Origin: a virus
Length of the DNA: 40,849 bases
Direction: 5' to 3' (one strand)
Virus record (IMG/VR): IMGVR_UViG_3300044611_001100
Location: 1 to 40,849 of that record
The translations under genes were made by a program, and so were the position numbers. Each line of letters opens with the position of its first letter. Position 1 is the stretch's first letter. The notes beneath the pieces are model-generated. The model was not told where the DNA came from. It searched no databases and saw only the letters and a list, made by a program, of their open reading frames with translations. Positions 1-40,849 of the stretch are shown here, piece by piece.

Positions 1-12
1 AGTGCCCACTGA

Positions 13-18
13 TATAAT
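13..18 (+). promoter_or_regulatory. Probable -10 element at the left edge
   Basis: TATAAT lies 32 bases before the first ATG. The matching -35 would fall at or beyond the window edge, so only half of the promoter can be judged. Confidence 0.45.
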
Positions 19-50
19 TTAACTCAACTAAAGAATAGGAAATAAAAACA

Positions 51-257
51 ATGAAAAAAATAACCCACTCGCTACAATTCGTTACCGAGGTTGATGAAAA
101 TCACCCAATAGGAATGCAACTGCTTTCACTTTCACGAGAAATGCAAAAAGAAATGCTTGAAGGAATGTTAAAAGAACTGGTTGCACCAAAAATTCAACCA
201 ATCCTTGACTTTCTTAATGAAGGCAATTCATATGCAATTCTAAAGGTGGCAGACTAA
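51..257 (+). CDS. Small protein of unknown function (68 aa)
   Basis: I do not recognise this family. It starts at an ATG 6-12 nt after the purine-rich stretch AATAGGAAATAAAA and ends in TAATG, overlapping the next start by one base, which implies translational coupling. Residues 20-65 look helical, with an amphipathic MQKEMLEGMLKELV stretch; no Cys motif and no membrane segment. It is the first gene of a three-gene coupled chain (51-579). Confidence 0.7.
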   Translation: MKKITHSLQFVTEVDENHPIGMQLLSLSREMQKEMLEGMLKELVAPKIQPILDFLNEGNSYAILKVAD

Positions 258-457
258 TGATGACACGAAAAGACTATGTCGCAACTGCTGAAATTCTAAG
301 CAATTATTTTGCTACATCTATTTTTGATGAGCAGGCAGAAATTTTATTTGCTGATTTGGTAGATGAATTTTCGCTAATGTTTGAAAGTGATAATCCAAGA
401 TTTGACGCAAATAAATTTGCTCTTGCTTGCTATAAAGAAATTGAGGTAAATGCGTGA
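257..457 (+). CDS. Small acidic protein of unknown function (66 aa)
   Basis: Unknown family. The start overlaps the previous stop (TAATG) and the stop overlaps the next GTG start, so it sits in the middle of a coupled chain. The sequence is acidic and mostly helical, with a Phe/Leu-rich core (LFADLVDEFSLMFES). No catalytic motif is visible. Confidence 0.7.
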   Translation: MMTRKDYVATAEILSNYFATSIFDEQAEILFADLVDEFSLMFESDNPRFDANKFALACYKEIEVNA

Positions 458-579
458 ATAGATTTTTAACAACAATCGTTCAACTATTTTTAGCGGGTAG
501 CGTTTTCATTTTATTTAAAATGATGTTACCAATGCTAAAAGAAGATTTTCAACAAATAAAAAATGATTTAACAAAATAA
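454..579 (+). CDS. 41-aa single-pass membrane peptide
   Basis: A short frame opens with GTG overlapping the previous stop codon (GTGA). The product begins VNRFLTTIVQLF, has one hydrophobic segment (about residues 5-28) and a charged C-terminal tail (LKEDFQQIKNDLTK). The topology fits a small inner-membrane protein, but no function can be assigned. Support comes from the coupled junction and the clean hydrophobic/charged partition. Confidence 0.55.
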   Translation: MNRFLTTIVQLFLAGSVFILFKMMLPMLKEDFQQIKNDLTK

Positions 580-619
580 AAAAAATTCCTAAGCAAGAAT
601 AAAAACTGCTTAAATTTTG

Positions 620-690
620 CCCGCGGGCCCCGACACGCCCGACCTCGTTGTGAGTTATCCACAACTCCTTTACGTGTGGTTAAGATCACA
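620..690. promoter_or_regulatory. Intergenic regulatory module A: CCCGCGGG, DnaA-box-like site, CRP-like box
   Basis: Within the 198-bp gap 580-777 there is a CCCGCGGG palindrome (620-627), then TTATCCACA (655-663) nested in an inverted repeat GTTGTG...CACAAC (647-652/660-665), then TGTGG-N6-TCACA (675-690). The last matches the CRP/GlxR consensus TGTGA-N6-TCACA except for one base. All lie upstream of the promoter for the 778 operon. The same building blocks recur near 3.45, 4.33 and 5.55 kb. Confidence 0.55.
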
Positions 691-727
691 CCCCAAAACC
701 TGCAAAACCCCCTTAATGAATTATGAG

Positions 728-750
728 ATGTCAGTCAAATATGCTAGGAT
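728..750 (+). promoter_or_regulatory. Promoter of the 778-1482 operon
   Basis: TAGGAT at 745-750 aligns with the TAGAAT -10 box of the 3.5-kb promoter, and both are preceded by the same ATGTCAG spacer start. The -35 (around TATGAG) is poor, consistent with a promoter that needs an activator such as the upstream CRP-like box. Confidence 0.5.
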
Positions 751-777
751 TGTATTATTCCAAAGAAAGGAAAACTA

Positions 778-972
778 ATGGGAAACTTGTTTGATAAAAT
801 AGGAATTTGCTACACTTGCTATGATGAGGGCGTTATCTTTACTGATATGGATAGCGATGGATTTATAAATGATTTCTGCGCTGATTGTGAAAAAGGTCAG
901 GTATTTGCTAATGACTATTCAATATGGTATGCTGAAAATGAAATGAACGAATACACTAAGGAGAACGCATAA
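778..972 (+). CDS. Small zinc-ribbon-like protein (64 aa)
   Basis: Two CxxC pairs, CYTC near residue 11 and CADC near residue 34, are spaced as in a zinc ribbon, followed by an acidic, aromatic tail. AAGGAAAACTAATG provides a good ribosome-binding site. It is the first gene of a four-gene chain whose members overlap by one base (TAATG). Function unknown; a small nucleic-acid or protein adaptor is possible. Confidence 0.7.
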   Translation: MGNLFDKIGICYTCYDEGVIFTDMDSDGFINDFCADCEKGQVFANDYSIWYAENEMNEYTKENA

Positions 973-1076
973 TGACCTACTATGACGACTACTATGAAAC
1001 TGATACGCCTACTGCCGTAGGTTGCTACTGCAAAATAAATTATCTATGCTCAGAATGTAAAGGAAGTTACAACTAA
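972..1076 (+). CDS. 34-aa Tyr/Cys-rich miniprotein
   Basis: The start ATG overlaps the upstream stop and the stop overlaps the downstream ATG, both as TAATG. The product begins MTYYDDYYETD and contains CYC and CSEC, four Cys that could bind one zinc. This exact packing between two other coupled genes is the main support for it being real. Function unknown. Confidence 0.6.
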   Translation: MTYYDDYYETDTPTAVGCYCKINYLCSECKGSYN

Positions 1077-1288
1077 TGGAATATGAATATCTAATTACCT
1101 GCGCCTATGACGGGAACGCTCCGCATTGGGAGCAACGCTATGAAAACGAATATGGCGCATGGGAAAACTTTTTCCTATTTACTGATTGGGGAATGGCTGA
1201 TGAATACTCAACAGTTAATCTTTACACGCCAACTGGCAAATGTTATACAAAAAACTTTTATCGTAGTGGAATGGTGAGTGTAAAATAA
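1076..1288 (+). CDS. Small aromatic-rich protein (70 aa), unknown
   Basis: Third gene of the coupled chain. It is rich in Trp, Tyr and Phe (for example WENFFLFTDWGMADEY) and looks like a compact beta-rich domain. No recognised motif. One-base TAATG overlaps at both ends support the start and the operon. Confidence 0.7.
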   Translation: MEYEYLITCAYDGNAPHWEQRYENEYGAWENFFLFTDWGMADEYSTVNLYTPTGKCYTKNFYRSGMVSVK

Positions 1289-1482
1289 TGACACAGGAAA
1301 ATTTTAAATATAGTTGGGAACGCTATACTATTTGGGATACCCCCGAAGTTTGGGAAGAACCATGCGGTGATGAAAGGGCTGAATTGAATGGCGTTGTGTC
1401 TTGGGAGTTAGAAGATGAAGAGCCATTTATTTCTTTAGAAGAAGATCCAGAAATGGAAGATTGGTTAATGAGTAATGTTTAA
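1288..1482 (+). CDS. Small highly acidic protein (64 aa), unknown
   Basis: Last gene of the chain. The product is strongly acidic (ELEDEEPFISLEEDPEMEDW) with several Trp. Such small acidic phage proteins are sometimes DNA mimics or inhibitors of host enzymes, but nothing here proves that. It is followed by a CCCGCGGG palindrome at 1502-1509. Confidence 0.7.
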   Translation: MTQENFKYSWERYTIWDTPEVWEEPCGDERAELNGVVSWELEDEEPFISLEEDPEMEDWLMSNV

Positions 1483-1541
1483 GATGTAAAATATAAAAAC
1501 CCCCGCGGGCGATGTCCGATTTGTCCAGAATCTCCCAGGAT

Positions 1542-1570
1542 TTGATTTCTAAGATTATTTATGATATTAT
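1542..1570 (+). promoter_or_regulatory. Promoter for the 1577 gene (leaderless)
   Basis: TTGATT (1542-1547), a 17-bp spacer and TATTAT (1565-1570). The expected start of transcription, about 7 nt downstream, coincides with the ATG at 1577, and no Shine-Dalgarno sequence is present. Confidence 0.6.
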
Positions 1571-1576
1571 TTTTAT

Positions 1577-1717
1577 ATGTGGAAAAAAACAAGCGAAGAG
1601 TTACGTAGAATACAAGAGTTACGTAGATCTAATGCTGCTACCCCTTTACGGGACAAGTCTAAATATTCCCGAAAAAACAAGCATAAGAAACTTGACATTT
1701 ATCTCCCTGAAAGGTAG
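1577..1717 (+). CDS. 46-aa basic protein, leaderless
   Basis: The product (starts MWKKTSEELRRIQELRR) is strongly basic, with a helical N-terminus and a Lys/Arg-rich middle (KYSRKNKHKK), suggesting a nucleic-acid-binding peptide. The ATG is 7 nt after a TATTAT -10 box. A longer overlapping frame at 1512-1730 is less convincing because it would begin upstream of this promoter. The stop codon TAG is shared with the -10 box (TAGAAT) of the next gene. Confidence 0.55.
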   Translation: MWKKTSEELRRIQELRRSNAATPLRDKSKYSRKNKHKKLDIYLPER

Positions 1718-1720
1718 AAT
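1692..1720 (+). promoter_or_regulatory. Strong promoter for the GP88-like gene (leaderless)
   Basis: TTGACA (1692-1697), exactly 17 bp, TAGAAT (1715-1720), then ATTAAT and the ATG at 1727. This is a near-consensus sigma-A promoter positioned for transcription to start at the A of the ATG. Confidence 0.8.
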
Positions 1721-1726
1721 ATTAAT

Positions 1727-2455
1727 ATGAACCCAACTCACACCCTGAAACGCTCTAATGATAGGAAAGTAACTAATGCTGTCAGTCCTAATGGTAAGAC
1801 TCCAACAATTGCTAACACCTTCGGACTACCCGCAGGCAAAGAGTACTCCTGTCCTGGAGAAACCCCTACCTGCAAAAAAGTCTGCTACGCAGGAAAACTT
1901 GAAAAGATCTACAAAGGCGTAAAAGCCGTACTATTACATAATTGGGATTTGCTAAGCAATGCAGATTTTGATACCCAGGTACAATTGATAGATGAAATGA
2001 TTATTGATTTCAAGTCTGATTGTGTAAAGAAAGACGCTCCTATGCTATTCCGTATCCACTGGGACGGAGATTTCTTCAATGATCAATACACTCTGGCCTG
2101 GAAGACAGTAATTGAAAGACACGAAGATGTTCAATTTTGGGTATACACGAGAGTAGCAAGCGCTGCTAGGATTCTTAAGGATGTTTCTAATTTAGGATTA
2201 TATTATTCTACAGACGGCGATAACAAAAATATTGCACAAGGTCTCTCGGAAGAAGGAATAAAACTAGCATATCTTTCTACTACATTTGCGTTAGGTAAGG
2301 AAGATATGCTAAACTTGATAGGTAAGTCAGCCGTCAAGTGTCCTGAGAATAATAAAAAGATTCCCCTCATTTCTAAACAGGGGTCAGCGTGTGTTACTTG
2401 CGGTCAATGTGTATTTGAGCGTAATAATATCCTATTTTCTAGTACTAAGAAATGA
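1727..2455 (+). CDS. GP88-like actinophage protein
   Basis: This 242-aa protein matches the 'gene product 88' family of actinobacteriophages as I know it: an N-terminal S-P-N-G-K-T-P-T-I-A-N-T-F-G-L-P-A-G block, a Cys cluster (CPGETPTCKKVCYA, about residues 42-55), a central IHWDGDFFN motif and a C-terminal Cys group (CVTCGQC, about residues 221-227). The Cys content suggests an Fe-S or zinc centre, perhaps radical-SAM-like, but the activity of the family is not established. Transcribed from its own leaderless promoter. Confidence 0.8.
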   Translation: MNPTHTLKRSNDRKVTNAVSPNGKTPTIANTFGLPAGKEYSCPGETPTCKKVCYAGKLEKIYKGVKAVLLHNWDLLSNADFDTQVQLIDEMIIDFKSDCVKKDAPMLFRIHWDGDFFNDQYTLAWKTVIERHEDVQFWVYTRVASAARILKDVSNLGLYYSTDGDNKNIAQGLSEEGIKLAYLSTTFALGKEDMLNLIGKSAVKCPENNKKIPLISKQGSACVTCGQCVFERNNILFSSTKK

Positions 2456-2461
2456 GGAACT

Positions 2462-2527
2462 ATGGAAGTCCTAATTGTCCTATTTATCGGTATTGTCGTA
2501 TTGTTGGCTGGCTTGGGACATAAGTGA
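2462..2527 (+). CDS. 21-aa transmembrane peptide
   Basis: A tiny frame follows the GP88-like stop by 6 nt, with GAGG 6 nt before the ATG. The product MEVLIVLFIGIVVLLAGLGHK is a single hydrophobic helix with a charged end. Its size makes it tentative, but the ribosome-binding site and perfect membrane-helix composition argue for it. Confidence 0.4.
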   Translation: MEVLIVLFIGIVVLLAGLGHK

Positions 2528-2558
2528 TTTATCTCACACCAAAACTAGGCTCTACGAT

Positions 2559-2587
2559 TTGATATTTTCTAGCAACCCTGCTAGAAT
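2559..2587 (+). promoter_or_regulatory. Promoter upstream of the 2617 gene
   Basis: TTGATA (2559-2564), 17 bp, TAGAAT (2582-2587). The predicted transcript has a short leader containing AAAGGA before the ATG at 2617. Confidence 0.7.
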
Positions 2588-2616
2588 TGTAATAACAACA
2601 AAAGAAAGGAAGCAAA

Positions 2617-2775
2617 ATGGCAAAGTCAGCACTATACAAAGTAGGCGACACCTATACCTCTCAAAAGAGCAAGGTAACAGGAACCATCTTGGAGATTTCT
2701 CCAAACTCATCTGGCTCGGTGCGAGTTAAACTAGATGTAGAGGGAAATACCCGTTGGACAACTTGGAAGGCATAA
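2617..2775 (+). CDS. 52-aa small beta-rich protein
   Basis: The ATG is preceded by AAAGGAAGCAAA and by a good promoter. The product begins MAKSALYKVGDTYTSQKSKVTG and has a beta-rich, SH3/KOW-like pattern (V-G-D-x-Y...V-T-G-T-I-L-E-I) ending in RWTTWKA. Function unknown. A hairpin element of the recurrent TGAGCA...TGCTCA type lies 31 nt after its stop. Confidence 0.65.
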   Translation: MAKSALYKVGDTYTSQKSKVTGTILEISPNSSGSVRVKLDVEGNTRWTTWKA

Positions 2776-2804
2776 GCCTTTAGGTTTAGCAAACGCTAAC
2801 CAGA

Positions 2805-2834
2805 CCTGAGCAAGTCTAGGATAAACTGCTCACC
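2805..2834 (+). repeat. TGAGCA...TGCTCA hairpin element, copy 1
   Basis: CCTGAGCA (2805-2812) and TGCTCACC (2827-2834) form the recurrent inverted repeat, here with a 14-nt loop ending in TAAAC. The other four copies have 11-nt loops. It lies between the 2617 and 2863 genes. Confidence 0.7.
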
Positions 2835-2862
2835 AAACCCCTTACCCGAAAGGAACCCAAAT

Positions 2863-3285
2863 ATGGCACGACAGAAAGCAATCTCAGTAAAAATTGCAAC
2901 AAGCAAAGTAATCAAGGCACTAGAAACTCGTCTAGCAGAACTAGAAAAGAACTATGCCTCACAAGAAGCCAATGAAGCAAAGTATCAGAAGGCTTACAAG
3001 AATTGGCAGAAAGAACTACAAGAGTTCGCTATTGCTAATATCAAGAAGGCAGAAAACTTCCGCACATCATATCGTTCTTGGAATAAGACCTTGAACATTG
3101 ACTACGACATCATCACAAACGAGGACTCTTTACCAAAAGAGCCTGAGCGTGATTTTGAGCAACTCCATCAACACAGTTATCGTGAGATGAAAGAGGAAAT
3201 GGAAAATGCTATCCGTATTCTCAAAATGACAGATGAGGAAGTTGTAAGCACATCAACTTACAATGCTATTTCTCGTTATCTTTAA
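2863..3285 (+). CDS. Coiled-coil protein of unknown function (140 aa)
   Basis: CCGAAAGGAACCCAAAT precedes the ATG. Residues 10-70 form a long, charged, heptad-like helix (KVIKALETRLAELEKNY, ANEAKYQKAYKNWQKEL) and a second helix covers about 100-130. No catalytic motif. It may oligomerise or bind a partner through the coiled coil. Followed by a 237-bp gap with two hairpin elements and a CRP-like box. Confidence 0.75.
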   Translation: MARQKAISVKIATSKVIKALETRLAELEKNYASQEANEAKYQKAYKNWQKELQEFAIANIKKAENFRTSYRSWNKTLNIDYDIITNEDSLPKEPERDFEQLHQHSYREMKEEMENAIRILKMTDEEVVSTSTYNAISRYL

Positions 3286-3335
3286 CAAGATAGGCACACG
3301 GATAATTTAATTATCTATACGCCTTAGTTAAATCT

Positions 3336-3362
3336 CCTGAGTATGAGGCTAAACTGCTCACC
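3336..3362 (+). repeat. TGAGCA...TGCTCA hairpin element, copy 2
   Basis: TGAGTA (3338-3343), an 11-nt loop TGAGGCTAAAC and TGCTCA (3355-3360). One mismatch from the consensus arm. Located 53 nt after the stop of the coiled-coil gene. Confidence 0.7.
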
Positions 3363-3420
3363 AACTTTCATCTCTGCTAAGCCCCAGGCCATGATGCGTG
3401 GGTATGCCTGAGATGATCTT

Positions 3421-3447
3421 CCTGAGCATGAGGTTAAACTGCTCATT
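3421..3447 (+). repeat. TGAGCA...TGCTCA hairpin element, copy 3
   Basis: TGAGCA (3423-3428), loop TGAGGTTAAAC, TGCTCA (3440-3445), followed by TTTTT, so this copy alone could end transcription. It sits immediately before a CCCGCGGG palindrome (3453-3460). Confidence 0.7.
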
Positions 3448-3452
3448 TTTGC

Positions 3453-3480
3453 CCCGCGGGGGATTGTGATAAACATCACA
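3453..3480. promoter_or_regulatory. Regulatory module B: CCCGCGGG plus CRP/GlxR-like box
   Basis: CCCGCGGG (3453-3460) is followed by TGTGA-TAAACA-TCACA (3465-3480), a perfect match to the CRP/GlxR half-site arrangement. The box centre is about 80 bp upstream of the start predicted from the 3517-3545 promoter, a distance compatible with activation from upstream. Confidence 0.6.
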
Positions 3481-3516
3481 TTCTTAAAAAATGTCCAGAA
3501 ACGCCCAATTTAAGAT

Positions 3517-3545
3517 TAGACAATGTCAGCCCTATCCGCTAGAAT
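3517..3545 (+). promoter_or_regulatory. Promoter of the 3577-4273 pair
   Basis: TAGACA (3517-3522), 17 bp, TAGAAT (3540-3545). The leader contains GAAAGGA before the ATG at 3577. Confidence 0.7.
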
Positions 3546-3576
3546 TATATTAACAACAACGAAAGGAACAACCCCT

Positions 3577-3870
3577 ATGGCAAATATGAAGAAAATTATG
3601 GATGCAACAAATGATGCTATCCATACTAATGAAATTTCAGATGAGGCTTCAGGTCTTGTAGCAACTATCGCAGAAGGTCTGCCACTTGATGTAATTATCA
3701 AAGAGTTATACCAATACTCGCAAGCCTTATCTGCTATGGTACTAACAAAAGTTTTGCACACCATGTATGATGCCGAAACTATTGAGAACATGATAGATGG
3801 CTACCAAGATGAACTTACCGCAGAAATGTTTGATGAGATTGAAAACTATCTTCAGAAAGAAGGAAACTAA
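3577..3870 (+). CDS. Helical acidic protein of unknown function (97 aa)
   Basis: The start chosen is the ATG with GAAAGGA upstream; an earlier in-frame start at 3523 lies inside the promoter spacer. The protein (MANMKKIMDATNDAI...) looks entirely helical and is acidic. Unknown family. The next gene follows after one base, so the two are one operon. Confidence 0.7.
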   Translation: MANMKKIMDATNDAIHTNEISDEASGLVATIAEGLPLDVIIKELYQYSQALSAMVLTKVLHTMYDAETIENMIDGYQDELTAEMFDEIENYLQKEGN

Positions 3871-3871
3871 T

Positions 3872-4273
3872 ATGCCTATTCCAGATAACTCGTGTCTAGT
3901 AACTATCAACTCACTAAATGAGGAGATTGCTTTACTAAAATCACAACTAGGAGATGCTCTTAGTAACTCACAAAGACACTATGAATACTATGAAAAACTG
4001 CAAAACTCTATTCGTTATTTCTTTGAGAGCAATCGTAGTGATGCTACTTGTGAGTTTGACATTGACAATGTAAATGCTTTCCTTGCTGAAAATAGCATTG
4101 AACCGCTAAAGCGTGAGTATCGTGTTGAGTTCCGAATTGAAGGAACAATTCTTGTGGAAGCAGAAAACGAAGATGAAGCACAAGATATAGTAAATGAACT
4201 TGATGTAACGCATTGGACTGCTGAAGTTGAAAATTTTGAAGCAGAAGCAACTAATGTAGAAGCAACCTACTAG
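3872..4273 (+). CDS. Coiled-coil plus alpha/beta domain protein (133 aa)
   Basis: The start is the ATG just after the upstream stop, with AAGGAAACTAAT as ribosome-binding site; the longer frame from 3797 would overlap the upstream gene. Residues 10-50 form a coiled coil (LNEEIALLKSQLGDAL). Residues 82-115 (REYRVEFRIEGTILVEAENEDEAQ) form a compact alpha/beta domain seen in many small phage proteins of unknown role. Confidence 0.7.
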   Translation: MPIPDNSCLVTINSLNEEIALLKSQLGDALSNSQRHYEYYEKLQNSIRYFFESNRSDATCEFDIDNVNAFLAENSIEPLKREYRVEFRIEGTILVEAENEDEAQDIVNELDVTHWTAEVENFEAEATNVEATY

Positions 4274-4294
4274 TTTTTCCGTAGGGGAAAAAGT

Positions 4295-4321
4295 CCTGAG
4301 CATGACTAAAAACTGCTCACC
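4295..4321 (+). repeat. TGAGCA...TGCTCA hairpin element, copy 4
   Basis: TGAGCA (4297-4302), loop TGACTAAAAAC, TGCTCA (4314-4319). A second small hairpin, CCTAC...GTAGG, sits at 4266-4284, overlapping the upstream stop codon. Confidence 0.7.
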
Positions 4322-4322
4322 A

Positions 4323-4348
4323 CCCGCGGGGGTGTGACATTGATCACA
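4323..4348. promoter_or_regulatory. Regulatory module C: CCCGCGGG plus CRP/GlxR-like box
   Basis: CCCGCGGG (4323-4330) is followed directly by TGTGA-CATTGA-TCACA (4333-4348), again a perfect CRP/GlxR-type palindrome. Its centre is about 80 bp upstream of the start predicted from the 4386-4414 promoter, the same geometry as module B. Confidence 0.6.
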
Positions 4349-4385
4349 GTGTGTTCTTTATCACATAACGATATTTTAGGATGAT

Positions 4386-4414
4386 TTGACTTTGACTTTG
4401 ATTTACGATAAAAT
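4386..4414 (+). promoter_or_regulatory. Promoter of the DUF932 gene
   Basis: TTGACT (4386-4391), 17 bp, TAAAAT (4409-4414). A second TTGACT directly follows the first at 4392, too close to the -10 to serve it. Confidence 0.75.
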
Positions 4415-4441
4415 TAGAATATCAACTGAAAGGATAAAAAT

Positions 4442-5422
4442 ATGGCTCATGAAATCGAAATAATCAACGGTGAGGCTTCTTTTGCTTCATTGCGTGAACC
4501 TGCGTGGCATGGTTTAGGTACCGTGTTTACAGAAGAGAAAACAACTAGCGAAATGCTAGAGTTAGCAAATCTGCAAGACTGGAATGTAAGATTAGAAGAG
4601 GTCGAGGCTCCTGCTACTCTAACATCAGACAAAAATTATTTCTATGTAGTACGAAATAATCCCGTAATCGAAAATCAAAACGATATTTTAGGTATTGTTG
4701 GAGAACGTTACAATGTATTGCAAAATGAACAACTATTTGATTTTGCAGATGCAATGCTAGATGGTGGACGATGGGAAACCGCTGGCTCACTACGAGGTGG
4801 ACGTGTAGTATTTGGTAGCCTTGCACTAGATCGTGAAACCGTACTAGACCCTAATGGCGTTGCAGATAAAATCAACACCTATCTGATAGTCAATACATCA
4901 CACGATGGTTCTATCTCAATTCAAGCAAGCGTTACCCCCGTACGTGTAGTGTGCGCTAACACATTGAACTTTGCTTTGCGTAGTGTAAAGCAATCCTTCA
5001 AGATTCGCCACACACAAACTGCTAATGGTAAAGTACAATCCGCTAAGACTGCTCTAGGTATTGCTAACGCATACATGGACGACTTTAGCGTTATGGCAAA
5101 CAAGATGATTCAGACTGAATTATCCGCTAAGCAATTCAACGATATTCTTCTCACCGCTTACCCTAAGCCTGATAAGGATTCTAAGCAAGCCCTAACCAAG
5201 TGGACAAATAAAATTGACACTCTCAATGATATTTACACTGGCGAATTCAATCACATGATTTCGGGTAATGCGTGGGGCGCTCTTAATGCAATGACTGAAC
5301 GCATTGACTGGTTCAGAGGTCAAGGTGAAACTAAGTTAGCAGCAGCAAGTGGTTTTGATGTTGCGACTAATGCAGAAAAAAATCGTTTAATGAAAATCGT
5401 AAATGATTTTGTAGCAGCGTAA
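4442..5422 (+). CDS. DUF932 / TIGR03299-type phage-plasmid protein
   Basis: The 326-aa protein has the hallmarks of the DUF932 family: an N-terminal REPAWHGLGT motif (about residues 18-27), a central GERYNVLQNEQLFDFAD block, WETAGSLRGGRVVF, and VVCANTLNFAL. The family is widespread in actinophages and plasmids; a role in DNA replication or recombination is suspected but not shown. Length is normal. CTGAAAGGATAAAAAT is the ribosome-binding region, and a CRP-like box lies upstream. A hairpin element and tRNA-Asp follow. Confidence 0.85.
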   Translation: MAHEIEIINGEASFASLREPAWHGLGTVFTEEKTTSEMLELANLQDWNVRLEEVEAPATLTSDKNYFYVVRNNPVIENQNDILGIVGERYNVLQNEQLFDFADAMLDGGRWETAGSLRGGRVVFGSLALDRETVLDPNGVADKINTYLIVNTSHDGSISIQASVTPVRVVCANTLNFALRSVKQSFKIRHTQTANGKVQSAKTALGIANAYMDDFSVMANKMIQTELSAKQFNDILLTAYPKPDKDSKQALTKWTNKIDTLNDIYTGEFNHMISGNAWGALNAMTERIDWFRGQGETKLAAASGFDVATNAEKNRLMKIVNDFVAA

Positions 5423-5430
5423 ATAAATAT

Positions 5431-5457
5431 CCTGAGCATGATATAAAACTGCTCATC
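5431..5457 (+). repeat. TGAGCA...TGCTCA hairpin element, copy 5
   Basis: TGAGCA (5433-5438), loop TGATATAAAAC, TGCTCA (5450-5455), lying between the DUF932 stop and the tRNA-Asp 5' end. It might help release or process the tRNA. Confidence 0.7.
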
Positions 5458-5458
5458 T

Positions 5459-5535
5459 GATTCCATAGATCAATTGGTTAGATCGCCACCCTGTCACGGT
5501 GGAGGTTGCGGGTTCAAGTCCCGTTGGAATCGCCA
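5459..5535 (+). tRNA. tRNA-Asp (GTC)
   Basis: The acceptor stem GATTCCA pairs perfectly with TGGAATC. The anticodon stem CCACC/GGTGG closes the loop CTGTCAC, giving anticodon GTC. The T-loop is TTCAAGT. A CCA end is encoded (5533-5535), unlike the other tRNAs here. Confidence 0.93.
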
Positions 5536-5550
5536 AAGGTTGGTGCAACA

Positions 5551-5579
5551 CCCGCGGGGTTATCCACAGGTTATTCACA
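5551..5579. promoter_or_regulatory. Regulatory module D: CCCGCGGG and two DnaA-box-like sites
   Basis: CCCGCGGG (5551-5558) is followed by TTATCCACA (5560-5568) and TTATTCACA (5571-5579), both fitting the bacterial DnaA box TTATNCACA, in tandem with an 11-bp period. The gap 5536-5674 holds no convincing gene. Confidence 0.55.
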
Positions 5580-5639
5580 TGATGAACGGTAAATCAAATT
5601 TTAAATCTAAAACATACTTTTTCCCTTTATTAAGAAGAG

Positions 5640-5668
5640 TTGACTTTTTCCTGGAATCAGGGTAAAAT
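5640..5668 (+). promoter_or_regulatory. Promoter of the 5675-6430 operon (leaderless)
   Basis: TTGACT (5640-5645), 17 bp, TAAAAT (5663-5668), ATTAAT, ATG at 5675. Same layout as the GP88-like promoter. Confidence 0.75.
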
Positions 5669-5674
5669 ATTAAT

Positions 5675-5893
5675 ATGACCCAAAAAGTTGCAATTTACGA
5701 AATGAATTACTCTTGCTCTCCTGGCGGTATTGACTGCTGGGAAGCAACCATTCAAGGTTATGGTACTAGTACTACTGCCTCTGACTTTAAAAATGCTGGA
5801 GAGGCTCTTAATTGGGTACTTGACAGATACCCTGACGAAATGTTAGAATTGGTAGTAACTTCAATTCCTGCCTACGAAAAGGAATATGTATGA
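5675..5893 (+). CDS. Small protein of unknown function (72 aa)
   Basis: Leaderless first gene of an overlapping four-gene chain. The product looks like a small alpha/beta domain (beta strand VAIYEMNYSC, then helix AGEALNWVLDRYPDEM). No recognised family. The next ATG overlaps its stop (ATGTATGA context). Confidence 0.7.
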   Translation: MTQKVAIYEMNYSCSPGGIDCWEATIQGYGTSTTASDFKNAGEALNWVLDRYPDEMLELVVTSIPAYEKEYV

Positions 5894-6054
5894 CCCAAAC
5901 AACCTACAAACCTTATACTATAAATGAACTAGTCATGGCTATCTATGAAGATAACCTATCACATTTTGAATTTATGGAAAACATGAATGGGGGAGACTGT
6001 GATTGTTCTCTCCATAATACTATGAATACTATTGTTGAATACTGGGGAGAATAA
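5890..6054 (+). CDS. 54-aa protein with a CDCSLH motif
   Basis: The frame overlaps the upstream stop by 4 nt and the downstream start by 1 nt (TAATG). It begins MTQTTYKPYTINELVMAIYE and carries GGDCDCSLHNTMNTIVEYW near the C-terminus; the C-x-C...H group could hold a metal. Unknown function. Confidence 0.65.
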   Translation: MTQTTYKPYTINELVMAIYEDNLSHFEFMENMNGGDCDCSLHNTMNTIVEYWGE

Positions 6055-6329
6055 TGGGACGTAATCTAGCAGAAGAGTTAGCAAGCAATTCTTTATTGGA
6101 TGAGATTAAATTAGATAATGCTATAGCGATACACTTACGGGGTAATCACTATCCCCCGATTCCTTTGACTATGGTCCAGCCATGTATCGAAGCAATTGAC
6201 GCATATTGGGATGAGGATTTAGACCATATGATTGATCTGCCAGAGGGCGTCTTCTATCGTGGTAGTGACAAGGCTCCTGCTTGGGCCATTATTGAATCAC
6301 ATCATCTTGGCGCTTGGTGTGCAGATTGA
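6054..6329 (+). CDS. Small protein of unknown function (91 aa)
   Basis: Third member of the chain. A helical N-terminus (NLAEELASNSLLDEI) is followed by a motif HLRGNHYPPIPLTMV and a Trp-rich C-terminus. This looks like a conserved small actinophage family, but I know no function for it. Confidence 0.7.
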   Translation: MGRNLAEELASNSLLDEIKLDNAIAIHLRGNHYPPIPLTMVQPCIEAIDAYWDEDLDHMIDLPEGVFYRGSDKAPAWAIIESHHLGAWCAD

Positions 6330-6430
6330 GGTGTACCTCATGTGGAAGTAAGATAACCTTTGAAAGCCAGGATGAAAGAGGATTCTGGTCCTGCCAGGAT
6401 TGTGGGCAACCTACAGAAGAAGAGGGTTGA
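6326..6430 (+). CDS. 34-aa zinc-ribbon miniprotein (TTG start)
   Basis: TTG overlaps the previous stop by 3 nt. Two CxxC knuckles, CTSC and CQDC, separated by 17 residues (GSKITFESQDERGFWS), give a textbook zinc ribbon, followed by an acidic tail. The motif is the main support; the start codon is uncertain. Confidence 0.6.
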   Translation: MRCTSCGSKITFESQDERGFWSCQDCGQPTEEEG

Positions 6431-6446
6431 CCTTATTAAGAAATGC

Positions 6447-6475
6447 TTGACATTTTCCCCAAAACCTGCTAAAAT
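6447..6475 (+). promoter_or_regulatory. Strong promoter of the 6507-7736 operon
   Basis: TTGACA (6447-6452), 17 bp, TAAAAT (6470-6475); the leader carries GTAGAAAGAACCC before the ATG at 6507. Confidence 0.8.
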
Positions 6476-6506
6476 TTAATTACGAACCAAGTAGAAAGAA
6501 CCCGAA

Positions 6507-6734
6507 ATGAAAACATCAAGACTAGACCCATACTTACAAAAACAAGTTGAACTAGGCTCATCTGGCATAGACATTATGCATGGAGCATTAAAGACTATTA
6601 TGCATGAGTTTGAAAACAAAACCTTTGAGGACAAATCATATGAAGAAGGATATATGGATTGTCTTGTTGACCTATACAGTTTGACCTACGATATCTCATT
6701 TGCTATCATGGATAATGAGAGAAAGGATACGTAA
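6507..6734 (+). CDS. Helical small protein (75 aa), unknown
   Basis: First gene of a coupled operon (stop overlaps the next ATG, TAATG). Mostly helical, acidic, with a conserved-looking SYEEGYMDCLVDLYSLTYD stretch typical of small actinophage proteins without known role. Confidence 0.7.
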   Translation: MKTSRLDPYLQKQVELGSSGIDIMHGALKTIMHEFENKTFEDKSYEEGYMDCLVDLYSLTYDISFAIMDNERKDT

Positions 6735-6907
6735 TGGCAACATATCGTTTTATGACTGGTACTTGGTATGAGATTACCCTGCCAGATAACAAGGTAGATT
6801 TAGAGGGTTATTTCCCTGAAGAGTTACATGATGCATACTTTGATAACTGTCTACCCGAAGATGTTCAAGTATACGAAGTTGAAGCGGACCATATATGGGA
6901 CAATTGA
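6734..6907 (+). CDS. 57-aa acidic protein, unknown
   Basis: Coupled to both neighbours: it starts at the TAATG of the previous gene and overlaps the next by 13 nt. Begins MATYRFMTGTWYEITLPDN and is strongly acidic, likely a small beta-sheet domain. Unknown. Confidence 0.65.
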   Translation: MATYRFMTGTWYEITLPDNKVDLEGYFPEELHDAYFDNCLPEDVQVYEVEADHIWDN

Positions 6908-7089
6908 TTGAGTATATTAAGATACATCTAATTAGTTTAAGACAAGATTGGGAAGATGCTATTAATAACATAGACCTAATTGATTCTGAGTACCATCCTT
7001 CTGATGATTATTTTGAAGGAGCAATTGAGGCAACAGAGCACCTGTTGTCAGTGGCAGAAGGTATACTTAATGGTGGAGAGGATAGATAA
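6895..7089 (+). CDS. Helical small protein (64 aa), unknown
   Basis: Overlaps the previous gene and ends in TAATG shared with the next. Predicted to be a helical bundle (LIEYIKIHLISLRQDWEDAI; AIEATEHLLSVAEGI). No known family. Confidence 0.65.
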   Translation: MGQLIEYIKIHLISLRQDWEDAINNIDLIDSEYHPSDDYFEGAIEATEHLLSVAEGILNGGEDR

Positions 7090-7736
7090 TGCCAAATTGG
7101 GTATACAATCAGGTATCTATCAAGGGACCTGAGAATCAGATAGCAGATATCAAGGAACAACTTAATCAACCATATACTAGTATTCAAGATAACTACAATC
7201 ATGAAACTAAAAAATGGGAGAAAAAAGAGTTTGCATATAGTAATCCTATATTTGCATTTTGGAATATCCATCGACCATTAGACATGAAAACATATAATTT
7301 GCAAGAAGACCCCAATGCAGATAAAACTAAACTATTTGATGGCAATAACTGGTATAACTGGAATGTTCGTGAGTGGGGTACTAAATGGGATGTTGGACTT
7401 AGAGACGATGAAAGATTTACTGATACTGAGTTAATAGAAGAGACTAGTGGTTCATTAGTTTATTCTATACATACCGCTTGGGCTCCCCCTGTTCCTGCCA
7501 TCCAAAAATTATCTAAGTTTGTGCCTGATTGTATTGTTACTCTTACCTATCAAGAAGAGCAAGGCTGGGGTGGCGAGGTAATTTATCTTGATGGCTTGGC
7601 TGTTATTGAGAAAGAATACGACTCTCTATGCAATGAGTGCGATGCAGAAAACACTATGGAATACTGTGAGCATTGCGAAGTTGAGACATGCACTGCTTGC
7701 GCCTTTCCTTCCTGTACCCATTTAGTACAGGCATAG
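7089..7736 (+). CDS. YubB/Api92-like protein with C-terminal Cys-rich domain
   Basis: The N-terminus MPNWVYNQVSIKG and the motif YNWNVREWGTKWD (about residues 91-103) are characteristic of the DUF1281/YubB ferredoxin-like family found on plasmids and phages, whose function is unknown. The C-terminal 35 residues add a zinc-finger-like cluster (CNEC...CEHC...CTAC...CTH). The fused Cys module may allow nucleic-acid or protein binding. Last gene of the coupled operon. Confidence 0.75.
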   Translation: MPNWVYNQVSIKGPENQIADIKEQLNQPYTSIQDNYNHETKKWEKKEFAYSNPIFAFWNIHRPLDMKTYNLQEDPNADKTKLFDGNNWYNWNVREWGTKWDVGLRDDERFTDTELIEETSGSLVYSIHTAWAPPVPAIQKLSKFVPDCIVTLTYQEEQGWGGEVIYLDGLAVIEKEYDSLCNECDAENTMEYCEHCEVETCTACAFPSCTHLVQA

Positions 7737-7737
7737 G

Positions 7738-7766
7738 TTGACAAACTGCAGCGGTAACGGTAGAAT
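7738..7766 (+). promoter_or_regulatory. Strong promoter of the 7799-8360 genes
   Basis: TTGACA (7738-7743), 17 bp, TAGAAT (7761-7766). The leader has GAGAGGATAGCA before the ATG at 7799. Confidence 0.8.
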
Positions 7767-7798
7767 ATATATACAACTAAAACTATGAGAGGATAGCA

Positions 7799-8164
7799 AT
7801 GGGAGATAGAACTAATTTTCACTTTAAAGTAAATGAAGACACCTTGACTTTGTACAGTCACTGGGGTGGTACCTGGCGTAAACAAGATTTGGCTCGTGCA
7901 CTGAGTGTAGCAATGCCACGAATCCAAATGGGAGATATCGACTATGCATTGCGTGTTTGTATCTCACAATTGATTGGAGCAGATTGGAATCAGGAAACTG
8001 GTTTTGGTCTACGCATTAATAACCCGCAGGGTGCTGAAGAAGAATATGGATTTTTAGAAATCAACTTTAACAATGGCACAGTCCAGGATGATGACATTGT
8101 CAAGCCAATCCAGGAATTCATTTCCTACCACTTGACACAAGCAGCAACAACTGCTACAATTTAA
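7799..8164 (+). CDS. Conserved-type phage protein (121 aa), unknown
   Basis: Begins MGDRTNFHFKVNEDTLTLYSHWGGT, followed by ALSVAMPRI and a beta-rich C-terminal half. The 'lYsHWgG' region resembles a family seen in many actinophages, without known activity. Good ribosome-binding site and its own promoter. Confidence 0.7.
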   Translation: MGDRTNFHFKVNEDTLTLYSHWGGTWRKQDLARALSVAMPRIQMGDIDYALRVCISQLIGADWNQETGFGLRINNPQGAEEEYGFLEINFNNGTVQDDDIVKPIQEFISYHLTQAATTATI

Positions 8165-8195
8165 TAACCACAACCCTAACCGAAAGGAGCCAGCA

Positions 8196-8360
8196 ATGGC
8201 AACTAAGAAAGCAGCAAAAGCAAAGACATACCCATATCTTGAAACTTGGGACACACGGTATGGCCTCTCCCAACGTGTGGTCCTACGTAAGAACGGCAAG
8301 TTTGTAGACAATGTCTCGCTTGACGCTCTTAAGCGAGGCCAACGGGTAGGCTCTCGCTAA
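8196..8360 (+). CDS. 54-aa basic protein, unknown
   Basis: CGAAAGGAGCCAGCA precedes the ATG. The N-terminus is Lys/Ala-rich (MATKKAAKAKTYPYLETWD) and the rest is basic with an RVVLRKNGKFVDNVSL strand pair, suggesting nucleic-acid contact. Followed by two hairpins. Confidence 0.65.
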   Translation: MATKKAAKAKTYPYLETWDTRYGLSQRVVLRKNGKFVDNVSLDALKRGQRVGSR

Positions 8361-8363
8361 ATC

Positions 8364-8386
8364 AGTGAGGAATGGGTTCCCTCACT
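8364..8386 (+). repeat. Inverted repeat after the 8196 gene
   Basis: AGTGAGG (8364-8370) and CCTCACT (8380-8386) form a perfect 7-bp stem directly after the stop codon and just before the terminator hairpin. Confidence 0.5.
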
Positions 8387-8390
8387 AACT

Positions 8391-8433
8391 AGGGGGGCGT
8401 TGGGTCTGCGACTTGCGCCCCTCTTTACTTTTT
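8391..8433 (+). terminator. Rho-independent-type terminator
   Basis: AGGGGGGCG (8391-8399) pairs with CGCCCCTCT (8416-8424), followed by TTTACTTTTT. It closes the 7799-8360 unit. The descending arm overlaps the -35 of the next promoter. Confidence 0.65.
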
Positions 8434-8441
8434 GGTACAAT
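8413..8441 (+). promoter_or_regulatory. Promoter of the 8458-8953 pair
   Basis: TTGCGC (8413-8418), 17 bp, TACAAT (8436-8441). It is nested in the terminator hairpin of the preceding unit. Confidence 0.6.
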
Positions 8442-8457
8442 TCAATAAGGGAGAAAA

Positions 8458-8691
8458 ATGACTAGATTATTTAGACCAACAAGACAGACTAAGGAGGAAA
8501 AGGCTGCAGTAGAGATAGGTGACATCCTATCAGACTTTAGACTTGACTTAGATTCACTTGGTTACTATGTAGCAAGGTCTAACCCCTATGTTATTTATCG
8601 TAGGTTTGAGGCTGTTGCGGAATCAGCATTATTAGAACGTGAAGGTTTAGATGATACAAGAATGGAGAACTACAATGACAGACTTCTATAA
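8458..8691 (+). CDS. Small basic/acidic protein (77 aa), unknown
   Basis: AAGGGAGAAAA precedes the ATG. Basic N-terminus (MTRLFRPTRQTKEEK), then a helical region. Overlaps the next gene by 17 nt. No family recognised. Confidence 0.7.
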   Translation: MTRLFRPTRQTKEEKAAVEIGDILSDFRLDLDSLGYYVARSNPYVIYRRFEAVAESALLEREGLDDTRMENYNDRLL

Positions 8692-8953
8692 GGCATGTGC
8701 TATTCTATCTGAGTTATACATGGGGTATGGAGATGACCCAGAGTTTAGAGATTTTATAGAATACAATGATATTGGAATACCACTTGCTCACTTTGTAAAT
8801 GACGGGCTGGTAAGAGAACTTGGCGACTCAGCAAATATCTATATAGAGGAAACATTCTCACTACTATGTAAGTCACTAGGATACAAGGGTGCTACATATG
8901 ATTTTGATAATTTAGATGATTTATTAGAAATGGCTCCTAGTAAAGAAGAGTAA
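8675..8953 (+). CDS. Helical acidic protein (92 aa), unknown
   Basis: I chose the ATG at 8675 because ATGGAGAACTACA gives a proper ribosome-binding site; the earlier in-frame ATG at 8651 has none. Acidic helical protein (MTDFYKACAILSELYMGYGDD...). Unknown. Confidence 0.65.
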   Translation: MTDFYKACAILSELYMGYGDDPEFRDFIEYNDIGIPLAHFVNDGLVRELGDSANIYIEETFSLLCKSLGYKGATYDFDNLDDLLEMAPSKEE

Positions 8954-8963
8954 GGTTTGGGCA

Positions 8964-9010
8964 GATCCTCTACTTCCCTGGAGGATCGGCCTGATCGCGG
9001 CACCCGCGGG
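8964..9010. promoter_or_regulatory. Inverted repeat plus CCCGCGGG palindrome (module E)
   Basis: GATCCTC (8964-8970) pairs with GAGGATC (8981-8987), and CCCGCGGG lies at 9003-9010. No T-run follows, so this is not an obvious terminator. It marks the entry into the repeat tract. Confidence 0.5.
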
Positions 9011-9083
9011 AAACTATATCAAGTGACCGTGGTCCCCATGGCAAATCATATCAAATTGGACATATTGGACAAACCTTATTTTC

Positions 9084-9166
9084 CCAAACCTTATTACGAA
9101 GACAATTATATTTTCCCAAAACCATATTACGAACATGATTATATTTTCCCAAACCCTTATTACGAA
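9084..9166 (+). repeat. Three direct repeats of about 32 bp
   Basis: The unit TTTTCCCAAACC-TTATTACGAA followed by a short spacer and ATTATAT is repeated three times with few differences (starts near 9080, 9111 and 9144). A frame through it would encode a PKPYYE repeat, but it lacks a good start, so I regard it as non-coding DNA repeats. Confidence 0.6.
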
Positions 9167-9209
9167 ACATTAAAAAAAATCCCAGAAACTTTAGTGTTAT
9201 AATAGTTTT

Positions 9210-9473
9210 ATGAGTCCAAGAGTCCATTTTGCTAAAGAAATGTATGGTCCTTATTTCCTAGAATCCAAACACTTTAGTTGTGATTGTGATAAAGATAAGA
9301 AGCCTATTCATCCTATACGTAAGTTTATAGATCGTCTCTTTCGTATCCCCGCCAAAGTAGAGGTCGAGCAGGTCCCTGAGCAGCCCAAGCCAAAGACGTC
9401 CAAGCCAGCCACCCAGGAAGAGATTGACGCCTACAATTTTCGGCGGGAACAACGTAAACAATCTAATCAATAA
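9210..9473 (+). CDS. Small basic Pro/Lys-rich protein (87 aa), leaderless
   Basis: TATAAT (9198-9203) lies 6 nt before the ATG and no Shine-Dalgarno sequence is present. Product: MSPRVHFAKEMYGPYFLESK, a CDC motif, a basic region (RKFIDRLFRIPAKV), then a Pro/Lys linker and a TQEEIDAYNFRREQRK tail. It lies inside the repeat tract. No family recognised; a DNA-binding role at the repeats is only a guess from position and charge. Confidence 0.6.
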   Translation: MSPRVHFAKEMYGPYFLESKHFSCDCDKDKKPIHPIRKFIDRLFRIPAKVEVEQVPEQPKPKTSKPATQEEIDAYNFRREQRKQSNQ

Positions 9474-9933
9474 TACCCCTATATAAAACATTACGATACC
9501 AAACCTTTTTTCCTGGTTTTCTTTTATTTATCAAACCTTTATATAATTTTATTACGAAATATTTTAAAATATCCTAAAATTTGTTATCAAATTGTTATAC
9601 ATATTTGGCAACTTGACAAACCTTTATATCTATGATATGGGGGATATGGGGTTTGGGATATAAGGTTTGAAGGTTTGATGGTTTGAAGATATAAGGTTTG
9701 GAGATAAGAGGTTTGGCCCCTAGACATTACGACCCCATCTGTCTAAGCGCTCCATAACCCATTACTCTCCACTTTCCTCCACTATACACCAAACCATACT
9801 ATCTCAGTAACATTTATTTCATCCAAACCTCCCTATTACAATAGCCTTTATAGGTCATATAAGCCTATTTGCGAGGGGATATTAAACACCCAAACCATAC
9901 TTCTTGGCCATAAAAGGATATATACTTATATGT

Positions 9934-10050
9934 ATGTCCGACTTTCTATGTGATATCTGTGATCGCTCTTTGGCCAAATATGTAACCATCAAAGCAGCAT
10001 ATTGTAGTACATGCTATAGAGATGAAGTCCTATTGGATCAAATAGACTAA
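9934..10050 (+). CDS. 38-aa zinc-ribbon miniprotein
   Basis: Two CxxC pairs, CDIC and CSTC, 15 residues apart, in MSDFLCDICDRSLAKYVTIK... A TATACT box at 9921-9926 places the expected transcript start at or next to the ATG. Located at the end of the repeat tract. Function unknown. Confidence 0.6.
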   Translation: MSDFLCDICDRSLAKYVTIKAAYCSTCYRDEVLLDQID

Positions 10051-10102
10051 TGCTTCATACTGGGGCTATGTTCTTATATAGGTATTAATGGTCTTTCTTG
10101 AT

Positions 10103-10351
10103 TTACCCCGCAGTGCAAGGTTCAAGCACTCTATGAGATACAAAATCACCACAAGGACATAAACCTGCTCTACATTCACATTCATCTAGGTTTATCAAAC
10201 TCTCATTAACAGGTAGAGGGGCACATGACTTATTACTTTCATGAGAAACATACTCTCCACATGGAGAAAAACCTATTTTTCCATAGTCATAAAAATGTGA
10301 TCCAATTGGAGTATGAGCACAACTTTTAGGATTTATTTCTTTGTTTTCCAT
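10103..10351 (-). CDS. Cys-rich protein with a duplicated CG(E/D)(Y/F)VSH motif (82 aa)
   Basis: Two copies of a short metal-site-like motif, SPCGEYVSHESNKSC (about residues 29-43) and CPCGDFVSHRVLEPC (about residues 65-79), show an internal duplication. Each has Cys-x-n-His-x-n-Cys. The minus-strand -10 TAAGAT (10358-10363) is 6 nt before the ATG, so the mRNA is probably leaderless. Unknown function; small zinc protein likely. Confidence 0.65.
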   Translation of the reverse strand: MENKEINPKSCAHTPIGSHFYDYGKIGFSPCGEYVSHESNKSCAPLPVNESLINLDECECRAGLCPCGDFVSHRVLEPCTAG

Positions 10352-10408
10352 ATATGTATCTTATCATACTGTTTTATTATAAGGGTGATGAGGGTCTTTA
10401 TTGACTTC

Positions 10409-10446
10409 CCGCCGAACTTGACAACCTATCCGCCGAACTGTATAAT
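10409..10446 (+). promoter_or_regulatory. Consensus promoter with two CCGCCGAACT operator-like repeats
   Basis: TTGACA (10418-10423), 17 bp, TATAAT (10441-10446): a perfect sigma-A promoter. CCGCCGAACT occurs at 10409-10418, touching the -35, and at 10430-10439, abutting the -10. The 21-bp period (two helical turns) places both on one DNA face, as expected for a repressor operator. Confidence 0.7.
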
Positions 10447-10452
10447 GAATAT

Positions 10453-10626
10453 ATGAGCATAGACGACATGACATTAAGAGAAGAAATAGCAAGGGCTATA
10501 GAGGCTATACCTATTGAGCCTGGAGTAACCAATGCTTTGGGTATGCGTATTGCTGCTGCTGAAATTGCAAGAGGGTTAGACAATTACATGACTCAGTGGT
10601 TTGAAAGACAGGTTGATTTTGAATAA
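10453..10626 (+). CDS. 57-aa helical protein, leaderless
   Basis: Starts MSIDDMTLREEIARAIEAI; the ATG is exactly 7 nt after the -10 of a consensus promoter and has no Shine-Dalgarno. Helical, acidic. First of three overlapping tiny genes (10453-10817). Unknown function. Confidence 0.65.
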   Translation: MSIDDMTLREEIARAIEAIPIEPGVTNALGMRIAAAEIARGLDNYMTQWFERQVDFE

Positions 10627-10729
10627 GAATGAATGTGTGAAATGTGAGATGCATCACAAAGATCCTTTATTCTGGGAAAGTCATCAAACCATGACAGATA
10701 ATAGAATTTGGTGTGTTTATGGAAGATAA
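10619..10729 (+). CDS. 36-aa Cys/His miniprotein (TTG start)
   Basis: TTG start overlapping the previous gene by 8 nt. Contains CVKCEMHH and a later Cys (WCVYGR), a possible zinc site. It also overlaps the next ATG by 11 nt. Supported by dense packing and the metal-ligand pattern; start codon uncertain. Confidence 0.5.
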   Translation: MNKNECVKCEMHHKDPLFWESHQTMTDNRIWCVYGR

Positions 10730-10817
10730 GTGTAGCCATACTTGGTATATGCGAGAACCAGGTATCCAGTGTACAAAATGTGGAGATATTTGGCAATCCG
10801 AGAATACTAACACATAG
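10719..10817 (+). CDS. 32-aa zinc-knuckle-like miniprotein
   Basis: MEDKCSHTWYMREPGIQCTKCGDIWQSENTNT has C-x2-H and C-x2-C pairs 11 residues apart, with W/Y positions like those of phage zinc-ribbon miniproteins. It overlaps the previous gene. Convergent with pstS. Confidence 0.55.
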   Translation: MEDKCSHTWYMREPGIQCTKCGDIWQSENTNT

Positions 10818-10845
10818 TGCTCGTGTAGAGCATAAGGGTGTTTAC

Positions 10846-10870
10846 TGTTCTATTTACCGCCGAACTTTAA
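10846..10870. repeat. 25-bp direct repeat, left copy, flanking pstS
   Basis: The 25 bases TGTTCTATTTACCGCCGAAC-TTTAA are identical to 11985-12009. This copy covers the last bases of the pstS stop. The two copies bracket pstS exactly. Confidence 0.85.
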
Positions 10871-11910
10871 GACTTAGATCCAATTAGTGCAATTTGCGCT
10901 TTTGCTATAGTTAGCGCCGAGCCTGTAAGTGGAGAGTATTCCAATTTTTTGGCTGAAAGAGTAGCGCATGAAGTGGCAGTATACTTAAAGAATCCTTTGA
11001 TTATATTTGCCTTATCGCTTGCTTGTGTTGGTGCTAGGCCATAAGAGAACGAGGATATGTTGTAAGCCTTCTTATCCTTGTTGTTATAGTTTGGAACAAT
11101 GATGCCATTTCCTTCAGGCTCAAAATCACTTAGGAATGCAGAGGCTGCTTCAGATGTAGGTTGCATAAACACACCAGCACCATTTTCAATAAATGCCTTA
11201 GCAAGATTTTGATTTGTAGCATAAGAAGATTCCATATATCCTATTGCGCCATTTGTACGTGCAACCTGAGATGCCATAAGATTAGTTCCAGCAACAGAAC
11301 TAAAAGTTCCTAAAGGTAATTGAGTTTTTGGAAATGCTTGTGTAAAAGACTTGTTTGGAGCCTTTGTCCAGATTGATGGAGCAATAGCACTAAGATATTC
11401 TGTTACTACTTGAGTTGTTCCAGAACTATCTGCACGATAGAAAACCATTATTTGTAGGTTTGGTAGTTTTGGTTTTACTTTCTTTATAGTATTATCTTTA
11501 ACTATTTGAGGATCATTCCACTTTGTTATATCCCCTGCAAAAATTTTAGCCAATGTTTTTTTCTTTAATTGAATCTTGCCTTTGTACCCATCAATTCTAT
11601 ATGCAATTGCAATAGGGCCTGCTACTAATGGAACATACACAAAATCTTTTTCTTTATTAATTTGTGAAGCAGCAACATCACTTGCTGCAAAATCAACAGT
11701 GCCTAGCATAAACATATTAATTCCAGCACCTGATCCTAGTGCTGTGTATTCTATGCTATGTCCAGAGGCTTTTCCATATTGAACACGGCATTCATCAATA
11801 AAGTTAGCAATGAATGATGAACCAGAACCCGTAAGTTGATCTGCATGGGCTGGTTGGGCGATGAGTAAAGATGCAGCGATTGCTGCTACGATAAATCTAG
11901 AAGATTTCAT
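10867..11910 (-). CDS. pstS: PstS-like phosphate-binding protein
   Basis: The 347-aa protein has a Sec signal peptide (cleavage after AQPAHA, about residue 23) without a lipobox Cys. Mature motifs fit PstS: LTGSGSSF at the N-terminus, LGSGAGI, FAASDVA, AGDITKWNDP and YRADSSGTTQ, the Ser/Thr/Arg/Asp phosphate-contact regions. It would capture phosphate outside the membrane for the host Pst transporter. PstS is a known auxiliary metabolic gene of marine phages. TATCAT (11917-11922) 6 nt before the ATG indicates a leaderless transcript. The gene is bracketed by 25-bp direct repeats, suggesting cassette acquisition. Confidence 0.9.
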   Translation of the reverse strand: MKSSRFIVAAIAASLLIAQPAHADQLTGSGSSFIANFIDECRVQYGKASGHSIEYTALGSGAGINMFMLGTVDFAASDVAASQINKEKDFVYVPLVAGPIAIAYRIDGYKGKIQLKKKTLAKIFAGDITKWNDPQIVKDNTIKKVKPKLPNLQIMVFYRADSSGTTQVVTEYLSAIAPSIWTKAPNKSFTQAFPKTQLPLGTFSSVAGTNLMASQVARTNGAIGYMESSYATNQNLAKAFIENGAGVFMQPTSEAASAFLSDFEPEGNGIIVPNYNNKDKKAYNISSFSYGLAPTQASDKANIIKGFFKYTATSCATLSAKKLEYSPLTGSALTIAKAQIALIGSKS

Positions 11911-11945
11911 AATTTAATGATACCAGGAGTATTTTAATTTAGGGT

Positions 11946-11990
11946 AAATAGAAAAAGAACATCTAATTAACAGTAGGTGTTTGATGTTCT
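11946..11990 (-). terminator. Terminator-like hairpin after the monooxygenase gene
   Basis: Read on the minus strand, AGAACATC pairs with GATGTTCT (11983-11990 with 11956-11963), followed by TTTTCTATTT. It lies directly after the stop codon of the luciferase-like gene. Confidence 0.6.
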
Positions 11991-12009
11991 ATTTACCGCC
12001 GAACTTTAA
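11985..12009. repeat. 25-bp direct repeat, right copy
   Basis: Identical to 10846-10870. This copy includes the last codons and stop of the luciferase-like gene, so the left copy looks like a duplicate of that gene's 3' end on the far side of pstS. Confidence 0.85.
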
Positions 12010-12723
12010 AGCCTTATATTCTTTTACAAAGTTCATAACTTTTTTTTCTGCGTTTGTCTCATACACTAATACACCATAAAACCCTTTACTATTTAAATCA
12101 TCTAAAAAGTCAGCGAATTCTTTTTTAGTAAACGTTGTAGAGTCTGAGTGGTTAGCATGAATAGTGTTTTCATCATCGTCTTTAAATATAGGTCCAATGG
12201 AAACTATTGCTTTTGAATTATCTATATCATACTCACCGCTTATATACCTTGAATATGGCAAAATAACATTTTGATCATGCTTTTTTGCAGCGTCAAACGT
12301 AAACTTATTTGTTGTAGAAACAAATAATTTTGGTAACTTTAGTCCTTTCATTGCACTAAATACATCTAAAAATTTAATAAGATAGTTAGATTTGTCTATG
12401 TTTGAAGAAAGATCATTGACATCTCCAATTACCCCTCCATACTCTCTTTCATGTTCTTTAGGCCACCCAGATATTAAATTAATTTCTATTGATCCTGGAG
12501 AAATTTCATCTAAAGAATTGCATAAAAAAGAAAGATACTGTGGAGATATAAGATATGGCCTTATTGCTATCATGTATGTAAAGTTTTGATATTTATCTAT
12601 ACATCTTGCTACACGAACAAAATCTGCATTTTCAATACCAGTAGCAAATAATATACCATCAAAACCACTGGCGTGGGCATTTTTAATTTCTTCAAACCAA
12701 CCACTAAAATAATATATCTTCAT
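11989..12723 (-). CDS. Luciferase-like (LLM) flavin-dependent monooxygenase homologue
   Basis: I place the start at 12723 (MKIYYFSGWFEEIK), with GCAGGATTATTA upstream; the longer in-frame extension to 12858 is hydrophobic and crosses the divergent promoter. The segment YMIAIRPYLISPQYLSFLC followed by GSIEINLISGW matches the alkanesulfonate-monooxygenase/luciferase-like family, as does the later LPKLFVSTTNKFTFDAAKKH. At 244 aa it is shorter than typical members (about 330-380). A flavin-dependent oxidation is inferred; the substrate is unknown. Unusual cargo for a phage. Confidence 0.7.
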   Translation of the reverse strand: MKIYYFSGWFEEIKNAHASGFDGILFATGIENADFVRVARCIDKYQNFTYMIAIRPYLISPQYLSFLCNSLDEISPGSIEINLISGWPKEHEREYGGVIGDVNDLSSNIDKSNYLIKFLDVFSAMKGLKLPKLFVSTTNKFTFDAAKKHDQNVILPYSRYISGEYDIDNSKAIVSIGPIFKDDDENTIHANHSDSTTFTKKEFADFLDDLNSKGFYGVLVYETNAEKKVMNFVKEYKALKFGGK

Positions 12724-12813
12724 TAATAATCCTGCAACCATGCTAAATAATTTGCTATTGCAAAAATAAACAAATAGATAAAGAAAATATACTTCATAGT
12801 GTATAATTGTAGC

Positions 12814-12951
12814 ATGGACACTATAGAAAAAGAAAACACCTGTGCTTATTGCAATCACCCTGCCGTCTATAATGATATAGGATTAAATGATAAAGGTATG
12901 TTTGCAGTATTGGATGTATGTAAGTGCCACCTTGAAAAGTATGCTCCATAA
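12814..12951 (+). CDS. 45-aa Cys-rich miniprotein, leaderless
   Basis: TATAAT (12802-12807) lies 6 nt before the ATG. Product MDTIEKENTCAYCNHPAVYN... with CAYC and CKCH groups 22 residues apart, a likely zinc site. Divergent from the monooxygenase gene. Function unknown. Confidence 0.6.
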   Translation: MDTIEKENTCAYCNHPAVYNDIGLNDKGMFAVLDVCKCHLEKYAP

Positions 12952-12957
12952 TCGCTA

Positions 12958-12986
12958 TTGACAAACTGACTTCTGCAAGATATACT
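12958..12986 (+). promoter_or_regulatory. Promoter of the 12993 gene (leaderless)
   Basis: TTGACA (12958-12963), 17 bp, TATACT (12981-12986), then TAATAC and the ATG at 12993. Confidence 0.75.
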
Positions 12987-12992
12987 TAATAC

Positions 12993-13334
12993 ATGGAATC
13001 ATTACTATTAGCAATTGCATTGTTTTTGTCATCCCCTGCTGGACAGGATCCAAATAGGGAGCCAATGTGGTTTGATGGATGTCAAAACATCACAGAACAA
13101 CAATTAGATAGTTCAACCTGGCAATATTCTTGCGGGGATAATGATATGATAGAACCACAAACTATAGAAGAATGGGTGGAACCAAATGCGGCAATCGAAC
13201 ACTTTAGCCTCACAAAACAAACAAAAGCGTTACCTAAAAAACAAAAAGCGTCTACAATCAAAGCCAAGCCTGTCAAGGCAGCAAAGACGGGAACAGGCAA
13301 TAAGAGAACTCATGCTTCTAAACTACTTAAGTAA
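12993..13334 (+). CDS. Secreted or membrane-anchored small protein (113 aa), unknown
   Basis: The N-terminus MESLLLAIALFLSSPAGQDP is a short hydrophobic segment that could be a signal peptide or anchor. The middle has two Cys (WFDGCQ, YSCGD) that may form a disulfide, and the C-terminus is very basic (KKQKASTIKAKPVKAAK). A +1 frame overlapping the C-terminal third (13186-13380) also stays open with a protein-like composition, so a frameshifted product is conceivable. Confidence 0.6.
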   Translation: MESLLLAIALFLSSPAGQDPNREPMWFDGCQNITEQQLDSSTWQYSCGDNDMIEPQTIEEWVEPNAAIEHFSLTKQTKALPKKQKASTIKAKPVKAAKTGTGNKRTHASKLLK

Positions 13335-13369
13335 AACAGCAAAGCCAAGTCAAGAATCAGTTTCTAATA

Positions 13370-13534
13370 ATGATAAATAAAGTGAGTGGTCCTGATGATG
13401 ATGGCTATATGCTTTATGCTAATTCAAACAGACTGCTAGGATTTTGGGGCAATTTGTGTGGACTAGTGGCTACATTTTTTATTAATCAATCAATAAAACA
13501 TGGAGATTATTTTGAAATATTAGACCAAGACTAG
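13370..13534 (+). CDS. 54-aa small protein, unknown
   Basis: MINKVSGPDDDGYMLYANSN... with one hydrophobic stretch (LLGFWGNLCGLVATFFIN). No strong ribosome-binding site is seen. The 3' end overlaps the convergent nuclease gene by 15 nt. Tentative. Confidence 0.45.
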   Translation: MINKVSGPDDDGYMLYANSNRLLGFWGNLCGLVATFFINQSIKHGDYFEILDQD

Positions 13535-13906
13535 GTCTATTGTAGTTTTTTTAAGTTCTTCTTCTGTCCAAAGTCCAACTTTAGAATCTCCGCCATATGA
13601 TTTTGCCAAACCAGAATTTATAAGTTGATCATTAACACTTACCTCTGACTTTAAATATATTTTGCCAAGATATCTTCCATACTTATCAGGTTTAGATACT
13701 TCTAGTTTTACAAGTTTGCCTTCTAGGTTCTTAACTAAAAACTCTTTAAGGGCTTTTCCAAGTGGTGTATTTTTTTCTGCAGTATCAATACCAGATAATC
13801 TAATTCTTTCTTTGTGCCATACACTAAATCCAAGATCAATAAATACATCACAGGTATCACCATCAACTACCTTGTCAATTTTTGTATAATATGTATACAT
13901 AGCCAT
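13520..13906 (-). CDS. Staphylococcal-nuclease-like protein
   Basis: The 128-aa protein has the SNase fold motifs in order: VVDGDTCDV (about residues 13-21, Ca-binding Asp), RIRLSGIDTAEKNT (about 35-48, with catalytic Arg and Glu), KYGRYLGKIY (about 75-84, second catalytic Arg) and VNDQLINSGLAKSYGG. It would cleave DNA or RNA with calcium, perhaps in host DNA degradation. No signal peptide, so it is probably cytoplasmic. A TATAAT box 7 nt upstream suggests a leaderless mRNA divergent from thioredoxin. Confidence 0.85.
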   Translation of the reverse strand: MAMYTYYTKIDKVVDGDTCDVFIDLGFSVWHKERIRLSGIDTAEKNTPLGKALKEFLVKNLEGKLVKLEVSKPDKYGRYLGKIYLKSEVSVNDQLINSGLAKSYGGDSKVGLWTEEELKKTTIDLVLV

Positions 13907-13907
13907 G

Positions 13908-13936
13908 TTGACAATTATAACATCGTTTGGTACAAT
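13908..13936 (+). promoter_or_regulatory. Divergent promoter region, thioredoxin side
   Basis: TTGACA (13908-13913), 17 bp, TACAAT (13931-13936) on the plus strand. The minus-strand -10 for the nuclease (13914-13919) lies inside this spacer, so the two promoters overlap and probably exclude each other. Confidence 0.75.
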
Positions 13937-13982
13937 TGAACTATAGAAACAGCCTATTTAACACTTTAGAAAGGTCTTGGTT

Positions 13983-14234
13983 ATGAAAGAACTTATTCAC
14001 TTTACAGCAGATTGGTGTCAACCATGCAAGGCTATGGCGCCAATTGTTTATGAATTTAAAGATAAACATCCAGAAATTATATACACAAAGATAGATGTAG
14101 ATGAAAATCCAGATGCTGCTCAATTTTTTAATGTAAAAGGAGTTCCAACTTTTATATCTCAAATAGAGGGACTTAATCATGATCGAAGAACTGGTAAGTC
14201 TACTTTGTTTCAATTAGAATCACTGTTCGGATAA
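13983..14234 (+). CDS. Thioredoxin
   Basis: The 83-aa protein begins MKELIHFTADWCQPCKAMAP; WCQPC (about residues 11-15) is the redox-active motif. KIDVDENPDAAQFFNVKGVPTF includes the conserved cis-Pro of the fold. Slightly shorter than cellular thioredoxins (about 105 aa). Phage thioredoxins can support ribonucleotide reductase or polymerase; no such gene is in this window. GAAAGG supports the ATG at 13983 over an upstream TTG. The four tRNAs follow directly and may share its transcript. Confidence 0.9.
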   Translation: MKELIHFTADWCQPCKAMAPIVYEFKDKHPEIIYTKIDVDENPDAAQFFNVKGVPTFISQIEGLNHDRRTGKSTLFQLESLFG

Positions 14235-14240
14235 AACTTA

Positions 14241-14314
14241 GCACCAGTAGCCAAGTTGGTTAAGGCCCCGAACTCATAATTCGGTTATCGTAGGTTCAAG
14301 TCCTACCTGGTGTA
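14241..14314 (+). tRNA. tRNA with CAT anticodon (Met, or Ile2)
   Basis: Acceptor GCACCAG pairs with CTGGTGT (one G-U). The stem CCGAA/TTCGG closes the loop CTCATAA. T-arm GTAGG TTCAAGT CCTAC. From sequence alone I cannot separate elongator Met from lysidine-modified Ile2. CCA is not encoded. Confidence 0.88.
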
Positions 14315-14318
14315 CTAA

Positions 14319-14392
14319 TGGTCTGTAGCACAATTGGCAGTTGCACTCGGCTGTTAACCGAGATGTTGTAGGTTCGAGTCCTACCAGACCAG
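14319..14392 (+). tRNA. tRNA-Asn (GTT)
   Basis: Acceptor TGGTCTG/CAGACCA; anticodon arm CTCGG CTGTTAA CCGAG; T-loop TTCGAGT. CCA is not encoded. Confidence 0.92.
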
Positions 14393-14395
14393 CAA

Positions 14396-14467
14396 GGCAC
14401 CATCGTCTATCGGTTAGGACATCGCCCTTTCACGGCGAAAAGACGGGTTCGACTCCCGTTGGCGCTA
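14396..14467 (+). tRNA. tRNA-Glu (TTC)
   Basis: Anticodon arm CGCC CTTTCAC GGCG and T-arm ACGGG TTCGACT CCCGT. The acceptor GGCACCA/TGGCGCT has one G-U and one A-C mismatch at the fourth pair, so the stem is slightly weakened. Confidence 0.85.
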
Positions 14468-14468
14468 C

Positions 14469-14541
14469 GCCCTCATAACTCAGGGGATAGAGTCACGGAC
14501 TTCTAATCCGTTGGTCGCAGGTTCGAATCCTGCTGAGGGCA
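14469..14541 (+). tRNA. tRNA-Arg (TCT)
   Basis: Acceptor GCCCTCA/TGAGGGC is perfect; anticodon arm ACGGA CTTCTAA TCCGT; T-loop TTCGAAT. It reads AGA/AGG codons, which are common in the AT-rich genes here. Confidence 0.92.
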
Positions 14542-14572
14542 CAAATATGATAGAATTAGTAATGGAGATATT

Positions 14573-15235
14573 ATGTTAACTAAAAATAGTTTTATTGGAT
14601 ATGAAGTAGAAGAGCCTATTGCAAATGTTTTTATTATTAAAAATTTTTTATCTGACACAGAACAAAAAATATTATTAGATTATGTTAAATCTTTGTCTCA
14701 AGAGGATTGGGAACATGAGTATCGTGAAAATTTAAAAAAGTTTTGTTTAGTAAAATTTGGCACAGATGATGTACAAAAATTAGTAAAAGAGGGAAAGTTT
14801 GAAGTTACAGAAAATTGGAGCGATAAAAATTTTCATCTTGTTAATAATGGAACTTCAGCAGTTAAAAAAATATGTTTATCTTTAACTGAAATTATTAATA
14901 CTTTTTTACCAGAAGATATAGAAATGAGAGGCCCAGGAACAGCACAAAGGCAGTATGCTGGTGTTCCACTTACTGCACATTACGACCAATACACTGATCC
15001 ATCAATAGAATATGCAGCAATTATTTATTTAAATGACGACTACATTGATGGAGAATTATTTTTTCCAAACAAAACTTTTGAAATTAAGCCATTATCAAAA
15101 TCGTTAGTTATTTTTCCTGGAACAGAAGAGTTTACTCATGGAGTAAAGGCTCCTGGAGAAGGACCAATAAGATATGTTTTGCCTTCTTTTATCTCTAAAA
15201 AAGAATTTTATAATGATGGAAAATATTATGTATGA
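14573..15235 (+). CDS. 2-oxoglutarate/Fe(II)-dependent oxygenase (prolyl-hydroxylase-like)
   Basis: The 220-aa protein has the double-stranded beta-helix signature: HYDQYTD (His and Asp iron ligands, about residues 136-142), IIYLNDDYIDGELFFP, then FTHGVKAPGEGPIRYVLPSF with the third His ligand and the Arg that binds 2-oxoglutarate. Such phage oxygenases hydroxylate proteins, nucleobases or small molecules; the substrate here is unknown. ATGGAGATATT supports the start. Notably AT-rich, like its neighbour. It follows the tRNA cluster. Confidence 0.85.
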   Translation: MLTKNSFIGYEVEEPIANVFIIKNFLSDTEQKILLDYVKSLSQEDWEHEYRENLKKFCLVKFGTDDVQKLVKEGKFEVTENWSDKNFHLVNNGTSAVKKICLSLTEIINTFLPEDIEMRGPGTAQRQYAGVPLTAHYDQYTDPSIEYAAIIYLNDDYIDGELFFPNKTFEIKPLSKSLVIFPGTEEFTHGVKAPGEGPIRYVLPSFISKKEFYNDGKYYV

Positions 15236-15265
15236 AATTAATGAAAACATTGATAAAACAATAAA

Positions 15266-15814
15266 ATGTTTTTAACGCTTACAACATATCCAAGATCTGG
15301 GCAACACTTTTTAAAAGAGCATCTAGAACAAAGATTTTTTTTAGAAAACTTTAAATATACCCACGAAGAAGAAGAAAATAAAGAATGTACAACAATAACA
15401 ATAATAAGAAATCCGTTAGAATCAATAGCATCTTGGGTGGCTATGCAAAATTATTATGACAAAAAAACAAATCACTTTTTAATAATCAAAAATATTAAAT
15501 TTTGTCAAGCAAAATATAACAAATTTTATAAATATATTTTATCAAATGTAGATATAATTATTGATTATAATTATTTAAATTCAAACACTGAAGACATAAT
15601 ACAATATATAGGACAAAAAATAAAAAATGTTCCAAACAACAATAACGTTGTGCTAAACATTAAAGATGAACCTGATAGAAAACACATAGTCTCTTCAAAA
15701 AAAAATCAAGAATATGATTTTATTTTAAATATAACAAAAAAAATTGATATGAAAAATGAATTTGAACTATACAATTTAGCACTTAAAAAATCTTACCCTA
15801 ATTTTATTTTATAA
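15266..15814 (+). CDS. Sulfotransferase-like protein
   Basis: TTYPRSGQHFLKEHL (about residues 6-20) corresponds to the 5'-phosphosulfate-binding loop (PRSGTxxL) of PAPS sulfotransferases, and IIRNPLESIASWVAM (about 46-60) to the 3'-phosphate-binding RNP...S motif. At 182 aa it is shorter than typical enzymes (about 250-300), with a very Asn/Lys-rich C-terminal half. It would transfer sulfate from PAPS to a hydroxyl or amine of a glycan or other acceptor. An APS-kinase-like fusion at 23569-24324 could supply PAPS. Strongly AT-rich. Confidence 0.7.
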   Translation: MFLTLTTYPRSGQHFLKEHLEQRFFLENFKYTHEEEENKECTTITIIRNPLESIASWVAMQNYYDKKTNHFLIIKNIKFCQAKYNKFYKYILSNVDIIIDYNYLNSNTEDIIQYIGQKIKNVPNNNNVVLNIKDEPDRKHIVSSKKNQEYDFILNITKKIDMKNEFELYNLALKKSYPNFIL

Positions 15815-16336
15815 CTATTTTTCTGGACAACAGTTGAATGAATCTAACTGTACTGCAGTAGAACGATCTGTTCCAAAAGACAACATTGCAGATTTAGTTG
15901 CTGGAACACAGTTAGGTACTGGTTTTCCATCTTTACCTGGCTTCATGCCACGTTGCACATAACCCTCCCAACATGGGGCAGCCTTTTCAATTCCAAACAC
16001 ATCAGCAAACAAAGCCTTGTTTCTTTCACGTTCTGCAATTCTGCGAGACCAAGAAAATCCTGCATCTCCGCCCCAAGCATCCCACATAATACGACCATTA
16101 GATGGATTTGACGTGTTATAAAAATCTTTACCTTTTTTATCTACTTCATGACGAGAAAAAAAAGAATACATGCGCTTTACTGTATCTAAAGATAATGCTC
16201 TTCCAGCAACAATGTCAGTTGCTCTACCCCAGCCTACAGGTGTACCAGCACCAGTTGCTTTTCCTTCTTCTTTCCATTTAAGCGCTCTACGAGCAGCAGC
16301 CTTCATGCCAGACGTTGGGCTATAGGTATCAGCCAT
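15815..16336 (-). CDS. Conserved phage protein of the morphogenesis region (173 aa)
   Basis: Contains the widespread but unnamed phage domain AARRALKWKEEGKATG...GWGRATDIVAGRALSLDTVKRMYSFFSRHEVDKKG followed by RIMWDAWGGDAGFSWSRRI. In other phages this domain sits beside portal or head-protease genes or is fused to them. The C-terminus has a separate Cys-bearing segment (PCWEGYVQRGMKP). It overlaps the upstream gene by 8 nt. Role probably structural or maturation; unproven. Confidence 0.65.
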   Translation of the reverse strand: MADTYSPTSGMKAAARRALKWKEEGKATGAGTPVGWGRATDIVAGRALSLDTVKRMYSFFSRHEVDKKGKDFYNTSNPSNGRIMWDAWGGDAGFSWSRRIAERERNKALFADVFGIEKAAPCWEGYVQRGMKPGKDGKPVPNCVPATKSAMLSFGTDRSTAVQLDSFNCCPEK

Positions 16337-16466
16337 TTTTCTTCTCCTTTGGTTTACCAGGCGTATATGGCTCTACACGAGACTTTATACGACCATCCTT
16401 AGTCATACGAACAATCCATCCATCTTTTATCTGCATTGGATTAAATGCATATTTTGATTTCTTCAT
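16329..16466 (-). CDS. 45-aa basic protein, unknown
   Basis: MKKSKYAFNPMQIKDGWIVRMTKDGRIKSR... fits exactly between its neighbours: the start overlaps the upstream stop (TAATG) and the stop overlaps the downstream start by 8 nt. Basic, with a beta-hairpin-like WIVRMTKDGRIKSRV. Middle gene of a coupled three-gene block. Confidence 0.7.
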   Translation of the reverse strand: MKKSKYAFNPMQIKDGWIVRMTKDGRIKSRVEPYTPGKPKEKKNG

Positions 16467-17026
16467 TATTTAGCAAAACCTCTAGGATCAAACATGCTAT
16501 TATCCCAAATAGACTTTGTAACTTTTTCTGAACTATATGTTCCACCCCTACGCTTATATTCTTGAACTACCCAAGAATTAGCAACAGCGCTTGGATACAC
16601 ATCAAATTTATCTTTTGCTGCTTGCACAACTCTAGCATAAAGTTGTGGATTTGATGGTCTTGATCCACCACTTCTTGGTTTAATGAAATCACCATAATTT
16701 GGTTTTTCTGCTTTACCAATTGAATTGTCATATGCATCCATGCCTGATCCTTCTTTATCGTCTTCCATTGAATTATTCTCCATATCTATTACTTTTGCAT
16801 CATTGTGCATCATTCCAATACTATAAGCGGTTGGTTCCCACTTACCATCTTCTTCTTTATAAATTCTGACTGACATTGCTGGGTTCTCTGGTGGCATTGA
16901 CTCAAGAGCGTACTCAGATCCAGGAGTTCCTAGTGTTCCGCCTTCTATCATTATATGTTCAACAACTCCATGAATAATACCTTCTGTAGTTTTACCCATA
17001 ACGAAATTGCCTTCAGTAATATGCAT
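16466..17026 (-). CDS. Phage head-maturation-region protein (186 aa)
   Basis: The N-terminal half (GNFVMGKTTEGIIHGVVEHI...PAMSVRIYKEEDGKWEPTAYSIGM) is a small beta-barrel-like domain commonly next to phage capsid-maturation proteases (XkdF-type context). A low-complexity acidic linker joins a helical C-terminal domain (YARVVQAAKDKFDVYPSAVANSWVVQEYKRRGG). The -10 TATAAT (17034-17039) is 7 nt from the ATG. First gene of the minus block, divergent from the glycan cluster. Confidence 0.6.
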   Translation of the reverse strand: MHITEGNFVMGKTTEGIIHGVVEHIMIEGGTLGTPGSEYALESMPPENPAMSVRIYKEEDGKWEPTAYSIGMMHNDAKVIDMENNSMEDDKEGSGMDAYDNSIGKAEKPNYGDFIKPRSGGSRPSNPQLYARVVQAAKDKFDVYPSAVANSWVVQEYKRRGGTYSSEKVTKSIWDNSMFDPRGFAK

Positions 17027-17033
17027 AACTATA

Positions 17034-17058
17034 ATTATACCAGTTTTTCTGGTATACT
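17034..17058. promoter_or_regulatory. Divergent promoter with a symmetric operator-like palindrome
   Basis: TATACCAG-TTTTT-CTGGTATA (17036-17056) is a perfect 8-bp inverted repeat. Its right end forms the plus-strand -10 (TATACT, 17053-17058) and its left end the minus-strand -10 (TATAAT). The spacer shared by both promoters is therefore the palindrome itself, so one bound regulator would affect both directions. Confidence 0.65.
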
Positions 17059-17078
17059 ATTATAGTTGAAAGGTAATA

Positions 17079-18035
17079 ATGGCAAACATAGTCTTTTTAG
17101 GCAATTTTGAAGTACCATATAGTAGCGAAAATCATCACGCTAACTCTTTAGAATCTTTAGGTCATACTGTTTGTAGATTGCAAGAAAGAACAATTAAGGA
17201 TAGTTTTGTTCTTGAACAAGCAATGAACAGTGATCTCTTTATATGGGTGCATACACATGGCTGGAACACTCCAGGAAGAATCGGTATGGGCTACGTGCTA
17301 GAAGAGTTAAAGAAGGCCAACATCCCCACAATGACATATCATTTAGACCTATGGCTTGGTTTAGAAAGACAGAAAGACTTAGAAGAGGATGACTTCTATA
17401 AAACAATTGGACACTTCTTTGCAACAGATAAATTAATGACTGATTGGTTTAATGAGAACACTAATGTAAAAGGACACTTCCTTCCTGCTGGAGTATATGA
17501 TAAAGAGTGCTACATTCATCCAGACTATGATGTTCAAGACTTTGATTACGATGTGATATTTGTTGGTAGTAAAAGATATCACCATGAATATCCATACAGA
17601 CCGCAACTAATAGATCACTTAAGAAATGTTTATGGTAAAAGATTTTTACATGTAGGTGGAGATGGTGATACTGGAACTGTCCGTGGAGATAAGTTAAATA
17701 GAATTTATGCTAAAAGTAAGATAGCAATTGGAGATAGTTTAAATATAGGATTTAACTATCCTTACTATACAAGCGATAGATTGTTTGAAAGTACTGGTCG
17801 TGGTGGATTTACTATCTACCCTCGTATTAAAGGTCTTGAAGAATATTTTGAAGATGAAAGTGAAATTGTTTTTTATGAACATGGAAACTTAAAAGATTTA
17901 ACAGATAAGATAGATGAATATCTTGAAGACAACCTTAGCAGGGAAGATATAAGATTAAATGGTCATGAAAGAACTAAGCAAGAGCATACATATATACATA
18001 GATGGGCAACTATACTAAAGGAGTTAAACATATGA
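17079..18035 (+). CDS. CgeB/GT4-like glycosyltransferase
   Basis: The 318-aa protein has a Rossmann-like N-terminal half (ANIVFLGNFEVPYSSENHHANSL..., IPTMTYHLDLW) and a C-terminal half with VIFVGSKRYHHEYPYRPQLI and SDRLFESTGRGGFTIYPRIKGLEEYF, matching the Glyco_trans_1_2/CgeB type of GT-B glycosyltransferases. Sugar donor and acceptor are unknown. AAAGGTAATA precedes the ATG. The next gene starts at ATGA overlapping its stop, so this leads a five-gene glycan operon. Confidence 0.75.
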   Translation: MANIVFLGNFEVPYSSENHHANSLESLGHTVCRLQERTIKDSFVLEQAMNSDLFIWVHTHGWNTPGRIGMGYVLEELKKANIPTMTYHLDLWLGLERQKDLEEDDFYKTIGHFFATDKLMTDWFNENTNVKGHFLPAGVYDKECYIHPDYDVQDFDYDVIFVGSKRYHHEYPYRPQLIDHLRNVYGKRFLHVGGDGDTGTVRGDKLNRIYAKSKIAIGDSLNIGFNYPYYTSDRLFESTGRGGFTIYPRIKGLEEYFEDESEIVFYEHGNLKDLTDKIDEYLEDNLSREDIRLNGHERTKQEHTYIHRWATILKELNI

Positions 18036-18784
18036 ACTTTATAGAAAGATCTGATATCGTATGGAAAACAGTTCCATATATTCGTCAAGGTGAAACCAGA
18101 AACTATGATTACAATCTTGAATTAAACGAGCCATTGGCAAGTTGGGATGTTTGGGATTATTGGGAAAAAGAAAGAATACATAGCATGAAGACTCACCTTA
18201 AGAAAGGTGATGTATTTTTTGATATTGGCACAGAATCTGGATGGTGTAATTTAGTTTATGCTGATATAGTTGGACCAGAAAACATGGTGCTTATTGAACC
18301 AACACCAGAGTTTTGGCCAAACATTCATGCTCTTTGGTATAAAAATTATTCAGTAGATCCGTTAGGAATGTATGCTGGATTAATTAGCGACAACACAACT
18401 GATACTCGCAAAGGTAGTGATCTTAATGCGTGGGGAGAAGATTATCTTGGTGCAATTATTGATCGCAATAAGTATGTCTATATTCATGACAATTCTGCAA
18501 ACATACCTATGATTAAATTAGATGACTATGTTTCTGAAGTTGGCATTGTTCCAGATGTTTTAAATATTGATGTAGAAGGTGCAGAACTTCTTGTATTTAA
18601 AGGTGCAGAAAACACGTTAAGAAATAATAATTTAAAAATATTTGTATCAATTCATGATGATTTAGGTCTGCGTGATTACAATACATCACCTGAAGATACT
18701 ATATCTTATCTAGAATCTCTTGGATATGTTGGAGAATTTCTAGCAAAAAATCATGAAGCACATTGGTATTTTGAAAAGAAATAA
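18032..18784 (+). CDS. FkbM-family SAM-dependent methyltransferase
   Basis: Start at 18032, with AAAGGAGTTAAACAT, overlapping the upstream stop. SAM motif VFFDIGTESGWCNLV (about residues 61-75), then VLIEPTPEFW, IPMIKLDDYV and the family hallmark LNIDVEGAELLVFKGAENTL (about 182-201). It would O-methylate a sugar or glycan. 250 aa, full-length for the family. Confidence 0.85.
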   Translation: MNFIERSDIVWKTVPYIRQGETRNYDYNLELNEPLASWDVWDYWEKERIHSMKTHLKKGDVFFDIGTESGWCNLVYADIVGPENMVLIEPTPEFWPNIHALWYKNYSVDPLGMYAGLISDNTTDTRKGSDLNAWGEDYLGAIIDRNKYVYIHDNSANIPMIKLDDYVSEVGIVPDVLNIDVEGAELLVFKGAENTLRNNNLKIFVSIHDDLGLRDYNTSPEDTISYLESLGYVGEFLAKNHEAHWYFEKK

Positions 18785-18786
18785 AA

Positions 18787-19635
18787 ATGTTAACTGCCTA
18801 TATTTATTCTAAAGATCCACTTGATTCTGCTAATGATAAATGGGATTACGGTCTATTAAAGCAAACATTTGAAAGAAATAAAATAAAAGAAGTTGTTGTT
18901 GATACATTGCCACAAGAAGAAAGAGCCTTTGTTGTTATTCCTGGACAAGGTAATGCTGGTAAAGAAGATAGTATAAATGATGAATTAAAAAATATAGGCA
19001 GAGTAGTTTTATTTATAACTGGAGATGAAGGAAATTTATTTGATATTGATAAAATAACGCATGGAAATATATCTATTTGGGTTCAATGCCCGACAAGAAA
19101 ACACCAAAAATATAATAAACTTCCTATAGGTGCACCACATCATATTAAAGACAACATCCCCGAATATACAGAAAAAACACATACTGCATGCTTTGCTGGG
19201 CAAATTACACATAAGAGAAGACAGCAATTAGCAGACATAATGCCAAGTATTAAAGATTCTATTTATAAACCTACTGATGGCTTTGCCAAAGGCGATGAAC
19301 CAAAAGAATATTATAAAAATTTGTTTAGTGCTAAAATTGCTCCCGCTCCTGCAGGCGCTGTAAGTATGGATTCATTTAGATTTTTTGAAGCAATTGAAAT
19401 GCTTTGTCTGCCTATTGCAGACTTAAGAAACTCTAAAGGGCATAAAGATAATTTTTATCATTATATTTTTGATGAAACATTGCCATTTCCATCAACTAGT
19501 AATTGGTCAGAATTGCCAGAGATTATTAAATCAATATTAAAGGATTATCCAAACAATATGCATCATGTAGTTTCTTGGTGGATTAAATATAAAAGAGATT
19601 TTGCAATTAAACTTATGAAGGAGATATATGCATAA
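18787..19635 (+). CDS. Exostosin-like glycosyltransferase
   Basis: The C-terminal half carries TACFAGQITHKRRQQL, then YYKNLFSAKIAPAPAGAVSMDSFRFFEAIEMLCLPIA, which matches the exostosin (GT47-like) pattern of a short Arg/His segment followed by a (C/A)P.G....S.R..E....G.IP block. The N-terminal half is less recognisable. 282 aa. It begins 2 nt after the methyltransferase and overlaps the next gene by 8 nt. Confidence 0.55.
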   Translation: MLTAYIYSKDPLDSANDKWDYGLLKQTFERNKIKEVVVDTLPQEERAFVVIPGQGNAGKEDSINDELKNIGRVVLFITGDEGNLFDIDKITHGNISIWVQCPTRKHQKYNKLPIGAPHHIKDNIPEYTEKTHTACFAGQITHKRRQQLADIMPSIKDSIYKPTDGFAKGDEPKEYYKNLFSAKIAPAPAGAVSMDSFRFFEAIEMLCLPIADLRNSKGHKDNFYHYIFDETLPFPSTSNWSELPEIIKSILKDYPNNMHHVVSWWIKYKRDFAIKLMKEIYA

Positions 19636-20389
19636 GAATGACGTAACAATTATTGTTGTAACATCAGTTCTTCCAGATCACCCAGACACTTCTATCCTTG
19701 ATGAAACAATTAACTCCGTAAGATATCATTTTCCTGATAACGAAATCATATTGCAGATAGATGGCTTGCGTGAAGAAAGACTAAATAGAAAAAATGATTA
19801 TGATGAATTTAAGAACAGAGTGTTATGGAAATGTTTGCATGAATGGAAAAATGTTTTACCAATAATTTTTGACAAACATAGTCATCAGACAACAATGATG
19901 AAAGAAACAATTGGTTTAATAACTACATCAATATTATTGTATGTTGAGGGAGATGCTCCACTTGTTACTGAAGAGCCTATAGATTGGCAAAAATGTTTAG
20001 ATATGTTTGAGTATAATGAAGCAAAAACAATTAGATTTCACTTTGAAGCATCTATTCCAAGATCACATGAGCATTTAATGTTTGGTCTTAGTGATGATTT
20101 TATGAAAACAGCACAATGGAGCCAAAGACCACACCTATCTTTAGTGTCGTATTATAGAAATGAGATTATGCCAAGATTAAAGGATCATTCGTTTATAGAA
20201 GACATTATCCATGGCGCTATACAAGATGATATTTTGCCCTATGACGTATTTGATAAAGAAGGATGGGACAAACATAAACTTTGGATCTACCATCCAAAAA
20301 ATAATATTAAAAGATCTTACCATTTAGACGGACGCAGGGGTACAAGAAAATTCACATCAGATGATGACGTATGGGGATATACTGAATGA
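19628..20389 (+). CDS. GT-A-type glycosyltransferase
   Basis: The N-terminus VTIIVVTSVLPDHPDTSILDETINSV and NEIILQIDGLR resemble the nucleotide-binding start of GT2-like enzymes. ILLYVEGDAPL around residue 100 offers the expected acidic metal-binding residues (E-G-D, variant of DxD). 253 aa. Overlaps both neighbours (8 nt and 4 nt). Confidence 0.55.
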   Translation: MHKNDVTIIVVTSVLPDHPDTSILDETINSVRYHFPDNEIILQIDGLREERLNRKNDYDEFKNRVLWKCLHEWKNVLPIIFDKHSHQTTMMKETIGLITTSILLYVEGDAPLVTEEPIDWQKCLDMFEYNEAKTIRFHFEASIPRSHEHLMFGLSDDFMKTAQWSQRPHLSLVSYYRNEIMPRLKDHSFIEDIIHGAIQDDILPYDVFDKEGWDKHKLWIYHPKNNIKRSYHLDGRRGTRKFTSDDDVWGYTE

Positions 20390-21429
20390 GACTTGGAATT
20401 ATTGCTAGATCAGACAATACTGGGCTGGGATACCAAACAAAACAGTTAACAGATATGTTAAAACCTAGCAAAGTAATGTTAATTGATTTTTCTCAACATA
20501 ACAATAATAAACAACATCCTGAATGGTATAACGGATATGAAGTAATAAATGTTCTTGGTATACCAGATAGCAGGGATATCGATAGATTTTTAAAAGATAT
20601 AGACGTTGTATTAAGTTGTGAAACATTCTACAACAATGACGAACTGATATTAAAGGCTAGAGATAAAGGAATTAAAACAATTCTTCAGTATAATTACGAA
20701 CTTTTTGGGAACCTATCAAAAAAGAATATGGAATTACCAAATGTTTTAGTATCTCCTAGTTCATGGAAAATAGATGATATTGAGTTTAAATTTGGCAGAA
20801 AAGCAAAAGTAGTTCACTTGCCACCGCCAACAAACACAAATCTATTTGACGGTGCTAGTAAAATTAATAGATCAAAAACTCATAATCGCATACTGCACAT
20901 TGGTGGAAAACGTGCTGCACAAGATAGAAATGGAACCAACACAATAGTTAATATGTTGAAATATTCTAAAGCAGATTATGAACTAGTAATAAGGACGCAA
21001 ACCAAACTTGATCTAAACTTTAATGATGATCGTATTGTATTAGATTATAATGATAGTGTAGATAGAGAGTCAATGTACGTTGGCTTTGATGCTATGGTCT
21101 TGCCTAGAAGATATGCTGGACTATGTTTACCTATGAATGAGTCTTTGCTTAGTGCCCTGCCAGTTTTTATGACAAATATCGCCCCCAACCATAAAGTGCT
21201 TCCAAAAAAATGGTTAGTAGAGTCACATCTAATTGAACAGTTTAAAGCAAAAACTATGATAAATGTTTATGAAGCAGATTTAAAAAAACTAGCAGGACTT
21301 ATTGATAATTATGTTGCACTTAGTAATGAACAAAAAAATATTGAAAAAGAAGAAGCCTTGTCCATAGGATATGAAAACTTTGCTCCAGAGGCACTACTGC
21401 CACAATACATTAAATTAATTAATGAATAA
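20386..21429 (+). CDS. GT4-like glycosyltransferase
   Basis: GT-B architecture: N-terminal MRLGIIARSDNTGLGYQTKQL with the glycine-rich GLGYQ loop, a linker VLVSPSSWKIDDI, then C-terminal ILHIGGKRAAQDRNGTNTIV and MYVGFDAMVLPRRYAGLCLPMNESLL, the family's donor-binding E-x-n region. 347 aa, typical length. Last gene of the plus-strand glycan operon; convergent with the Stealth-like gene. Confidence 0.7.
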   Translation: MRLGIIARSDNTGLGYQTKQLTDMLKPSKVMLIDFSQHNNNKQHPEWYNGYEVINVLGIPDSRDIDRFLKDIDVVLSCETFYNNDELILKARDKGIKTILQYNYELFGNLSKKNMELPNVLVSPSSWKIDDIEFKFGRKAKVVHLPPPTNTNLFDGASKINRSKTHNRILHIGGKRAAQDRNGTNTIVNMLKYSKADYELVIRTQTKLDLNFNDDRIVLDYNDSVDRESMYVGFDAMVLPRRYAGLCLPMNESLLSALPVFMTNIAPNHKVLPKKWLVESHLIEQFKAKTMINVYEADLKKLAGLIDNYVALSNEQKNIEKEEALSIGYENFAPEALLPQYIKLINE

Positions 21430-22122
21430 CTACTCTTCATAAATTGTTTTATTTTTAAACTCTTTAGATAAATATAAATCTTTTAATTCTAAAAATGATC
21501 CACTCTCCGTTGATAAAAATGGATATTTGTTTGCCTCGTAGTCATAAGATAATGGTGCAAAATTTTCTGATTTATAAACTTTAACATCTGATATTTCTTT
21601 TGACTCATCATTAAATGTATTGCCATAAATAGATCGATACAACAAATTATGATTTATTCTTAAAATATTATCAAATTTTTCTTTTGACATTTTCATCGGT
21701 ACATGTATTTCATAGTTTAATGGATTATCAATACCCATCTGTAAAAGTTTATCTTGTGTTATTTTTAATCTATTTATATAAGAACTTCTTCCAAGTATAG
21801 TTTCATAAGCATCAATTTTATTTTCTAATGTGCCACTGTAATATGAAACTATTGTATCAATTGGTTTAATAATAAAAAAATCATCATTCATTAAAACAAA
21901 ATCATCTGGGATATCAGATGTGTTACATATTGTTTTAAAATTATTAAAAGCATTTTTATATTTAGAATATTTTTGATTTACTGGTATATATTGCCCAACA
22001 TACCAATCTGGTTTACCACCAACTACCCATAGACTGTCTACATTGCAATTTTTAACAACAGACCTTATAGAATAACGAAGTTCTTCGTTGTTTCCATCTT
22101 TGCATATATAAACAAAATTCAT
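21430..22122 (-). CDS. Stealth-like hexose-phosphate transferase or glycosyltransferase
   Basis: MNFVYICKDGNNEELRYSIRSV at the N-terminus and FVLMNDDFFIIKPI (about residues 75-88) resemble conserved regions 1 and 2 of Stealth proteins, which transfer hexose-1-phosphate to capsular glycans. FDNILRINHNLLYRSIYGNTF could match the later region. 230 aa, shorter than many members. It abuts the convergent glycosyltransferase gene with no gap, so its location also suggests glycan work. Confidence 0.6.
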   Translation of the reverse strand: MNFVYICKDGNNEELRYSIRSVVKNCNVDSLWVVGGKPDWYVGQYIPVNQKYSKYKNAFNNFKTICNTSDIPDDFVLMNDDFFIIKPIDTIVSYYSGTLENKIDAYETILGRSSYINRLKITQDKLLQMGIDNPLNYEIHVPMKMSKEKFDNILRINHNLLYRSIYGNTFNDESKEISDVKVYKSENFAPLSYDYEANKYPFLSTESGSFLELKDLYLSKEFKNKTIYEE

Positions 22123-22182
22123 AACATCTCCAAAATAATATGAGGCAGACTAATTAAAGTCTGCCCCACACTTATTAATATA

Positions 22183-22467
22183 TTACTTAACTACCTTTTT
22201 TGCTGTAGTAGCCTTTTTTGTAGCCTTCTTTTTCACTGGCTTAATAGTCTTCATTGCATCATCAACATCCTTTGCGATTGCATCGAACTTGCCAAATGCT
22301 GGATCTTTTGGATTTGCTGCACGAAGAACTACTGGGACTAGAGCAGCCACCAGAGCAGCCCACATGTCCTTTGGATCGGTAACTCCCGCTGTGTATAGTG
22401 CAACTACACCAGCAAGTACAGAGCGTCCGTATGAGGCTCCCATAGCCTTTAGTTGTGCTTGATTCAT
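22183..22467 (-). CDS. Small membrane protein with basic tail, holin-like (94 aa)
   Basis: Two hydrophobic helices are likely (GRSVLAGVVALYTAGV and MWAALVAALVPVVLRAA), followed by NPKDPAFG and a Lys/Ala-rich tail (KPVKKKATKKATTAKK). Size, topology and charged tail are holin-like, but this is not proven. AGAAAGAGGTGAGTAA precedes the ATG. The sequence 22468-22573 is mostly A/T runs. Confidence 0.55.
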   Translation of the reverse strand: MNQAQLKAMGASYGRSVLAGVVALYTAGVTDPKDMWAALVAALVPVVLRAANPKDPAFGKFDAIAKDVDDAMKTIKPVKKKATKKATTAKKVVK

Positions 22468-22573
22468 TTACTCACCTCTTTCTATTATTATTATACACTA
22501 AAACTAATAAGTAAAATTTTTTTTATTTCTAATTTGTTTTTTTAATTTAATCTTATTTATTAGTTTTTTTATT

Positions 22574-22972
22574 TTATTTATCATCTGAACCTTTTCCATT
22601 GTCTTGAACAATAGGAAGAAGTTTTCCTATCACACTAGACAAAAATGTTGGGCTATTTAAATCATCAACCCTAGTATTATTCATTTCTTTGCGACAATCT
22701 TCAATAACATTATTTACAATATCAATTGTATCCTCAATATATTTGAATGCCCATTCCCTTGAGTCTGATAAAAATTTAACAAATCCTTCGTTAGTTTCAT
22801 CTTTAAACATTGATGAATTTTCTATTTGATCTTTCATTGCTGACATCATGGCAATAGCAATTTGATTATCTAATAAACTTTGATTGAGAGCACCTTGTAT
22901 TTGATATGCTCTATAAATCATATAAATATTAAATGCTGATAGCCCAATAATTACCCAGTTATACCACTGCAT
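22574..22972 (-). CDS. Single-pass membrane protein with cytoplasmic helical domain (132 aa)
   Basis: I choose the ATG at 22972 (MQWYNWVIIGLSAFNIYMIY), preceded by GAGGAGCGAA; longer in-frame starts overlap the upstream gene more. One N-terminal transmembrane helix and a long acidic helical domain. Unknown function. It overlaps the upstream gene by 14 nt. Confidence 0.65.
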   Translation of the reverse strand: MQWYNWVIIGLSAFNIYMIYRAYQIQGALNQSLLDNQIAIAMMSAMKDQIENSSMFKDETNEGFVKFLSDSREWAFKYIEDTIDIVNNVIEDCRKEMNNTRVDDLNSPTFLSSVIGKLLPIVQDNGKGSDDK

Positions 22973-23450
22973 TTCGCTCCTCATGTGTTGGCCAATAGTA
23001 ATTGCATTTTTCACAACATGGTTCATTGTATGGACTAATTGTTGCATACTGATACTTGTTATAAAAAATAGGATCCTTTTTAAATAGATTAGCCTTGTGA
23101 GTTGTTGTAATACGCATTACCTTATTATCATTAAGCCAGAATGATGGTGGAGTTTTTCCCCATCTATCCGAACATTTTTCTTTAAGATCATTAAGGTTGT
23201 TTTCATTGTTTATTGTCTTAATCCCACGAACCTTAGCCTCTTCTATCATGTGCTGTATATAAGACCACAGACCAGCCTCATAGCCCTTCCACATAAGCAC
23301 TGCAGGGTGATTACGCCATGCCCCAGACGGTGACTCTCCTGACAACACCTTGAGTATTTGATACCCCTCAAGGATTTGTTTATTAAGTCTTTTATTGTCT
23401 AAGGATTTTGCGGTATATGAAATATTACTAGATGGAAGAAATGTTTGCAT
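22959..23450 (-). CDS. MSMEG_6728 / pyrimidine-dimer DNA glycosylase-like protein
   Basis: MQTFLPSSNISYTAKSLDNKRLNKQILEGYQIL, then AWRNHPAVLMWKGYEAGLWSYIQHMIEEAKVRG, are characteristic of the MSMEG_6728 family related to T4 endonuclease V-type pyrimidine-dimer glycosylases. Expected role: repair of UV-damaged DNA, useful for a phage of sunlit water. The C-terminal CCEKC Cys group is extra. 163 aa, starting at a TAATG overlap. Confidence 0.8.
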   Translation of the reverse strand: MQTFLPSSNISYTAKSLDNKRLNKQILEGYQILKVLSGESPSGAWRNHPAVLMWKGYEAGLWSYIQHMIEEAKVRGIKTINNENNLNDLKEKCSDRWGKTPPSFWLNDNKVMRITTTHKANLFKKDPIFYNKYQYATISPYNEPCCEKCNYYWPTHEERNAVV

Positions 23451-23572
23451 TAAACAACCTTAAGGGTATTGCAACGAGTACAGCCAACATATGTATTACC
23501 AGTAAATGGACATGCTCCAGCATCTACAAGAGCATGACCTTTAAATTTACATACAATTTTTTTGATAATCAT
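23450..23572 (-). CDS. DUF1660-like 40-aa zinc protein
   Basis: MIIKKIVCKFKGHALVDAGA, then CPFTGNTYVGCTRC: the C...GH...CP.TG..Y..C.RC pattern matches the small DUF1660 prophage family. Four Cys and a His suggest one zinc. Its ATG overlaps the upstream stop (ATGA) and its stop overlaps the next ATG (TAATG), so it is fully coupled. Confidence 0.75.
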   Translation of the reverse strand: MIIKKIVCKFKGHALVDAGACPFTGNTYVGCTRCNTLKVV

Positions 23573-24324
23573 AATCCTAATTCTTTTCTTTTTTTTGTAG
23601 CAGAGATTGCTTCTATATCTTTATCTAAACCAACCTGCTCAATCTTATATCCAACATCACGTCCATACACTATGTTTGTTATGTTAGGCATTTTGATTAC
23701 AAATGGAAAGTTTAAACTGGCATCTTTCCTAATATATCCATTAACTTCTTCATAAGAGAGCGGATCTTTTTCGCTAGTCCCTTGAGTATCCCTAACACCA
23801 AGCACCACCTGTTCTGTTCTTTTCTTTGCTTCAAAGTATAATGCATTATGACCCTCATGCCAAGGCTGGTAACGACCTAGCATTAGCGTTGTAGGGGCTT
23901 TCCAGTCTGGTAAATTATACTTATCTATAATATATTGTACCCTATCATCTGATTCTATTGTACTGTCAAAAGACTCATCATAAAGAATGGGATCTTCCCA
24001 AAGTTTATTTGTGTCTTCAAACCTTCCTTCTTTAATTCTATTCATCCAAATTAAAATATCTGGTTTACCAAAAGCATCTCTTGTTTTTTCGGTAGGGCAA
24101 ATAAAATCTACAACTACAACCTGACCTTGCTCTGATAACATTTTTGCAATAGCACCAAGTCTACGAGCATTCTCTACTCTATCTTCTATAGAAAATCCTA
24201 AATCAGAGTTAATTGTTGACCTAACATAATCAGCATTAACATGAATAGCATTAATTCTAGAAGATAGTTTTGTCGCCAAAGTGGTTTTACCAGATCCAGG
24301 AATACCAATTATTTGTATAATCAT
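23569..24324 (-). CDS. APS-kinase-like / nucleotidyltransferase fusion
   Basis: Residues 1-140: P-loop GIPGSGKTT (7-15), HVNADYVRSTINSDLGF and EDRVENARRLGAIAKML closely follow adenylylsulfate kinase (CysC). Residues 145-251: LGRYQPWHEGH (149-159) and ISATKKR (240-246) are the HxGH and ISxTxxR motifs of cytidylyl/adenylyltransferases (NMNAT type). The fusion could make PAPS if the second domain acts as an ATP sulfurylase, or be a NadR-like kinase/adenylyltransferase. Coupled upstream and downstream by short overlaps. The activity needs testing; domain assignment is good. Confidence 0.75.
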   Translation of the reverse strand: MIIQIIGIPGSGKTTLATKLSSRINAIHVNADYVRSTINSDLGFSIEDRVENARRLGAIAKMLSEQGQVVVVDFICPTEKTRDAFGKPDILIWMNRIKEGRFEDTNKLWEDPILYDESFDSTIESDDRVQYIIDKYNLPDWKAPTTLMLGRYQPWHEGHNALYFEAKKRTEQVVLGVRDTQGTSEKDPLSYEEVNGYIRKDASLNFPFVIKMPNITNIVYGRDVGYKIEQVGLDKDIEAISATKKRKELGL

Positions 24325-24551
24325 TTTCCACCCGTCCTAACTAACATAACTATAGCCCCATTTTCTTCTAAGGCTTTTTTAACCCTTACCATATATTCTA
24401 CAGCAAGTCTCTTATCTCTGTCAAATAACTTCATAAAACTTGCTTCGTCTGCTCTTACTGTAATAAAATGCTCATTATCAATAATATCTACACCAAATCC
24501 ATTTGGTGGGGCAATAGATCTAACGGCTCGCCTCATTGCGTCTGTATACAT
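24321..24551 (-). CDS. Small basic protein (76 aa), unknown
   Basis: Start at the ATG overlapping the upstream stop (TAATG), with GGAAAAGAGAAGAA in front; the longer frame to 24659 is a shadow of the membrane-protein gene. MYTDAMRRAVRSIAPPNGFGVDIID, then a beta strand and helix. Unknown. Confidence 0.7.
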   Translation of the reverse strand: MYTDAMRRAVRSIAPPNGFGVDIIDNEHFITVRADEASFMKLFDRDKRLAVEYMVRVKKALEENGAIVMLVRTGGK

Positions 24552-24763
24552 TATTCTTCTCTTTTCCAGTGAAAGAATGACTTTATATAAACTGCAGCAT
24601 AAGCAACGGCGGAAAATATAAAACCATACTGTTTTGTTATCAGTGCATATGTAATCCATAACACCTCATTGGCGCAAAGTATTAACCAACCCCAAATCGT
24701 TTTGCGACCTACAAAGTAGATGCCTGCTACTCCTATTACTGCTAATACCCACGACCACCACAT
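24551..24763 (-). CDS. Three-helix small membrane protein (70 aa)
   Basis: MWWSWVLAVIGVAGIYFVG, IWGWLILCANEVLWITYALI and YGFIFSAVAYAAVYIKSFF give three hydrophobic helices. The pattern G-x-x-G-W-x-n-W-x-x-Y-A recalls small membrane proteins found in many phages and distantly PnuC-type transporters. With the NMNAT-like domain two genes away a nicotinamide link is imaginable but unproven; a holin role is also possible. Confidence 0.65.
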   Translation of the reverse strand: MWWSWVLAVIGVAGIYFVGRKTIWGWLILCANEVLWITYALITKQYGFIFSAVAYAAVYIKSFFHWKREE

Positions 24764-24786
24764 GATTAAACCTATCTCTTAGTATT

Positions 24787-25212
24787 CTATTCTACCAGAC
24801 CTGGATAATCTGTGCAAATGCCATAAACATTATTATATTTATAATCTAAATTTAAATCAACTATAATTGATTTTTCTGTAACATTTTTTCCTGGATATGT
24901 CCATATATACCCATTGCTTGTTAAAGTAAAATCATCTTCTTGATGCCAAAAAAACATATGTTTATTTCTATCTAATGCATTTAAAGCATTGATATTTTTA
25001 CAATGAAACCAGGACACATCTTTAATATCATCTATAAATCTATCTCCTACTGGATATTGTGAAAAATCATGACCTAAGTACCAAGTAGATTCTATCAGTC
25101 TAATATCAATCTCTACATTAAATCCCTTTTGTATTGCATGGTAAATAAGCCCAGGACTATTCTCTAGTGGACTTGGACCATCAACATTTCCTCTGTGTGC
25201 TATTTTAATCAT
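24787..25212 (-). CDS. GDPD-like phosphodiesterase (141 aa)
   Basis: IAHRGNVDGPSPLENSPGLI and GFNVEIDIRL near the N-terminus, then YLGHD, are the HRG...EN...E.D+R...HD catalytic motifs of glycerophosphodiester phosphodiesterases and related PLC-like enzymes. It is a minimal version (141 aa against 240+ in cellular enzymes), lacking part of the barrel. It overlaps the HAD/NTP-transferase gene by 8 nt, suggesting joint work on a phospho-sugar or teichoic-type polymer. Confidence 0.7.
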   Translation of the reverse strand: MIKIAHRGNVDGPSPLENSPGLIYHAIQKGFNVEIDIRLIESTWYLGHDFSQYPVGDRFIDDIKDVSWFHCKNINALNALDRNKHMFFWHQEDDFTLTSNGYIWTYPGKNVTEKSIIVDLNLDYKYNNVYGICTDYPGLVE

Positions 25213-26572
25213 TCTTACTCCTATTATATAAATAATAGTTCAAATCTTCTGGAGTACCTATTCCCCACATTTTTTCAACTGGTAAAGCATAAATCTTTTT
25301 TTCATCTAAAATAGCCTCGTTAAATGCTGGGCATGTATAAAATTCATTATTTACACGAATATCTTTATTAATCATTTGTTTTGCATATTTTATAAAATCT
25401 GACCCATGTTTCCAATAGTATATTCCTACCGTTGCATTATCACTAATAGGTTTTTTTTCAGCAACTTCTAAAACTAATCCATCTGAGTCTGTTTTTGCAT
25501 AAGACCACTTTGGATGTGATGATTTAAATGTTGCTATTCCACCGTCTGCATTCTTGCTATATAAATCATATAAAAACTTTTTACTGTCCCATTCAACAAT
25601 TTGATCTGAGTTTGCTATAAAAAGTGGACTATTGTTGTTTATATACTCGGAGGCCATTAAGCAGGTTCTTGCAGCACCGTCTGTAATTCCATTTATTTTT
25701 ATTATGTTGCAATTAGGTGTAATTCTATTAAGCAAGTATTCTAAACCATATTTATCATAATGTTCTTGTTGTACAACATAAGTATATTTTGCATTAATAC
25801 CCAAACTATTTACTACAGCCTGTATCATTGGCATATTATCAACTTCTATCAATGGCTTTGGAAATGAATATCCAGCATCAAAAAATCTACTACCCATTCC
25901 AGCCATTGGAATTAAAACGTTTAAACTATTATCATTCCACATACTTTTTGAATTTTTTAAATAATCAATTGCAATATTTATTTTTTCTAAACACAAGTCA
26001 GATCTATTTGTAATTTCAAAAAGTTTTGCTTTGCTATCTATTGCTGCAAGTTTTCCAACAATACTATCTTCAAATATTGCTGTATCTTCTGGCAAAAGAC
26101 CAAAAAATGACATTGCCTTCCAATACATTTCTGGATGTGGTTTAGCAAACTTAACGTCTTCGCTGCTTACTATATAATCTACAAAGTCAATAATTCCAAG
26201 AGATCTTAAACAACTTTCAACTGTTAATTTTATACTATTGCTTGCAACAGATATAAACATATTATTTTTTTTAATATGTTTAAACAAATCAATAAGTTCA
26301 TAATCTATTGATAGACCATCTAATGCAATTTTAGTAGCATTCTGTTTTTCAGTATAAATTTGTTCATAGTATTTTTGTTCTAAACCTTTACTCTTTGTTA
26401 AAATTTTTAACTTATCTTTTGTTGGTAGGCCTTCATAAATTTTAGAATGTTCTTCTTTTGATATGATATATTTTTTATCAACATTTTTTAAGGCACAGTT
26501 TAATGCAACAAAATGTATTTCTTTGCTGTCAATTAACACTCCATCAAGATCAAAAACAATTAATTTGTTCAT
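25205..26572 (-). CDS. HAD phosphatase / sugar nucleotidyltransferase fusion
   Basis: Residues 1-205 are a HAD hydrolase: FDLDGVLIDS (motif I), SVASNS (II), KFAKPHPEMY (III), IFEDSIVGKLAA (IV). Residues 215-455 are an NTP-transferase: VLIPMAGMGSRFFDAGYSFPKPLIEV (nucleotide loop), FIANSDQIVEW (metal Asp) and MWGIGTPEDLNYYL. One chain could dephosphorylate a sugar phosphate and activate another as an NDP-sugar. It supplies the surface-glycan genes around it. 455 aa; SGNH and GT61 genes lie just upstream. Confidence 0.85.
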   Translation of the reverse strand: MNKLIVFDLDGVLIDSKEIHFVALNCALKNVDKKYIISKEEHSKIYEGLPTKDKLKILTKSKGLEQKYYEQIYTEKQNATKIALDGLSIDYELIDLFKHIKKNNMFISVASNSIKLTVESCLRSLGIIDFVDYIVSSEDVKFAKPHPEMYWKAMSFFGLLPEDTAIFEDSIVGKLAAIDSKAKLFEITNRSDLCLEKINIAIDYLKNSKSMWNDNSLNVLIPMAGMGSRFFDAGYSFPKPLIEVDNMPMIQAVVNSLGINAKYTYVVQQEHYDKYGLEYLLNRITPNCNIIKINGITDGAARTCLMASEYINNNSPLFIANSDQIVEWDSKKFLYDLYSKNADGGIATFKSSHPKWSYAKTDSDGLVLEVAEKKPISDNATVGIYYWKHGSDFIKYAKQMINKDIRVNNEFYTCPAFNEAILDEKKIYALPVEKMWGIGTPEDLNYYLYNRSKND

Positions 26573-26576
26573 AATA

Positions 26577-27455
26577 TTATTTTATCATATACAACGAATG
26601 TGCAAATTCAGACCAGGCATAATGAAACGCATATCCAAAATGTGGCTCTTGATCATCTCTTTTGTCATAAGCGTCTATCAAACAATCTAAATTTTTATTT
26701 TGATCAATACATGTAAATATATCATTAAAAAATTTTTTTTCATCTATTTGATAAAAAGTTTTAAAATAGTTATAAAGTTTTTCATCAGATTTATTTTTAT
26801 ATAAGTCAACTATATTTTTATTTTTTATTAAAGTATATCTGTTAAGTAAGAATTGTGTCCAAGTAAAAGAAATTAATTTTATGTTATTTGAATTACAATA
26901 CTGTTCTAACATTAAATATACATTATGAGATAAAATAGTAGCAAGATAGTTTGTCTGATGATTCTGCTGTGCATCATCATGTAGATAAATAACGTCTCTT
27001 CCAATATTTGGAAAGTTAATAAAAATACAATCTGGATTGCCAAACATTTTACAGTATTTAAAAATGTTACTTATTATTTCAAAGTTTGATCCTGCTGGAA
27101 TTCCAAGATTATAGAAACCACTTAATGACTCTTTTTCTTTTATTTTTTCATAAACTAAAGTTGGCCATAAATAATCTTGTGGCATTCCAACTCCAAAGGT
27201 GTTTGAACATCCAGCAAATAAAATATGCTTGCCATTATGTTTATCAGTAAAATCATCTGATCTAAATCCATAATTGTTTAAATAGTATGTACTTGGATCA
27301 TCTGATAAATAATTTATTTTTTGTTTTTTTTGAGAGTCGTATGTAGGTCTATCAACAAAACAATTTGTTTTTATTTTTTCATTATCAAATGCCCATAGTG
27401 GCACAATAAAATCATTTAAGTTTATATTTTTTTTATGAAATTTAAAAAGATTCAT
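26577..27455 (-). CDS. SGNH-hydrolase-like protein
   Basis: ILFAGCSNTFGVGMPQDYLWP (about residues 78-98) is the Ser-containing block I of SGNH/GDSL esterases, NLGIPAGSNFEI (about 116-127) offers the Gly/Asn blocks, and the C-terminal DDQEPHFGYAFHYAWSEFAHSLY could provide the Asp/His pair. Likely an acyl-esterase acting on a glycan, although block I has Cys-Ser in place of Asp-Ser. 292 aa; overlaps GT61 by 14 nt. Confidence 0.6.
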   Translation of the reverse strand: MNLFKFHKKNINLNDFIVPLWAFDNEKIKTNCFVDRPTYDSQKKQKINYLSDDPSTYYLNNYGFRSDDFTDKHNGKHILFAGCSNTFGVGMPQDYLWPTLVYEKIKEKESLSGFYNLGIPAGSNFEIISNIFKYCKMFGNPDCIFINFPNIGRDVIYLHDDAQQNHQTNYLATILSHNVYLMLEQYCNSNNIKLISFTWTQFLLNRYTLIKNKNIVDLYKNKSDEKLYNYFKTFYQIDEKKFFNDIFTCIDQNKNLDCLIDAYDKRDDQEPHFGYAFHYAWSEFAHSLYMIK

Positions 27456-28467
27456 TGTTTAATAACACCCCAACTATTTTATTTTTTTCTAGTTTATCTA
27501 CTAAATCTTTTGAGTTAGAATTATACTCATTTTGTATTGATATATATGTGTGGTTTTTTGACCAGGCTATATCTCTATATTGTCCATGAGTTGATGTCCT
27601 TTTCATACGAGATTTTGTCTCAACATTATATGATGATGTCTCTAGTGGTGTGTATATTTCTACAATGTTAGATTTATTTGGCATCATTAACATATTTAAC
27701 AAACCGCTTCCAGTCAAACCGATTAGTGTTTTAACAGAACTAAAATATTTTATTTGATCTTCAAATGTTTTAAATGTTTCTGGAATAACTATCTCGCAAC
27801 CATTATTTTTAAAAAATTCTTCAATTAAATATTCGTTATTTTGTCTATCCATATTAATATATTTTTGTGATTTTACATTTCTTGACAAATATACAACTTT
27901 ATTTGCAACTTCATCTTTTGAATATTCGCTAAACAAATTAGAAAGCAAGTCAAGGTTTTGCAACTTAAGTTCTGTGTCTTTGAAGATGGCACAGTTATCT
28001 GTTTTAATAATAACATTTTTATTTGGATGTGATGTATTATTAATTTTATTAAGTTCTTGCATTCTTTTTGGAGAAGAGTTTATTATTGTAAAATTAATAT
28101 GTTTTTTTTCTAATACTTCTAAAAAAAATTTAAAAAATGCTGGTCCATCTTTATCATAAAAATAACTAGGAATATCTGAAGAATCTAAAATGAATTCAAA
28201 ATCACCCCACGAAGGACTAGACTTAAAATTTTTGTCTAAATATAAAATTTTTGCAAGATTGTCTATTAAATTATGATATATTCTTGGATGTAAACCTATA
28301 AGTATTTTATTGTTTGTTGAAGTTAGGTCTAATATACTATAATTGTTTTCTTTTATAAAATCATTATTCCTTGCTACATAAACATGGTTGTTAGACTGAT
28401 ACTCAAGGTATCTAATATTTTTATCATAATTGATATGCATATGTATTGGAATATTATTTATTAACAT
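27442..28467 (-). CDS. GT61-family (DUF563) glycosyltransferase
   Basis: VVYLSRNVKSQKYINMDRQNNEYLIEEFFKNNG (starting about residue 192), then FEDQIKYFSSVKTLIGLTGSGLLNMLMMPNKSNIVEIYTP, match the conserved C-terminal half of GT61 enzymes (R....R.l.NE..l......G, and GaGl.N..f.p.g..viEi). 341 aa. Very AT-rich coding. Downstream of WhiB by a direct junction. Confidence 0.8.
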   Translation of the reverse strand: MLINNIPIHMHINYDKNIRYLEYQSNNHVYVARNNDFIKENNYSILDLTSTNNKILIGLHPRIYHNLIDNLAKILYLDKNFKSSPSWGDFEFILDSSDIPSYFYDKDGPAFFKFFLEVLEKKHINFTIINSSPKRMQELNKINNTSHPNKNVIIKTDNCAIFKDTELKLQNLDLLSNLFSEYSKDEVANKVVYLSRNVKSQKYINMDRQNNEYLIEEFFKNNGCEIVIPETFKTFEDQIKYFSSVKTLIGLTGSGLLNMLMMPNKSNIVEIYTPLETSSYNVETKSRMKRTSTHGQYRDIAWSKNHTYISIQNEYNSNSKDLVDKLEKNKIVGVLLNNESF

Positions 28468-28752
28468 TTAACCCTCAATTGTTAAATTTTCCCAGATTTC
28501 AGCCCACCTAGGCTTGGTCTTATGATTGTTGAATTCTCTCGAAATGTTTCCCTTGTCTAAGTATACTCCGCCCCATACTCCATACTCTTTTTCAGATATA
28601 CCGACAGCAAAGCAGGTTCTGGCAACTGGGCAAGCAATGCATACATTATCTACTCCATGTCTAATGTTTGGATTATCTTCATATTTATCAAAGAATAAAT
28701 TTGTATCATAATCAAGACAAGCAGCATCTTCTTTCCATAAATGTTTATTCAC
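28468..28752 (-). CDS. WhiB-like Fe-S transcription factor
   Basis: Start at GTG 28752, overlapping the upstream stop (TAGTG) and preceded by GGAG; an upstream in-frame ATG lies inside the neighbouring gene. Four Cys (residues 12, 38, 41, 47; C-x25-C-x2-C-x5-C) bind a 4Fe-4S cluster, and GVWGGVYL is the family's G[VI]WGG turn. WhiB proteins occur only in actinobacteria and their phages, and act through the host sigma factor. It could reprogramme host transcription or superinfection immunity, as phage WhiB proteins can. Confidence 0.93.
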   Translation of the reverse strand: MNKHLWKEDAACLDYDTNLFFDKYEDNPNIRHGVDNVCIACPVARTCFAVGISEKEYGVWGGVYLDKGNISREFNNHKTKPRWAEIWENLTIEG

Positions 28753-28964
28753 TATAACTCCAAATGTTTTTGGCTTATCTTCCATCCATTTTGATCTGGA
28801 GCATAGACTGTTTTAACATACCAATTGCCATCAACAAATGCACCATTTGTTTGGTATATTGCTGTTTTAGACTTTGATAGATGAATTACATTCCACCCAT
28901 CCCATCTTAAACTTGAATTAGCAGAAACGATTTTTTCCATCTGATCTAATGTTGTGATATTCAT
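28752..28964 (-). CDS. Small conserved-type actinophage protein (70 aa)
   Basis: MNITTLDQMEKIVSANSSLRWDGWNVI, then AIYQTNGAFVDGNWYVKTVYAPDQNGWKIS. The W-D-G-W...G.F.dG.W yk.. .. pd..GW pattern recurs in small actinophage proteins of unknown role. Translationally coupled to WhiB, so possibly part of the same regulatory unit. Confidence 0.7.
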   Translation of the reverse strand: MNITTLDQMEKIVSANSSLRWDGWNVIHLSKSKTAIYQTNGAFVDGNWYVKTVYAPDQNGWKISQKHLEL

Positions 28965-28971
28965 AATTTCC

Positions 28972-29322
28972 TTAGTATGAGAATACGTTCAGTTCAACAT
29001 TGTTAGATTGTGCAAGTGAAGCCAACTTTGATATATGCTGATTAGGCTTACTAAAATACGCAAAATAATTAATGTCGTTCATATTTTCTTCAATCCATTG
29101 TGGATTTGTTTTGTAAAACTTTACCCTTATGCCTCTTGCCTTTAATCCTTTTTCAGATACATTACAAAACTCAGAAACAAAAGAGTGAACTTGCTGTGGA
29201 CCAACTGAATAAACTATGTAATCTTCATTATCTTGTTTAATAGATGAAAGAGCAATCCCCATAGCACGAAGAAATATCTGGTAGTCATTGAACTCATTTG
29301 TCCCCTGCACCACGACCTTCAT
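28972..29322 (-). CDS. SLOG/Rossmann-like small protein (116 aa)
   Basis: MKVVVQGTNEFNDYQIFLRAMGIAL has the strand-Gly-loop-helix start of SLOG-type nucleotide-binding folds (YspA/DprA-like), and IRVKFYKTNPQWI a later strand. Similar proteins are common in actinophages. Ligand unknown. GGAGTAAAA precedes the ATG; overlaps the upstream gene by 29 nt. Confidence 0.6.
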   Translation of the reverse strand: MKVVVQGTNEFNDYQIFLRAMGIALSSIKQDNEDYIVYSVGPQQVHSFVSEFCNVSEKGLKARGIRVKFYKTNPQWIEENMNDINYFAYFSKPNQHISKLASLAQSNNVELNVFSY

Positions 29323-29704
29323 TTTTACTCCTGTCAGTTAGTTTATCTAGTATATTAAGCATTTTTTTTAATTCTTCTTCTGACATACCTTCTGTATTTA
29401 CAGGAGATGTTGTTGATCGATCTACATGACCATCTTCAACATTGGCTTTATAAAAAATATTTTTATGAACCCAGTATGCATAATCTTCAGTTATTAAAAC
29501 ATCTATAATACTTTCTCTATTACGTTTTGTTAACTGAGTATCTTTTACATCAATTGGAACCAAGTCTGGCAAAAATGGGCCAATAATATGATGTATGCTG
29601 CTTTGTCGATATTTAATTTTAGACTTTTTTTCTTTAGGCTTTATTATATAAAGTATAGCAAGAATAGCCATCGTTGTCAAGAACGATACAAGAAAATCAT
29701 TCAT
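29294..29704 (-). CDS. N-terminally membrane-anchored protein (136 aa), unknown
   Basis: MNDFLVSFLTTMAILAILYIIKPKEKKSK is one transmembrane helix followed by a basic stop. The cytoplasmic part is mixed and ends in an acidic helix (MSEEELKKMLNILDKL). No recognised domain; resembles conserved actinophage proteins. Confidence 0.65.
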   Translation of the reverse strand: MNDFLVSFLTTMAILAILYIIKPKEKKSKIKYRQSSIHHIIGPFLPDLVPIDVKDTQLTKRNRESIIDVLITEDYAYWVHKNIFYKANVEDGHVDRSTTSPVNTEGMSEEELKKMLNILDKLTDRSKNEGRGAGDK

Positions 29705-29723
29705 GTATCTATTGTAGCACTAC

Positions 29724-30062
29724 TTATCTTTTTTCATGGTAAACACGTTTAAGTTCTTTTAAAAAGTTTTGTAGTGTTTCATTTAAGTCATTAATTTCAT
29801 TTTTATCAAATGCTTTTTTTGTTAACTTTACCGTTGGACTTTGTTCAAATAAATCCATGTCAACAAAACCCTTTTCCCATAATGCCATAACCTCTGTATT
29901 CAACATTGACATGTGCATTTTATAAAGATCAGGGTCAACATCTTCTAGTTTTTCTGTAAAACGATAAAGTGGTTCGCCATCTTCGGCAAATCCTTCAAAT
30001 GAAACAGCACCTTTATCAATTAAATTAATTAGTGCAAATTCTGCAGCCTCGTCTGGTGTCAT
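29724..30062 (-). CDS. Helical protein (112 aa), unknown
   Basis: MTPDEAAEFALINLIDKGAVSFEGFAEDGEPLYRFT has a winged-helix-like helix-turn-strand pattern (IDKGAVSFEGFAEDGEPLYRFTEK), followed by a helical acidic C-terminus. Could be a small regulator; not established. Starts at a TAATG overlap. Confidence 0.65.
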   Translation of the reverse strand: MTPDEAAEFALINLIDKGAVSFEGFAEDGEPLYRFTEKLEDVDPDLYKMHMSMLNTEVMALWEKGFVDMDLFEQSPTVKLTKKAFDKNEINDLNETLQNFLKELKRVYHEKR

Positions 30063-30319
30063 TAGTGTGACTCTCCCTTACTGCGATTTTCGATCAGTCT
30101 TTCTCTTTCATCAAGTACTGAATATGCATAAGCCATCATCTTTCTGGATCCTTCAATGTCATTCATGATTTTTCCATAATGATGTCCACAAAACATTAAC
30201 TCTCCATTAACACCAGTTACAGATACATAAGCCTGTGAAGAACAACCATCGCATCTATCTTGTGCAGTCAACAGCCATTTACGCTCTTCTACTTTTTCTT
30301 CAGTGCCCATCTTAAACAT
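30062..30319 (-). CDS. DUF7455-like zinc protein (85 aa)
   Basis: Start at 30319 (MFKMGTEEKVEERKWLL), with GAGGGTATAAT in front; an in-frame extension to 30376 lies inside the upstream gene. DRCDGCSSQAYVSVTG...LMFCGHHYGKIM gives CxxC plus CGHH, the metal site of the DUF7455 family typical of actinobacteria and their phages. Function unknown. Confidence 0.75.
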   Translation of the reverse strand: MFKMGTEEKVEERKWLLTAQDRCDGCSSQAYVSVTGVNGELMFCGHHYGKIMNDIEGSRKMMAYAYSVLDERERLIENRSKGESH

Positions 30320-30320
30320 A

Positions 30321-30506
30321 TTATACCCTCTTATTGTCGGTGGAATAAAAACCCTTACCATTAAATTGTACACCAAAAGAAGTGTATTGTCTAGTCAGAA
30401 CCACACCACATTTTTCACAGTTGTACTGTGGCTCTGACTCTACTATTGATCTAGTTTTAATTATTTCTGTATTACATTCAATACATTTATAAACATAGTC
30501 TGGCAT
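30321..30506 (-). CDS. FmdB-type zinc-ribbon protein (61 aa)
   Basis: MPDYVYKCIECNTEIIKTRSI...YNCEKCG, then SFGVQFNGKGFYSTDN: the CxxC...CxxC ribbon and the F.G.GFY.TD ending match FmdB-like putative regulators common in actinobacteria. Coupled by TAATG to its upstream neighbour. Confidence 0.85.
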   Translation of the reverse strand: MPDYVYKCIECNTEIIKTRSIVESEPQYNCEKCGVVLTRQYTSFGVQFNGKGFYSTDNKRV

Positions 30507-30706
30507 TATTTTATTTTCTTGTTAAACCTTGCCCACACACGTTCGTGAATATAATATGCACAGGATTCCCAGGCAATATATGCAAGAGATCCTAAACTAG
30601 CATATTCCCATTCACGAGTAAATGCATAAATAACACCATATACAAAACCAATGTGGACAAACTGCCAACTAATTGTTTTTAATAAACTTCTTTTATTTGA
30701 TTCCAC
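30506..30706 (-). CDS. DUF2061 small membrane protein (66 aa)
   Basis: SLLKTISWQFVHIGFVYGVIYAFT and YASLGSLAYIAWESCAYYIHERVWARF fit DUF2061 (S.lK.isWr..., two helices, then YY.HER.W). It lies directly after the endolysin gene, where holins are often found, but the family has no proven function. Confidence 0.8.
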   Translation of the reverse strand: MESNKRSLLKTISWQFVHIGFVYGVIYAFTREWEYASLGSLAYIAWESCAYYIHERVWARFNKKIK

Positions 30707-31303
30707 TTATTTTGCTGCCTTTTTTGCTGCCTTTTTTACAGGCTTTGGTGCTGGCTTTGCAAGTTTAACTGCTAATGGCTGTCCCTCTTCACCTTTATAA
30801 ACTGGACGACCCCAGGCAACGACTCCATTAATCAACTTTTTGCCATTGTTTTTAACATATGCACGAGTTTTTTCTACGCACATTCCGCCATTTCTTTGGT
30901 CTCCCTTTGCAGTTCCTGAAGTGTTTCCTTCAATAACTTGAATTGTTCCATCGCCATTATTCTTAATACAAATACCGACATGTGAAATACGATTCACACC
31001 ATCTTCTGGGAAATCAAAATAAATCCAGTCTCCTGGAGTTGGATCATCATTACGAGCATCTGACCAACGATTATTTTTCTTAAACCAATCTGATGCTGCT
31101 ACTGTTGATGCTGACTTTGGATACTTCTTTGGATCTAGCCCAGAAGTAAATGCACACCAAGAAACGAATGATTGGCACCATGGCTGAAAATTCATGCCAG
31201 TCCATTTGCCGTACTTTGTTTCATTATCTTTTGGACCTTCAATAGTTCCAACTTCTTTCTTAGCGATTTCAATAATCGCTTCTACTGTACCTTTTTCTGC
31301 CAT
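30707..31303 (-). CDS. CHAP-domain endolysin
   Basis: The 198-aa protein has the CHAP (NlpC/P60-like) amidase/peptidase core: WCQSFVSWC with catalytic Cys43, ISHVGICI with His108, VIEGNTSG with Glu125/Asn127. The C-terminal tail (KLAKPAPKPVKKAAKKAAK) is basic and may bind the wall. No signal peptide, so a holin is required for export. It would cut peptidoglycan at lysis. AGGAGAATAAC precedes the ATG. Confidence 0.88.
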   Translation of the reverse strand: MAEKGTVEAIIEIAKKEVGTIEGPKDNETKYGKWTGMNFQPWCQSFVSWCAFTSGLDPKKYPKSASTVAASDWFKKNNRWSDARNDDPTPGDWIYFDFPEDGVNRISHVGICIKNNGDGTIQVIEGNTSGTAKGDQRNGGMCVEKTRAYVKNNGKKLINGVVAWGRPVYKGEEGQPLAVKLAKPAPKPVKKAAKKAAK

Positions 31304-31315
31304 GTTATTCTCCTT

Positions 31316-32737
31316 TTATTTGTAAATAGGAAAGTTATATGTTTTTTCCCATTCAATTATATCATGCTCGTCATTAAGCAGGGGCTGGCCCTTAATATTT
31401 AAACTTGTATTTAATAATACTGGGACCCCTGTTTCTAAAAAAAACTTATTCAATACTCGCCATAAACCAGAATGCTGTTCTCTATTTACTGTTTGAACTC
31501 TACTTGTTCCGTCAATATGAACAACAGATGGTATTTGACTAGGTCTTAAACACTTTACGGCATACTGCATATAAGGACTAGTAAAAGACATGTCAAACCA
31601 TTTTGATGCGTATTCTTCCATAACTACTGGGGCAAAAGGTCTAAATAGTTCTCTTTGTTTTATTTTGTTTACCTTATCTTTAATGCTAGGATCTCTAGGA
31701 TCTGCCAAAATACTTCTATTCCCTAATGCTCTAGGCCCATATTCTGCTCTACCGTTTGCAACTGCAACTATTTTATTTTTCTTTATTGCCTCAAAAATTT
31801 CTACTGCTGGATACTTATCTCCAATTTTATGACCTAAATAAGGTCCTTGCCAATCAAGATGTTTGCCATATAATGCTGCTGCTGCCCCCAAAGACGAACC
31901 AGCATCTCCAGGATTAGGCATAATCCAAACATCTTCAAATATATCCCATAGTTTTGTATTAGCAGAACAGTTTAATGCACAACCACCCATAAAAACTAAC
32001 TTTGTTTTTTTTGTTTTTTGTTTTGCATATCTCATAAATTCTATAAGCCTGTCTTCATAAACTTTTTGAACCGCTGCTGCAATGTCAAATTTATCTTGTT
32101 CTAAAATTGTATGTGGCCAATCATGTATTCCTTTATGAAGATTATATTTTTGTCCATTAAAAACAGGAAAATATTCATCTACCTTTTTTAAATATTTTGA
32201 TGGATCACCATAACCAGCCATGCCCATAAAAATATACTCTTCTTCATTTGGTTTTAATCCTACAAGTTTTGTAAATGCTGAATAAAATAATCCAAAACTT
32301 ATTGGATAATTAATTGATTCAATATGATTTATTTTATTTCCTTCACCAGTCCAAATTGTAGACGTGTTCCACTCACCAATAGCATCAAGAACAACTATCA
32401 ATGCATTATCAAACTTACTTGTATAGTATCCTGCTGCTGCATGTGAGTAATGGTGTTTAAAGTTTACCCTTGGTATTCCTAAAAGATCAAATTTAGGTTT
32501 CCAATCTGATGACCCACCAAATAACAGCCTAGATTTTTTTAAATATGGTTTTTCATAATATGCAATCTTATCTGGTTTGCCATAGTTAAATGCATCATTA
32601 ATCAACTGTTGATTGATATACCAGTCATTTTTTTGTTTGCTGTATCTTTCTGCATGCCCTGCAAAAAGTATTTCTCCATCTTTAATCAAAGATACAGATG
32701 CATCGTGAGACGTTTCGTTAATACCTAATATAATCAC
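31316..32737 (-). CDS. NodU/CmcH-type O-carbamoyltransferase
   Basis: Start at GTG 32737 giving (M)IILGINETSHDASVSLI; upstream in-frame codons lie in the tRNA-Thr gene. Motifs: HHYSHAAAGYYTSKFDNALIVVLDAIGEW, FMGGCALNCSANTKLWD, GDAGSSLGAAAALYG (Kae1-like metal/ATP domain) and the C-terminal YGPRALGNRSILADPRD...FRPFAPVV. It transfers a carbamoyl group from carbamoyl phosphate, via ATP, to a hydroxyl of a sugar or small molecule. 473 aa, slightly short. The AAGAGG of the tRNA acceptor strand is the only Shine-Dalgarno-like sequence. Confidence 0.88.
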   Translation of the reverse strand: MIILGINETSHDASVSLIKDGEILFAGHAERYSKQKNDWYINQQLINDAFNYGKPDKIAYYEKPYLKKSRLLFGGSSDWKPKFDLLGIPRVNFKHHYSHAAAGYYTSKFDNALIVVLDAIGEWNTSTIWTGEGNKINHIESINYPISFGLFYSAFTKLVGLKPNEEEYIFMGMAGYGDPSKYLKKVDEYFPVFNGQKYNLHKGIHDWPHTILEQDKFDIAAAVQKVYEDRLIEFMRYAKQKTKKTKLVFMGGCALNCSANTKLWDIFEDVWIMPNPGDAGSSLGAAAALYGKHLDWQGPYLGHKIGDKYPAVEIFEAIKKNKIVAVANGRAEYGPRALGNRSILADPRDPSIKDKVNKIKQRELFRPFAPVVMEEYASKWFDMSFTSPYMQYAVKCLRPSQIPSVVHIDGTSRVQTVNREQHSGLWRVLNKFFLETGVPVLLNTSLNIKGQPLLNDEHDIIEWEKTYNFPIYK

Positions 32738-32738
32738 G

Positions 32739-32809
32739 AGCCTCTTGTAAGAATCGAACTTACGCATCCCGCTTACAAGGCGGGGGCACTACCACTATGC
32801 TAAAGAGGC
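32739..32809 (-). tRNA. tRNA-Thr (TGT)
   Basis: Minus-strand acceptor GCCTCTT pairs with AAGAGGC; anticodon arm CCCGC CTTGTAA GCGGG gives TGT; T-arm GTAAG TTCGATT CTTAC. It reads ACA. Sandwiched between the secreted peptidase and carbamoyltransferase genes without spacing. Confidence 0.92.
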
Positions 32810-32816
32810 AACACTA

Positions 32817-34109
32817 CTAATTAATTTTAACATATACCTTGTTATTTGTAAAATCAGCAACTGAAATACTTAAACCATCAAGTGTTATTGATGTATTATT
32901 ATCGTGTAACTCTTTAATAAGAACATATGGTGCATGTCCATGCCAAATTGAAGTGTCTACCAAATAAACAATAACAGTGTTTTTTCCAAAATAATATTCT
33001 GATTGTGTTCTATATTCAATAAATATTGATTTGCCATCTGATATTTTAATTGAAATTAACCTGTTCTCATTTTTTAAATTTAACGAAAACAAATTTATAA
33101 AAGAATTTGAATTTTTTGTCAAACATAAAACATTTTTATCTTCTATCCATCCAGCAGACCATCTATGCCATCCAAGAATGTCGGCGTTATATGCGTTAGC
33201 CATAAAATCCCAATTTTTCATTGGATTTGAGAAATCAAAATGGTTATACAAATCTTCAAAACCTAGCCAACCATGACCCAACTCGTGAGCAATTATTTCC
33301 CAGGTTCCCGATGTTTGTCCGCCATCTAATACGACAGTATGTATTTTTTCTCCATGGAAATCAAAATAATTTCCTTTTGTTTTTAGCAATCCCCCTGCAA
33401 AATAGTATTTCGTTTTATTATTGGTCTGTATTGCAACTATGTCATATGAGGAAAGTTTTAATTCTTTACTTGAATTGTTAAATATTTCCTGGACCAATGA
33501 ATCCTGACTAACCTTTTTGCCGTTGGGAGAAAGTCCATACTGATCCATGGTGTTTGGCAATCGGACCCAATAGTCTTTTTCCGCAATCTTGTAGGCTAAA
33601 TTTGCTTTTCCATATGAATTAAATGAAAAATATTTTTTTACTTTCTTCATTTGTTCTTCTAAGTTCTTGAAATCTGAATCATCAAAGATCAAATCTTTAA
33701 AGGAGACTGGCAAAACAATTAATGACAACTCTTGCGGATTTTTAAAATTACTGTAGGTAAATCGTTCAAAGCCTGATGAAACGAGTTGCACATTTTTATT
33801 TACTGTAGCGTCTACTATTTTGCAGGCATCTATTTCTAGATAGGTTCCAAGTGAATCAGGTATGGGAGTGGGTGTTGGAGTTGGACTTGAGGTTGCACTT
33901 GGAGTAGGAGTTGGCTTAACAATTACTACGCCCTTGTTCCAAACCAACTTCTTTCCTGATTTAATGCATGTGTAAACCTTGTCTTGATTAGTAACTTTCT
34001 GCTTATAGATCTTGCATGTAGATCTAGGAGTTATATTTTCGGCGTTAGCGCTACCTATTGATGAAACAAAAAAAAATATAATTGTTATAAATGTTAAAAG
34101 TTTTTTCAT
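32817..34109 (-). CDS. Secreted M6/immune-inhibitor-like zinc metallopeptidase
   Basis: Signal peptide (MKKLLTFITIIFFFVSSIGSANA). Residues 30-60 form a small Cys-containing domain ending in YTCIKSGKKLVWNKG, seen in actinobacterial surface proteins. A Pro/Thr linker (65-85) follows. The catalytic part has HELGH (275-279), GFEDLY with the likely third ligand, WDFMANAY and LGWHRWSAGW, as in M6/InhA-type peptidases. 430 aa, complete. It would act outside the cell on surface or neighbouring proteins. Overlaps the upstream gene by 4 nt. Confidence 0.85.
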   Translation of the reverse strand: MKKLLTFITIIFFFVSSIGSANAENITPRSTCKIYKQKVTNQDKVYTCIKSGKKLVWNKGVVIVKPTPTPSATSSPTPTPTPIPDSLGTYLEIDACKIVDATVNKNVQLVSSGFERFTYSNFKNPQELSLIVLPVSFKDLIFDDSDFKNLEEQMKKVKKYFSFNSYGKANLAYKIAEKDYWVRLPNTMDQYGLSPNGKKVSQDSLVQEIFNNSSKELKLSSYDIVAIQTNNKTKYYFAGGLLKTKGNYFDFHGEKIHTVVLDGGQTSGTWEIIAHELGHGWLGFEDLYNHFDFSNPMKNWDFMANAYNADILGWHRWSAGWIEDKNVLCLTKNSNSFINLFSLNLKNENRLISIKISDGKSIFIEYRTQSEYYFGKNTVIVYLVDTSIWHGHAPYVLIKELHDNNTSITLDGLSISVADFTNNKVYVKIN

Positions 34110-34309
34110 ATAAAAATCCTAATGACGTGTTCGCATGGGTCGCCCCCTGCTTCCCACTCTTCTATTTCTTCTTGACTCATAAACTCGTATCCACCATCAT
34201 GTGTGTGACAATATGGGTTACTTACCCAACCTCTTTCAATTCCATTTGTAAGCCAAATACCAAATTCTTTTTCTCCTGCTGATAAATCTTCTTCACCTAA
34301 ATGATTCAT
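34106..34309 (-). CDS. Small acidic Trp/Cys protein (67 aa)
   Basis: GIERGWVSNPYCHTHDGGYEF...EEWEAGGDPCEHVIRI: the GWvs.PyC.THDg...EE...w..G.DPC..v.R pattern is recurrent in small actinophage proteins of unknown function. Two Cys and several His could bind a metal. Confidence 0.75.
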   Translation of the reverse strand: MNHLGEEDLSAGEKEFGIWLTNGIERGWVSNPYCHTHDGGYEFMSQEEIEEWEAGGDPCEHVIRIFI

Positions 34310-34324
34310 AACTATATTTTATCC

Positions 34325-34849
34325 TTAAATGCTAACTGTGTCAATAGGACCCATACATGATGTTGAGAATTTAATTGCAGATGCAACTGCACCAATAGAT
34401 CTTTTACGTGCATCCTTTTGATTTTCTGTAGCAAACAAATACCCCATTGCATATGACGAGCCAGAACCCATTGTAAGATATTCATTATTATATTGAGTTA
34501 ATGACATGTCTGCTGCACTATGTTCAAAGATTTCACCTTTAACGCAAATGATCATTCCAAAATCAGAATCTTTTGAAACGTCTACCCACCAATCATTATA
34601 AAAATCTCTAAGTTCTTTGATAAACTTTGTATACATAAATTTTTGTATATTGTTTCCAGTTGGAATAGATGGTTTAAAATTATGTCGAATGCGTTCGCCA
34701 TCCATACTGCCTGCATAACCGATAATATACGGACCTAATTGCCAAACTTTTGGCGTGGAAGATGCAAGCATCATATCATCATCAGATACACCACGTTCAC
34801 CAGACATATAAATTTTATCTTCTTTACGAACAGCAACAATACAAGTCAC
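34325..34849 (-). CDS. HslV/proteasome-beta-like N-terminal-Thr hydrolase
   Basis: Start at GTG 34849, with AAGGGG 5 nt upstream and a promoter just before. After Met removal the chain begins TCIVAVRKEDKIYMSGERG, aligning with HslV TTIV.VR...v.iaGD. Later motifs: PKVWQLGPYIIGYAGSMDGERI and YLTMGSGSSYAMGYLFA (HslV GSGG.YA.aAa.A). 174 aa equals HslV length. Thr1 would be the nucleophile. No HslU-like ATPase is seen in this window, so it may work with a host ATPase or on procapsid proteins. An upstream TTG start would place the reading frame on the -35 box. Confidence 0.8.
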   Translation of the reverse strand: MTCIVAVRKEDKIYMSGERGVSDDDMMLASSTPKVWQLGPYIIGYAGSMDGERIRHNFKPSIPTGNNIQKFMYTKFIKELRDFYNDWWVDVSKDSDFGMIICVKGEIFEHSAADMSLTQYNNEYLTMGSGSSYAMGYLFATENQKDARKRSIGAVASAIKFSTSCMGPIDTVSI

Positions 34850-34877
34850 AAATACCCCTTTAATAGCACCTAAATCA

Positions 34878-34906
34878 ATTGTACCATCAGAGGGGTATCG
34901 TGTCAA
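34878..34906 (-). promoter_or_regulatory. Minus-strand promoter of the HslV-like gene
   Basis: Read on the minus strand: TTGACA (34906-34901), 17 bp, TACAAT (34883-34878). The start of transcription would be about 22 nt before the GTG codon. Confidence 0.8.
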
Positions 34907-34926
34907 ACAACCCAGACCAAAATGTC

Positions 34927-35217
34927 CTATTTGCCCTTTTTGTCCACCGCAGAAAACGCATTATTGATTTCTTGAATGGTCAGTTTTCCGTCATCCAGAA
35001 AGCCCCTAGCGAGTCTTTCAACTACTGTTGCAACTCCTAATGTGCCAGCCAAAATAACAGCCTTTGCTGTGCTAATTCCTACTACTGCTCCAGCACCTAT
35101 TACGGATAGTCCTGATGCTGCAAATACTGCAATAATACGCATAATAATATTATTAATGCTTGCGATAGCGCCAGATCCAACTTGGGTAGGCTCTTCAATT
35201 TGTTTTGCTCTTGCCAT
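34927..35217 (-). CDS. Two-helix small membrane protein, holin-like (96 aa)
   Basis: IMRIIAVFAASGLSVIGAGAVVG and AVILAGTLGVATVVERLA form one long or two hydrophobic segments, followed by RGFLDDGKLTIQEINNAFSAVDKKGK, a charged tail with an EF-hand-like DDGKLTIQE pattern. GGGAGGGGGACTAAAT is a very strong ribosome-binding site. Holin or membrane chaperone; not proven. Confidence 0.65.
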   Translation of the reverse strand: MARAKQIEEPTQVGSGAIASINNIIMRIIAVFAASGLSVIGAGAVVGISTAKAVILAGTLGVATVVERLARGFLDDGKLTIQEINNAFSAVDKKGK

Positions 35218-35219
35218 AT

Positions 35220-35402
35220 TTAGTCCCCCTCCCTATTTCTTATTGGACTTGTGATTATCCAAAGAGTTGTAGTCGCCATGATTCCATAACCAACTATTGT
35301 TTTTGCACTACCATCTAATACTACCCAGGCAATAAACATTCCAAGAAGGGTCCATGCCTGATCTATTAGATCTTTTATTATATTTTTTATTATTCTTACC
35401 AT
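35220..35402 (-). CDS. Two-helix small membrane protein (60 aa)
   Basis: An amphipathic N-terminus (MVRIIKNIIKDLIDQ), then AWTLLGMFIAWVVL and YGIMATTTLWIITS as two membrane helices. GAGGAGGAAGAAA precedes the ATG, which overlaps the end of the PA14 gene. Sits with another small membrane protein, a plausible holin pair. Confidence 0.65.
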   Translation of the reverse strand: MVRIIKNIIKDLIDQAWTLLGMFIAWVVLDGSAKTIVGYGIMATTTLWIITSPIRNREGD

Positions 35403-37555
35403 TTTCTTCCTCCTCTTGAACCTGGTGAGTTGGCTCCTGAGCCCCCACCAGAACTTCCTCCGCTACCTGAACCTCCTGTAGCGCCACCTGCTGCTACTGC
35501 TGCTGCGTTAATTGCTGCACCTGTTGCAACAACTGTTGCCACAACCATATCTGTTGCTTCTTCTCGTTCTTCCTCAGTCATATCTGCACCAATACTTCCA
35601 AGGGCTGCTAATGCTGCTCCTGGGTCAGTAAATGCTGCTTCTAATAATGCTCCTGGGTCTTGAACTAATTCTATGTTTGCAGCAACTTCAGCAGTAATAA
35701 TAAGTGCGTTTCCATTTTCGTCAGTGCGTAGTTCTACTGGTGTTTCTGGTGGAAGATCTGCGTATGAAACTCCAGATGCCTGTACTTCTGCTGCTGAAAT
35801 TGATTCTCCTGGCTTAAGATCTTCTATTAATGCTGCTACTACAACATCTTTTTGTTCTTCAGTTAATTCTTTACCATCTTTTGCATCTTCAAGTATTTCG
35901 TTTAATTCTTCTTCTTCTGCTTTTGCTTCTTCTTCAGCAGCCTTTTCTTCTTCTAATTCTTTTGCTTCGACTTCTTCAGCAATTCTTTTTTCTTCTGCAA
36001 GTGCTTCAGCCTCTGCTTCTGCCTTTGCTTTTGCAATTGCTTCTTCTTCTGCTGCTATACGCTCAGCCTCTGCCTTTGCTTCTTCTGCAAGTCTTTCTTC
36101 TTCCGCTATGCGCTCTGCCTCTATGCGTTCAGCCTCTGCTTTTGCTTCTGCTTCTGCTTTTTCTTCTGCTTCTTTAAGTTCTGCTGCAATGCGATCTGCT
36201 TCTTCTTGGGCTTCTATCTCTGCTTGAATTCTTGCTGCTTCAATCTCTGCTGCTTCACGGTCAGCCTTTTCTTTTAGTTCCAATTCTGCTTTAATTCTTT
36301 CTGCTTCTTGTGCTGCTTGAAGTGCTGCAATTCTTTCAGCCTCTGCTTGAGCTGCTGCTGCCTGGGCTGCAATTAATGCTGCTGTTTCTGCCTGTATCCT
36401 TGCTGCTTCTGCTTGTTGTGCTGCTGCTAATGCTGCAGTTGTTGCAGCAATTTCTGCTTCAGTTGGCCCAGTTGGTATTGTCACAGTTGTTGTTTCGCTA
36501 GGTGTAGGTGTAGTGACTGTTGATGTTTCACTAGGTGTTGTCACGGTTTCTGTTTCAGGTGTTGGCGTTGTGACTGTTATTGTTTCAGGTGTAGGTATTG
36601 TTACTGTTATTGTTTCAGGTGTAGGTATTGTTACTGTTGCTGTTTGAGAAGGGCTAGGGGTTGGAGTAGGGGTAGGCTCTGGAGCAGGGGCTACATATGT
36701 AGAACCAGTAACAACATTTGAATTTGCAGAGTAAAGGGAGAAGGTATCGTTATCTGATCTAATATGAAATGACCATATTGTTCCTGCTGGCATAAGACCA
36801 TCTAGCAAGGAATGGTCAATTGTAATTGTTGTATTTAAAGAGTTTGGTCCGCCAACATTTCCAGTAGCAATTCCCCAACCATTACATCCAGTACAATTAA
36901 AACTAATTGCATATCTTTCTGGTTGAGTGTTTCCAGTGTCTGGTGCTTCCCAACTTAAAACTGTTGATGTTTCTCCACTACTTATTGTTAAATTTCTTGG
37001 AGGTCCTATTGTTTTTACTACTGGTGCTGATTGTGAAGTAAATGCTGATGCTGGAATAATATCCATAGATCCAGACTGATCCCAATGAAGGAATACATTT
37101 GCTCCCCCGCCATTTTCATAATACATTAATTCTATTGTTTTTGGAATACCTGCTGTAAATGATATTGGATCACTAATAGTACCTCCACCGCCTTTATCAC
37201 GCCAGTCATCTGCTACTAAGACTCCATCAATGTAAAGCTTTGTACCATCATCTGCTGTTGCTAAAAATGATATATTTTGAGTAGAATCGCTTCTAATTGA
37301 CCCAGTAAATCGTACGATAACATCCTCTGAAGGGCCACCTAATACACTACCAGAACCCCACTGGAAGTCAATGTTAGGTACATTAGTCGTGACGACTGGA
37401 GAGGCTCCCTGGGGTATGTAGGGAGAGCCATTTTGTCCTAGTACATTATAGACTTGAGCAGTCAAACCTTCTGCTGCGTGGGCTTTATCAATTATTAAAA
37501 GCAGGGGAAATAGAGCAAGGGATAAAACCAATGCTACTCTCAATAACTTTTTAAT
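35396..37555 (-). CDS. Secreted PA14 / FN3 / coiled-coil structural or adhesion protein
   Basis: I place the start at ATT 37555 (MKKLLRVALVLSLALF), 6 nt after AAGGAG, giving a complete signal peptide ending DKAHA; the next in-frame start is TTG at 37543. Order: PA14 domain (about 28-165; DGTKLYIDGVLVADDW), FN3 domain (about 180-290), Thr/Pro repeats (TVTIPTPETI), a long Ala/Glu-rich TolA-like coiled coil (about 365-565), a C-terminal domain and a Gly/Ser tail. About 719 aa. PA14 binds carbohydrate, so host-surface attachment or a fibre is likely. Confidence 0.8.
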   Translation of the reverse strand: MKKLLRVALVLSLALFPLLLIIDKAHAAEGLTAQVYNVLGQNGSPYIPQGASPVVTTNVPNIDFQWGSGSVLGGPSEDVIVRFTGSIRSDSTQNISFLATADDGTKLYIDGVLVADDWRDKGGGGTISDPISFTAGIPKTIELMYYENGGGANVFLHWDQSGSMDIIPASAFTSQSAPVVKTIGPPRNLTISSGETSTVLSWEAPDTGNTQPERYAISFNCTGCNGWGIATGNVGGPNSLNTTITIDHSLLDGLMPAGTIWSFHIRSDNDTFSLYSANSNVVTGSTYVAPAPEPTPTPTPSPSQTATVTIPTPETITVTIPTPETITVTTPTPETETVTTPSETSTVTTPTPSETTTVTIPTGPTEAEIAATTAALAAAQQAEAARIQAETAALIAAQAAAAQAEAERIAALQAAQEAERIKAELELKEKADREAAEIEAARIQAEIEAQEEADRIAAELKEAEEKAEAEAKAEAERIEAERIAEEERLAEEAKAEAERIAAEEEAIAKAKAEAEAEALAEEKRIAEEVEAKELEEEKAAEEEAKAEEEELNEILEDAKDGKELTEEQKDVVVAALIEDLKPGESISAAEVQASGVSYADLPPETPVELRTDENGNALIITAEVAANIELVQDPGALLEAAFTDPGAALAALGSIGADMTEEEREEATDMVVATVVATGAAINAAAVAAGGATGGSGSGGSSGGGSGANSPGSRGGRKW
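36548..36640 (-). repeat. Tandem repeats encoding TVTIPTPETI
   Basis: A 30-bp unit is repeated nearly perfectly (for example at about 36574 and 36604), encoding the Thr/Pro linker. Such repeats can change in copy number by slippage and so change linker length. Confidence 0.7.
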
Positions 37556-37618
37556 CTTTAACTCCTTATAGTCGTAGTGGTGATATGACTAATAAGGCTA
37601 TTATATCATTTTATTGCA

Positions 37619-37654
37619 ACAAAAAAGAGGGCCAGCACTAAAACTGACCCTCTT
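37619..37654 (-). terminator. Strong intrinsic terminator after the S-layer-like gene
   Basis: On the minus strand AAGAGGGTCAG pairs with CTGGCCCTCTT (11 bp, one G-U) and is followed by TTTTTT. It lies 13 nt after the stop at 37667 and ends the highly structured secreted-protein transcript. Confidence 0.9.
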
Positions 37655-37666
37655 ATTGTTAAGGTA

Positions 37667-39373
37667 TTAAGCCTTTACCTTCTTAGCAATCTTTGCAACT
37701 ACCGTTGCAAGTGACTTGATTTGTGCTTGAAGTCCAGCAATTAACTTAGCTACAGACTCTGAAAGAGCTGCAACTGCATCTGTTGCTGCTTGTGCTGCTG
37801 CAGTTGCAGCATCTGCTGCTTTAGCTGCATCAAGCGCTGCAGTTGTTGCTGCGTTAGAAGCCTCTAGAGCTTCTTTTGCTGCATCTGTTGCTGCCTTCTG
37901 TGCAGAATCTTCAACAAGTGCCTCTGCAGAAACTACAACCTGACCTGCTACTGGAAGAGATGATCCACCAGTTGCTGTAATCTTAATTGTATTTTGTACA
38001 AGTGGCATAAAGACCTTGTATGTCTTAACTGTTGCTGTATCTGTTGTTACAGAAGCAGATGTTAGTACATCAGATGCTGATCCAAATGCATAGTTAGAAA
38101 CAATTCCACCTGTAGCAAATAGATTAGCGTGTGTCTTACCAGATACTGGAAGACCTGCTGCATCTAGAACCTGAACTGTAATAGTCGCTGCTTCTCCTGG
38201 AAGGTACTGAGCCTTATCAAAAGACAACTTGACAGTTGCTGCTGCACCCTCTACACGAGTTGCAACTGGTGCAGATGATACTGTTCCTGACTTAACAGTT
38301 ACAGCAACTCCACCTGTCTTAACTCCTGTAAGAGTAAATAGTGCTTCACCATTTACGATTGTTGCTGCAGTTCCTGAATCAGATACCACTGAAACATCGC
38401 TTGAGAAAGCATTAAGTGTTCCTGCTCCAACTGTTACTCCAGCAGCATCGTATGCTACTGCCTTAATTGTTGAAACATTTGATCCCACTGGGATAACAGA
38501 CTTAACTGTTGTTGCTACGATAGATGCGATATCTCCATAGAATGTTACCTTCTCAGTTGCAAGAACTACACCTGCAAGTGTTGTAAGGGTAATTGTTGAT
38601 ACTCCTGCTGTACCGTCAGCAAATACACCAATATGGTTTCCTGAAGGAATTACCAATGAGCGACCTTGTGCTGAAATTGATGTTGCATTTGATCCGCTAC
38701 CAATCATTCCTGAACCTGAAACTGTTGCAAGAATTGACTCAGTTGCTGATCCTCCTGCTGCATTCTTAGGTGTAACAACAATTACTGCTGCTGCATCTGT
38801 TGAAGTAGCCTTTGGAGCATAAACTGTAGCATCTGCTGTTGCAGTTGTTACTTCGCCAGCATTAAGGATAGATGTAGTAGTTGAAGCAGATGGAGTTAGA
38901 TCCGCTGCCTTAACTGTTACTGTCCATGAAACTGATGGTCCATTGATTGGGCTTGTTGTCAAAATTCTTGCATCATATGTACCTGCAACTGTTGGTGCAT
39001 TCAAAGTTACCAAGAACTTTGCTGTTACATATGTTGGTGTGTTAACTGTTGAGTTAACGTTTGCTGAAACATTATTTCCTGCAATAACTACTGAGGATGT
39101 TGATGTTTCTAGAAGTGATAGGGTTGCAGACTTTGCTGCCCCTGTTGGCTGAGAGAACATAGCAGAGATAATTGTTGCTGTATCTGCTGATGTTTCTGAA
39201 ATAAACGACAATGTTACTACTGCTGTAGCAGACTCACCAGATGTCACAGCGTCTGTTGCTGAGTCAATGGCTAGAGTTGGTGCGTTTACAGCAGCACTTG
39301 TCGGAAGTGCTGATAGTACGCCAAAAGACATTGCTGCAGCTAGTCCCAAAGCGATTTTCTTAAATGAATTCAC
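37667..39373 (-). CDS. S-layer-like secreted surface protein
   Basis: Start at GTG 39373, with AAGGAGAAGTAA. A signal peptide (MNSFKKIALGLAAAMSFG... cleaved near TSAAV, residue 28) precedes about 460 residues of Thr/Val/Ala/Ser-rich Ig-like beta domains (for example FDKAQYLPGEAATITVQVLDAAGLPV). An Ala-rich coiled coil follows (about 495-545; ALDAAKAADAATAAAQAATD), then the tail LQAQIKSLATVVAKIAKKVKA. This architecture is what I associate with surface-layer proteins of planktonic actinobacteria, not with phage virions. An abundant product is suggested by its own strong terminator. Could be a tail or capsid decoration protein instead. Confidence 0.75.
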   Translation of the reverse strand: MNSFKKIALGLAAAMSFGVLSALPTSAAVNAPTLAIDSATDAVTSGESATAVVTLSFISETSADTATIISAMFSQPTGAAKSATLSLLETSTSSVVIAGNNVSANVNSTVNTPTYVTAKFLVTLNAPTVAGTYDARILTTSPINGPSVSWTVTVKAADLTPSASTTTSILNAGEVTTATADATVYAPKATSTDAAAVIVVTPKNAAGGSATESILATVSGSGMIGSGSNATSISAQGRSLVIPSGNHIGVFADGTAGVSTITLTTLAGVVLATEKVTFYGDIASIVATTVKSVIPVGSNVSTIKAVAYDAAGVTVGAGTLNAFSSDVSVVSDSGTAATIVNGEALFTLTGVKTGGVAVTVKSGTVSSAPVATRVEGAAATVKLSFDKAQYLPGEAATITVQVLDAAGLPVSGKTHANLFATGGIVSNYAFGSASDVLTSASVTTDTATVKTYKVFMPLVQNTIKITATGGSSLPVAGQVVVSAEALVEDSAQKAATDAAKEALEASNAATTAALDAAKAADAATAAAQAATDAVAALSESVAKLIAGLQAQIKSLATVVAKIAKKVKA

Positions 39374-39386
39374 TTACTTCTCCTTA

Positions 39387-40849
39387 TTATATTAGTTTTA
39401 AATTGTCAAGAAAATCCCTGACATCTTCAGGCATTTGCCTGTCTTCCAATTCTACCATAGCTCTTTGCTGTCTTGCAAGTTTATCACTTGTTCCCCAGGT
39501 ATGGATCTCTATTTCAATATCTATATCCTTTGGGGTGTGAGAGATAGCACCAAAAACAGCACCACAAACAGCATCTGCCAAGTCTTTAGATTTCTTTCTA
39601 GGGTGATCAACACGATTGCCCTTCATAATCTTCAACTCTGACATTTCTTCCAAGAGTAATGGAATCATTGGCATAGCAACTCGCTCTTCATAGATCATCA
39701 TTGCTAAATCTTCGTAGTGTTTTTTTGCAACAGAAACAGTATCAGTTCTTATTCCTACTGCTTTAAGTTCTTGTTGAATATCAAATGATTGCCAACGGTC
39801 AAAAGAAACCATTCCTATATTAAAGCCTTGCCTTCTAAGGTTTTGAATCCACTGCTTAACCTGAGATAGATCAACTGGTCCTTCTGATCTTGGTTCCCAC
39901 CATGCTACTGCATCTACTATTACGATAGGTGCTACTTGTTCATAATCTTTAATTACCTGGATATTTACCCACTTATCTACGTGAGCAATTGCTACCGCAC
40001 ACTTATCGTGCTTTTGTGCAAGGTCAGCGTGAACATAATAAATTTTATCTGGATCTGGTTTAAAGTTTTCTGCAAACCTTCTAAAACTATCAACAGGATT
40101 TGTTAATGTCATACAGCTAATTAGCTTGTCCTTTTGCTTAAAAAAAGCATCAGATGAGTACGTTGGGGTACAAAGAAAACGCATCATTGCATCTCCTAAG
40201 TCTGTTAAGAATGCAATCTTAAAGTCATCAATCTTACGGGTAGGGTTTACATCCCAAGTTGGACGCTTTAGTGCAAATATCTTAGGAATTTTATATGAAA
40301 GTATATTATCCTCATCCCATGATATTTCAAAATTGTTGTCTGGATTATCGTGTGGTAGATCTTCATTAATAATAAACTTATGTGTTTTTTCTATTACTTC
40401 TTTCTCAGCAATAACTGAATCATACCGTTGAGAAATAAAGTCACCTTGATAGCGGGGAAATGAAAGAAGAACAACCTTACCAAGATCAGGAAAACGAGAA
40501 TCTACAGTACCACGAAAAGCTTTGTATATGTTATCAGCAGTCTTTCCTTGTTCATTTCCTGTTGCTACCTCAGATGCAAAACCAGAAATTTCATCAAGGA
40601 CTGCCATAAACAAGTTCAAACCTTCGTGTGACTCACGCTCAGAGTGTCCAGAATAAACTGTGATTGATTTGTCAAACTCAACTGAGTCTGCTTTTGGATT
40701 ATACTTTCCTGCAAACCATGGTGATCTTTCAATCTTTGATTTAAAACCTTTAAAAAAAACGTTCTTTGCCTGCTGAGCATTAACTGCAACGTTGATAATG
40801 TCAATAGCATCTCCCGCAGGCTTTCCATAGTAAACTGCAGGGTCTTTAA
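39387..40849 (-). CDS. terL: Terminase large subunit (partial, N-terminus beyond the window)
   Basis: The frame stays open to the right edge (KDPAVYYGKPAGDAIDIINVA...), so the start and Walker A lie outside. LFMAVLDEISGFASE carries the Walker B DE, followed by the motor coupling region. The RNase-H-like nuclease has IYYVHADLAQKHDKCAVAI (first Asp), MVSFDRWQSFD (second) and SKDLADAVCGAV (third). It packages DNA into proheads. The visible 487 residues cover most of the protein. It marks the start of the late minus-strand gene run. Confidence 0.9.
   Translation of the reverse strand, partial: KDPAVYYGKPAGDAIDIINVAVNAQQAKNVFFKGFKSKIERSPWFAGKYNPKADSVEFDKSITVYSGHSERESHEGLNLFMAVLDEISGFASEVATGNEQGKTADNIYKAFRGTVDSRFPDLGKVVLLSFPRYQGDFISQRYDSVIAEKEVIEKTHKFIINEDLPHDNPDNNFEISWDEDNILSYKIPKIFALKRPTWDVNPTRKIDDFKIAFLTDLGDAMMRFLCTPTYSSDAFFKQKDKLISCMTLTNPVDSFRRFAENFKPDPDKIYYVHADLAQKHDKCAVAIAHVDKWVNIQVIKDYEQVAPIVIVDAVAWWEPRSEGPVDLSQVKQWIQNLRRQGFNIGMVSFDRWQSFDIQQELKAVGIRTDTVSVAKKHYEDLAMMIYEERVAMPMIPLLLEEMSELKIMKGNRVDHPRKKSKDLADAVCGAVFGAISHTPKDIDIEIEIHTWGTSDKLARQQRAMVELEDRQMPEDVRDFLDNLKLI

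Follow-up and report, generated by a model that had tools for sequence, protein, structure and literature searches.

The locus described here raises the question of why a phage should carry, immediately behind its large terminase gene (terL), a gene for a predicted exported protein built like a bacterial surface-layer (S-layer) protein. The gene lies on a virus record of 40,849 bases, the whole of which is referred to below as the window and which is 100% identical to bases 67276-108124 of a 108-kb IMG/VR contig (G001). A first-pass annotation had described an S-layer-like protein adjoining the terminase, and this is confirmed by an ORF of 568 aa (SLP), the start codon of which is 13 nt from the TerL stop (Table 1). 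The upstream neighbour was recognised as TerL by the PHROG terminase families, and shares 52% identity with TerL of Streptomyces phage Yaboi. The window gene starts with GTG and its aligned relatives mostly with ATG; a Shine-Dalgarno-like motif is present within 20 nt of the start in 105 of the 106 relatives with upstream sequence. A signal peptide (MNSFKKIALGLAAAMSFGVLSALPTSAA) was recognised by inspection, it also passes a crude signal-peptide rule, and its start is conserved in A1; export remains a prediction. The structure model (AlphaFold2, with a 65-row phage alignment as input; mean pLDDT 80.8, pTM 0.49) places a helix at residues 4-21, with low confidence there, followed by four beta domains and a tail that forms one continuous 78-residue helix. 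By inspection and modelling, the proposed arrangement of a signal peptide, serial Ig-like domains and an Ala-rich coiled coil holds in outline, and the C-terminus (...VVAKIAKKVKA) has the KIAKKVKA ending that had been pointed out.

Table 1. Features of the SLP locus (window coordinates).
Feature	Position	Strand	Basis or remarks
Another protein predicted to be exported; PA14 domain, long coiled coil	35396..37543	(-)	PF07691, 2.7e-08
Intrinsic terminator of SLP gene	37625..37654	(-)	12-bp stem (37654-37625), then TTTTGTT
SLP gene (phage surface-layer-like protein)	37667..39373	(-)	568 aa, GTG start; ORF, relatives and host homologues
C-terminal helix (tail), residues 490-567, ends KIAKKVKA	37673..37906	(-)	model and host comparison
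Beta domain 4, residues 378-487	37913..38242	(-)	AlphaFold2 model, partly low confidence
Beta domain 3, residues 283-375	38249..38527	(-)	AlphaFold2 model and SbsC fold match
Beta domain 2, residues 166-280	38534..38878	(-)	AlphaFold2 model
Beta domain 1, residues 33-157	38903..39277	(-)	AlphaFold2 model
Signal peptide, ~residues 1-28	39290..39373	(-)	inspection; cleavage point inferred
Shine-Dalgarno AAGGAG	39380-39385	(-)	sequence
Large terminase (TerL), 5' end cut by contig	39387..40849	(-)	directly upstream of SLP

Database searches with the window protein returned no Pfam family at E up to 0.1, neither an SLH domain nor PF04122, the cell-wall-binding domain of CwpV-like proteins. A sequence search of the PDB gave a single match (E 0.4) and the SLP profile likewise a single one (0.053), both uninformative. 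Fold comparison (VIA-align), which tested mainly residues 30-377, matched SbsC (4uid) to residues 280-376 with a Z of 12.0 and 2.7 A over 92 residues. The fold matches include SbsC, SbsB, Sap and EA1, all with low TM-scores, but because adhesins and complement proteins match too, the fold alone does not make SLP an S-layer protein.

Evidence of a different kind comes from bacterial genomes. None of 72 pattern matches from a first scan was confirmed by the phage profile, a result that would by itself have been a false negative; the probable cause is the use of phage-specific short peptide patterns. Genomes were then reached by way of a 16S probe, which returned 17 stretches, mostly actinobacterial by title. 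Nine of 13 of these genomes match the phage-family profile, at one place each, and the match extends over the length of the profile in IMCC26103 (1.3e-93), P. lacus (2.2e-88) and P. versatilis (1.1e-81). Strains IMCC19121 and IMCC25003 are also among the matched hosts, while LanE-43 matches in the tail only. Within the order of Planktophila versatilis, which we take to be Nanopelagicales, the profile matches 71 of 296 genomes (58 of them at one place; E down to 4.2e-116), and among 396 genomes drawn across the phylum it matches only the P. versatilis centre genome. The suggested comparison of the tail with Nanopelagicales surface proteins was also carried out: a profile of host and phage tail rows matches 83 of the 296 genomes, and in 65 of 77 genomes selected from this tail-positive set the DNA of the window tail finds a match. 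Fragmented assemblies and divergent bodies may lie behind the missing host matches. The postulated likeness to surface proteins of planktonic actinobacteria is therefore supported, without a crystalline S-layer having been shown. A phage-only head or tail family, or a lack of host similarity, would have spoken against the annotation; host similarity is clear, and no PHROG family (E up to 0.1), head or tail families included, and no INPHARED record was matched.

The host homologue has a predicted signal peptide, a beta body and an Ala-rich C-terminal helix often ending in ..LTNLVxKIQKKVKA; host bodies are very diverse and host tails are alike. Thirteen host regions were chosen for fetching, being matches on long contigs. 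A sigma-factor-cluster gene lies directly upstream of the host gene in 13/13. Twelve of the regions continue beyond the host gene, and in all of these except LanE-43 (11/12) the gene immediately downstream encodes a Wzy_C-like membrane protein. Neighbours were assigned by Pfam on one member per cluster, and the Wzy_C score (30.0 bits) is just below the cut-off of 31.7. Sugar-nucleotide dehydrogenase and epimerase genes are nearby in most regions. The corresponding LanE-43 protein, also encoded behind the sigma gene, is 873 aa long, contains a Big_1 domain and carries the same tail. The phage gene lies behind terL and not behind a sigma-factor gene; the window protein is a phage homologue of the host protein and not the host locus itself.

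Two further features of the host locus were observed. The upstream gene (L274:4973-6310 and its equivalents in the 13 regions) has sigma-70 regions 2 and 4 and, beyond them, what looks by eye like a membrane segment and then a long C-terminal extension; its product might sense the cell surface and regulate the coat. A conserved 25-nt hairpin immediately precedes the ribosome site of the host gene and lies within 75 nt of the start. In 13 script-picked leaders (L246, L252, L256, L258, L260, L261, L262, L264, L268, L270, L271, L276 and L286), 7 of its 11 pairs show compensatory changes and 91.6% of cells are paired (0/500 shuffles as high). No Rfam family reached its gathering score in the four host loci tested, and by eye no such hairpin is found upstream of the phage gene.

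In a comparison of 107 phage proteins with the best of 31 host proteins, body and tail were treated separately. Bodies have a median identity of 38.6% over 504 aa (107/107) and tails 67% over 100 aa (106/107), the latter scores being inflated as the tails are Ala-rich and no composition correction was applied. When bodies were placed on a tree (71 from phages after thinning and 29 from hosts, with two host fragments excluded), those of the phages occupied one side of a branch (SH-aLRT 100). The tree was built quickly, has long branches among the hosts and is rooted at the midpoint, so it does not resolve the direction of capture. The tail types of the 107 phage proteins are KIQKKVKA-like (78), KWN (20), NKLLKK (8) and one other. 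On the phage body tree the type changes only 7-8 times, whereas shuffling gives a mean of 18.9; the types are clustered, yet have been replaced again and again.

In DNA sequence, L068 has 89.5% identity with Planktophila LanE-43 over its final 228 bp, the tail of L037/L053 is 88.6% identical to host L259 over 211 bp, and that of L208 is 88.7% identical to host L254 over 186 bp; overall, the L037/L053 and L208 tails show 86.6-88.7% identity over 186-211 bp with hosts L259, L253 and L254. Some DNA match to hosts is found for 107/107 bodies and 90/107 tails, but body matches are patches only, none of the best eight listed being longer than 184 bp, at 70-77% identity. Identical codons over the last 36 positions were compared with expectation in seven pairs selected among the top matches. 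The excess is large for L068/LanE-43 (28 vs 16 expected), L037/L259 (24 vs 14.4) and L208/L254 (30 vs 16), and smaller for L053/L254 (18 vs 14), L192/L248 (17 vs 12.1), L067/LanE-43 (14 vs 13.2) and the window protein with L248 (14 vs 11.7, with 25/36 residues identical). Just before the tail, codon identity is within 3 of expectation in six pairs and below it in one. In three pairings a tail with 87-89% DNA identity is joined to a far-diverged body, so that recent exchange of tails between phage and host is clear; the direction is not shown. No recent exchange is seen for the window's own tail, for which the best host tail DNA is 74% identical over 228 bp. KWN-type tails have no convincing host (1/296, weak, and 0/396, the latter in a search without a positive control). 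Host-type bodies were confirmed in two viral contigs among the matches listed, both known carriers of the phage family, and in 0/33 of a further scan.

These data bear on whether SLP stays with the cell. It could instead be a soluble decoy or modulator released into the water, where it might bind phages or grazers, a proposal that the signal peptide and the lack of any anchor domain recognised by Pfam would allow; a C-terminal helix common to, and exchanged with, a host surface-type protein suggests docking, however, and we consider a released protein very improbable.

The place behind terL was surveyed using the best 80 TerL relatives among the matches listed (at least 600). An ORF of at least 100 aa is present within 400 nt downstream in 74, the other six having too little sequence, and the crude signal-peptide rule is passed by 74/74 of these ORFs, against a background of 30/365 ORFs of three phages. 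They fall into three families: A, that of the window protein (27), B (32, with KWN-like tails in 28) and C (15, ~536 aa when complete). Between families A and C there is a distant resemblance (32% over 241 aa, 1e-12). The family C profile has one match among the host loci examined, the gene behind the sigma factor in G158 (1.5e-49; 30-35% protein identity, the best row reaching 76% in DNA across the final 144 bp); the G158 genome is not matched by the family A profile. Judged from these matches, alternative alleles at one host locus are shown to be mirrored by alternative phage families in the case of A and C, and not in that of B. A single host match of family B (1.4e-08, scattered, with a rebuilt profile) was rejected as homology, leaving B without a convincing relative in the host loci examined. 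A structure model of family C was set aside (mean pLDDT 46). A search for the sigma gene in 56 chosen genomes returned mostly generic sigma factors, with clear matches in G158, in G068 and in a contig-edge fragment of G174; the 894-aa protein behind the sigma gene of G068 is unmatched by any phage family profile. For P0002, host matches were only weak and partial (10/151).

We hold tentatively, at somewhat less than even odds, that Nanopelagicales phages keep a coat-switching place behind terL, in which one exported protein mirrors a host allele; its address helix would be refreshed by recombination with the host, and the viral protein would slip into the coat and change the surface type.

Relatives of SLP were found in 225 of 236 pattern-matched IMG/VR stretches, of which the best 80 were retained, and in at least 219 in a second scan, among 599 matched stretches listed. 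The 204 fetched loci with an SLP gene were reduced to 116 after removal of identical stretches, and a related TerL lies directly upstream in 107; five of the remainder have at least 800 nt upstream but no TerL, and four are too short. In contig G001 the TerL, portal, capsid protease, capsid and tail genes are related to those of Yaboi (Stanwilliamsviridae), which itself has an HNH endonuclease gene behind terL; G001 also encodes WhiB. A 136-kb contig (G005) represents a different phage, with a PolA-type polymerase and another major head protein. Genes for the SLP, a PA14-like protein and a ribonucleotide-reductase-like protein, together with small genes, are common to G005 and G001. Nothing in G005 matches the G001 portal-to-tail genes; its structural genes are others. 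In four contigs the genes in common with G001 are reordered, with WhiB near SLP in three. Relatives of the PA14 protein of Table 1 are also near SLP in G005 and in the rearranged contigs.

Virions commonly display Ig-like domains, and a BFVD fold search with SLP is headed by viral Ig-domain proteins. Released SLP might therefore decorate virions, or bridge the virion and the host coat through the common helix in a form of mimicry or adhesion, and a tail matched to the host would suit host recognition. Such a role is at odds with the signal peptide and with the gene position, the portal-to-tail genes occupying ~14-37 kb of G001 and SLP 104.9-106.6 kb (~15 kb apart if the contig ends join). The absence of PHROG and INPHARED matches, and the presence of the gene in G005 with its other structural genes, also count against a virion part, which we regard as quite improbable.

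Phages pick up host genes, and SLP could be a captured gene drifting without function. A profile search of 19 records found one match place in 17 and two adjacent pieces in two, and one of the single-place records has a stop inside the gene. The ORF is nevertheless under constraint in the relatives, with a median dN/dS of ~0.26 for the body and 0.31 for the tail (simple counting; 449-500 sampled pairs, 71 genes). With a predicted exported protein at every readable place behind terL and SLP in two different phage types, passive cargo is already disfavoured and hardly credible. The strong private terminator that had been noted is present in the window (-24.6 kcal/mol, z -5.8; 0/200 shuffles equally good), but the high expression read from it is not shown: a consensus terminator scan of the region found five against 4.6 in shuffles, no excess, and a strict perfect-stem terminator within 90 nt of the gene occurs in only 16 of 106 relatives. 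For the great abundance typical of an S-layer protein, this terminator and the 5' hairpin of the host gene are no more than hints.

The best explanation of the locus is that the gene is, from its sequence, a phage version of a variable S-layer-like protein of a Nanopelagicales (Planktophila-like) host; an S-layer lattice is not shown. As to function, we give a probability of roughly 0.5 to SLP being a coat protein, made late and matched to the host, which uses the common helix to dock on the infected cell, masks or replaces the host coat and blocks adsorption. The protein would be made late, together with terL, and exported by Sec, and its helix would dock or co-assemble on the anchor or lattice already used by the host protein. 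The infected cell would become coated with a viral protein whose body is without the strain-specific surface of the host, and conserved phage bodies beside hypervariable host bodies fit such a coat. The most likely benefit, by inference, would be the exclusion of competing phages by blocked adsorption, which might also spare the phage's own progeny from waste on the infected cell and debris. There is no experimental evidence of a host S-layer, of anchoring by the tail or of an adsorption block by the phage protein, and superinfection exclusion has not been demonstrated. Exclusion genes are often early, whereas SLP follows terL. The lack of recent exchange in the window's own tail, host matches in only 71/296 genomes, KWN-type tails without a clear host, family B without a convincing host relative and the unmatched G068 protein also weigh against it, as do the low TM-scores of S-layer fold matches common to adhesins and complement.

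The main rival to blocked adsorption is maintenance or remodelling of the coat, the phage replacing the host coat protein as host expression collapses, so that the cell stays intact or grazing-resistant until lysis, or the envelope is readied for timed lysis. The same homology and tail matching support it, a need that arises late is consistent with the terminator and with the place behind terL, and the covarying 5' hairpin of the host gene might stabilise host mRNA. S-layers are cited as a reason for the grazing resistance of planktonic actinobacteria (PMC7669872). A plain copy would do for this purpose, however, and it remains unexplained why phage bodies form one lineage apart from the hosts; with no grazing or lysis data either, we think it unlikely.

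The window encodes other products that may be recorded here. Near the surface genes is an HslV/proteasome-like peptidase (window 34325-34906 (-); PHROG 1040, 1.2e-16). A substrate-binding protein with a predicted signal peptide (10867-11910 (-); PF12849, 2.4e-40) is presumably PstS-like. The rich set of sugar genes includes a carbamoyltransferase (31316-32767 (-)), a GT61 glycosyltransferase (27442-28467 (-)), a fused HAD/nucleotidyltransferase (25205-26572 (-)) and a run with glycosyltransferase and FkbM methyltransferase genes (17079-21429 (+)). There are six tRNA genes, four of them in one array (5459-5532, 14241-14541 (+) and 32739-32809 (-)).

According to PMC10202952, Nanopelagicales are abundant in freshwaters worldwide, but the lack of CRISPR-Cas in these hosts makes it difficult to assign phages to them, and cultured phages were first reported in 2023. 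The SLP finding points to a candidate surface antigen of this group: phages carry homologues of a host surface protein and swap its C-terminal helix with host strains, including the cultured LanE-43. The helix DNA is a sequence tag that may tie particular metagenomic phages to particular hosts, and if the coat-switching reading is true, the tail sequence would name the host of an uncultured phage and superinfection exclusion in Nanopelagicales would be directly testable in a cultured host.

In the literature, the description of two isolated Planktophila phages includes no such gene, as far as the accessible part of the report goes (PMC10202952), and no relevant passage was found in the portions available of PMC11039613 and PMC6802176. 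Searches for S-layers together with Nanopelagicales or Planktophila found nothing relevant, and no system of phage-encoded S-layer proteins was found among the matches listed, as far as titles and the beginnings of abstracts tell. The S-layer proteins of bacilli (SbsC, SbsB, Sap, EA1) are likewise chains of Ig-like domains and are among the best fold matches, but have no sequence match to SLP in PDB searches. They are anchored by SLH and other domains, which were not found in SLP by Pfam. Porin Lc of the lambdoid phage PA-2 is reportedly a phage-encoded homologue of a host surface protein that alters the cell surface, as SLP might, but is said to be an outer-membrane porin of a temperate phage, whereas here the protein is one of low-GC actinobacteria, tails are exchanged and a single place can hold any of several families. 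The CwpV protein of Clostridioides difficile is a cell-wall surface protein that also occurs in several types and gives a superinfection-exclusion-like phage block; it differs in being host-encoded and phase-variable, in not blocking adsorption, and in having its variable part at the C-terminus (PMC4737114), which in SLP is the common part. The uncharacterised host protein of Nanopelagicales (L242 in IMCC26103, L243 in P. lacus, L244 in P. versatilis) has the same signal peptide, beta body and Ala-rich C-terminal helix as the phage SLP and a body ~39% identical over ~500 aa. The host gene lies behind a sigma-factor gene, near sugar genes, and has a covarying 5' hairpin, whereas the phage bodies form a separate, less variable lineage encoded mostly behind terL.
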